Source of the DNA: Salminus brasiliensis
Taxonomy: Eukaryota > Chordata > Actinopteri > Characiformes > Bryconidae
Length of the DNA: 64,000 nt
Assembly (NCBI RefSeq): GCF_030463535.1
Contig: NC_132878.1
Coordinates: 97,086,091 to 97,150,090 of the forward strand
Direction: 5' to 3'
Numbering within the stretch: position 1 is the first letter of the stretch; each line of letters begins with the position of its first letter. The notes under the pieces were generated by a model that did no database searches, was not told the DNA's origin, and saw only the letters and a program-made list of their open reading frames with translations. Shown one piece after another: positions 1-64,000 of the stretch. The translations under genes were made by a program, and so were the position numbers.

Positions 1-215
1 GCCTCGTTGTAAACAGGAAAAAAACAGTGTAGTCTCTGAGGAAGTGAGATTAGAATATGCAAAAACGAATGGTGCTGGTGCCATGGTGACGATGCACTTC
101 GTACAGGTGTGCACTTCGTACAATTGCGCTCAAACAGTCACACCTATCATATGTGTGTATGTGTGTGTGTGTGTGTATCGGCGGTGTAACTGCCTTCAAA
201 TATATATACAGATTA

Positions 216-1410
216 TACACTATATGGACAAAAGTATTGGGACACACCTCTTACATTTAGGCCTGCGCTCTGCCAAACCTCCTCCGGCATCATAGCATCT
301 CCTCGCCCAATGCTAAGCATAAATGGTAAAGCTCACCACCACTGGACCCTGGAGCAGTGGAACCGTGTTCTGTGGAGTGAGGAATCACACGTCTCTATCT
401 GATGGGTGTGGGTTTGGCGAATGCCAGGAGAACCTTACCTGCCTGACTGCACTGTGCCAGCTGTAGAGTTTGGTTGAGGGGGGGGTAATGCTATGGGGCT
501 GTTTTTCCAGGCTTGGCCAGCTGTAGAGTTTGGTTGAGGGTGGGGGTAATGCTATGGGGCTGTTTTTCCAGGCTTGGCCAGCTGTAAAGTTTGGTTAAGG
601 GGGGATAATGCTATAGGGCTGTTTTTCCAGGCTTGGCCAGCTGTAGAGTTTGGTTAAGGGGGGATAATGCTATGGTTTTTCCAGGCTTGGCCAGCTGTAG
701 AGTTTGGTTAAGGGGTGTAATGCTATGGTTTTTCCAGGCTTGGCCAGCTGTAAAGTTTGGTTAAGGGGGGATAATGCTATAGGGCTGTTTTTCCAGGCTT
801 GGCCAGCTGTAGAGTTTGGTTAAGGGGTGTAATGCTATGGTTTTTCCAGGCTTGGCCAGCTGTAGAGTTTGGTTAAGGGGGTATAATGCTATGGTTTTTC
901 CAGGCTTGGCCAGCTGTAGAGTTTGGTTAAGGGGTGTAATGCTATGGTTTTTCCAGGCTTGGCCAGCTGTAGAGTTTGGTTAAGGGGGGATAATGCTATG
1001 GGTTTTCCAGGCTTGGCCAGCTGTAGAGTTTGGTTAAGGGGGGATAATGCTATGGGTTTTCCAGGCTTGGCCTGTAGGTCTCTTAGCTCCAGTGAGTACA
1101 CAAGGTAAGTTTTACTGACTTAACATCATCCAGAGTTAGTCCACAGCCAAAAAAGAGGCCCTCCTAGGTCTCCCAGATTCCCCTTCTAAATCTATAGCCC
1201 CGCCCCTAATCTACCTAGGCTCTACCTACATTACTACAGACAGGAGTTAACCAGAAAATACAAGCATCTTAGTTTAGCAATACCCAGTGTCCATTAAAAT
1301 GTCCCCAAGGAAGCTTGGTGTTCTGACTACATCACAGGGACTTCAGTTGAATGCCTATGCATTTGGAAAAGCGCCTGTAGGTGTCCAAATACTTTTGTCC
1401 ATACAGTTTA
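216..1410. mobile_element. Tc1/mariner-like transposon relic
   Basis: The two ends form an inverted repeat of about 30 bp: the left end carries TATGGACAAAAGTATTGGGA (225-244) and the right end GTGTCCAAATACTTTTGTCC (1381-1400). Between them, conceptual plus-strand translation of 335-400 gives a WNRVLWSEES-like string. Around 467-515 it gives a GGG-x-MLWGCF string. Both resemble Tc1/mariner transposase blocks. The element is interrupted by stops and an internal minisatellite, so it is inactive. Many short elements elsewhere in the window share these ends. Confidence 0.7.
456..1078. repeat. Minisatellite, about 11 units of 53-62 bp
   Basis: Tandem units begin GCCAGCTGTAGAGTTTGGTT and end in a GCTATGG...TTTTTCCAGGCTTG block. 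Unit length varies because the G-run and the GGGGCTG part are gained or lost between units. The unit corresponds to the GGG-x-MLWGCF segment of the surrounding transposase relic. Confidence 0.9.
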
Positions 1411-2938
1411 CTATATACTGCATACGAATAGTACAGGGCTAAGTCTATAACCATGTCTCTGTAGTCACTCTAGGGGTGCGTCCTCATCGGGCCTTTTTGA
1501 GGGCTGTGTTTCTGGGCTGTGTTTCTTCCCGTTGCTAAGCAACAGTAACAACATAACAACCGCCCCACTCAAACATCTTTACTGGACCCCTATTATTGCT
1601 ACTTATGCTTATATAACTTTTTAAAATCACATTAGCTGTAGGTACTTGTGATATCTTACAGAATTCATCTCCAAAAACTGGCAACTTTACAGGAGAGGCC
1701 CAGCTTAAGAAACCCAGCTTAACTTTCAGTGGAAGTCAGGGTAAGAAGATTGTACTCCAGGTCATTTTGGAGCATTTCTATTGGTCCACTCATCATACAA
1801 TTCTGACGCAATGTAAAATACAGATGCCAGATTCACATTCTGGAGAAAAGTGATTCATTTCAAAGCCATTCATTCATAGGCCTCAGTTTTAGCCTGCTCT
1901 GGTAGCTTTTCACCGTGATTTAAAGACCTCTCAGAGGGAGAACATGACCCTGACCAGTCTCGTGATGTGCTATTATCACACAGCCCGACCACATTCCATG
2001 CTAATTTCTCATTTATTAAAAAAAAAAAAGCTTAATTGGGAATTTCAAGCCAATACAAAGCAAATACATCAAGTTTGGAGTCATCTGGGGTGATGAAGCT
2101 CCATCCAGTACCTTTGGGAGGTGTTAGATCATCCACAAAATAATCATCCAACATCACTACAAGACCTACCTGATGCTCTCGTAGGGCCGTATGCAATCAG
2201 ATCCCATATTCAGCAATGTTCCAACATCTAATCTCGAATCCAGGAGAGTAGAGACTGTTACTGTTACAACAGGAAGACACAAGGAACATTGAATGACATG
2301 TCCACAAACTTTTGTCAACTTTACATTTATATTGATCCTTAAAGTAGACCTTGTCCAGTATTGTCCACTCAACTGTCCCGCGGTCCTCCTTCGTTTTCCT
2401 TCCAGGTCAGGGGATAGAGGATCCTATCCTGCATGATGCTGCCACCTGGTGGCCAAGAATACCCACAGCAACATTAACTGCACTGACATTAACTGCAGTA
2501 ACTTGCATTGAGTGAGTATGTTTAAATACAGTGCAAGTGGTTGCCATGGTGTTGCTAGATGGTTGCTAGACCGATGCTATACAGTTGTCTGGTGTCTGCT
2601 TTTGGTGCTTCAGGTGTTTTATTGATAGTGTTGCTTAGATGTTGTTAGGGTGTTGTTCTCAGCAAATGCTAGGGTATTCCAGGTGGTTGCTATGGCATCT
2701 CGGGGGACCCCATGGGGTGCAGAAACTTTTGCACCCTTTTATTCCTATGGGGAAACAAATCCAACAAAAATCTGTTGCTATGCAGAAACTGCACGTCCAG
2801 TCAAAACACTGTATAGTGAGTATGTTTAATTACAGTGTATAAATTTGGTCATTATGGGATGCCGGCGTTACTACCATAGTCAACAGTAAGGTATTCAGCT
2901 ATTATTAGCTATTCATTTTCATATGAATCAATCAATCA
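1411..2938. other. Intergenic, no gene recognised
   Basis: No exon with credible coding character was found. The stretch has a short A-tract near 2018 and loosely repeated phrases of the type TTGCTAGATGGTTGCTAGA at 2540-2720. The same phrases recur in the first intron of the Siglec-15-like gene (3700-3860). Confidence 0.5.
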
Positions 2939-2944
2939 GTGCAC

Positions 2945-3240
2945 ATTTGCAGTGAGGATTTGGTTGCATTCAGCAACAAGAACATTATTGGATGTGATGA
3001 TCACCACCCCACCTCATCATCCCCAACTCATCCCAAAAGTACTGGATGGAGCTCCACCACCATCATTCCAGAGAACACAGCTCCTCCACTGCTCCACAGC
3101 TCCTCAATGCTGGGGGGCTTTATACCCCTCTAGCCCACGCCTGGCATTATTAGGCAGCATGGAGTCAATAGGTACATCTGGTCTGTCTGCTCCAGTGAGT
3201 CCTATTCTATTGGCAGTACTTCTTCTCTACAGGGACTAGA
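2945..3240 (+). mobile_element. Fragment of short Tc1-like (MITE-type) element
   Basis: This is the internal part of a short element found almost whole at 26199-26585, 35301-35675 and 40031-40598. Shared phrases include CTCCACAGCTCCTCAATGCT and CCTCTAGCCCACGCCTGGCA. The terminal repeats are missing here. Confidence 0.7.
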
Positions 3241-3245
3241 CTAGC

Positions 3246-3281
<36 letters not shown>

Positions 3282-3292
3282 TATATATATAG
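3246..3292. repeat. (GT)n and (TA)n microsatellite
   Basis: A GT dinucleotide run is followed directly by a short TA run, about 70 bp upstream of the TATA-like box of the Siglec-15-like gene. Confidence 0.9.
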
Positions 3293-3359
3293 AAACAGAG
3301 AAGTGGCCTCTATTTTTAGAGTTATGAGTGCTGTTAGAGGTGGGGACGTCTGCAGGGGA

Positions 3360-3365
3360 TATAAA
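3360..3365 (+). promoter_or_regulatory. TATA box of the Siglec-15-like gene
   Basis: TATAAA lies 38 bp upstream of the ATG at 3404. If it is functional, transcription would start near 3390 and the 5' untranslated region would be only about 10-20 nt. This is inferred from position and sequence only. Confidence 0.45.
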
Positions 3366-3403
3366 GCTCCTTCCCCAGCCGCAGGCAAAACTGTGGTCAA
3401 GCT

Positions 3404-6235
3404 ATGGACACCCAAACCTTCAGCATCACGCTGACCCTGCTGCTGCTGCTGCTGCTCCAGTCAACAGGTTAGTAGCTGTAGGCCTTATCCCTGCACTGGT
3501 GGCTCAGTGGGGGAATCCTCACCTACCATGCGAGAGACCCGGGTCCGATTCCTGGCCAGTGCAGCCATCACAAGCTGAGGGATGGTGGTACCTCAGTGGT
3601 CAGAGCACTGGGTTGCTGAGAACAGGGGTCGTGGGTTTGATACCTGCGTCTGTTGGGCCCCTGGAGCAAGGCACGTAACCCTCTCTGCAACTGTTTTTGC
3701 TAAGCGGTTGCTATGGTGTTGCTAGATGGTTGCTAGACGAATGCTACAGAGTTGCTAATTCAGGTGTTTGTTATAGTGTTGCTTAGAGGCGTCCTAGACG
3801 GTTGCTATGGCAGTGGTGGATCAGCGGTTTGAGCACCGGGCTATTGATTACTGGTGTCTTGTTGACAAGTGGTTGCTGTGGTACCCTATGTGGTGCACTA
3901 GCCTTTGCAGTCTATTTATTCCTAAATCTGTTGCTATGCGGAAACTGTACGTCCAATCAAAGCGCTGAATCACAGTCACACTGAACAATCTGGAGTTCGT
4001 CCGATATCTCTATGACAACCAGCTAAACAGTGCTGGGGAAATAACCGTAAGCTACATTTGCTAATTAACCTAATGCTAATCTGAGTGTTAATATGTTATA
4101 TTATATAAAGTAATGATTAAGTCAGTCCTGATGCTGTAAATCTCTCCCACATGGTAAGGAATACGGTTTATTAATTTAGCAATGGTATCGGATCGGTATC
4201 GGATATCGACGATATGCAAAGTTTATGTATCATATCGGTATCGAAACTAGTCTTTGCTATGGTAACGATGAGAAAAGTTTGCCTTGCTCGGCTCGAAACA
4301 CTCAAAAGTCGCGTACTGAGTCTCTTAATGAATCATGGGTGTGTTTGTTTTGGGCGTAACATTAAGATCCCTTTAAGAGCCAGGTGCGGTCAGAATGACC
4401 TTGGTGGGTTGATATTTCAGTGGCTGTTTTCAGTCAGTGGAGCTCCTGCTGTGTTTTCCGTTTCCATCAGAAGAGAGATATTCACAAGCAGCGCTGCTGT
4501 TGCCGGGGTGTAAGATAGCAACGAGCATCGCAGGGTGTAAGATAGGGCCCTGAGTGTACTAACCTGCCAGGCCCGCACTATTAGTATTAGTATGTAGTGT
4601 TAGTGTGTAGTACGCAAGTGGGACGCAGCCAGTGTTTATCTCAGCAATATTAGCATTTCTGTGTGAAGTTTACTGTGACTAGCATTGACCTTCCCCAGCA
4701 GGACATGGCAGCTGGTCCATTAAAATGTAGATGTTCAGGATACTAACTGGACCTTAAAAGCATCCATTCAGAATTTGCAGTAAATCCACTGATATGGTAA
4801 CGGTCAGCGGATTTTATAGCTTAAAACAGGTCTGTTTAAGCCCCGCCTTCTCTCAGCTGCTATTGGTTGACATGTACATGCATCTACATGCAACTAGACC
4901 TAGTGGTCAAACCGTTTCCCACCACAGTCGACTGACCACAGCCTAAAAATGAATGGACACAAACGTAAATAAACACAAATCAGTGGAACTGAGTGACCAA
5001 TGAGAGTGTAGCGTACACACCAGCAAGGCTGGTATAATCGGATGATTTCTTTATGGCAACTGACTTTAATTTACATATTTGTCATTTATTTTTTGCATTC
5101 TTTTTGGCATGAAAATAAAAATAGTGTTCTGTAACAGGGTGGTAAAAGTGAAACTCATTAATGTTTTATTTATTTTGCTTGTATTAATGAAGCAATATTG
5201 GCTAGTAAGGTAGTTAAGGTATTAGTGTTGGTAGCATTTCTAGCCTTTTACTAGCATTAACCCTCTGTCCACAGCTCCAGCAGCCCACGATGATGGCTGG
5301 TCTATGACAGTTCCCACAGAGGTCCTAGCTAGGGAGGGTTACCCGGTTGTGCTGCCCTGCTCATTCACCCACCCCCACCAAACTCACCACTCCTCCATGC
5401 ACGTGGTGTGGCGTCTGGGTCATGGCCACACGGGCACGGTGTTGTTCCGCTGCTCGAGTCTCAATGGCAGCCAGCACTGCCAGCCCCAGCAAAACCAGGA
5501 CCAGCGCTACCGTCTGGAGGGAAACTACCGCGAGCATGACCTGTCACTGCGCATCAACAGTGCCTCCCTGCAGGACAGTGGCCGCTACTACTGCCGCGTA
5601 GAGCTGCCGGGACAACCACATGGTAGCTACGAGAATAAACTGGGGACGAGGCTGCGAGTGGAAGGTAATATTGACTTTATAAAAGGACAAAAGTATTGGG
5701 ACACTTGCTTATTTATTATTTCTTCTGAAATTGAGGGTTGAGTTTAGAAAACCTTTTTTGGAATAACCCCCATTTCTATTGTTGTTCTTCTGAACCAGCT
5801 CCACCACGCATCCTGAGCTTGACCGTAGAAGGCAGTGTGGACGCTACTCTCAAAGCCCTGTGTCAGGTTCAGGGCTACCCCTTACCGGACGTCCAGTGGA
5901 TGGTTCCAGATGATGTTTTCGAGGGCGATACTGGACTCCCGCTCGCTCAAGAGGCCCCTGTTCGGCACCGGACCACTAGCCAGCTGCTGGATGTCCAGCC
6001 GGGGGGGCAGTACACCTGTACTGCCTCAAACCACCTAGGCAAAGACCAAGCCATGGTGTACATTTTACCCCGCGCTCCAGAGAAGATTACCAGTGAGGCC
6101 AACTCTTCCGCTCTGCCACTGATGCTAGGGTTAGCATTAGTGGCTAAAGTGCTACTAGCCTTGGGTTTGGGGGCTTGGGTACTTAACCCCTTCAACTCAA
6201 AGGAGCCAACAGAGGGTCCAGATTTTACCTCCTAA
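3404..6235 (+). CDS. siglec15: Siglec-15-like sialic-acid-binding Ig receptor
   Basis: Three coding exons, 3404-3467, 5275-5664 and 5799-6235, join in frame (both introns phase 1) to give 296 residues. Exon 1 is a leucine-rich signal peptide. Exon 2 is a V-set Ig domain with Cys50 and Cys128, an extra Cys81/Cys90 pair as in mammalian Siglec-15, and Arg129 in a YYCRVEL motif. The equivalent arginine contacts sialic acid in Siglecs. Exon 3 is a C2-type domain (Cys173, Cys225) followed by a membrane helix (about 257-280) carrying Lys268. In mammalian Siglec-15 the membrane lysine pairs with the adaptor DAP12, giving a cell-surface receptor known from osteoclasts and myeloid cells. The cytoplasmic tail is only about 16 residues and has no tyrosine. 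The family assignment rests on long stretches such as VVLPCSFTHPH and DLSLRINSASL. Orthology versus a fish-specific paralogue is not resolved. Confidence 0.9.
3490..3700 (+). mobile_element. tRNA-derived SINE-like repeat, two modules
   Basis: A GGTGGCTCAGTGGG box and a GGGTCCGATTCCTGG box resemble polymerase III A and B boxes. A second copy follows (TGGTACCTCAGTGGTCAGAG, then GGGTTTGATACC) and the repeat ends in a CCTGGAGCAAGGCACGTAAC tail typical of fish SINEs. It lies in the first intron of the Siglec-15-like gene. Confidence 0.55.
3701..5274 (+). other. Rest of intron 1 of the Siglec-15-like gene
   Basis: Intronic sequence with no exon seen. It contains short GGTTGCTATGG-type phrases at 3705-3870 and a GGTATCGGATCGGTATCGG phrase near 4185-4250 that resembles a dispersed fish repeat. 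It ends with a pyrimidine-rich acceptor at 5273-5274. Confidence 0.6.
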
Positions 6236-6280
6236 GGTTACTAACTACTTAACTCACATATAGGGGCGGGTACCCTGCCG

Positions 6281-6286
6281 AATAAA
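6281..6286 (+). terminator. Polyadenylation signal, Siglec-15-like gene
   Basis: AATAAA lies 46 nt after the stop codon and is the first canonical signal downstream. A minisatellite begins about 15 bp further on, so the 3' untranslated region is probably very short. Confidence 0.5.
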
Positions 6287-6289
6287 CAG

Positions 6290-7085
6290 CCTGGCTGGCT
6301 CAAGCTGGTCAGGCTGGTTAAGCTAGTTGACCAGCTTAGCTCCTGACCAGCATTGGCATGTTTGTGTTTGAGTTTAATGGTTTAGCTGGTCTACCAGCAT
6401 GGCCAACCTGACAAAGCTAGTTAACCAGTATGACCAAGCTGGTCCACCAGCATGGCCAATCTGACAAAGCTAGTCAACCAGCATGACCAAGCTGGTCTAC
6501 CAGCATGGCAAAGCTAGTTAACCAACCTGACAAAGCTAGTCAACCAGCATGACCAAGCTGGTCTACCAGCATGGCAAAGCTAGTTAACCAACCTGACAAA
6601 GCTAGTTAACCAATATGACCAAGCTGGTCTACCAGTATGACCAAGCTGGTCTACCAGTATGACCAAGCTGGTCTACCAGTATGGCCAATCTGATGAAGCT
6701 AGTTAACCAGTATGACCAAGCTGGTCTACCAGTATGGCAAAGCTAGTTAACAAACCAGACAAAGCTAGTTAACCAGTATGACCAAGCTGGTCTACCAGTA
6801 TGGCCAATCTGATGAAGCTAGTTAACCAGTATGACCAAGCTGGTCTACCAGTATGGCCAATCTCATGAAGCTAGTTAACCAGTATGACCAAGCTGGTCTA
6901 CCTAACAAATCTGGTCTACCAGCACGGTCAACCTGACGGAGCTAATCAACCAGTAAGACCAAGCTGGTCTACCAGCATGGCCAAAGAGGTTGAGTAACAT
7001 AACCAACTTGACTAAACTGGTCAATTAGCTTTACCAAACTACTTAACCACTATGACCAGCTTGATGACCCCAATCAGACCCAAAT
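6290..7085. repeat. Minisatellite of CCAGTATGACCAAGCTGGTC units
   Basis: About 800 bp of imperfect repeats of roughly 30-60 bp built from ACCAGTATGACCAAGCTGGT and GCTAGTTAACCA phrases. No coding function is supported. Confidence 0.9.
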
Positions 7086-7562
7086 AAAAATATACTCTAT
7101 GCTGGTCAAGCGCTCAACCGGTTAACCAACCTAACCAGTTGGTTTTCCAGTATAGAGTATGTTTTTACTTGGATGACCAGAATTTCGACCATGTTCACCA
7201 TCAAAATCTGCCAAAACAGCTCTGACCCATTGAGGCATCTGACTCCACAAGACCTCTGAAAAGTCCTGTAAGTTGTGAGGTGGGCGGGGCCTCCATGAAC
7301 ATCACTGAGCCTCAGGCCTCCATGCCCCTGTCGCCAGTTCACCGGTAGAGTCCTTTCTTGGAGCACTTTTGGTAGGTATTGACCACTGCATACCCCGGAC
7401 AGGAGCACCCCACAAGACCTGCATGATGTTCTGGAGATGTTCTGACCCAGTCTTCTATCTAGAACATCACAGTCTGGTTCTTGTCAAAGTGTCTTAGATT
7501 CTTACACTTCACCATTTTCCTGCTTCAAAAACAAGCACCTTCGTCACCTCCAGGACCTCACC

Positions 7563-7731
7563 TGTTAAAAGTATAAGATCCTTGAGGAACCGTGCAGGAA
7601 CCTCTTACGTTGCTTTGAGGTACCTTCAGGAAAAGGGTTCCTTGAAGGTTCCTCAAAGCACCTTAAGAGGTTCCTCCATAGTTTCAAACTATAGAACCTC
7701 CAAAAGCTCCTCAAGGATGCTTTTAACAGTG
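7563..7731. mobile_element. Short palindromic MITE
   Basis: The left end reads TGTTAAAAGTATAAGATCCTT and the right end is its imperfect inverse (AAGGATGCTTTTAACAGTG). The inner part also pairs with itself (GGTTCCTCAAAGCACCTTAA against CAGGAACCTCTTACGTTGC). This is a typical non-autonomous DNA element fold. Confidence 0.6.
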
Positions 7732-8085
7732 CAGGAGAGACATGATATTGACTGAAAATGAGCAGAGGATGAGGTAGACGTCTCTCCTCACTGATTTATC
7801 CGGTGGCTCGGCCGTTGTGGAATAATGGAATACGTTCTAGAGAGCAGGGATTTAATGGAATTACTTGGCTGGTGATCGTGGGGGATTTGGGTTGGTCATA
7901 CAATAAAGGTCCAGTTTTCCACTGTTTTAAATATAGCCTTGCTTCCTCTTTCCTGGTGAATCTGCCAGACTTATGACTCTTACTGTCTGTCTCTCAGGCT
8001 AATACTCATATATACAGCGGTGCTCGAAACTCTGTGACCCCTTTAGAATTATTTTTGACCTCAGATTTTCACACAAATCCTAAAA

Positions 8086-8168
<83 letters not shown>

Positions 8169-9480
8169 TATGTGTTATTCTATAATTTACACATGTAAAT
8201 ACACACGTGTATATATATATATATTTCTTCTGAAGACTCTTCCATTCAATGACTTTTATCTATCATTAATAATAGTTCTGATCAGAGGAGGATGGGTTGA
8301 GTCCCCCTTGTGAGCCCATACCCCTTCCTTGCTTTTGGCTGCTCACCGGGGGTCTTCTTACTGATTACTAATTGTGTAAAAATAAGTAGAAATGTTGGTT
8401 CTCTAAACCTTAATGGAGTAATTATTTATTTTTCAGACTTTTTGCTTCTACTTCTCACATTTTCACCCAATTATCTGACCTTTCTCCTCCTTACATTTTA
8501 AAATCAGCCTCGTTCCTCCTATTTCATTCCCCTTAGTTTTCATTCCGGCTCGTCATCAATAAAAACCCTCTCCAGATAAATCTCTCCATCCGGAAAGTGA
8601 GAGTCTGATCCTGATTGGATGAGAAGTGTAAACAGACACCATTCTGACTCCCTGTTGGTTTATAAGCGATCCACCACACCTGCACACGTCCCTCTCCAGC
8701 GAGCTCACAGCAGACGTCTGTAGTCTAGTATGAAGACTGTGTCCGTGGCAGAGACTCAAGAGAGCTGCAGTGAAACGTCCCGACTGAGCCCCACATTTAC
8801 ATTCCAATAAAGCTTATTGATCACATTTACATTCCAATAAAGCTTATTGATCACACGCCTCTGAAGTCTGACTTTCTGCAGCTTTACAGAACTTCTAGAC
8901 AACGACTCCTCATATTTTCCTCCATGAAGCTCATGTTGATGCTCAGTAGAGCACAGAGACGCTCCTTTAATAGAGCTGATATTACTGAAATGCTTCATTT
9001 TCAATGGGCAGATCTGCAGCTGAAACAGGAGCCTAGTGCAGCCCAACATTTTTAACATCAACATTTTAATAGATCATTAGAATATCAGACATTAATATTA
9101 ATATACAACAGTATCCTCATTATGACTTTTAGAGAAATGGGTTTTTGGGGGGGGGGGGGCCTAAGCTTTCGGTCTTTGTTTTCCTTACATTACTTTTACT
9201 TTTCTACTTGAAGTGGTTCTGAAACCAGTACTTTTACACTTTTACTGGAGTAAAAAGCTTCAGTTGATTCTTCAGCTTCTATAGAAGTCTTTTAAACCCT
9301 CGTATCTCCACTCACTTCTACCTGAGGAATGAATGGCTATTCTTTTGACACCTTTGGTCAGCACCAAACCGAACTGAATGAACTGAACTGAACCGAATGT
9401 TTTATGCTAATATTGCTTTTATTAATGCAGATATACTCATAACTGTACTGCACATATAAATAAACAGCAGATATGCTTAC
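7732..9480. other. Intergenic, repeats and microsatellites only
   Basis: This holds a (TA)n run at 8088-8154, an exact 33-bp tandem duplication at about 8797-8855 (unit contains ACATTTACATTCCAATAAAG) and a G-run near 9148-9160. No exon is supported. TTTATT at 9418-9423 could be the minus-strand polyadenylation signal of the lectin gene that ends at 9672. Confidence 0.5.
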
Positions 9481-9520
9481 TTAGACTGATTATATATATA
9501 TCTATATATCTATATCTATA

Positions 9521-9611
<91 letters not shown>
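9481..9611. repeat. (TA)n/(TC)n microsatellite
   Basis: A mixed TATC/TC run is followed by a long uninterrupted TA run. It lies just downstream of the stop codon of the first FCGBP-lectin gene. Confidence 0.95.
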
Positions 9612-9612
<1 letters not shown>

Positions 9613-9671
9613 GGTGGGGGCTACTTTAAAGAAGCAAAAGTAAACAGGGCTGTAAGCCACAAGTGTTGTGC

Positions 9672-12274
9672 TCAGCCAAATGGGTTGATGAGACTCAGGT
9701 AGCTGGGTGGGCTGAAACACATGGGCTTCATGGATGAGCAGCATCGTGCACTGCCCCACGTATAGCTCCCGTTGGGCTCCATCTTGACAAACACACACAT
9801 GCCTTTCTCAGGATTGACCGGCTGGCCGCTGTCCCAGTTGAAGAAGCTAAAGACTTGTCCGCTTTGCCAGTACCACTCCATGGTCTGTAGGCTGCGCCGC
9901 AGGCCGATCCACGCCTGACCTTTAGCTCCAATCTTGGTCAGCTCCAGGGCCATGTAACGCTGAGCAGCGGCCCAGCTAGGGCTGGCCAGCTGACCGCCTT
10001 TCTGCATGCAGTACTGACGAGACTCTGGCCAGCTCACTGATTGATCACTGACCTTCAGGATTGCCGGAGAGACCAAACAGCCGCTGGGGTCTGAAAGAAA
10101 ACACACACTTAAGCTGTGTTTGCACTAAAATTAGAGCCTGTTTACACCTGGAATTACCAGCGCTTTGGTTCATCGGATCAATTTCGGATTACACTTGGCT
10201 GCATGAAAAGCCTGGTGTCAACAACCGGCATTACGCGCTGTAGTCGGATTAAGATCGGATCACTCAAACCTCAGAGTACCCCCCAAATCTCCTCCCAGTA
10301 CAACAGAACCCTCCCATTACCTCCAAAACTCCTCCCAGTACAACAGAACCCTCCCAGTACCTCCAAAACTCTTCCCAGTACAACAAAAACACCTCCTAGT
10401 ACAACCAAACCCCCTCCCAGCACAGCAGAAACAACTCCCAATACAAGAGAAACAACTCCAAATACAACAGAACCCTCCCAGTACCTCCAAAACCCCTTCC
10501 AGTACAACAAAAACACCTCCTAGTACAACAGAAACAACACCTAGTAAAACTCCTGTAATCGAATGACGATCGGATCACTCAAACCTCCTAGTAACCCAAA
10601 AAAAACCCTCCCAGTACAACAAAACCCCTCCCAGTACAACAACTGCCAGTACAACCCCTCCCAATACAACAGAATCACCTCCTAGTACAACCCCTCCAAG
10701 TACAAGAGAAACAACTCCCAGCACAGCAGAAACACCTCCCATTTCAACCAAAACCCATCCCAGTACAACATATACTCCCAATACCACCAAAACTCCTCCC
10801 AGTAGCACCAAAACTCCTCCCGGTACAACTTAAAGTAGCTAAAGCATTCATTAGTCCACAAACATTTGGACATATAGTGTATTTGTGGTCACTTACCTGG
10901 TTCTTTATTTATAGAGATAGCTGGACCACCATATTCAACCGAAGTCTGCATTTTCTCAAGGACGTACACTGCCATCTTTGAGGAGGGATGCCAAATGACG
11001 TGGGACATCAGGAGAAAAAGATCCACTGTGGCCCAGGAGTACGCCGTGCCATTTATGTCGTTCCACTCTAACGATGAGCCAAACGTGTTGCTGTCTAGAC
11101 GTACATCTGAGACATGGGCCGTTTCAACGATGAGCAAAGCCTCTGATTTGGTGACCGAGGTGACGTGGACCAGGTAGCAGGCCGAGAACATGGAGACGGG
11201 GATGAGATCCATCAAACTTGCGACACCCATGAGCCTCAGGGACACAGGTTGGGAGGCTGAGATGTTGGAGAACCCCATCGTTAGCTGTTGGTAGAAGGGT
11301 AGGAAGTCGGAGCTGCCAGCATCCAACATCTCAGAGCCAGTCAGGGGTGGAGAACCGTACCTGAGCTCCACTGACTCGTCTGACGTCGAGAACATTCGGG
11401 AATTGTTGGTAATGTAGGACGGAGGTACGAGGAAACTGTCCCCCAGGAGGTTTGCGGGCCTGAGCTGATGGACCACCATCGTGCATCTGCAGAGCGAGGT
11501 GTCCAAGCAAGGGTGGGTTAGCAAGATGGAGATGTTGGCTTTAGCGGTGACCTTCATCAAGGAGTCGCTGCTCTTCATCTGGAGAACCTGGAAGGGGCTG
11601 AGCTTGACGCTCGTCTCCGAGCCGCTTTGTTCGTTGGTGACCTTCACCGTGTTCTCCTTATCTTCTGCGTTGATGATGAGAACCCTGAAGTAGTTGTAAG
11701 TCTGGGCCTGACTGGAAGAATCTGAAGAGACGACCCAGTCGGAGACGTTGTAGTCGTTTAGCATTAAGAGGAGCTCTGTGAAATTGAGGAAGGGAACGTG
11801 ATACTCCTGACCCAGGTTAGTCACAGGTTGGACAACGTTGGTCTGGACGCTGTTCGCCCTCTTGCTTATCGAAAACACAGTGATGTCATTGCTGCTGGTG
11901 ATTCGGACAGACTTTGAGGATTGGCCGAGTTGGTGCTCCTCCACCTCACTGGGAAGATACACAGCTTGCGTCTGGCCTGCGTTCAGGGTCCCCGTTATGA
12001 AGTTTGCGCCGTTGTAGATGACGTGGAAGTTAGTGTTGGCGTGGAGGGCGGTGATTTTGAGGACGTTGGTGAGAACGGACGGATAGTAGTAGGCGATGTT
12101 CTCCGGAAAGGCTGTGACGAAGTCCCTACCGTAGTCCTCCGCGGCATGGCCTGGTAGAAGAGGCAGAGCGGGTTATCGCTGTACGCCTGAATCATTCCAA
12201 CTGCAGAAAATGACCAAGCACCTTACCAGCTTACCTTGGTAAATCACAGATACCGTGAGCAGGATGGTCAGCAT
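9672..12274 (-). CDS. Secreted IgGFc-binding-domain plus C-type-lectin protein, copy 1
   Basis: Three coding exons read on the minus strand, 12274-12235, 12150-10897 and 10090-9672 (40, 1254 and 419 nt), join in phase 1 to give 570 residues. Exon 1 encodes a short hydrophobic signal peptide (MLTILLTVSVIY). Exon 2 matches the IgGFc-binding domain found at the N-terminus of FCGBP: it opens with GRDFVTAFPEN and contains ITSSNDITVFSI, SILLTHPCLDTSLC and PVSMFSACYLVH. Exon 3 is a C-type-lectin-like domain with WPESRQYC, QAWIGLRR, NWDSGQP and the four core cysteines. The usual EPN/QPD plus WND calcium-site residues are not present (QPV and WGS instead), so calcium-dependent sugar binding is doubtful. 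No membrane helix follows, so secretion into mucus or plasma is inferred. The function is unknown. FCGBP itself is a mucus-associated glycoprotein. A paralogue lies upstream at 15935-19987. Confidence 0.85.
10265..10835. repeat. CCCAGTACAACA minisatellite in intron 2, lectin copy 1
   Basis: About 570 bp of short degenerate units such as CTCCCAGTACAACAGAA. Read on the plus strand it would give a Pro/Thr/Ser-rich string, but the host gene runs on the minus strand and the exons on both sides splice cleanly around it. Confidence 0.9.
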
Positions 12275-12404
12275 GATTATGGAGATGGGACAGGTGTTCG
12301 ACCGGACAGCTTCAGCGCTTTTAGCAAGGGCTTGAGCTGTGAAGAAGAACAGCAGCAGTTACACAGCAGGTTCCTTCGGTGTGTGTTGACACCATAGACC
12401 AGGG

Positions 12405-12576
12405 CTGCTCAATCCTGGTCCTGGAGATCTACCACCCTGAGGAGTCCAGATCCAACACAGCTGACTCTGATGTTCAGATGCTCCTGAAGGCCTTCATTAC
12501 CTGGATCAGGTGTGGTAGATTTGAGGTGGAGCTAAACTCTGCAGGGTGGTAGATCCCCAGGACCAGGATTGAGCAG
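12405..12576. mobile_element. Short inverted-repeat element (MITE)
   Basis: A 35-bp terminal inverted repeat starts with CTGCTCAATCCTGGTCCTGG at 12405 and is mirrored by CCAGGACCAGGATTGAGCAG ending at 12576. The interior is about 100 bp with no coding potential. Confidence 0.75.
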
Positions 12577-12639
12577 ACCTGCCATAGACTGTATATAAGG
12601 TTGGACTGGATGACGGAGGTAAGACCCTTTACTACTGCA

Positions 12640-13026
12640 GCAGCAATGATCAGGCTGGTCAGGAAGAGTCAGTTTGCATGTCCTTCACGCATGAGGCGTG
12701 TTCTTTGACTGGGTTTTGACCTGCAGTGAACCGTTCCTGACCTTCGCCATTGTGCACTGTCCAATAATAACACCACTCACAGCTGATGGAGGAAGATCTA
12801 GGAGGGAGGAAATTTCACCAGCTGACTTGTTGTTGGTGCTGAGCTCCTATTACATACAGAACCACGCTGGAGTTCAGTGAGCTCTTTAGAACCTCCTGTT
12901 CTTTCACTGATGTGTGGAAGAAAGGCAGACTGCAGGGCTAGAGGCTTGATTTTACACACCTGCGGCAATGAGACTGAATTCAATGATAAAGAGGTGTGTC
13001 CCAATACTTTTGTCAATATAGTGTAT
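12640..13026. mobile_element. Tc1-like element fragment
   Basis: It ends in GTGTCCCAATACTTTTGTCA, the terminal sequence shared with the relic at 216-1410. The interior phrase AATAACACCACTCACAGCTG followed by GGAGGAAATTTCACCAGCTG recurs at 44727-44800. No intact frame remains. Confidence 0.65.
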
Positions 13027-13826
13027 ACACTCTTGCTGTCATGTGGGGGAAAAAGTAACTATTTCCAAAACAATAGTAGAAGGAAGCAGCTCTCAGAGGT
13101 CGATGTTCTACGGAAACGAGAGGTTCTAAAGACACAAGAGGTTCTAAGGATATGAGATGTTCTACAGATTTGAGAGGTCTTAAGGATACAAAAGGTTCTA
13201 AGGATAATAAAGGTTTAACAGATATGAGAGGTTCTAAGGATACAAGCGGTTCTACATATATGAGGTCTTATAGATACGAGAGGTTCTAAGGATACCAGAA
13301 GGGAGGAATTTCGTGGTACTGAACAAGAGTATAAGAATAACAACAGTTCTTCTGTTCACGTCTTTTATGGAGCACGTTGAGTAAACATCCACAGAGCAGG
13401 CTAGAAAAAGTAAGTGAACCTCTGTGTTAATGAATTCTCAGAGAGCTAATTGGCGAAAGGTGTTTCAGTAAAGATGATGATTGGATGGATGGGTTTCACA
13501 GACGCCTTGCCCATGAAATCCAGGCACACAGAACTGAAGTTATTATCTGAATATTATTAACAAAGTTAATAATAAAAGTTTTTGAATGTTTTGACTGCAA
13601 TTAAACATGAAGTATAATTACATTTATATTTATTTAAATATGTAATAAGTTACATTTATTTAAATGATTTCATACACACAACTAGATGTAATCAGAATCA
13701 GACGGTTGCTCAGAATTTTATGATGAATGAACCAATAGAAATGCTCCAAAATTAGGAAATAAAAGTTACTGTTGAAGATACAGGTGTTTTGTGTGATGAC
13801 TATATATATATATAAATAAATATTAT

Positions 13827-13880
<54 letters not shown>

Positions 13881-14100
13881 ATCACCTCCCATGATTTTAT
13901 ATATATATATAATATATATAAAATACAATATATTATTATATAAATACTTCTTTTTTATCATTTATTTATTTTTATTATTTATATATTATATTTTAAGAAC
14001 TTATATGGTTGGAATAATGTTATTTATAATTATTATATATACACATGGTATGTAATATTTATAACTGATAATCATAAATAAACTAAAGGTCATGATGTGT
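13027..14100. other. AT-rich intronic sequence
   Basis: This contains degenerate repeats of the type GAGAGGTTCTAAGGATA (13110-13300) and (TA)n tracts at 13800-13880 and 13898-13912. No exon is seen. Confidence 0.6.
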
Positions 14101-14130
14101 GTTTATTAAAAATTTTAGAAAGTCCTTACC

Positions 14131-14191
14131 TGTGGAGAAAACACACTCCAGCCCTCCAAACTATCCGTTTTGTGGGATCTATCCTCTACAG

Positions 14192-14248
<57 letters not shown>

Positions 14249-14640
14249 TCATTTGATTTTCAAATGCCTGTATTTACACTCACGTTTGCATGACATGCTG
14301 CAGACCCTGGACCTTTAAGGACAAGGTGTTTCAGGTGACATGAAGGCAAATGAGCTGCTTTACCACAACCACAACCACAACCACCCACTATAGAGGGGAT
14401 ATACTGTTCAAGGGGAAATCCACCCATTTTCTACAATTCTGCATAATAAACAGTTAAGATATGAGAACAGAGTGAGTCTGAGAGGGGGGTGGTGGTGTTG
14501 GTGGGTTTAGTGTGAAACGCTTGGTTCTAGATAAGCTCCCCCAGTCAGAGCTGGAGTTCTAAAGTGGAGGTGAAGGGAAGCAGACGTCTGAAGCTCTAAT
14601 AAAAGCTCCTCACAGAAAGTTCTTCACCTAATGCCTGATG
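14131..14640 (-). promoter_or_regulatory. Conserved upstream block of lectin copy 1
   Basis: This is conserved with the block upstream of copy 2 (20912-21400). Shared phrases in the same order are a CTCTCT/CA run, GGACAAGGTGTTTCAGGTGA, GGCAAATGAG, GGTTCTAGATAAGCTCCCCC and GGGAAGCAGACGTCTGAAGC. It follows immediately 5' of the inferred noncoding exon, so it probably contains the promoter. No TATA box was confidently placed. Confidence 0.5.
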
Positions 14641-14854
14641 TCTGAGACAGAGGAGGGTTAGTAAATAAATTAAAAAATGAATAATAATGTAATGTGGGGG
14701 TATTCATGTAATTAACGTGATCTAATTAATCCATTTGTGGTAAAATCTGAAAGTACACCGCTGCGTCACCATAAAGCTATAACATAAAGCGAAAAGCAAT
14801 AACTATACATTCTACAATAACTTTTTAGCACAACCTGAATTTATTTAGGCATTT

Positions 14855-14856
14855 AG

Positions 14857-14894
<38 letters not shown>

Positions 14895-14902
14895 TAATAA
14901 TA

Positions 14903-14942
<40 letters not shown>

Positions 14943-15765
14943 TCAGTGGTTCAGCTCATCCCACAATGACCATACAGATAATTTACAGTGATTGGTTCAG
15001 CTCCTCCCCCAATGACCATATAGATCATATAGATTATATATACACTTAGTGATTCAGCTCCTCCCTCAATAACTGTATAGATCATATATATATATATATA
15101 TATATATTCTGTGAGTGGTTCAGCTGAATTTTTGGTTCAGTATGGATCATATATATCATATATACATTCAGAGGTCCAGGCCCCCCCCAATGGTTGTATA
15201 TCATATATAAAGTTATAAAGTCAGAGGTTCAGCTCCGCCCCTCCCAATGACTGTATGTATATATATATATACATATATATAGTGAGAGGTTCTGCTCCAC
15301 CCCCTGACCATATAGATCATATAGGCCACATATATCATATTCTGTGAGTGGTTCAGCTCCTCCCCCAATGACTGTATGGATCATATATATCATATATACA
15401 TTCAAAGGTTCAGCTCCCCCCCAATGACAGACTGTTTATACAATATATATGATCTATACAGTGTTTCAGCTCCACCCCCTAATTGGCAGTATAGATCATA
15501 TGTATTAAACATAAATAGTCAGTGGTTCAGCTCCACCTCATGACCATATAGATCATATATATGGTGAATGGTTCAGCTTCTCCCCAGTAACCATAGAGAT
15601 CATATTATATATATATTTTTTTTTTTTTCAGAGGTTCAGCTCCTCCCCCAATGATTGCATATCATATATAAAGTCAGTGGCTTAGCTCCGCCCCTCTTAA
15701 TGGCTGTATAGATTATTTAGACCATATATACAGTGACAGGTTCAGTGGTTATATTTGGCTAAATA
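14855..15765. repeat. TA runs and GGTTCAGCTCC minisatellite
   Basis: (TA)n tracts lead into a degenerate repeat of about 60-70 bp combining GGTTCAGCTCCTCCCCCAAT, a GACCATATAGATCATATA block and a variable TA run, about 12 times. It fills the interval between the two FCGBP-lectin genes. Confidence 0.9.
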
Positions 15766-15934
15766 GTGTACATAAGCTTTCACTGCCTGTTAACTACATT
15801 AGTTTAAAACTAAAAAAAAAAACAGTAAAAAGTATAAACTGATTAGCTACATTTGGGGTAAGAAGCTGGGTTGATTGTACACCAAACTGTTCTGTTTATG
15901 AAAGCTAATGCTAAGGTGAAGTATTAGCAGGCTC

Positions 15935-18900
15935 TCAGGACAGCGTGTTGGTGAGAGTGAGGTAGCTTGTCGGTATGTAACACAAGGGCTTCAAGGATGA
16001 GCAGCAACGTGCAGTGCTCCATTTGTAGCTCCCTTTGGGCTCCATCTTAATGGAAACACACATGCCTTTCTCCGGATTGACCGGCTGGCCGCTGTCCCAG
16101 TTGGAGAAGCTGAAGTCCAGCCCACTCTGCCAGTACCAATTTGTGGTCAGCAGGCGGCGCCGCAGGCCGATCCACGCCTGGCCTCGGGCTCCAATCTTTG
16201 TCAGTTTCAGGGCGGTGGAAACCTGGGCCTCTGCATAACTAGGACTGGACAGACGACCACCCTCCTGTATGCAGTACTGACGAGACTCCGGCCAGCTTAA
16301 CCCATCATTTTTGACCTTCAGCATTGCCGGAGAGACCAAACAGCCGTTGGCGTCTGCAAGAAATCACACACTTAGAGTAATAGTGCTTTTAATTTCACTC
16401 CACTTATCTGTGCATTTCTAATTACGTGGCCTCTTTCTGCATCTTTTCCAACTGCCATCGATGCGGCATCGCCAGGCAGCCAACACGCTCTGAGGAAAGC
16501 GCCGGGGGCAGTCAGATGCCTGTGCCGGCCAACATTGCTTAAGAGTAATGAGGGGATAGAGCGCCGTCTACCCACCCGGAGAGAGAGCACGACCAACTGT
16601 GCTCCCTCAGTCTCCGGCTACTGATGGCAAAGCATGGCTCGGGATTCAAACGTGTGACCCCTGGGCCATAGGGGTGGTACATTAGACCAGGGAGCCCCTT
16701 TGAGCCCTACATTTTGGGAGTTTTTTATGGCTATTTAAGACATCCACAAATGTGTTGTCATAATTAAATAAGTAAATTGAATGTATGTTCGTTACTGCAG
16801 TTCAAAATATATATATCCAGTAGGGGGCATGTGGAATTTTGACTGATTTGAAGATGTAAACAAGCTCATTGAGAGTGGGGGTATGGTGGGTTTGGTGTGA
16901 AACCTACCCAGTCAGAACTGGTCACAGCACCAAATACCAACATAAGTAACTACTCAAGTACTCAGGCCTGTATTCTGATTATTTGGGCCAACCCTGACCA
17001 AGAATTTCCAGTTTCGCGTCTGATGTGTTCAGTTGGTAGCAACTTCTACTTCCGACCTCATCATTAACCATAACAGTAGCTTTTCTAGCTTTACCTGGTA
17101 TGTCACTGACTGAGATAGCCGGACCTCCATAAGGAACCCCCATCGCCATATTCTCAAAGACGTACACCGCAATCTTCGAGGAGGGATGCCAGATTACATG
17201 CGACATCAAAGAATGAAGATTCACTCTGGCCCAAGAGTATATGGTACCAACTATGACGTTCCAGACCACCGTCGAGTCAAAAGATCCACCATCCAAGCGC
17301 ACACTTTGTGCTTGCAGTGTTTCGACGATGACAAAGGCCTGAGATTTGGTCGCAGAGGTGGTGTGGACCAGGTAGCAGGCCGAGAACATGGAGACTGGGA
17401 GGAGATCTACCAAACTGCCGAAGCGGAGGAGCCTCAGGGACACAGGCTGGGAGGCTGAGATGTTGGAGAAGCCGTCCTTTAGAAGTTGGTAAAAGGGTAG
17501 GAAGGCAGAGCTGCCAGGATTCAACGTCTGAGAGCCGTAGCGTGGTGGAGATCCATACTTGAGCTTGACAGGCTGGTCTGACGTCGAGAACATTCGGGAA
17601 TTGTTGGTAATGTAAGGCGGAGGTACGAGGAAACTGTCCCCCAGGAGGTTTGCGGGCCTGAGCTGATGGACCACCATCGTGCATCTGCAGAGCGAGGTGT
17701 CCAAGCAAGGGTGGGTTAGCAAGATGGAGATGTTGGCTTTAGCGGTGACCTTCATCAAGGAGTCGCTGCTCTGTATCTGGAGAACCTCGAAGGGGCTGAG
17801 CTTAACGCTCGTCTCCGAGCCGCTTTGTTCGTTGGTGACCTTCACCGTGTTCTCCTTATCTTCTGCGTTGATGATGAGAACCCGGAAGTAGTTGTAAGTC
17901 TGGGCCTGACTGGAAGAATCCAAAGAGACGACCCAGTTTGTGATGCTGTAGTCGTTTAGCATTAAGAGGAGCTCTGTGAAATTGAGGAAGGGAACGTGAT
18001 ACTCCTGACCCAGGTTAGTCACAGGTTGGACGACGTTGGTCTGGACGCTGTTCGCCCTCTCGCTTATCGAAAACACAGTGATGTCATTGCTGCTGGTGAT
18101 TCGGACAGACTTTGAGGATTGGCCGAGTTGGTGCTCCTCCACCTCACTGGGAAGATACACAGCTTGCGTCTGGCCTGCGTTCAGGGTCCCCGTTTTAATG
18201 ACGGAGCCGTCGAAGACGACATAGAAGTTAGTGCTGGCGTGGAGGGCGGTGATTTTGAGGATGTTGGTAACACTGGATGGATCGTAGGAGGCGACGTCCA
18301 CCGGAAAGGCCGTGACGAAGTCCCTACCACAGTCCACCACAGCATGGCCTGGTGAAAACACACAGGTTGTTATTGGTGAAGTCCAGGGTCTTCAATCTCA
18401 CCTCACAGTCTACTGCTCCAACACATTCCCCTCATAGGTCTTGTTTAGACTTCTGACTTACACAGCAACTGAATCCTGATGGTTACAATGTTCAGAAAAC
18501 AAAGCCGTGTGGGACACCCCTGGTGGTCAACTGTGGTACTGACGTATAGCTATCTGTGCTCACCTTCTTCACCCAGTGTCCAAATAAATACACTGGATCA
18601 CATAATCAAACCAATCAAAATGACCACACTGACTAACACTCTGGCTATTGAGTGCTAATTGGCTGTTGTTCTGGGCTACTGAGCGCTAATTAGCTTGTAT
18701 TCTAATTACCGAGCACTGATTGGCTGGAATTCTGACTACTGATTTGCCTGTTGTTCTGGCTAGTGAGTGCCGACTGTCTTGTTCTGGACTAAGTGCTAAT
18801 ACGCTGGCATTCTGGCTACTGAGCGCTGATTGGCTGTTGTAATGGCAGTGAGTGCTGATTGGCTGGCATTGTAACTACTAAGTCCTGATTGGCTGGTATT

Positions 18901-19987
18901 CTGGCTACTGAATGCTAAATATCTTCAATTCTGGCTACTGAGTGCTGAATGTGTTTTTCTAGCTAATGAGTGCACACTAGTTGGAATTCTGGCTACTGAG
19001 TGCCGACTGGCTGGCATTGTAACTACTGAATGCTTATTACTGAGTGCTGATTGGCTGGTATTCTTGCACTGAGTTCGGAATGGTTGCTATTCTGGCTACA
19101 GAGTGCTGAATGTTATTTATTCTGGCTACTGATTGGCTGGTATTCTGACTAGGTGCTAATTGGCTGGCATTGTAACTACTTAGTGCTGAACATCTTATTA
19201 CTGAGTACTGATTGGCTGGCATTCTGGCTACTGAGTGCTGATTGGAAGGCACTGTAACTACTTAGTGCAACGCGTCTTATTACTGAGTGCTGATTGGCTG
19301 GTATTCTAGCTACTGAGTGCTGACTGGTTGACAGTCTTTCTACTGAGTGCTGATTGGATTGCATTGTAACTACTTAATGCTGAACGTCTTATTACTGAGT
19401 GCTGATTGGCTGGTATTCTGGCTACTGAGTGCTGATTGGATGGCATTGTAACTAGTTAGTGCTGAACGTCTTATGACTGAGTACTGATTGGCTGTTGTTC
19501 TGGCAGTGAGTGCTGATTGGCTGGCATTGTAACTGCTAAGTCCTGATTGGCTGGTATTCTGGCTGCTGAGTGCTGACTGGCTATTGTCCTGGCTACTAAG
19601 TGCTGAATGTGTTTTTCTAGCTAACGAGTGCTGATTGGCTGGTATTCTGGCTACTGAGTGCTGACTGGTTGGCAGTCTTTCTACTGAATGCTGATTGGAT
19701 GTCATTGTAACTACTTAGTGCTGAACATCTTCTGACTGAGTGCTGATTGGCTGATGTTCTGGCTACTGAGTGCTGATTGGCTAGCTTTGCTGTTCTATGT
19801 GGAGAAATTGAGAGCAGCTTTGTGTGTTAAAATTCATAGCATTTACAAACAAGGCTTTAAATGGACACTTGCTCAGGAGCGCCCTCTAGTGTCTGAACAA
19901 ACCAGAAGACATTACAAGCTCTCAGGTTTAGTCCTGGACTAACTTACCTTGATTAAACACAGACATAACGAGCAGCAAGGCCAACAT
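15935..19987 (-). CDS. Secreted IgGFc-binding-domain plus C-type-lectin protein, copy 2
   Basis: The exons are 19987-19948, 18348-17095 and 16353-15935 on the minus strand. They have the same three lengths and phases as copy 1 and again give 570 residues. The signal peptide reads MLALLLVMSVFNQ. The IgGFc-binding-type domain starts GHAVVDCGRDF (copy 1 has Tyr in place of this Cys). The lectin-like domain has WPESRQYC, QAWIGLRR, NWDSGQP, WSTARC and the closing cysteine, but lacks the calcium-binding EPN/QPD and WND residues. About 190 residues in the first half of exon 2 are nearly identical to copy 1, while the sequence on either side is clearly diverged, which suggests gene conversion. The gene probably arose by tandem duplication. 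The role is unknown; a secreted binding protein in mucosal defence is inference only. Confidence 0.85.
16395..16700 (-). mobile_element. tRNA-derived SINE, minus orientation
   Basis: On the minus strand it begins near a tRNA-like head with the B-box-like GTTTGAATCCCGAGCC and carries GGCGATGCCGCATCGATGGC further on. The same family is present at 37775-38165 (plus) and 59165-59560 (minus). It lies in intron 2 of lectin copy 2. Confidence 0.7.
18349..19947 (-). repeat. CTACTGAGTGCTGATTGGCTGG minisatellite in intron 1, lectin copy 2
   Basis: Most of the intron (about 18640-19790) is degenerate units of roughly 30-35 bp with the core TACTGAGTGCTGATTGGCTG, alternating with GGCATTGTAACTACTTAGTG. 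Intron 1 of copy 1 is only 84 bp, so this expansion postdates the duplication or was lost from copy 1. Confidence 0.9.
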
Positions 19988-20911
19988 GGTCACACAGGAC
20001 GGACTCTTCTAACAGGCCTGATGGGTTTAGCTCTAAAAAACAAAAAGTTACACAACTGCAGTTCAGCAATTCCTGACCAGGACTGACACCAGACACAAAC
20101 TAGGACAGGGTGCGGCCCAACACTTTTGGTTTCTGCAAGCTAATCTGAGATAAGGGACAAGCTGTAACAGCTACTGAACAGAGTGGTAAATCCATACAAC
20201 CCAGCTAATCCAGCTCAGTTCTATAGTGTTTAAGATAAGATAAGATAAGATAGTCCTTTATTAGTCCCGCAGTGGGGAAATTCACAGTGTAGCAGCAGAA
20301 AGGGATAGCAGGACACTCAGTTACAAAAAATTGGATAAATAATTTACACTATATACACAATATAAATAAGAATTTAAAAAGCAATAAACAATATTATCTA
20401 CAGCAAAAGACTCTTAATTGCACATGGGGGTGGGATATTGCACATAGAATAGATATTGCACATAGAATAGACCATATTGCACATAAAATAGACCAGCTTC
20501 CCCACCTAAACACATTGAAATCTATATCTGTGTCCAAATACTTCTGACCTCTCTGTTTCTTTAGTTATGTGAGTTTAGTAAGATCACCTCCATCTCTCAG
20601 TGTTGATCAGATGAAGATCAGATCCAGATCAGATCCAGATGATTAAATATGTGCAAAAAGAGACCGAGGCTTTCATGGGGTGTCCTCATATTTTTTCATA
20701 CATCTATATTTATAGAAATGGACCAAGTTCAGCTACAGAACCCAACCCAATACAACCAGAAACTCTCATTTAAACATATCAAATGTACTTCAATCAGCTT
20801 CAGACTGAGGTTCCCAAATCAGACCCCTCTCATCATTAGGGGGGTCTGATCAGGGGTCTCATCCCAGAACCAGTCAGTTTTCAAACATCAGAAATGAGGA
20901 AAGTTCTTACC
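19988..20911 (-). promoter_or_regulatory. 5' untranslated part and first intron, lectin copy 2
   Basis: On the minus strand the ATG exon has an acceptor at 20034-20033 (TTTTTTAG). A donor (CACCAG then GTAAGA) lies at 20910-20909, homologous to the donor of copy 1. A noncoding first exon ending at 20911 is inferred. Confidence 0.45.
20229..20515. mobile_element. LINE/SINE 3'-tail fragment
   Basis: A (GATAA)n start is followed by TAGTCCTTTATTAGTCCCGC and GTGGGGAAATTCACAGTGT, a tail common on fish retroelements. A related tail occurs at 58770-58830 and another at 42145-42240. The fragment sits within the 5' intron of lectin copy 2. Confidence 0.6.
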
Positions 20912-21400
20912 TGGTGGAGAAGACCCACACTCCAGCCTGCCAGACTCAACCTCTGAGACGGGACCTTCACAAACATGACTAACACATGCAGTTTAGACAC
21001 ACACACACACACACACACACACATTTGACATTCAAACCTCACTATTTTCACACACTTTTGCATGACATGCACTGGACCCAGAGCCTCAAGGACAAGGTGT
21101 TTCAGGTGACATTAAGGCAAATGAGCCTGAACCAAAACCACCACAGGTTTGGTGCGTTCACTGTGAAACACTCGGTTCTAGATAAGCTCCCCCAGTCAGA
21201 GCTGGAGTTCTACAGTGGAGGTTCTAGATAAGCTCCCCCAGTCAGAGCTGGAGTTCTACAGTGGAGGTTCTAGATAAGCTCCCCCAGTCAGAGCTGCAGT
21301 TCTACAGTGGAGGTGAAGGGAAGCAGACGTCTGAAGCTCTAATAATAAAAGCTCCTCACAGAAAGTTCTTCACCTAATGGTGATGAAGACGCTGCCTGAT
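20912..21400 (-). promoter_or_regulatory. Conserved upstream block of lectin copy 2
   Basis: This is homologous to 14131-14640. A 46-bp unit starting GGTTCTAGATAAGCTCCCCC is present three times in tandem (21174-21311) but only once upstream of copy 1 (14523-14568). The remaining order of conserved phrases is the same. Confidence 0.5.
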
Positions 21401-21640
21401 GCCTGAGACACGGTTCTACCAGAGTTCTGAGAAGAGCTCGGCTCTAGAACCTGCTTTTAAAATCAGATCATTAAAATGGTGGAGGGATACATGCTGCAGG
21501 GTGTAGTGCAGCTACAGAAAGTAGTCCCTAAAGAGAACTGCATTAGTTCAGATTCTCTATTCACTATTTTACCACCATCATCATCATCATCATCATCTTC
21601 ATCATCATCATCAACCAACTCTGGTTTTAAACCCCTACAG
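21306..21640. repeat. Arm of a long-range inverted duplication
   Basis: About 300 bp, from GGTGAAGGGAAGCAGACGTC to a (CAT)n run, is repeated in inverted orientation at 36006-36297. It includes the phrases ACGGTTCTACCAGAGTTCTG and GGTGGAGGGATACATGCTGC, both found as reverse complements there. Confidence 0.85.
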
Positions 21641-22160
21641 AAACAAACCCACAGATCCTTCACGCCTCCAAAAAGCCAAAACCAATCAAAACTCTCAGAC
21701 TGATCTCTATATTATTCTTTTATTCCAAACAAAAATAGTCATTTTACATAAATCCTGACTTTTCTGGATGAAAATACAAAAAAAAACATGAATTTGATTG
21801 ATTCAGCCCTGCAGATAAAGCTCCCTGATTGGTTCTTGACTGGGGTGTAAAGGTCCTTCAAGTAGTACAGAAGCATTTCATCGGGAGCCTCCAACCCTGC
21901 TCCTGGAGAGCCACCTTTCCACAGATTTCGGACCAAACCTCAATCCACCCACCAGACCCAACTAATCTCTGCCTTCAGAAGTTCTTGACTGGCTTCCAGA
22001 AGGAGGGTTGGAGAACACTGAATTATAAAGGCGAAGGTTCTTCACAGTTCTTCATAGAAGTATCTACTGAAAGGTTCTATAGGGAAACCACTGTTTGGCA
22101 CTGTTTCTGATGTGTCTCAAGAAATCAATACTTTTATTTCCTAATAAAATAAAAATTTAA
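21641..22160. other. Intergenic, no gene recognised
   Basis: Non-coding sequence between the lectin locus and the RPP25-like gene. A GGTTCTTCACAGTTCTTCAT phrase is present but nothing assignable. Confidence 0.4.
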
Positions 22161-22164
22161 CTAA

Positions 22165-22818
22165 AAAAATCTACAGAACTGTGCAAAAGTCCCAGCACTC
22201 TTCATTTATTTCATTTTTGGTCCAAAAGCATCGTTCAGGAGAACTTTCTGAGGAGATCGGTTAGAAGATAATCCACTTCCAAAACAAATGAAAGCAGAAA
22301 AGTCAAAGAGTGAAAATGAGTTTCCAAAACTTCCAAAACCCCTGGGAGACCTGGTAGACCCCCCCCCCAACACTGCCCCCCGTCAGATAAGCAGCACTGA
22401 AATGCTTTTCTCCTCAAGAGAGAGAAGAAAATCCAGCTCCGCTCAACTTCAGATCCGAGAACATCCTACGTCCTACATCTTACATCCGCTGCAAGAAGAC
22501 GTATCAGCACCACAGGTCTGGGAGGACGTGGCTGGTGAGAAGCAGGAAATATAAATGCTCCATGTCTTCTAAGACTGAACCTTGTGGTTAGATCTCCTGC
22601 AGGTTTCACAACACTCCCACCACCATGTTTAACAGATGAGATGGTGCGCTGTGGATCCTGGACAGGTTGGGAGGTGTGGTAAGATCTCCTGCAGCTTTAC
22701 TAAAGGTAAAGGTGGACCATCTTCACATCTCAAAAATCTGATTTTAGATTTTAGAACAACGAAAAACTTGATAAATGAATAAAAGAAGGGTGCTCAGACT
22801 TTCGAACAGCACTGTAAG
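22165..22818. mobile_element. Non-autonomous DNA element with inverted ends
   Basis: The left end CAGAACTGTGCAAAAGTCCC is mirrored by GCTCAGACTTTCGAACAGCA near the right end, followed by CTGTA. There is a C-run at 22362-22370. No intact transposase is present. It lies directly downstream of the RPP25-like gene. Confidence 0.55.
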
Positions 22819-22865
22819 AACATTTCTTTGATCTTCAGGTGTCCTAGGTTAAGGAATAGCTGTCC

Positions 22866-23573
22866 TCACTCTTGTCCTCCTCCTGCTGCTGTTGTTGTTT
22901 TTCGTCCTTCCCTGGGACGTCCTGTCTGCTTCCTTGGGCCTTTACCTCTCCCTCCTTCTCCTCCTCCTCCTCCTGCACTTCCAGGACCTCCAGGACCTCC
23001 ACCCCGTCCTCCTCCTCCTCCTCCTCTTTTCCTCCTCTGTTGATGCCTCTGGCTCTGAGACTCCTCTTTAACAGCTTGAGCCCAAAGCGCATCGAAGCTG
23101 CCCGGCGCTTGGTACCCAGGCTGGCCGGAGTCCAGCGGGTCTCTGGAGAGCAGAACCCAAATCCCAGGCACGTTCCTGCTGACCGTGAGGTTGTCCAGGC
23201 CAGCCTCCGGCTCCAGCGGCTCCCAAGTCTCCTGCACGGTCCGGTAGAGCAGCCGGGTGCACTGGTGCAGGCCGCGGACTCGCCGCTTCAGGATCTCCAC
23301 GCAGGTGATGGCCTTGGCCACGCTCGGACCCACTCCGGTGAACACGATCTGCCTGCACAGGCTTCCCCCAGAGGCTGGAGCGCTCTGCTGCGGTTCCTCT
23401 GCAGCCCCGCTTTCGGCCGGCGCTCTCCCCTCCATGCGGCTCAGAGCGAACTTCATGAGGTTGCGGATTTTGCTGCCGTCCCGAACTCGGACCTGAGGGG
23501 TGTCGGCAGAGAGGCTGGGGAAGGGACACGGGCAGGGCTGCTCCACCACACCTGCCTTTCTGTAGTTCTCCAT
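22866..23573 (-). CDS. rpp25l: RNase P/MRP subunit p25-like (Alba domain)
   Basis: A single minus-strand coding exon gives 235 residues. The start MENYRKAGVVEQP, the Alba-domain block VRVRDGSKIRNLM, the segment ITCVEILKRRVRGLHQ and WVLLSRDPLDSGQPGYQ match vertebrate RPP25/RPP25L. These proteins pair with RPP20 (POP7) and bind the P3 domain of RNase P and RNase MRP RNA in the nucleus. Residues 1-155 are family-like. The C-terminal 60 residues are a Gly/Arg/Lys-rich low-complexity tail. In a second frame of the same DNA (23092 down to 22844) a Glu/Gln-rich sequence is also open, so the true tail would need a transcript to fix. An acceptor at 23605-23604 and a donor at 25716-25715 suggest a 5' noncoding exon. 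RPP25 versus RPP25L is undecided; the N-terminus favours RPP25L. Confidence 0.85.
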   Translation of the reverse strand: MENYRKAGVVEQPCPCPFPSLSADTPQVRVRDGSKIRNLMKFALSRMEGRAPAESGAAEEPQQSAPASGGSLCRQIVFTGVGPSVAKAITCVEILKRRVRGLHQCTRLLYRTVQETWEPLEPEAGLDNLTVSRNVPGIWVLLSRDPLDSGQPGYQAPGSFDALWAQAVKEESQSQRHQQRRKRGGGGGGRGGGPGGPGSAGGGGGEGGRGKGPRKQTGRPREGRKTTTAAGGGQE

Positions 23574-23605
23574 AGTTCACCTGCAGCTGCAGCTGGAGCT
23601 CACCT

Positions 23606-24970
23606 GGATGCAGAGAAAAAAAATCACATTCATTTAGAACTATTAGTTATTGATTATTGATTACCACTCAAACAGCAAAACATACGTTATCAATTTAGCA
23701 CTATTGATTAGTATTCATTGATAAGTACTGCTCAGACAGTGTAACTGATATTAGTGTAGAACTACTAATATTTATTGATTAGGATCACTCATACAGTAAA
23801 AAGTGTTATTAATTTAGCACTATTAGTTATTATTTATTGATCATCACTCATACAGTAAAAAGTGTTATTAATTTAGCACTATTAGTTATTATTTATTGAT
23901 CATCACTCATACAGTGTAACTCGTTATTAATTTAGCACTATTAGCTATTATTTAGAACTATTATTTCCTGATTATCACTACAGTATAGTTATTTATTGAT
24001 TACCACTCAAAAAGTGTACATTTTATTAATTTAGCACTGTTATTATTTATTGATTCGTATCACTCATACAGCGTAACTAGTATTAGTTTAGAACTATTAT
24101 TATTTATTTATTATCGATTGTAGATTGTTAACTGTTACTAATGTAGCACTTTTAATTATTTATTGATTACCACAGTGTAAATTACATCACTACTTTAAAA
24201 GAATTTAAAAGTATAAGTAAAAGTTATTATTTATTGATTATGATCACTCATACGGTGTAACACGTTATTAATTTAGCATTATTAGTTATTCTTTATTGAT
24301 TATGATCACTCATACGGTGTAACTCGTTATTAATTTAGCATTATTAGTTATCATTTATTGATTAGTATCACTCATACCATGTAATTTGTTAATAATTTAG
24401 CACTATGAATTATTATTTATTGATTATGATCGCTCATACAGTGTAACTCGTTATTAATTTAGCATTATTAGTTATTATTTATTGATTAGGATCACTCATT
24501 CAGTGTAACTTGTATTGGTTTAGAACTATTATGTGTTCATTTTCACTTGTACATTAATTGTACATTGGTAATTTAGAACTATTAGTTATTTTTGATTATC
24601 ACTCATACAGTGTAAATTACATTATTAAATAATTACTCATTATTGATTAGTACCACTCAGGATAAATGGTATTAGTAGAATGATTATTTATTGATTTTCT
24701 CTGTAACAAATTGTTACAAATTTAGCAATATTAATTATTCATTATTTAACACTTTGTGTAAATTACTTTATTATTTAGAAGTATTAGTTATTATTTAATG
24801 ATTACCACTCGTATAGTGCAAATTATTATTAAGTTATTAATTATTATTAGTTTATTTATTTACTGACCATTAGTATCAATAAATAAAGAAGAGTGTATGT
24901 CAGCGGTTGGAGCTCCGGGCTATGGCTGCCCACCGCTCTGGGCATGTGTGCTCACTGTCACTGTATGTGT

Positions 24971-25002
<32 letters not shown>

Positions 25003-25715
25003 TCACTGTACACATGCTTAGCTTAGAATGATTATTTATTGATCATTCGTACAATAAAAGTATTAGTTATTTATTGATTAGTACCACTCACAGTGTAAAT
25101 GGTATTTGTTTAGAATGATTAATTTATTGATTATCATACTGTGTAAATTGCTTTTCATTCAGAAGTATTAGTTAATTTATTGATTACCACTCAGTTTAAA
25201 TTACAATATTAATTTAGAAGTGTTAGATATTATTATTGATGATCACTCACACAGTGTAAATTCTTAACTGTAATCATGTTATTAATTATAGTGTAAATTA
25301 TGTTATTAATTTAGAATGATTCTTATGTATTGATCACCAATTAGTTATTATTGATCAATTACCACTTGTACAGTGTAAATGATTAGTTTAGTACTATTAG
25401 TTATTGTTTATTGGTGTCAATACTTAAGTACTATTAGTATTTAGCTAGTACTGTCTGCACAGGGCAAATGACAATATTAGTTTAGCTCCATTATTGTTTA
25501 TTGATTAGTACCACATATGCAGTATAAAATATAACTATTCATAAGTATTAGGTATTGATTATTAGTCAGAGCCAGCATCACTGCTGCAGCCTGTGTTACT
25601 CAGTAATAGTATTAGCTAGAACCATCAGGACAGTCTGTATGGCACTATTAGCTGATCACTCTGTTCGATCACTCTGATTATTGATGAGTCTCCACTCAGT
25701 GCAGGATGTACTGTA
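23606..25715 (-). repeat. AT-rich tandem repeat in 5' intron of the RPP25-like gene
   Basis: About 2 kb of degenerate units of roughly 60-70 bp, built from TTATTGATTA, ACTCATACAGTGTAACTCG and TTATTAATTTAGCACTATTA. A GT-rich microsatellite interrupts it at 24964-25001. The interval is bounded by a plausible minus-strand donor and acceptor. Confidence 0.85.
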
Positions 25716-25716
25716 C

Positions 25717-26095
25717 CTTTCACAGCAGGAGAGAGAGCTTCCCCCAGACGGTGCTGCAGTGCAGGCTGTGGACCTCAGACTGGGCTGTGAGTTAGCAATC
25801 TGCTAGCTAAGCTAAGCTAACTAAGCTAAGCTAAGCTAACTCAGTGTATGGTAGTATCAGTAGGACATACTGACACCTCCACCTGTCCAGACCCCTCTCT
25901 CTCTCTACCGCACACACTCCTGGTCCTCTCACACACCCCGCTGATGGAGGTGTAGCTCGGTTTAGCTGACTGTCAGTTAGCCTCCACCGGCGGCCACGTG
26001 GTCTCTCCCCGAAGCACATCTGCAGATAAGCGGTCGAATCTGCTGCAAACCGCCGAACGGGCTCATGGGAAATGTAGTCCAGTTCGAACAAGCGC
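25717..26095 (-). promoter_or_regulatory. Promoter and 5' exon of the RPP25-like gene
   Basis: A relatively GC-rich stretch ends in a donor-like CTGTGAAAG/GTACAG at 25717/25716. At 26066-26078 the minus strand reads ACTACATTTCCCA, close to the ACTACAATTCCCA motif bound by ZNF143/Staf in vertebrate housekeeping promoters. No TATA box is seen. Promoter identity is inferred. Confidence 0.5.
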
Positions 26096-26106
26096 TATTA
26101 AAGGCT

Positions 26107-26119
26107 TGCTGAGTGTGTG

Positions 26120-26155
<36 letters not shown>

Positions 26156-26200
26156 CAGTATTATGCACCCCCACCCCCTCTCCTCACACACACACACACA
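26107..26200. repeat. (GT)n and (CA)n microsatellites
   Basis: A GT run interrupted by one TT, a short spacer and then a CA run. The pair could fold into a hairpin. Confidence 0.9.
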
Positions 26201-26585
26201 CTATATGGACAAAAGTATTGGGACAGCTGTGTTGACGCTTGAAGGGAAGAAGGCTTTAGGTTGATTTCTAGTAGATTTTGGAGGAGGAGCATTGCTGTGA
26301 GGATTTGATTGCATTCAGCCAGAAAAGCGTTAGTGAGGTCAGGATGGAGGTACTGGATGGAGCCAGAGACCACCGCAGTTCTTCCACTGCTCCACAGCTC
26401 CTCAATGCTGGGGGGCTTTATTATACCCCCCCTCTAGCCCACGCCTGGCATTAGGCAGCATGGTGCCGATAGGGCCATGAGGTTGATCTGCTCCAGGCAG
26501 TGCTCCTTAAAAACCGAGTGCAACCTAAAGTAGCTGAATACATGCATTAGAAGGGGTGTCCACAAACATTTGGACATACAGTGTA
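26199..26585 (+). mobile_element. Short Tc1-like MITE, near full length
   Basis: The left end is CTATATGGACAAAAGTATTG and the right end TCCACAAACATTTGGACATA, inverted with respect to each other. The interior CTCCACAGCTCCTCAATGCT block is shared with the other copies in this window. Confidence 0.8.
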
Positions 26586-27670
26586 CTTATATTAGAAATC
26601 CACTGATCTGACATTTCTATAAGAGGTCGGTCTCTAGCATGACACCCTATAGGAACTGTCAGCGTGTCTCTGACCCGGAGCCATGACTATATATGGCATG
26701 AAGAAGACGGGTTCTTCCTTTTTAAGTGAAGTTGCCAAACCACTGTTACAGAAGTGGAGTTACGATAAGTCCACTTCTTCTCAGACCTCCGCAGAACTGC
26801 TCTGCTGTCAGCAGCCTGAGAGGCATCGAGGAGGAAGGAGGTAGGACTGTACAGCTAAAGTTTATACAATCAACCGTTTAGTGCTTTATCAGTCAGCAGA
26901 AGTTCAGAGAAGTGCTGAAATTAATATTAATGGCATAATATGGATCTATAATCTAAAGATGTCGCTTTGCCTTTAAAGGATCCTTATGCTATGTTTTTTT
27001 GTGAGGGCCTTTTAGGCCTTTTAGACCTTTTAGGGATTTTAATGGTTCATCTAGCAAAAAAAAGCAGGATTAAATCGTAAATGTATTTTTTAATTAATTA
27101 TATTTATTAATTTTATTAAACTGGATGTTTTTTTGGTACTGGCCCTTTAATACATGCTGCATATCTCCATATTTGATTTTTAATTTTTCATGTGACTGTA
27201 TCTTATTAGTTGTTCTATACATTGCATTATTTATTTATAATGATGAATATTCATGATGAATGGACCAATAGAAATGCTCCAATGACTTGAAATCTAATAT
27301 AATATAATAAATAACATTGACTTCCATTGAAAGTTTAGATGTTTTTATATGTTATATATATTATGTATCTTTTATACACTCGTGCTCGCTACGAAAAAAA
27401 CACCAACAATTAAAATTTCCATTGAACGTTTAGATGTTTTTTTATTCTCCTGTAAAGCTGCATTTTGGAGCTCTGAATGTTTTGTTTTGATGATATCATT
27501 AAATAAGCTCTGTTCTGATTGGCTGTTCTATAATGTATCTCATCCAATAAACAGTCTGGGTAAAAAAAATCATCAACTTTACTGACTATGAATGGGGTGG
27601 GACTTAACTAATAGCCAGATATATTATATACAGCATATCAGCGTCCCTCCTTCCAGACAGAGTAAGGAAG
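26586..27670. other. 5' flank of the TRIM gene
   Basis: No exon or ISRE-like motif was found. A single unit related to the intronic minisatellite of the gene lies at about 27364-27400 (ATCTTTTATACACTCGTGCT). A good transcription start could not be placed. Confidence 0.5.
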
Positions 27671-30600
27671 ATGTCGGCTGTGGCTGAAGATCTGGAGGCC
27701 GAGCTGAGCTGTGCCGTGTGTCTAGACGTTTATAAGGACCCGCGGCTGCTGACCTGCGGCCACAACTTCTGCCATGCATGTCTGCTTAGACTGTGGGAGA
27801 ACCAGGGCGCCGACCTGCAGAGCTATTCATGCCCGGAGTGTCGCACCACCTTCGAACACTACCCAGCCACCCAGAGGAACATTAAACTGTCCAACATCAT
27901 CGGACACCTCCAGGCCAACCGAGAAGCGCGAGACAGTGGTGCCGGAGCAGGTGGGGGTTTAAACCTTTTATACACTCGCGCTCACTCTGAAAAAACACAG
28001 TGCATCCAACAAGAGCGAAAGCCTCGTCCATCTTTTATACACTCGCGCTCACTCTGAAAAAACACAGTGCATCCAACAAGAGTGAAAGCCTAGTACATCT
28101 TTTATACACTCACGCTCACTATGAAAAAAAAACAGTGCATCCAACAAGAGCGAAAGCCTCGTCCATCTTTTATATACTCGCGATCACTATGAAAAAAAAA
28201 CAGTGCATCCAACAAGAGCGAAAGCCTCGTCCATCTTTTATATACTCGTGATCACTATGAAAAAAAAACAGTGCATCCAACAAGAGCGAAAGCCTCGTCC
28301 ATCTTTTATACACTCGCGCTCACTGTGGAAAAAACACAGTGCATCCAACAAGAGTGAAAGCCTCGTCTATCTTTTATACACTCACGCTCACTATGAAAAA
28401 AAAACAGTGCATCCAACAAGAGCGAAAGCCTCGTCTATCTTTTATACACTCGCGCTCATTCAGGAAAAACACAGTGCATCCAACAAGAGCGAAAGCCTAG
28501 TACATCTTTTATATACTCGCGATCACTATGAAAAAAACACAGTGCATCCAACAAGAGCGAAAGCCTCGTCTATCTTTTATACACTCGCGCTCATTCAGGA
28601 AAAACACAGTGCATCCAACAAGAGTGAAAGCCTCGTCCATCTTTTATACACTCACGCTCACTCTGAAAAAAACACAGTGCATCCAACAAGAGCGAAAGCC
28701 TCGTCTATCTTTTATACACTCGCGCTCATTCAGGAAAAACACAGTGCATCCAACAAGAGCGAAAGCCTCGTCCATCTTTTATACACTCGCGCTCATTCAG
28801 GAAAAACACAGTGCATCCAACAAGAGCGAAAGCCTCGTCCATCTTTTATACACTCGCGCTCATTCAGGAAAAACACAGTGCATCCAACAAGAGCGAAAGC
28901 CTCGTCCATCTTTTATACACTCGCGCTCATTCAGGAAAAACACAGTGCATCCAACAAGAGTGAAAGCCTCATCCATCTTTTATACACTCGCGCTCACTCT
29001 GAAAAAAACACAGTGCATCCAACAAGAGTGAAAGCCTCGTCCATCTTTTATACACTCGCGCTCACTCTGAAAAAACACAGTGCATCCAACAAGAGTGAAA
29101 GCCTCGTCCATCTTTTATACACTCGCGCTCATTCAGGAAAAACACAGTGCATCCAACAAGAGTGAAAGCCTCATCCATCTTTTATACACTCGCGCTCACT
29201 CTGAAAAAAACACAGTGCATCCAACAAGAGTGAAAGCCTCGTCCATCTTTTATACACTCGCGCTCACTCTGAAAAAACACAGTGCATCCAACAAGAGCGA
29301 AAGCCTCGTCCATCTTTTATACACTCGCGCTCATTCAGGAAAAACACAGTGCATCCAACAAGAGCGAAAGCCTCGTCCATCTTTTATACACTCGCGCTCA
29401 TTCAGGAAAAACACAGTGCATCCAACAAGAGTGAAAGCCTCATCCATCTTTTATACACTCGCGCTCACTCTGAAAAAAACACAGTGCATCCAACAAGAGT
29501 GAAAGCCTCGTCCATCTTTTATACACTCGCGCTCACTCTGAAAAAACACAGTGCATCCAACAAGAGCGAAAGCCTCGTCCATCTTTTATACACTCGCGCT
29601 CATTCAGGAAAAACACAGTGCATCCAACAAGAGTGAAAGCCTCATCCATCTTTTATACACTCGCGCTCATTCAGGAAAAACACAGTGCATCCAACAAGAG
29701 TGAAAGCCTCGTCCATCTTTTATACACTCGCGCTCACTCTGAAAAAAACACAGTGCATCCAACAAGAGTGAAAGCCTAGTCCATCTTTTATACACTCGCG
29801 CTCACTCTGAAAAAACACAGTGCATCCAACAAGACCCTTGTGTATCTTTTATCTGATATCAGCAAGACGTTAACTGCTTTAGCTGATGCTGGAAACTGAG
29901 GACAAATCATTCACCGAGTATAAAGTATAAAGTAATGAGTCCTCACCAGCATCTAGCACTGTAACTGTTAGCTGTAGTGTTAACATTAGCTTCTCTGAAG
30001 AGGAAGATACTTACCCAACACGAGAAGCCCTCTTGTTTCTACAGCTATTATTTCATAACAGAACTTGAATAGAACTAAAAATAACCACTGATGCCTAAAA
30101 AAGACAGTTTTCAATTCAGCCAAGTCTGTTAAGTCTGTTTTTTCCATTTCCTTGCTGTTCATCTGTTCATTATTAACATACACATATATACATACATATA
30201 TACGTATATACACATACATATACAAAATTAGTCTGCATGCAAATCAACCATCTGTTTAATAATCTAATAATCCAATCTGTTTTTTCATTAAATGTTTACA
30301 GGCTCCTTTTCTATATGTTTTTTTTAAACAATAAGACAAAAATATGTCTTTACTTTAGTGTTTATCTATATTTTTTAATTATTATTATTATTATTATTTC
30401 ACTTGTTTTACTACGATTATGTTTACCATCTTGCTGTATTTTTATCTCTGACATTTTTATTAATAACATTTTTATATTATATTTATATCATATAAAAATA
30501 TATATATATTTTTTTTTAATTATTTATTTTACATTGGCCTGCACTTTTATGTTATAAATGTGCTATATAAATGAAGTTGTTTATTTTTATCATATTTATT

Positions 30601-32030
30601 ATTATTATTATTATTGTCATCATCATTATTATCATCATTATTAGGATTGTGATGAAATTATATATATATATATATATACATGCATATGCTTTATATATTT
30701 CAATTTGTCCAATTTTTCACATTTTACAGTGCAGCTACAACACCCAGAGGATGCTGAGCATGTGCCGACACCGGCGGCGGTGTGTGCTGACCACGGGAGA
30801 CCCTGGGAGTTTTTCTGCAAGGAGCACAAGTCCTGCCTCTGCAGATCCTGTCTGGAGGAGCACCAATCCCACCCCTACCTGCTGCTGCAGGACGCTAAAG
30901 CTGTTAGCATGGCCATTCTGAAAGGACATATCAGGACACTGGAGAAGTCCCGGACGCAAACGCAGGGCAGCGTAGAATGGCTGCGGTGCGCCAGCTCCCG
31001 GCTCGCCAGCGATCGCGCTAAACTGAGGGAACAGCTGGTGCAGCTGTTTGATGAGATACAGGACGCTCTGGCGGCTGAAAGGGAGGCGGTTTTCGCTCTT
31101 GTTGATCTGGAGGAGGAAAGAAGCCTCACACTTTTAAAGTCTCGCCTCGGGGAGGCGGAGGAGAAGCAGGGAGAGTTAGCATGGCTAATCACGGAGGCTA
31201 ACGGACTGGTGGAACAGGAGATTCCCGCCAAAGACTTCATGGACCGTTCTGATTGGGTGATGGAGAGGATGCTGAAGGTTGATGTGCTGCAGGCTCCACC
31301 ATGCCGTGTCGAGAGGCATGAGCTGGACAGGCCTGCGGTTGGTCAGCTACAGCGAGACGGTCAGGCCGCTGTGAGAAATGTTAGCAAAGGGATACGTGAG
31401 AAACTGAGGCTGGGGAAGAGCAAGCTTATGGAATCACCCCCGGTACCCCCAAAACCACTCAGATCCATCACCCTGAAACCCCCCACGCCAGAATTAACAG
31501 ATCTGATACTGGATCCAAACACGGCCCACTGCAACATTAGCATATCCGATGACCGCTCATCAGCCCGGTGGGTGGCCCGTCCCCTGGCACGTCCGCCTCA
31601 TCCCGAACGCTTCCGGTTGCACCCCCAGGTGCTGTGCAGTCAAGGCCTGTCCGAAGGAGAGCACGTCTGGCAGGTGGAAGTTGGAGGCACCCGCCGGTGG
31701 GAGGTGGGGGTCACCTGTAAGAGCCGGGACCAGGCCTGGGTAGACTCCTGTATCAGCTGGGCTCTGCGCTGGGATGGCCGCCAGCTCCAGGCTTTCGAGG
31801 GACACAAGCGCTACTCCAACCCCAAACTCGGGACCCTGAAGCGAGCCCCAGAGCTCATCCAGGTCCATCTGCACTGCGGGCTGAAGACGCTGAGTTTCTG
31901 TACCTCCGAGGACGGCCTCCTGCACAGCTTCAGCATAAAACCCTCAGGACCCGTCTTCCCAGGCTTCTATCTGGAGGAATCGTTTGTGAAGATCAAGAAG
32001 CAGGACAATATCCATCAGATCTTTCCATGA
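27671..32030 (+). CDS. TRIM-family E3 ligase (RING, B-box, coiled coil, PRY-SPRY)
   Basis: Two coding exons, 27671-27950 and 30730-32030, join in phase 1 to give 526 residues. Exon 1 holds a C3HC4 RING (Cys14, Cys17, Cys29, His31, Cys34, Cys37, Cys54, Cys57). Exon 2 holds a B-box type 2 with eight ligands from Cys112 to His141, a coiled coil at about 150-260, a proline-rich hinge (SPPVPPKPL) and a PRY-SPRY domain (about 345-526) with LDPNTAH, GEHVWQVEV, RRWEVGV and FPGFYLEESFVKI. TRIM proteins with this order are ubiquitin ligases and many act in antiviral signalling. The closest human relative I can suggest from memory is TRIM65, but this is not secure. All domains after the RING sit in a single exon. 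The intron is a large minisatellite. Confidence 0.88.
27958..29850 (+). repeat. Minisatellite, about 28 units of 68 bp, in TRIM intron
   Basis: The unit contains ATCTTTTATACACTCGCGCT, then CACTCTGAAAAAA or CATTCAGGAAAAA variants, then CACAGTGCATCCAACAAGAG and CGAAAGCCTCGTCC. The array starts within about 10 bp of the exon 1 donor. It is open in two plus-strand frames because the unit lacks stops. Higher-order blocks of alternating variants are visible. Confidence 0.95.
29851..30729 (+). other. Rest of the TRIM intron
   Basis: AT-rich, with (TTA)n near 30380 and 30595, TA runs and no exon. It ends in the acceptor TTTTACAG at 30722-30729. Confidence 0.7.
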
Positions 32031-32329
32031 CTTGCACTTATTTATGTATATATAAAAAAACCTGACTGTCCAAAAGTATCCAGACATCCTTTCCAATGAG
32101 AAACGCCTCCATAAAAAAGCCCTGACCAGTTAAACATCTAAGCCCCCCAGCGTTGGGCTGTGGAGAGAACTGTGTTCTCTGAGGTGATGGACCTCCATCT
32201 TTGGGATGAGTTGGATCATCCTACTTTAGTACCTGTCCTCACTTTTGCTCCAGTGTGGCTGAGTGCAATCAAATCCTCCTCACAGAAAGAGTAAACCCGC
32301 ATATGTCATGTTCTGAACACTGGTAGGGT

Positions 32330-33045
32330 GGTCTACCAGTACCAGACCAGTAGAAACCAGTATATGTTGTGTTTTAAACACTCTCATACTGGTTAACCAG
32401 CACCACACCACCACTAGACCAGTATAAACCAGTATAGACCAGCATAGCCCAGTTTAAACCAGTATAAACCAGCATATGCTGTGTTTTGAACACTGGTATA
32501 CTGGTTAACCAGCACCACACCAACACCAGACCAGTATAAACTAGTATATGTTGTGTTTTGAACACTGGTATACTGGTTAACCAGCACCAGACCAACACCA
32601 GACCAGTATAAACCAGTATATGCTGTGTTTTGAACACTGGTATACTGGTTAACCAGCACCACACCAACACCAGACCAGTATAAACCAGTATATGCTGTGT
32701 TTTGAACACTGGTATACTGGTTAACCAGCACCACACCAACACCAGACCAGTATAAACCAGTATATGCTGTGTTTTGAACACTGGTATACTGGTTAACCAG
32801 CACCAGACCAACACCAGACCAGTATAAACCAGTATATGCTGTGTTTTGAACACTGGTATACTGGTTAACCAGCACCACACCAACACCAGACCAGTATAAA
32901 CCAGTATATGCTGTGTTTTGAACACTGGTATACTGGTTAACCAGCACCACACCAACACCAGACCAGTATAAACCAGTATATGCTGTGTTTTGAACACTGG
33001 TATACTGGTTAACCAGCACCACACCAACACCAGACCAGTATAAAT
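32330..33045. repeat. Minisatellite, about 10 units of 60 bp
   Basis: The unit contains CCAGTATATGCTGTGTTTTG, AACACTGGTATACTGGTTAA and CCAGCACCACACCAACACCA. Later units are almost identical, so the array is recently expanded. Long minus-strand frames across it are artefacts of the periodicity. It lies about 220 bp upstream of the first ASTE1-like promoter. Confidence 0.95.
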
Positions 33046-33268
33046 GAAAGGGCTGATAGGGCGGAGGTAACTGTGACCTCCACCTGCTCTCAGACAGGGT
33101 GGAGGTGAAACGCTGAAACTCTGCTGTGCAAAGAAACACCCGGCCATCATGCACGGCGAGCAAAGCACGAGCGCATCTGAGAGAAAGGCACTCACGCGCT
33201 TTGTTGTTGTTATTATTATTATTAACGGATGTAAACAGAACTAAAGGGGCTTGACTGGATTTTTTTGA

Positions 33269-33311
33269 AGTTTCGTTTTCCTCCGCGTGACGCACTTCAG
33301 TTTCCCTTTCC
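33269..33311 (+). promoter_or_regulatory. Paired ISRE motifs, first ASTE1-like gene
   Basis: AGTTTCGTTTTCC at 33269-33281 and AGTTTCCCTTTCC at 33299-33311 both fit the interferon-stimulated response element AGTTTCNNTTTC exactly. A CRE-like CGTGACGCAC lies between them. The same arrangement precedes the second ASTE1-like gene. Interferon control is inferred from the motifs, not shown. Confidence 0.75.
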
Positions 33312-33860
33312 GTGTAAACGAGCGCCCCGCGTGGGCACGAGCAGACGCGCAGGACGTGCAGGCAGCGCGAGCTCCTCTTTACCCTCTCTCTGTCAGTGAG
33401 CAGGTAAAGCAACCTTTACCTTCATTCCTTTAATCCCTTTACCTCTTCAAAGCAGCTTACTGTCTTTGAACTTGTGAGTCACGTGTGTTTGTTGTGCGTG
33501 ACGTCACTGCAGCTCTTCTTTTTTTAGGGGGGTCAGGGTGCATTCCAGTTGAGTACTAATTAGTAATCCGGGCTAGTATTTGAGTATGAAGTATGTCATA
33601 TAGATAAAAGTGTGAAATTGCACGGCACTGCGGGCTTGTTTGCCGGCTCACTGGCTGACTGGCTGGCTGACTGACTAACTGACTGACTAGCTCACTGGCT
33701 GACTGGCTGGCTGACTGGCTGGCTGACTGACTGACTAGCTCACTGGCTGACTGGCTGGCTCACTGGCTGACTGGCTGGCTGACTGACTGACTAGCTCACT
33801 AATTCTAGCGCTAATTTTCTTCTCTCTCTGAATTTGTTGAGGCCTCAAACCCTGGGAGCC
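33312..33860 (+). promoter_or_regulatory. 5' untranslated exon and intron, first ASTE1-like gene
   Basis: A noncoding exon ends at 33403 (GAGCAG then GTAAAG) and the next exon begins at 33842 after TTGTTGAG. Sequence just downstream of the ISREs (GAGCGCCCCGCGTGGGCACG) is conserved with the second gene, supporting a shared promoter. The intron includes a GGCTGACTGACTGACTAGCT minisatellite at about 33650-33800. Confidence 0.6.
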
Positions 33861-36800
33861 ATGGAGGACTATGATCTGAAGATCTACATCAGCAGCCACA
33901 AGCATGTCCTGAAGAAAAAACACTTCCGAGACAGCAAGCTGGTAATCGATGGATGCAATTTGTACCACACACTTTATTTCACATCGGGCTTGGATCAGGA
34001 GCACGGGGGCGAATACGCCGATTTTGAGGCAGTGGTTTGTCGCTTCTTTCAGAACCTTAAAGAGTGCAGCATCAAGCCTTACGTTGTGCTGGACGGAGGG
34101 GACGACGTCCATGATAAGAACATCCACGCCACCAAGAACCGAGCTGAAGGCAGGATTAAAAAGGCTCACGCCTTGTCTGTAGGACGTCCACGCAAGGTCC
34201 TGCCTGTCCTCGTCAAGGACGTGTTCAAGCAGATCCTCAGGAAGCTCGAGGTGCCGTTCGTTCAGTGCGTAGCCGAGGCCGCCTGGGAGGCCGCTGCTTT
34301 GGCCAACGAGTGGAACTGTCCGGTCCTGTCCAACAAAACCGACTTCTACTTTTTCGACATCAAGGGAGGGTTCTTACCGCTTTATCGCTTCCAGTGGAAC
34401 AAGCTGGCCTTGGTGAAGAAATCGGACAAGAAATTCATTCCGGCCAAAGTGTTTTCGCTGGACCGTCTGTGCACCAGATTAAACCTCATGAGCAAACATC
34501 TCCTCCCTGTTTTCGCCACCATCCTGAGCAACCACATTGACCTGGACAAGGGAATGCTCCCGTCCCCGAAGTCCTCAGAAAGCAATTCTATCGATGGCTT
34601 GCTTAGATGGTTGTCCCGATTTAAAGTCCCAGAAGATGCCATTCATGCCCTCCTGAGCCACATTAAGAACCCAGAGGATTCAGGTGCAGTCCTCAAAGTC
34701 CTCACTCAGGGCCTGGAGGGGTACAGGCTCACTCCCAGCTCCATAGCTCAGTTCTTCATAAGTGGAAAACCACCCCCAAGCCCTTCACCGTGTCTGCCGG
34801 AGTGGGCTCTTCAGCATTTGGCCAAGGGCAAGCTCAGCACCATCATTGTTGATGTCCTAGCAGAGCAGAGGACCATTCTCAGCTTCCCAGTGGAGAATTT
34901 CAGACAGTGCAGCAGCAATCTGACCTCCCGGCCCATACGGCAGGCGATTTACGGCCTACTGCTGAGCACGAGGCCTGGTGCAGAGGTGGAGGAGTACGAC
35001 AGGCAGGGGCTGAAGCTAACCAGCTCCAGGGTTGAAGCTGTTCTGCCAAGCAAGACCACTCCTAACCTTCAGCTGGAGACCCTGTGGAAGGTAAAACAGT
35101 GCTGATTTGGAACTAGTGCCATCGTTTGTTATGTTATGTTTATGAAGGTGATCAAGGCTGAGATACTAGGCTAATGCTAATGTTGCTAACAAACACTGGA
35201 CTTGGAGATTGTGCCTATCTCTGGTTAGTTGATTTGCAGCCCAAACAGCATGGCCAGACCTTATTTTAACATTTAACTAAACAGTGTGAGGTAATACAGT
35301 ACATTCACTTAATAGACAAAAGTATTTGGACACCTGCTCATTCATTCATTCTTCTGAAATCAAGGGGATTAAAAGAGCTGATCCTGCTTCTGTTGGAGTA
35401 ACTCTCTCTAAGGTCTACTGATTTTGGAGGAGGAGCATTGCTATGAGGATTTGATTGCACAAGAGCATTCGTGAGGTCAAGATGTTGGATGATCACCACC
35501 CCAGCTCATCCCAAAAGTACTGGATGGAGCTCCACCACCATCATTCCAGAGAACACAGCTCTTCCACTGCTCCACAGCTCAAAGAAACCCCTCTAGTCCA
35601 GTAATGGGTGCAACTTAAAGTAGCTAAATGCATTCATTAGAAGGAGTGTCCAGAAATATTTGGACATTTAGTGCATATTAGTGCTGTCTTTCATTATGGT
35701 CTGTGAAGATGACTATACTTTATAGTTTTTAGCTTATTACATCCACCTACTTTGCTGTCCACCACCCAAAACTATTCAGGCAAGTGCAGCTCTGTGACCC
35801 CTGATGTAGACCTAGAGCTAAAACAGCTTACCGTGGCATCACCAAAATAATATCTGGTCAGCAGTGGTCCGATAGGGGTCTTTACAGTGGAGCTGAATAG
35901 AAGAAAGCGTTGGTCGCCATGACTACCACACAGATACAGCCCATAATTTATCTCCTATCCAAACCCACCAGTGCAGCTACACGAGTCTTCTGAGTTTTAT
36001 ATGGAATGATGATGATGATGATGATGGTGGTAAAATAGTGAAGAATAGAGAATCTGAACTAATGCAGTTCTCTTTAGGGACTACTTTCTGTAGCTGCACT
36101 ACACCCTGCAGCATGTATCCCTCCACCATTTTAATGATCTGGTTCTAAAAGCAGGTTCTAGAGCCGAACTCTTCTCAGAACTCTGGTAGAACCGTGTCTC
36201 CGGCATCAGGCAGCGTCTTCATCACCATTAGGTGAAGAACTTTCTGTGAGGAGCTTTTATTAGAGCTTCAGACGTCTGCTTCCCTTCACCTCCACTGGGT
36301 CAGGTGTGTTTCTTCATCTTGTAGACCCCGTGGCACTGGCGGCAGCAGGTTTTCTTGGACGCTTTGTGTGCCTCTCAGGCTCCTGACCGGCTCCTCGTCC
36401 CTCCCAGTCTGCAGCTGGCCGTCTACGTCACATGCTACTGGCTGAAACATGCACAGCCAGAGCCCAGACCAGAATTCTTCTGGGCCTTGCTGGTCGGCCT
36501 GGTCTACGGAGAGCTGTCCAGAGATCCGGTCACACAGAGAGGTGAGAGGTCCTTATGCAAGCATTAATAAATCGTGGTTAAGGCATTAGATGAGGGCTGA
36601 GGAACGGAGGGCCCTGATAGAACCTACCAGTTAACAGGTGAGTTGGGTCAGGTGTGCTCGAGCAGAAAAAGTCCAGTCCCAGTAAACTAATCCAGTTCCA
36701 GTAGGGTTTACCCATTTTCACATCATGACCCCACACAAGCAAACGTCCACCTTGCCTTCCTGGACACATCTGATTGGTATTTGACCATCTTCATCTCTCC

Positions 36801-37554
36801 TGGTTTTTAGGGGCGGTGCCGAAAAGGCTTAAGAACCTGAAGAGCCGGGGCGAGCAGACCCCTCTGGACCTGGAGGCGGCTCACGCTTTCAGCCAGTGGC
36901 AGGGCAGCCTGAGGGACAGTATCTGCCTCAACCAGCTGCTGGCCAATCTGGTTCCTGAGCCTGAGTATGCATGGTAAACACTGTAACCTCAGTGTACACA
37001 CAGTTACGCATTCACACACACATACATTTACACACACAGTTACACACACTCATACTTACACACACTCACACACACATAGTGGTTACGGAGTAATTCAGCA
37101 CACATTCCCTGTGTCTTTTCCCCCTTGGTTGTCCAGGCTGTACGAGGGCGTGTTGCTGCACGGTGCAGTCGGGGAGCTGAAGAAGGGCGTCGCTCCGGAG
37201 TCCCTCCTGGCCGGAGTCCCTCAGGCCCCGCAGCTCTACCAGCAGCTGAAGGAAGCAGTGGAGCACGAGCTGGACGATGAGATGAGGATGAGGTTCGGCG
37301 CCAGCAGCGGAAGGCCGAGCGAACGGCCTACGCTTGAGGGGTGCGCGGCCGACCTGAGCGACATGTTCGAGCAGCTGATGGACAGGGAAGAGGAGGATGA
37401 TGAAGATCCACAGCACAGAAGGAGGAAGAGCAAGGGCTGTCACCTTGACGACAGGATCTACGGGCAAACCTGCAGCATCCGCACGAGACTGCGGAGCAGA
37501 ACCCGCAAATTATATCCCAGAGAAAAGAAATCTGAGCAGTCCCACTGGGAGTAA
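33861..37554 (+). CDS. aste1: Protein asteroid homologue 1-like, paralogue A (degenerate active site)
   Basis: Four coding exons, 33861-35090, 36325-36541, 36811-36973 and 37137-37554 (phases 0, 1, 2), give 675 residues. The N-terminal two thirds is the XPG-N/XPG-I nuclease fold of the FEN superfamily, as in human ASTE1: KLVIDG, YVVLDGGDD, VPFVQCVAEA and WNCPVLSN. The C-terminal part, with LVPPSLQLAVYVTCYWL, AAHAFSQWQ and LLANLVPEPEYAW, is also ASTE1-like. Asp30, Asp78, Glu139 and Asp161 remain. The second acid of the EAD motif is Ala141, the first Asp of DSD is Lys159 and the GND aspartate is His225. The Met-Gly start needed for the FEN-type N-terminus is replaced by MEDYD. The frame and all splice sites are intact, so it may be a non-catalytic paralogue rather than a pseudogene. 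It ends in acidic and basic low-complexity sequence. Confidence 0.88.
35301..35675 (+). mobile_element. Short Tc1-like MITE in ASTE1-like A intron 1
   Basis: The left end TAGACAAAAGTATTTGGACA (35332-35351) is mirrored by GTCCAGAAATATTTGGACAT at the right end. The interior CCACCACCATCATTCCAGAG is shared with the other copies. Confidence 0.8.
36006..36297. repeat. Second arm of the long-range inverted duplication
   Basis: A (ATG)n run followed by GCAGCATGTATCCCTCCACC and CCATTAGGTGAAGAACTTTC forms the reverse complement of 21306-21640. It ends about 25 bp before exon 2 of ASTE1-like A. Confidence 0.85.
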
Positions 37555-37774
37555 ACTGACCGACTGACCGAACCTCCAGACACGTCTGAACTGTTTGGTT
37601 TGGGTTGTTTTGATGTTTTTGATTTACTTAATTAATTAGTAATTAATGACTAATTACTTAATGAATTATTCCTTCAAATGTGTAGAATCAGAACCAGCTG
37701 CAGATGATCAGCACAAGGTTCGAAAGGATTCTGGAGAAGGGTGGAGATGCAGAGGAGTCTGGGAAGGATCTCAG

Positions 37775-38165
37775 GGATGGGGCTTCCTAAGGTGCTGCCA
37801 CTATGGCCCAATAATCGCTGGTTCAACTCCTGGGTCGTACTGCCTGCCATCAGCAGCAGCAGCAGCCGGAGCCTGAGAGAGCACAGTAGGCCTCGCACCC
37901 TCCCTCGCAACCTCACTCCTCCCACAGCACTTCAGTGGGTACCTGGGTACCCGGCACTTTCCTCAGAGAGTGCTCATTGGCTGCCTGGTGGTGTCGCATC
38001 GGCAGCAATTGGAAAAGAGGTGGTGGCTGGCTGTGCATGTGGCAGTCCTCCCAGTGCTCCCAGTGCTCCCAGTGTTGGGAGTAATACACGTGAGGGAGTG
38101 AACACTAACTAGTGGGATGGGTTATTGGCTATAATCTAAAATTAGGGTGAAAAATTGGGTTAAAG
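37775..38165 (+). mobile_element. tRNA-derived SINE, plus orientation
   Basis: The head GTGCTGCCACTATGGCCCAA is followed by the B-box-like CTGGTTCAACTCCTGG, then a body with TGGTGTCGCATCGGCAGCAA. The same head occurs as reverse complement at 59505-59545. Confidence 0.65.
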
Positions 38166-38175
38166 AATATACACA

Positions 38176-39530
<1,355 letters not shown>

Positions 39531-40030
39531 TATATATATATATAAAGAGAAAATCAGACGCCCCCCTGTCTGCTGAATCTCTGGATCAGACCCTCCTAGA
39601 GCAGAGCAGAACCTTCAGGAAGCTCTCACCACAGCACCTGCCATCAGAAGGAGACACACACATCTAAAAGCCATCAAAGCAAAGCTGTTATTATTATTAT
39701 TAATTTTTAATAAATACTTTGACTAATTATTGTTCTAATGAGGACCAGATCTGCAGATGTTTACATGCATCACATGACTGTGTAAGTACAGAGCTTTAGA
39801 AGGGAGACCTTTACATCTGTCCTGCATTCATTTAATTAATTTATTAATTAATTAATTTATTAATTAATTAATCCGAGAAATGCAGTGGATCAGTTTTCAA
39901 TTGTATTAAATATTTAAAATTAATAAACGGTACTGTCCGCCCAGGCTGTGGGCTTACATCCAGTCCTCTGCAGTTTCTTACCTAAAGTTCTTGCTTTAAT
40001 CACATGTAAGCATGTGCAGCACTTTGGAAT
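39531..40030. other. Intergenic, AT-rich
   Basis: TA run, ATTA/ATTAATTA repeats at 39830-39875. No exon seen. Confidence 0.5.
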
Positions 40031-40598
40031 CATAAGGACAAAAGTATTGGGACATCTGCTCATTCATCGTTTCTTAGGAGTCTGTCTTGCTACTTTAGTT
40101 AGTTAGTGAGTAACTGTCTCTACTGTCCAGAGAAGAGGGCTTTCTACTAGATTCTGGAGCTTTTAGCATTGCTGTGAGGATTTGATTGATTGCATTCAGC
40201 AACAAGAGCGTTAGTGAGGTCAGGATGTTGAAAGATGATGATCCACCTCACCTCATCATCCCCAACTCATCCAAAAGTGCTGGATGGAGCTTCACCACCA
40301 CCATCATTCCAGAGAACACAGTTCCTCCACTACTCCACAGCTCCTCAATGCTGGGGGGCTTTATACCCCTCTACTAGCCCACGCCTGGCATTATTAGGCA
40401 GCATGGAGCCAATAGGGTCATGTTTATTGATCTGCTCCAGATGGTCCTATTCTATTGGCAGTACTTCTTCTCTACAGGGACTAGACAAGCTGTGTGTGTG
40501 TGTGCATTTGCACATCTGTGTCAGCAATGGGTGCAGCTTAAAGTAGCTGAATGCATTCATTAGAAGGGGTGTCCACAAACATTTGGACATGTTGTGTC
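40031..40598 (+). mobile_element. Short Tc1-like MITE
   Basis: The left end AAGGACAAAAGTATTGGGAC is mirrored by GTCCACAAACATTTGGACAT at the right end. The interior is shared with 2945-3240, including CTACAGGGACTAGAC and a GT run. Confidence 0.8.
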
Positions 40599-40857
40599 TC
40601 TTTAACTGCCTGGAGTCCAGTTCTTTGGTAGACCAGCTAAACCATCACACCTATACATACCCTCTATTGGTCAACCAGTGTGGGGTACCAGTATGGGGTA
40701 TGTTTTTAGCGTGGATGACCAGATGACCATTAAAACCAGACTGTATTCAACCAGTGTGACCAGTGTGACCAGTGTGAGCTGACCAGACTGCTGCTGCTGT
40801 TTTTCCAGCACTGTGAGTCAGTGTATACTGCTGTAGATAGAAACTCCCTGGTAACCA

Positions 40858-40860
<3 letters not shown>

Positions 40861-40906
<46 letters not shown>
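40861..40906. repeat. (CA)n microsatellite
   Basis: A pure CA run ends only a few bases upstream of the first ISRE of the second ASTE1-like promoter. Confidence 0.95.
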
Positions 40907-40908
<2 letters not shown>

Positions 40909-40911
40909 GTA

Positions 40912-40948
40912 GGTTTCGTTTTCCTCGTGACGCACAGTTTCGCTTTCC
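40912..40948 (+). promoter_or_regulatory. Paired ISRE motifs, second ASTE1-like gene
   Basis: GGTTTCGTTTTCC at 40912-40924 is one base off the consensus. AGTTTCGCTTTCC at 40936-40948 is a perfect match to AGTTTCNNTTTC. A CRE-like CGTGACGCAC lies between them at 40926-40935, as in the first gene. A TATTAAATAG sequence at about 40959-40968 could be a TATA box. Confidence 0.75.
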
Positions 40949-41044
40949 GCTCTGCGGGTATTAAATAGAGCGCCCCGCGCGGGCACGAGCAACAAGGGCA
41001 TGAGACGGACAGCGCGAGCTTCTCTACACTGTCTCACCTCACAG
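40949..41044 (+). promoter_or_regulatory. Core promoter and 5' noncoding exon, second ASTE1-like gene
   Basis: AGCGCCCCGCGCGGGCACGA follows the TATA-like sequence and is conserved with paralogue A. The noncoding exon ends at 41044 with CTCACAG then GTAAGT. The next exon begins at 44941 after TTGCTTAG and contains the ATG at 44962. Confidence 0.6.
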
Positions 41045-41270
41045 GTAAGTCCTTCTCCTTCTCACCTCGCAGCGCGGGCATGCACTTTCCTGCAGGACTG
41101 TGTGTGTGTGTGTGTGTTTTAAGGGGTTTGAACTGTGGCTTTGGGGGAAGAGGAACTCTCCTCTCTGCTACATAAACAGCTCATAACTGACTTATTACAT
41201 ATCAGCTATTATAGTTATACACACCTGTAACCACCGCATAACTCACTGTATCGTGTATACATTGTGTGTG

Positions 41271-41276
41271 TATGTG

Positions 41277-41323
<47 letters not shown>

Positions 41324-41486
41324 TACATATATATAGAGAGAGAGTATATATATATATATAGAGAGAGAGAGAGTACATATATATATATATATATAGAGAG
41401 AGTATATATATATATATAGAGAGAGAGAGAGTACATATATATATATAGAGAGAGAGTATATATATATATATAGAGAGAGAGAGTAC

Positions 41487-41517
<31 letters not shown>

Positions 41518-41560
41518 AAGAGAGAGTACATATATATAGAGAGAGTATGTATAATTATAA
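41271..41560. repeat. (TA)n/(GA)n compound microsatellite
   Basis: Alternating blocks of TATATA and GAGAGA separated by GTACATA or GTATATA. It lies in the 5' intron of the second ASTE1-like gene. Confidence 0.95.
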
Positions 41561-41631
41561 TGCCACTACTTAGTGCTACTATAGTGCCATCTCTCAGCCA
41601 ATCACATTACATCTATATATATATATACTCA

Positions 41632-41669
<38 letters not shown>

Positions 41670-41770
41670 GTATAATGTAGTAATATAGAAGTAATGTGAT
41701 TGGCTGAGAGATGGCATTTGGGCAACAACACCAGTCATAAAGTAGTGGCATTATAATCATACATTATTAT
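41561..41770. mobile_element. Hairpin MITE
   Basis: ATCTCTCAGCCAATCACATT (about 41588-41607) is the reverse complement of AATGTGATTGGCTGAGAGAT (about 41693-41712). Outer TAATGCCACTAC and GTAGTGGCATTA phrases also mirror each other. A TA/TC run sits at the loop. Confidence 0.7.
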
Positions 41771-42429
41771 TATTATTATTATTATCATCATCATTATTCA
41801 TGGTGTTAAAGGAGGCAGGGGTATGAAGGACAGAGTATGGAAACTTTTGATCAGGGTCATTATAATTTTAAAAAGATTAAAAAAATTATTGTTTGATAAT
41901 AAAGGGCTTGACCCACCCAACTTTCACTCACTCTCACTCACTCTCGCTCGCTCTCGCTCACTATTATTCACTGGAAAAATATCAAAAGGTCCCAGTCTAC
42001 CAGGGTATGTAAACTTACGAACACAAGTGTATGTGTATATAACCGTTTATATTTATATATTTATATGTATATATACTTTATAATAAGGATAATCTGATGA
42101 ATATGTATTATGGCAGTGCTTTGTTGTGGCTGCTGGTGTAGTAGCTAATCCTGTCTCAGTCCCACAGTGAGGACATTCAGTGTCACAGCAGCAGCAAAGG
42201 GAGAGCAAGACACTGTTAGTGAAAGCAGAGGAATTAGCAGTATATATATATATATATATATATTATAATATATAATCTTAACAACAATAATAATATATAA
42301 TAATAATATATAGAAACAATATAAATAATATTAATACGTCTTATTAATTAGATCTTATTTACAGATGATTGCACATTGACCCTTAATTATTGCACATTGT
42401 AATGTTACAGTGAAGGAGGTTTATATCCT

Positions 42430-42445
42430 GTAAGTGTGTAGAGCT

Positions 42446-42479
<34 letters not shown>

Positions 42480-42501
42480 GTGGGGGGGGGGGGGGGGGGG
42501 C
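42430..42501. repeat. (GT)n followed by a long G-run
   Basis: A GT run leads into a nearly pure G tract at about 42476-42500 on the plus strand. It lies in the 5' intron of the second ASTE1-like gene. Confidence 0.95.
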
Positions 42502-42738
42502 GGTCCGCTGGGTGCAGTGATGAAGGAAGGAAGAAAGAGGAAGTTTCTGTTCCCTCTTCTGTGTCTGTCATCATGATTTTAAAAACGGCAAAACGATTGT
42601 TTGATAATAAAGGGCTTTACCCAGCCCCTCTCTGACCCTCCCTCGCTCTCCCTCGCTCTCCATTATTCTCTGAATAAATATTACAAAATCACTAATTCTG
42701 CCAGGGTATGCAAACTTATGAGGACAACTATATATATA

Positions 42739-42774
<36 letters not shown>

Positions 42775-42834
42775 CACTCTGACCAAAGAGTGTATGTATG
42801 TGTGTGTGTGTATATACTCTGACCAGTATATACA

Positions 42835-42842
42835 CTCTGACC

Positions 42843-42928
<86 letters not shown>
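42835..42928. repeat. (GT)n/(TA)n microsatellite
   Basis: A TA run continues directly into the left end of the Tc1-like element. A matching TA run follows its right end at 44449-44508, so the element probably inserted into one TA array. Confidence 0.95.
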
Positions 42929-44519
<1,591 letters not shown>

Positions 44520-44523
<4 letters not shown>

Positions 44524-44870
44524 CCGTCTTGCATGAACTGTGCGTTTGAGATCCCCCCCCCCCAAAGTGGTCCCATGATATTGAGGTCAGGAGACGGAGA
44601 AGACCACTCCAGATCCTGCACTCTTTTTTAGCTGTAGCCCAGGACAGGTGACACCTGGTCTGACAGACACTCAGTGGACACTGAGCTGCTCTCTGTGAGC
44701 TGTTCCTCCTAAACTCTTCCACTGTTCAATAATAACACCACTCACAGCTGATGGAGGAAGATCTAGGAGGGAGGAAATTTCACCAGCTGACTTGTTGTTG
44801 GTGCAGCGGTGTCTCCTATTACATACAGAGTATTAGTGTCCCAATACTTTTGTCAATTATTCTACAGGAT
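44520..44870. mobile_element. Tc1-like element fragment
   Basis: It ends in GTGTCCCAATACTTTTGTCA and shares AATAACACCACTCACAGCTG with 12640-13026. A C-run lies near 44552-44563. Confidence 0.6.
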
Positions 44871-44961
44871 TTTATTGTGGTGAGAAAGTCATAATGACGG
44901 AGTCATTTGAACGAATCTCATGTTTTATTGTTTTGCTTAGAAGGTTTAGCAACTGGGAGCC

Positions 44962-47900
44962 ATGGGAGTCCAAGGGCTGACCTCCTACATTGAGAACAAC
45001 GACCTCCTGAAGAGCCGAGCTTTCCGAGAAAGCAAGCTTATAATCGACGGCTCCAACTTATACTACAACCTCTACTTCCGGTCCAGCCTGGATCAAGCAC
45101 ACGGGGGAGAATACGACGCCTTTAAAAAGGTGGTCAGTGATTTCTTCCGAAGCCTGGAACTCTGCCAAATTGAGCCTTACGTCGTGCTGGACGGAGGGGA
45201 CGACATCAGCGACAAAAAGTTCAAAACCCTGAAGAAGAGAGCTGAGGACCGGATTAAACGGACCAACGCTTTGTCCAGGGGTCGCTCTGGAGAGTCTCTG
45301 CCAGTGCTCATCAAGAACGTGTTCAGACAGATCCTCCGAAAGCTTGAGGTGCCGTTCATTCAGTGCATAGCCGAGGCCGACTGGGAGGCCGCCGCTCTGG
45401 CCAAAGAGTGGAACTGTCCAGTGCTGTCCAACGACAGCGACTTCTACATATTCAACATCAACGGATTCTTACCCATCGCTCACTTCGAGTGGAGAAGAGT
45501 GAGAACGCATAAGAAGAGCGGCAAACACTTCCTTCAGACCAAATGCTTTTCTGTGAACAACCTCTACGCCGCCTTCAACATAAAGCAGCAACTCCTCCCA
45601 ATTTTCGCCACCATACTGGGCAACGACTACGCCAACCTGGACAAACAACTGCTCCCCAACTGGAGCAAGTTCTCCCTTTGTCCTGGAGGAACCAGCCGCA
45701 TCGATGGCTTGCTCAGGTGGCTGTCCAAATGTCAGAGCCCAGATGAAGCCATTCGGAAAATTCTGAGCCACATCACGGACCCCAAGGATTCAGCAGTTGT
45801 CTACAAAGTCCTCACCCAGGGCCTGCAGGACTACAGGCTCACTCCCAGCTCCATAGCTCAGTTCTTCAGGAGCGGCGCTCCACAATGTAGGCTTCCGCCG
45901 CCCCTACAGCGCCTGCCGCAGTGGTTTCTGAAGGCCATGGCTGAGGGCAGGCTCAGCTCCATTCTCCTTGATGTCCTAACGCTGCACAGGGTCACCCTCA
46001 ACTTCGCGGTCCAGGATTTTAGTCTTGGCAGCAACAATCTGACCTCCAGACCCATAAGGCAGGTCATTTATGGCTTGATGCTGGCTCCAAGGAGGCGAAA
46101 CAACGCCGCCGCCGCTGCTGCACAGAGGGAGAGGTTTGAGGTGGAGGAGTACGACAGGCAGGGGCTCACGCTGACCAGCTCCAAGGTTGTCGCCATCCTG
46201 CCGAGACAAGTCATTCCAGACGTTCACCTGGAGACGCTGCTGGAGGTAATGTAGATGTGCAGTGGTGGTTAAGCTGGTTAGCCCCCCATTAATGCTACAG
46301 CAGTTTAGCCCCACCCTTTTAATAGAAAGCAGGTCAGCCCCACCTAGTCATTCTACAGCAGTTTAGCCCCACCCATTTAATAGAAAGCAGGTTAGCCACA
46401 CCCATTTGATAGAAAGCAGGTTAGCCCCACCCACTCATCCTACAGCACTTCAGCCCCACCCACTCATCCTAGAGCACTTCAGCCCCACTCTTTCTTCTAA
46501 CTGCAGTTTAGCCCCACCCACAGACCCCGCAGCTCTTTGGGCCTGCCCATGGAGTCCACGGACCCTGCAGCCCTTAAGTCCAACCCACGTATCCTGCAGC
46601 CCTTTAGCCCCGCCCATGCATCCTGCAGGAAATGAATTCAGTCTACAGCGGTTTACCGAACTAATTTACATATTATTTGTATATACAAGTTTGGGAAATG
46701 GTTGTTCAGGAATGAATTATGATTGTCTCTGAAAGTGCTCTCTTCTCTCCTAGGTGCCTCTCCACGTGCGGCAGCAGGTTTTCTTGGACGCTTTGTGTGC
46801 CTCTCAGGTTCCTGACCGGCTCCTCGTCCCTCCCAGTCTGCAGCTGGCCGTCTACGTCACATGCTACTGGCTGAAACATGCACAGCCAGAGCCCAGACCA
46901 GAATTCTTCGGGGCCTTGCTGGTCGGCCTGGTCTACGGAGAGCTGTCCAGAGATCTGGTCACTCAGAAAGGTGAAGATACTACGCCTGACCACAGCGCTC
47001 CATCAGAAGAGTAATACAGCTGCAGTGAGCCAAGTCAGGCTTAGGATCTGAAAACAATCAAACGTTTGGTGCAGAGGTTTTAATGTTTTAACCAACACCT
47101 GGTCAAAATGACCCAGACAGCACACCTGAAGTTTGACCAGACATACATTCCATTAATTTAGTTGTTTTTAGAGCATGCACCTGTGTCAGTTCACATAGTT
47201 TTGGTAAGGTCGAGGTCAGGACTCTGGGGAGGCTAGTCCAAGAGCTTGATGTTGGCCTGCTTTACGAATTTCACAACCACCTTCGATGGAATACTCAGCT
47301 GTGTCCTAGTTGAAACCGAAGTCCTGAATCCTGAAGTAGTCCACCTTGTGCAGTGCAGAAGGTCCACTGGCAGCAACATAGCCCCAGACCACTACTACCA
47401 CCACCATGCTTAACAGCTGCTACAGTGTTCTTGGAGTTGAAGGCCTCACCTTCACTCCTCCAGACATAATTCAGTTTTATTTTGTCATTATTATGATCCG
47501 GTGACGACCTGAGGAGGACTGGTCCATCTTTTGAGTCTTGGTTTCTCTCAAGGTTTCTTCCTCTCGACCTGAGGGAGGTTTTCCTGCCACTGTTGGCACT
47601 AGCTGCTCTAAAGAGGCTTGGACCAGAATCTCTGTAAAGCTGCTCTGTGACAACATTTGTTGTAAAAATCCTAAATAAATAAATAGATTGATTTTTTTAT
47701 TGATTGATTTTCGAGCAGGAGCTTCTTTCTTGAATGGCAGCATCATGGCAGGCCTCTGTCTTGGTGGTTCTTGGGTTGCTCCTGCCCATTCGAACCAATC
47801 TCCTCTTAGCTAGCTGAAGGTGACCATTTGTCTTGACCTTCGTCCACACCTTGGTAAAGTGGCGACCGCTCCCAATAACTTGTACATTTGCAGAGCAGTT

Positions 47901-50091
47901 TGGTCTTAAAACTGCTGATCTTGGTCTACACTGAGCTCCTTGGACTTCCTCCAACCATTCTTAATGTGGGGTAGAGAAGCTACCAGCTGTAGCCCATCAT
48001 GACCACTTACAGGAGCTTAAGAGGTTTTGCTGTAGCACCACCAGAAGAGAACTGTGTGTACAGTTTAGACCCTGTGTTGATTTCAGAAACCCACCCTTCA
48101 TGACAAGTGCCTGAAAACATCTGGCTACAACTGTATGGAGACCCTCTCAGGGTTAATGGGCTAATCTTCTTGTCTTTCTGTTCACAGAAGTGGGATCAGA
48201 GCTGAAGAGGCTAAAAAGACTGAAGAGGCGGGGCGAGCAGACCCCTCTGGACCTGGAGGCGGCTCACGCTTTCAGCCAGTGGCAGAGCAGTCTGAAGGAC
48301 AGTATCTGCCTCAACCAGCTGCTGGCCAATCCGGTTCCTGAGCCCGAGTATGCCTGGTAAACACCGACCTTATCATCCTCCTCCAACCCCTGTGCTGACT
48401 TCTCCTCACTGACTGACTGACAAAGCTCAGCATTCATAAGAACAACGGGTCTGGGCTGGTCTGCTGAAGGTATTTCAGCACAGTTGAATCTTAAAGGGTA
48501 GAGTGAGCGTCACACTGACGAGACTCTCTACCTGTTAAGATCAGCTTTTGGGGAAACCAGGCCCCGCCCATTCACAAGCACTAACAGTACCGGCGTGAAG
48601 CATCTCACATGATCATGACTAAGCCAGCAGTAATGTGAGTAATGTTTCTCCTCTAGGGAAAAGGTGAATCATGAGACTTGACTGACATGACACACCCAAA
48701 CCCGCCGTCACAGACACTCTTGTGCATCCTTCCCACCATTGGTTTGAAATGTAGCTTCAGAACCTTTTCTCTGAGGCATTCAGGAAACACATCTCAGGAA
48801 AAGGGGGGTTTTGGGACAGGCCCTGTACCCTAAAACAGGTTTGAGTATACCCTTGTAGACCATATGGAGCAGGGTTCGGGCATTTCCAGTCCTGGAGAGA
48901 CGGATTCCTGCACAGTTTTAAGCACACCTGACTCAACTCACCTGTTACCTGCAAGTAGTTTAGTAGATCTGTGAGAGCAGAGAAATTGCCCAACTCCGAT
49001 ATAGAGGGTGTTCTCAAACTACCGTTTAGTGTTCTCCATCCTTGAGACCCGGAAGCTAAAGACTAAAGTTTATCTTCGGGACGTCGAGAGCGGTCGCTGC
49101 CGTTGGCCTTCGGGACGTCGAGTGTGTTCGCTGCCATTTACCTTCAGGATAGTGAGAGCATTAACTGCTGCTTACCTTCGCGACAGCGAGGGCGGTCGCT
49201 GCCGTTTGTCCTTGGGGACGTCGAGAGTGTTAGCTGGCGTTTATCCTTGGGGACGACGAAAACATTAGCTGCCATTTACCTTCGGGACGTTGAGAACGTT
49301 AGCTGCCGTTGATCCTTTGGGATGTCGAGTGTGTTCGCGGTCGTTTACCTTCGGGGTGGTGAGAGCATTAACTGCCGATTACCTTCGCAACGGCGAGAGC
49401 ATTTGCTGCCGTCTATCTATGGACCATCGAGAGCGTTCTCCAATATCTGTCTTTGGGGCATGGAGAGTGTTAGCGCGTGGGTTTAGGCTGTTGTCTCTGG
49501 GGCTTTAAATTCTCCATCTTTAATCATTGGAGTTTTTCTTTGAGGCGCTGCATGAGTTCTCAAACATTCCTCATCATTTGGGCTTCTGAGGGCCCTCACT
49601 GACTTCTTAGGGTCTTTTGTATTTTGGGCACTTTTCAGACTAATGACTCAATCATCTTCTTGTTAAGGTTGTACAGTGGCCTGTTCGTGCACCGTGTGGT
49701 CAGGGAGCTGAGGAGAGGCATTACTCCAGAGTCCCTCCTGGCTGGAGCTCCCGATGCCATGGATCTCTACCACGAGCTGAGGAATGCCGCAGAGCTCCAG
49801 CTGGTTGGGGACATGGTGCAGAGAATGAGGGTCACAGCGATACAGGTACAGCTGAGCGGGAGCACAGCGCGTCAGGACCCCATGGACAACATCACCAACA
49901 TGTTCGACCATCTGAGGTGTGAGGAAGAGGAGGACGATGATGATGACCTACTCAGAAGGGGGGAAAAAGGCAAAGGCAGAAAGCCTGGCGATGACACTGC
50001 CGATCAGCCCTGCACCAGCCGCACAAGACACAAGAAAAGGATCGGCACGAAGGATCCCAAATCAAAGAAATATGAACGCTCCAGCTGGTAG
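44962..50091 (+). CDS. aste1: Protein asteroid homologue 1-like, paralogue B (active-site acids kept)
   Basis: Four coding exons, 44962-46245, 46754-46970, 48188-48356 and 49668-50091, have the same phases as paralogue A and give 697 residues. It keeps the MGVQGL start and the acids expected of the FEN/XPG nuclease fold: Asp29, Asp77, Glu138, Asp140, Asp158, Asp160 and Asp222 (IIDG, VLDGG, AEAD, NDSD and GND motifs). ASTE1 is described as a structure-specific DNA endonuclease in mammals, so nuclease activity is plausible here. The C-terminus is acidic, then basic (a GKGRK-type stretch), which could be a nuclear targeting region. The ISRE pair about 4 kb upstream, at the inferred first exon, suggests interferon induction. 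The gene lies tail to tail with atp2c1, as in the human order, which supports the identity. Confidence 0.92.
46270..46630 (+). repeat. AGCCCCACCCA repeats in ASTE1-like B intron 1
   Basis: Short degenerate units (CAGTTTAGCCCCACCCATTT and relatives) alternate between 25 and 50 bp. No coding signal. Confidence 0.85.
47170..48150. mobile_element. DNA-transposon relic with inserted SINE
   Basis: Antisense Tc1-type phrases such as CCACCACCATGCTTAACAGC (the minus strand recalls the HGGG transposase motif) flank a SINE-like piece at about 47485-47700. That piece ends in AAAGCTGCTCTGTGACAACA and ATAAATAAAT, the common fish retroelement tail. All of it lies in intron 2 of ASTE1-like B. Confidence 0.55.
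48357..49667 (+). repeat. ASTE1-like B intron 3 with a 55-65-bp minisatellite
   Basis: Between about 49040 and 49480 the phrase CTTCGGGACGTCGAGAGCGG with GCTGCCGTTTACCTT repeats about 8 times with much drift. The remaining intron has no recognised element. Confidence 0.85.
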
Positions 50092-50944
50092 GAGAACCCT
50101 CTTCTGAATCCAGCAGAACAGACTTGTGCGCAAAATCCCTCTGGAACCGAAACTTTACAGAGCTTTTAGCCCTCTAATCCCATCACTCGAACCCCTGTCT
50201 CTCAGCAGTGAGAGGGTTTCTACTGCAGAAGCTCCAGATCTCACCAGAACAGATAAAACAGGTGAACATGAATCCAGTAAAAAGGAGGAACAAGAGCTTC
50301 TCATTCTGAAGAACGAAAGTAGTGAGATCTTGTCAGTGAGCTAGTCTGAAGAACAGAGCTTGGTTCCTCCAGGGTTCTCCTGGACACCCCCCAGTCCAGC
50401 CAGCACAGCATAGAGGATGTGTTCAACTCCATCAGCAGCAGCTGCAGCAGCTCACCTGATTTACCATCATTAAGCTCTGATTCACCACCAAACCAGGTGT
50501 TGATCTGAGGAGAACTCTAAATAACACTAGACTCCATGAGAGAGGAGAACTTTGGAGATGTTCTAATGATGAGCACAGTGATGGAGAACCTCAACCACTT
50601 TCTGTAGGACTGTTATTATTAGTGATTATTCTAATATCAGATCTGTGAACTGCTTCTTTTGATGACTCGCCCCCTTCCTCGCACTTTCCTCTCCTTTCTT
50701 TGAGTATTAATAATATTCAGCATTAATCTGTAGCTGGAACTTCAGTGAATTGTGTCCTGAAGAGGATGTTCTGAGCTTCTCTATAGCAGCACTTTAAAAA
50801 AACAACATAAAGAAAGCATGAGTTTTCTACAGACTTCAGTGTATTTCAAAGGTAATATTACTGTATTTAATACAGTCCTGTACTTTTCTCATCTGTGTTT
50901 ACATTAAGGAACAGTAGGAAAGTGATTTACTGTTTACTATTTAA

Positions 50945-50950
50945 AATAAA
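50945..50950 (+). terminator. Polyadenylation signal, ASTE1-like B
   Basis: AATAAA lies 854 nt after the stop codon, in sequence without repeats. The intervening 50092-50944 is taken as 3' untranslated region. Confidence 0.4.
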
Positions 50951-51031
50951 GCGATTTTATGTACACGTGTGTGTATGTGTGTGTGTGTGTATTTTCTATA
51001 TATATTTATTCACCTATACCTATATCTATCC

Positions 51032-51300
51032 ATCTACACTGCTCAAAAAATAAAGGCAACACTTAAACAACACAATATAACTCCAAGTAAATCAAACTGT
51101 CCACTTAGGAAGTAACACTGACTGACAATCAATTTCACATGCTGTTGTGCAAATGGAATAGACAACAGGTGGAAATTATTGGCAATTAGCAAGACACACT
51201 CAGTAAAGGAGTGGTTCTGCAGGTGGGGACCACAGACCACTTCTCAGTACCTATGCTTTCTGGCTGAAGTTTTGATCACTTTTGAATGTTGGTGGACTCT
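51032..51300 (+). mobile_element. DNA-transposon 5' fragment
   Basis: It begins TGCTCAAAAAATAAAGGCAA and continues with ATGCTGTTGTGCAAATGGAA and AGGAGTGGTTCTGCAGGTGG. I recognise this as a widely dispersed fish DNA transposon, but the superfamily is not certain. Confidence 0.55.
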
Positions 51301-51385
51301 TTTTCCACCTTTTTCTATATCTAACAAACAATATCTATCTTTATCCACCCACCTATATCTGTCTATATCCACCCATCTACATCCA

Positions 51386-53923
51386 GGAGTATGTATCATG
51401 GTGAACAACAAGTGGTGCGATAGTGCTAATGTTGTGACCCTCGTACGCTCCTGCACACCAAACCTGGAGCTGCTCGCCCTAAAGTTTCGTCCCTTCTATC
51501 TTCCGTGGGAGTTCACCTCGGTCATCGTCTGTACAGTGTACATTCCACCCGATGTACAGAAGGACACCGCGCTGTGTGAGCTTCATGACACACTCACACA
51601 GATCCAAACCCACCTTAAGGACGCTGCACTCATTGTTGTTGGGGATTTTAACAACGCCAAACTCAAAAGTGTGGCAGCGAACTTTCACCAACACATCACC
51701 TGCCCCAACCGGGGCCACCGGACTTTAGATCACTGCTACACCACACACACAAAGACAGCTACAAAGCGCAGTCAGTACCACCGTTTGGGAAGTCAGACCA
51801 CGCCGCCATCTTTCTCCTACCAAAATATAAACAAAGGCTGAAGCAAGAGCTTCCGGTGGTGAAAGAGGTCGAGCGCTGGACGGACCAATCAGTGGCGCGC
51901 TACAGGACGCTCTTGATGATGCGGACTGGGACATGTTCCGGCGCAGCTCCGATGACGTCAACATGTTTATGGAAGCGGTTGTGGGTTTTATTGGGAAAGT
52001 AGCGGACGACACCGTCCAGAAATCTACAATCAAAACATTTCCCAATCAGAAGCCCTGGATGGATAAAAGCATCCGGGAGGCTCTGAATGCCAGCACTGCT
52101 GCCTACAACATGGGACTGATCAGCGGAGATATGCAGGATTAGTCTGCGTCATATGGAGTAAGGAAGGTGGTAAAGGAGGCGAAGCAGCGCTACGGGAGAA
52201 AACTAGAGTCCCAGTTCCAGCAAAATGACTCTAGGAGCCTGTGGCAGGAACTGAGAAAATAACGGACTATAGGAGCCCACCCTGTGGACTGGGAAGTGCA
52301 GACTTATCTCTGGCGAACGAGCTAAACACCTTTTATGCTCGCTTTGATGCTGCAGCCGGCAACGTTAACTACAGTAACACCGGCACAGCCGATATAGAGG
52401 AGCACGTCAGAGAACAAAGAGCCTTCACCATCACAGAGAGAGATGTACGGCGGGTGTTCAGGAGAGTGAATACCAGGAAGGCTGCGGGACCCGATGGAAT
52501 CTGTGGTCGAGTCCTAAAAGCCTGTGCAGATCAGCTAGCCCCGGTACTCACGGACATCTTTAATCTCTCACTGACGCAGGGGATTGTTCCATCGTGCTTG
52601 TCCATCATCGTTCCTGTCCCGAAGAAACCACAGCCAGCCTGCCTCAACGACTACCGCCCAGTTGCCCTCACATCAGTTGTGATGAAGTGCTTCGAGAAGC
52701 TGGTGAGAGACTTCATCACATCCACACTGCCCGACACCCTGGACGCGTTTCAGTTTGCATACCGTCCAAACCGTTCCACAGATGATGCCATCGCTCACCT
52801 TCTCCACACATCGATGACACATCTGGATGCTGGGAGGGGTAATTATGTTAAAATGCTGTTTGTGGACTACAGTTCAGCATTTAACACTATTATTCCCTCA
52901 AGACTCACCACAAAGCTGGAAGATCTAGGTCTCCACCCATCCATCTGTGACTGGATCTCCAACTTCCTCACAAACAGACCACAAGCTGTTCGGGTAGGCA
53001 AGCATGTCTCACCCACCCTCACCCTCAGTACTGTGTCCTTAGCCCTCTGCTGTACACCTCAGACTGCAAAGCCACTTCCAGCTCCACCAACATCATTAAG
53101 TTTGCTGACGACACAGTTGTGGTGGGCCTGATCTCAGGAAATAACAAGAAGGCCTACCTGGAAAAGATTAGAACCCTGGAGAACTGGTGCCAGGATAATA
53201 ATCTCCAGCTAAATGCCAGCAAAACGAAGGAGCTGATTGTGGACTTTAGCCGGAAACAGCAGAGGAGCCATCAACCTGTCCACATCAGTGGAACGGCAGT
53301 GGAAAGGGTAGAAAGCTTCAAATACCTTGGAGTGACCATCTCTCAGGACTTGTCATGGAGTTGCCACATCAACACCATAACGAAGAAAGCTTGTCAGCGC
53401 CTATTCCACCTGAGACGACTGAGGGACTTCAGACTGCCCTCCAAGGTACTACGATCCTTCTACTCCTGCATCATCGAGAGCATCCTCACGGGGAACATCA
53501 CAGTCTGGTTTGGGAACAGCACCAAGCAGGACAGGCAAGCGCTACGACGAGTGAGACGTTCAGCAGAGCGAATCACTAGGATGGAGTTTCCTGACCTGCA
53601 GTCCATCTACAAGAAGCGGTGTTGGACCAAGGCCAAGAAGATTGTGAAGGACCCCAGTCATCCCAACAATGGACTGTTCTCTCTGTTGCCCTCGGGGAAA
53701 CGCTTAAGAACCCTGAAGGCTAACACAGAGAGAATGAGGAGGAGCTTCTTTCCACAAGCCATCCGTGCCCTGAATGGGGACAGGGACTAGGACACTAAAT
53801 TAAAATATCTACATACACAAACTGGACCCTCACTCACTACAATACACAACCATGGCTCACGGAAAACTCACTACGGACAATAACTAAAATATTTCTTTTT
53901 AACTCACATACAGATAAATATGT

Positions 53924-53960
<37 letters not shown>

Positions 53961-54205
53961 CCCGCACTATTCCATCTGTATATTTTTTGGCTTCTTATAT
54001 TTCTATATTTTCATATTTTATTTTTTTTAACTTAAATTTAATTAATTAATTAATTTTTAAAAATTGCACTTTATTTCATTAAGTTAAGGTTTAGTTTAAG
54101 TTTAAATTTAGATCTTTATTGAATAGCTTTGATGTGGGCAGACTGTCAAAAAAATAGTTTACTATTTTAATACTAATATGTATTACTATGTATGTGACAA
54201 AATTT
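51386..54205 (+). mobile_element. Non-LTR retrotransposon (CR1/L2-like LINE), inactive
   Basis: A 5' endonuclease part contains ALIVVGDFNNAKL and GHRTLDHCYTT (51399-51840). A reverse transcriptase part contains KAAGPDGICGRVLKACADQL, PKKPQPACLNDYRPVALTSV, MLFVDYSSAFNTIIP and, in another frame at about 53098, KFADDTVVVG. The C-terminal part runs to 53790 with LPSGKRLRTLK and FFPQAIRALN. Stops at about 51840 and 52141 separate endonuclease from RT. A small deletion near 53030 removes the GAPQG motif and shifts the frame. The 5' end looks truncated. The 3' tail is AT-rich with TTGATTTGATCC at its end. Clade assignment within the Jockey group is tentative. Confidence 0.88.
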
Positions 54206-54500
54206 GATTTGATCCATCCACCTATATTTATCTATATCCACCTATATCGATCCACCTATATCTATCTATATCCATCCATCTACATCCATCCACCTATATC
54301 CATCTATCCACATCCATCCACCCACCCATTTCTATATCCATCCATCTATATCTATGTCCATCCATGTCTATCCACCCATCTACATCCATCCATCTATATC
54401 TATCCATCTACATCCATCCACCTATATCCATCGATCCACATCCATCTATATCCATCCATATCAATACACCCATTTCTATATCCATACATCTCTCTCTCTC

Positions 54501-57220
54501 GGTGTGTGTGTCCTCTGATGGCTGCTAGTGGAGTAGGTGTGGCTAGCAGGTGGGAGGTGCACCTGGGCTAATTGGGGACAGGCTGGTTTATAAGGGACTT
54601 GAGTAGTAAGTAGTGGTGCCCTGGCTCAGATCCATGTGGATGATGGTGGATCTTGGCTCTCAGGGTGTAGCTAAAATTGCTGTAATACTGACCAGCTGAC
54701 CAGCTTCGTTTTAATCTGGAGGCAGTTTTCCTGCTCTTCTCTACGGCCTCTGTCGCAGAACCTGAAGACCCTAGCTGACCTCAGATCAGGAGTGGTGGTC
54801 CTTATTTGCCAGAGACCTCCGGCTTTTAAACCCCCATCTGAATTCAGCAAATTAGGTCTACGTCTATTCATGTGTGGTTTTCCCTTGTGTGTGTTGCAGT
54901 ATGCTATGGGCCTGCCATAGCACATTTTTTGTTTATTGTTATTATTATTATCATTATTAGTAAAAATAAATAAATAGTCACACACAAAATGGACCCAAAT
55001 CCCTTGAGAGTTTGAGCAGTTCTGCAAAAAGGAATAGAGTAAAACTGCAGTGTCCAGATGTACAAGCCAGATGGAGACCTATCTAAACACACTCTGACTG
55101 CAGCCAAAGACACATTTACTAAATACTGACTTAAAATTGGGTAAATATTTATGCAATTTCTTATTTTACATTTAATATTTTTATTTTCTTTGCTGAAATC
55201 TGTTCTCACTTTGGTATTAAGTCTCTTATTTGCGCAAGTTATATATATAATTACATATAATTATTTGTATGCAATCATACAGTACATATCACTACTTGCA
55301 ACACCGCAATTCCTTTCAGCACCAATAAAGTTCTTCTGTCCATCCATCACTGATGTTCTGCAGAAAAAACAACAACACTGGGACTTGAAGGAAACGATGA
55401 CGACAGCAGTTAAAGATTTGTAGAAATTTTAATGTACAATTGTGTTCTGAAACAGCAATAAAAGATTACCGACTTCAATTGTGCAGAATAAATTAAATAC
55501 CATCTTTATCAAAACAAAAATAATATTATTCCAACACCACCCCTTCCCTCCCCCTCTATTAGCATTTCCACATCAGTCCTGACCTGCTGACCAGCCTGGA
55601 AAATAAAAAACCGGACCCAAAACAAAAGATGTTTCTTGTGTTGCCTGGAGGGGGCGCTAGAGGAAGAACGTGGCCACAGAGAAGCGCTTACTGCTATAAA
55701 CGAGAGATGACGAAGGACGTACTGCAAAAACGGCAGTGTATCCAGCCGTTCCTCAATATGAAGAAAGGCGTTCAGAGCGGAAACGCCGCGCAGGGCTGAC
55801 CGATACTGTGTCCGTTTCGTCGTTACTGCAAATCGGCCTTCGGTAAGGCTCGCAATACGTAAACAAGGTGAGGTTTTAAGGCTCCTGACCAGCCGGAACG
55901 TCCAGGACACATGTTTCGGTCCATTTATTTTTTTGGATGAAATAACTTGAGCTGTATCTCGACTGCAGTATCCAACAACAACACGCTGATCTGAGCATGT
56001 TGACCACTCAGCCTCAGAACCGTCCCAACCTCGAACCTCAGAGCTCCAATCAGGATCCACTGCTAAGCTACATTTAACCAACAGTATACTGCATTAGCTA
56101 CCCGTCCACTACGAGAAACCAGAACCACTACGGCAACTCCAACAGCCCAAAGTAGAGCATCCTAACTGGGGCTTCGGCTTGACCACGAATGCGAATACGA
56201 GTCATGGGGGGGAGGGGAGATGGGTGATTGGCAGGGGGTTATCCACCCCAACAGTGCTTAAGTGTCTTCCAGATGAAAACGTACCTCAGGTATTCCTTTG
56301 GTGTTCCTCAGGGGTAAATTTCTGAAGCAGGAAAGCACCTAAACGATCCTCCTAACCACCATTAGAGGGAGCGAGTAGGCGACTCTCCAGCATCTGCAAT
56401 GACGATTTTAATATTAGCGCATTTTCCATTTCTTCAGTGAATCAAACAACAGTGCATAAATGATGCCCTCGAAATCATCTAAACTCCCACCGCGTGTAAA
56501 ACTACCCAATAATCATCAATCATTTCCCACTGCAGAATAGTGGTCAGCTGCATTAGACTAGATTATTATTATTATTTTTATTATTATTATTATTAATAAA
56601 AAGAAAGAAGAAAAAAAATCAAAAATACACTCTGGCTCTTGTTTGGCATGGAAAGTCACGTCGCTTTTCTCCGTCTTGACACCAGTAAATTCAAGCATGA
56701 TTCGCCGGAATGCAAAGAGGCATTTGAACCCATGTTGTTCCACAAAACTACAACCAGCAACGTGTGCCCAGTCCCGGGAGAAACCGAGAGACACACAGAA
56801 ATCGAGAAAATCATAAAAATATAGAATCATGAAACAGAGACATCATCACCAGCCACTGTATCTGATAAATAAAGGTTCATCCAGACGCCGTGGAAAAGTA
56901 GTACAGTCTTAAAGCAGCACACCAAAGCGTCTTCAGGTGCAGTTTCACCTGGAGGCCAGCAGGGGGCCCAGTGTGGGGTCTCCGAAAGCTCAGCCCAGTG
57001 TGGGGTCCGCACCGAACACTCGTATAGATACTGGAGCCGTCGGGTTGACCTCTCCTTCCGCTCCGTACTGAAGTCTTTAGATGTGGACCCACCCAGTGCA
57101 TGTCCAAAAAAACCCCGCCCCCAGAATCACCTCCCCTGAAACCCCGCAACCCAAAATCCCACCCCACCTTTCAACCCCCGAACCGGCGCAGCTCGCCCTC
57201 TTCGCGGGACGCAACGTGCG
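54501..57220 (-). other. Intergenic sequence and probable atp2c1 3' untranslated region
   Basis: No coding exon supported. TTTATT at 55924-55929 (AATAAA on the minus strand) is one candidate polyadenylation signal for atp2c1, giving a 3' untranslated region of about 1.3 kb. Another lies in the ATT repeat near 56577. Confidence 0.4.
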
Positions 57221-63704
<6,484 letters not shown>

Positions 63705-63832
63705 CTGTCAAGACACAACACACCTCAGAATTCTTCAACACGACCCATAAACCAGAGCTGGACTGGTGATGTGGCAAACAGGGGATTTCCCTGGTAGACA
63801 GACAGGCTGTGAATTTAATTTTAAAGTATAAA

Positions 63833-64000
63833 ATAATAATAATAATAATAATAAATTACTACTGCTGGTACTGCTACTGCAATTAATACTACTGCTGCTA
63901 CTACTACTAAAATTGCTATTACTACTGCTACCGCTACTACTACTGCTATTACTACTGCCATCAATATAACTACTACCACTGATATTACTACTACTGCTAT
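63833..64000. repeat. Trinucleotide repeat (AAT)n then (ACT/GCT)n
   Basis: An AAT run passes into degenerate CTACTACTGCT units that continue to the window edge. Confidence 0.9.

Follow-up and report, generated by a model that had tools for sequence, protein, structure and literature searches.

The question raised by this locus is whether asteroid-family genes of the fish Salminus brasiliensis stand under an interferon-type promoter and may belong among its interferon-stimulated genes. The window, by which we mean the whole 64-kb stretch of DNA that was analysed, holds two tandem aste1-like paralogues, A and B. An earlier note on this DNA had described two ISREs 17 bp apart at the promoter of A, with a CRE-like site between them and an inferred 5′ exon just downstream. 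We located both ISREs on the + strand, spanning 33269-33311, with the spacing as described. The CRE-like site is present as GTGACGCA and is kept in B, but it is not the full TGACGTCA. The proposed 5′ exon is backed by B, where a noncoding block homologous to it stops at an equivalent predicted splice donor. The upstream region of A thus reads as follows.

33269..33281, + strand: ISRE 1 of A, AGTTTCGTTTTCC, from the motif scan
33287..33294, + strand: CRE-like GTGACGCA lying between ISRE 1 and ISRE 2 of A and found again in B
33299..33311, + strand: ISRE 2 of A, AGTTTCCCTTTCC, from the motif scan
33312..33403, + strand: core promoter and putative noncoding exon 1 of A, by homology with B, predicted donor at 33404

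Exact matches to AGTTTCNNTTTC number four in the 64 kb, against a mean of 0.16 in 100 shuffles (largest 2), none of which reached four. If one mismatch is tolerated, the count rises to 11 where 4.77 would be expected, and none of the 11 falls between 13061 and 33268. Three of the four exact matches belong to the promoters of A and B; the fourth, at 38319, adjoins a Tc1-like ORF (Tc1 was recognised by eye) and looks incidental. In the form GAAANNGAAAC, two ISREs lie in the proximal promoter of A and two in that of B, beside the inferred first exon, and both ISREs of A and one of B fit GAAANNGAAACT, which we take to be the ISGF3-type form. The GAS motif TTCNNNGAA was found in neither promoter. 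Upstream of this region, a minisatellite with a 72-bp unit (32458-33044, about eight copies, 98% matches) ends about 225 bp before the first ISRE of A, and the adjoining TRIM-type gene (27608-32030; RING, B-box, PRY) is the site of another, with a 67-bp unit in about 28 copies (27965-29834).

The earlier note saw the element at A only. B has the same arrangement, ISRE-TGACGCA-ISRE, at 40912-40948, with CGTGACGCA between both ISREs as in A; since GTGACGCA recurs at 40927-40934, we count the TGACGCA-type site as kept. Only a few bases separate this ISRE pair from a CA repeat upstream.

40912..40924, + strand: ISRE 1 of B, GGTTTCGTTTTCC, one mismatch to AGTTTCNNTTTC, from the motif scan
40927..40934, + strand: GTGACGCA between the two ISREs of B, from the promoter alignment
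40936..40948, + strand: ISRE 2 of B, AGTTTCGCTTTCC, from the motif scan
40959..40967, + strand: TATA-like TATTAAATA of B, seen by eye, with no clear counterpart in A
40968..41044, + strand: putative noncoding exon 1 of B, predicted donor at 41045

When A 33030-33861 was compared with B 38800-44962 by blastn, the promoter and noncoding exon 1 formed the only noncoding block common to the two genes, all other matches being coding exons and their edges. The block (A 33270-33388, B 40913-41035; E 1.4e-14) opens at the first ISRE, extends into exon 1 and, over 128 columns of which 14 are gapped, is 73% identical. Neither the upstream flank nor either end of intron 1 scored higher in the comparison of A with B than in 300 shuffles. 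In a global alignment, the ungapped columns agree at 24/26 positions in the ISREs, 11/11 in the spacer and 71/80 in the rest of the block, the part downstream of the ISREs contributing 7/7 and 64/73. If gaps are counted as differences, the ISRE columns (24/26) stand above the other block columns (79/122; Fisher p 0.0045). Because the excess appears only under that second count, the short promoter is best described as conserved whole, and the prominence of the ISREs hinges on the treatment of gaps. We also considered an MHC-type SXY module for this block, since TGACGCA resembles an X2 box, and rejected it: the distance to ISRE 1, about five bases for A and two for B, is too short to hold an X1 box.

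Likeness between the two promoters could have a trivial source, namely a block that was inherited or homogenised through duplication or gene conversion and in which the ISREs are inert. The coding exons, all on the + strand, bear on this directly.

33861..35090, + strand: first coding exon of A (exon 2), 410 aa, XPG/PIN-type part, catalytic set incomplete
36325..36541, + strand: coding exon 3 of A, probable gene-conversion tract with B
36811..36973, + strand: coding exon 4 of A, probable gene-conversion tract with B
37137..37554, + strand: coding exon 5 of A, with stop
44962..46245, + strand: first coding exon of B (exon 2), 428 aa, XPG_N and XPG_I_2, catalytic set kept
46754..46970, + strand: coding exon 3 of B
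48188..48356, + strand: coding exon 4 of B
49668..50091, + strand: coding exon 5 of B, with stop

The open frame runs over four coding exons in each gene and gives 675 aa for A and 697 aa for B. Exons 3 and 4 are 92-93% identical between A and B, and exons 2 and 5 are 64-69% identical; the high-identity stretches are A 36311-36545 and 36818-36981, with B 46741-46974 and 48201-48364. At synonymous sites the genes differ by 46% in exon 2 (dS 0.71) and 41% in exon 5, as against 6.5% in exon 3 and 19% in exon 4, and these low values point to probable gene conversion in exons 3 and 4. This probable conversion speaks for such a source, and by ungapped columns the promoter block is alike as a whole, beyond the ISREs. 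Yet the block carries 14 gaps in 128 columns where exon 3 carries one in 235, and these indels, together with flanks that score no better than shuffles, indicate that it is not a recent tract. ISRE pairs are moreover rare genome-wide, as set out below, and we regard an inert, homogenised block as improbable.

The rest of the window holds several further frames. Two IgGFc-binding-type frames lie in tandem on the - strand (10892-12172 and 16982-18391), one of them adjoined by a C-type lectin frame (9675-10124, - strand); immunoglobulin V-set and I-set frames at 5244-6232 probably belong to a cell-surface receptor. An Alba-domain frame at 22869-23576 on the - strand is perhaps, on our assumption, an RPP25-like gene, and a LINE-type element at 51122-53128 has endonuclease and reverse-transcriptase frames.

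How easily such promoters arise by chance can be judged from the pairing of the motif. The window has one exact same-strand ISRE pair within 60 bp and two in total if up to one mismatch is allowed, both in the homologous promoter block; simulation produced none, either in 400 sequences of 64 kb with the window's dinucleotide composition or in 4000 stretches of 400 bp that matched each promoter in local composition. We also scanned the 1.066-Gb assembly (103 contigs). The ISRE-CGTGACGCA-ISRE composite has two matches in the genome, A and B, and its reversed control has none. A strict tandem ISRE has 11 matches against two for its reversed control; two of the 11 are A and B, and the other nine fall in a single array near 2.12 Mb of contig C29, in which a 23-bp unit with the ISRE-like AGTTTCCGTTTTC is repeated in about 86 copies. 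That array either gives rise to false ISRE pairs or supplies many IRF-like sites. Simple repeats can thus yield ISRE-like pairs, and a looser pair is not enriched at all (34 genome matches against 299 for the reversed control), so that a loose pair alone means little. Both facts would suit a reading of the ISREs of A and B as chance motif matches, but neither pair lies inside a repeat array, and with the simulations set beside them we hold that reading to be extremely unlikely.

Three places in the genome match the first coding exon of B: B itself, A, and a copy C that is 46% identical to it and unlinked to A and B (contig C3:50687123-50688322, - strand). C has the residues MGVHGL, EADFE, TSDSDF and GNDY and a complete catalytic set, and it passes XPG_I_2 with 25.8 bits. 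From these residues it is the presumed aste1 orthologue; a signature scan of about 100 kb around it gave no clear P-type ATPase or kinase neighbour of the kind found in the vertebrate ASTE1 neighbourhood. Neither GTTTCNNTTTC nor GAAANNGAAAC occurs on either strand in the 50 kb upstream of C. In the 4.2 kb around C there is no match to AGTTTCNNTTTC with up to one mismatch, an absence that says little by itself because 0.38 would be expected by chance, and a pair of overlapping one-mismatch matches was found some 7.9 kb upstream (0.85 expected). As the ISRE is present in A and B and no ISRE core was found in the 50 kb upstream of C, the double ISRE appears to go with the A/B pair.

For comparison with a gene of known type, we turned to rsad2 as a positive control, a single gene identified below the family cut-off. 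The viperin-family search returned three collinear pieces on contig C10, the best at E 1e-20 and 82.6 bits against a cut-off of 180, and sub-cut-off matches also appeared in all 14 of the 14 control genomes. We presume the pieces to be rsad2 by their exon order and by a cysteine motif in the first exon, which we take to be the radical-SAM motif. Upstream of this gene, TGTTTCGGTTTCC lies 122 bp before the ATG with one mismatch to AGTTTCNNTTTC and is followed by TATATAAA; the opposite strand carries an exact ISRE some 1.2 kb upstream. The ISRE-like site of the presumed rsad2 is placed similarly to the ISREs of A and B.

Several IRFs bind ISREs, and the sites in A and B might accordingly serve constitutive or cell-specific expression, for instance through IRF1, IRF2 or IRF8 in immune or barrier cells, and maintain a basal level of transcript. 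This possibility is favoured by one report, whose available text ascribes to IRF1 a homeostatic function with respect to basal transcripts (PMC12887176). It fits less well with a tight pair of the GAAANNGAAACT type beside exon 1 and with a related core similarly placed at the presumed rsad2, and on balance we consider purely constitutive use unlikely.

The two ISREs by exon 1, the rarity of such strict pairs in the genome, their retention in B, their apparent absence upstream of C and the presumed rsad2 make an interferon-type promoter well supported, as far as sequence can speak, and we regard the promoter case for A and B as strong; the comparison covers two paralogues within one genome. The ISREs and TGACGCA are likely to form a proximal interferon-response promoter common to the tandem genes. 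The proposal of the earlier note that an asteroid-family gene is interferon-stimulated holds up in its promoter part, while induction is something that we infer; on this evidence A and B are most likely interferon-stimulated genes. We envisage that, upon interferon or virus sensing, ISGF3 (STAT1-STAT2-IRF9), other IRFs or both would bind the ISREs of A and B, these factors being the presumptive ones, and that transcription would start within roughly 90 bp past the ISREs, at a putative start in the noncoding first exon.

What such a promoter would deliver depends on the proteins, and here A and B differ. The first coding exon of B scores 29.5 bits for XPG_N (cut-off 22) and 24.6 for XPG_I_2 (cut-off 24.2). 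That of A, 58% identical to B in exon 2, scores 15.4 and 14.1 bits, both below cut-off, and matches no Pfam family at E 0.01. C also falls below the XPG_N cut-off (15.3 bits), which leaves the XPG_I_2 deficit as the one that sets A apart. Catalytic acids were assigned on assumed roles of XPG residues: in a weak match to an XPG-FEN1 chimera (E 0.045), D77, E138, D140, D158 and D160 of B align with XPG acids, and D29 falls one residue off XPG D30. G2 and GND (220-222) of B were presumptively assigned by motif. A has lost two of the six aligned acids, A141 and K159 standing where B has D140 and D158; it also has E2 for G2 and SNH for GND, and it retains D30, D78, E139 and D161. B and C agree at the lost positions, and the losses therefore belong to A.

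Loss of catalytic positions and the failure of its first coding exon to reach a Pfam family might mark A as a decaying pseudogene whose promoter is a relic. Part of that failure is common to C, which likewise misses XPG_N, and the 675-codon frame of A is intact across its four coding exons. In simulations free of selection such a frame rarely survived: it stayed open in 0/500 runs at branch lengths of 0.1, 0.2 and 0.35 and in 12/500 at 0.05. Taking C as outgroup, we counted over 403 columns 38 residues changed in A alone and 36 changed in B alone (p 0.91), so that A evolves no faster than B, and dN/dS between them in exon 2 is 0.42. Decay of A is accordingly very improbable, and A is most likely a conserved dead nuclease. 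Because B keeps the XPG-type catalytic acids, it should be a structure-specific nuclease; A, with its frame kept and its catalytic set partly lost, most likely binds nucleic acid or a partner without cutting. A predicted dead nuclease would then adjoin a predicted active one. Other routes to the proteins gave less: single-sequence structure predictions of the first coding exons were unusable (mean pLDDT 35.2 for A and 37.7 for B), a search of solved structures with a profile built from A and B gave no credible relative (best E 1.1), and none of the 87 pattern matches in viral contigs was confirmed as a relative, in a scan whose reach was limited in that its two short patterns fit A and B only.

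Taken with the promoters, these predictions suggest that A and B may have been recruited into antiviral defence, and any role of either in infection is inferred. Once induced, B would act as a structure-specific nuclease, and A would bind nucleic acid or partners without cutting. As a tentative extension, which we think possible though doubtful, duplication of aste1 may have produced the double-ISRE pair, in which B is the nuclease and A a dead binder of viral or damaged nucleic acid or of the partners of B, restraining or steering B. Should this dead/active pairing be true, it would make an antiviral effector or regulator of a new kind out of a DNA-end-processing enzyme. The predicted active and dead neighbours in any case offer a natural test of cutting against binding alone.

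Among known fish promoters, two resemble those of A and B in having two GAAANNGAAA-type elements near the transcription start, which for A and B is the predicted one. The salmon LIA promoter, according to the available text, lost its type I interferon response when either of two ISREs was mutated, and likewise when a GAS-like site was (PMC11695323), and in zebrafish herc7c the proximal of two ISREs mattered and the distal did not (PMC10003058). For both of these genes induction was measured; that of A and B is predicted from sequence. Salmon LIA also depends on its GAS-like site, whereas in A and B the ISREs flank TGACGCA and TTCNNNGAA is missing, a difference that counts against the interferon reading.

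For the protein family, the accessible parts of the literature give a mixed picture. Human ASTE1 is described as a structure-specific nuclease, a paper cited in PMC8533500 links it to shieldin in repair, and its nuclease activity is mentioned elsewhere (PMC12345631). By that description, to which our likening is confined, B and C share with the human protein an XPG-type domain and catalytic set, part of which A is without. ASTE1, FAM120 and yeast Mkt1 have been proposed as one group on predicted structure; these are Rad2/XPG relatives, some of them in RNA regulation, and thus a precedent for roles beyond repair, but they differ from A and B in that the text available to us revealed no interferon link for the group (PMC12345631). 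In an EBV-positive gastric line, excerpts report that loss of ASTE1 raised CXCL9, and IFN-gamma in co-culture (PMC8727626). In the trout eye, ASTE1 was down 14 days into Ich infection (PMC11136906), a decrease that, as given in the excerpt, counts against the interferon reading; in a trout bacterial vaccine study, asteroid homolog 1 served as an RNA-seq validation gene (PMC8619301). Two further papers (PMC8202022 and PMC11663741) matched the text search through a Nocardia name only and were set aside. Within the accessible text of the open-licence literature, supplementary gene lists aside, we found no link between ASTE1 and interferon in fish.

To our knowledge, insects have no interferon/ISRE system of the vertebrate kind. 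They nevertheless provide functional parallels. The Lepidopteran REase nucleases are XPG_N/PIN-type relatives of asteroid proteins and have been linked to dsRNA degradation, but they form a clade apart from the asteroid proteins and the excerpts mention no interferon link (PMC7598268). The silkworm asteroid protein BmAst is, like A and B, a member of the asteroid family; the available text reports that it is induced by BmNPV and by dsRNA and that its knock-down raises viral load (PMC10298989). BmAst differs in coming from an animal not known to have such an interferon/ISRE system, and it is likened to A and B by family. The suggestion in the earlier note that such a role would be new to this family, which is known from DNA metabolism, was too strong, since an asteroid protein that is induced by dsRNA and acts against a virus had already been reported in the silkworm (PMC10298989). 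If A and B are indeed induced by interferon, antiviral immunity in this lineage would have recruited a nuclease family tied in vertebrates to DNA repair, much as is reported for an asteroid protein of the silkworm.
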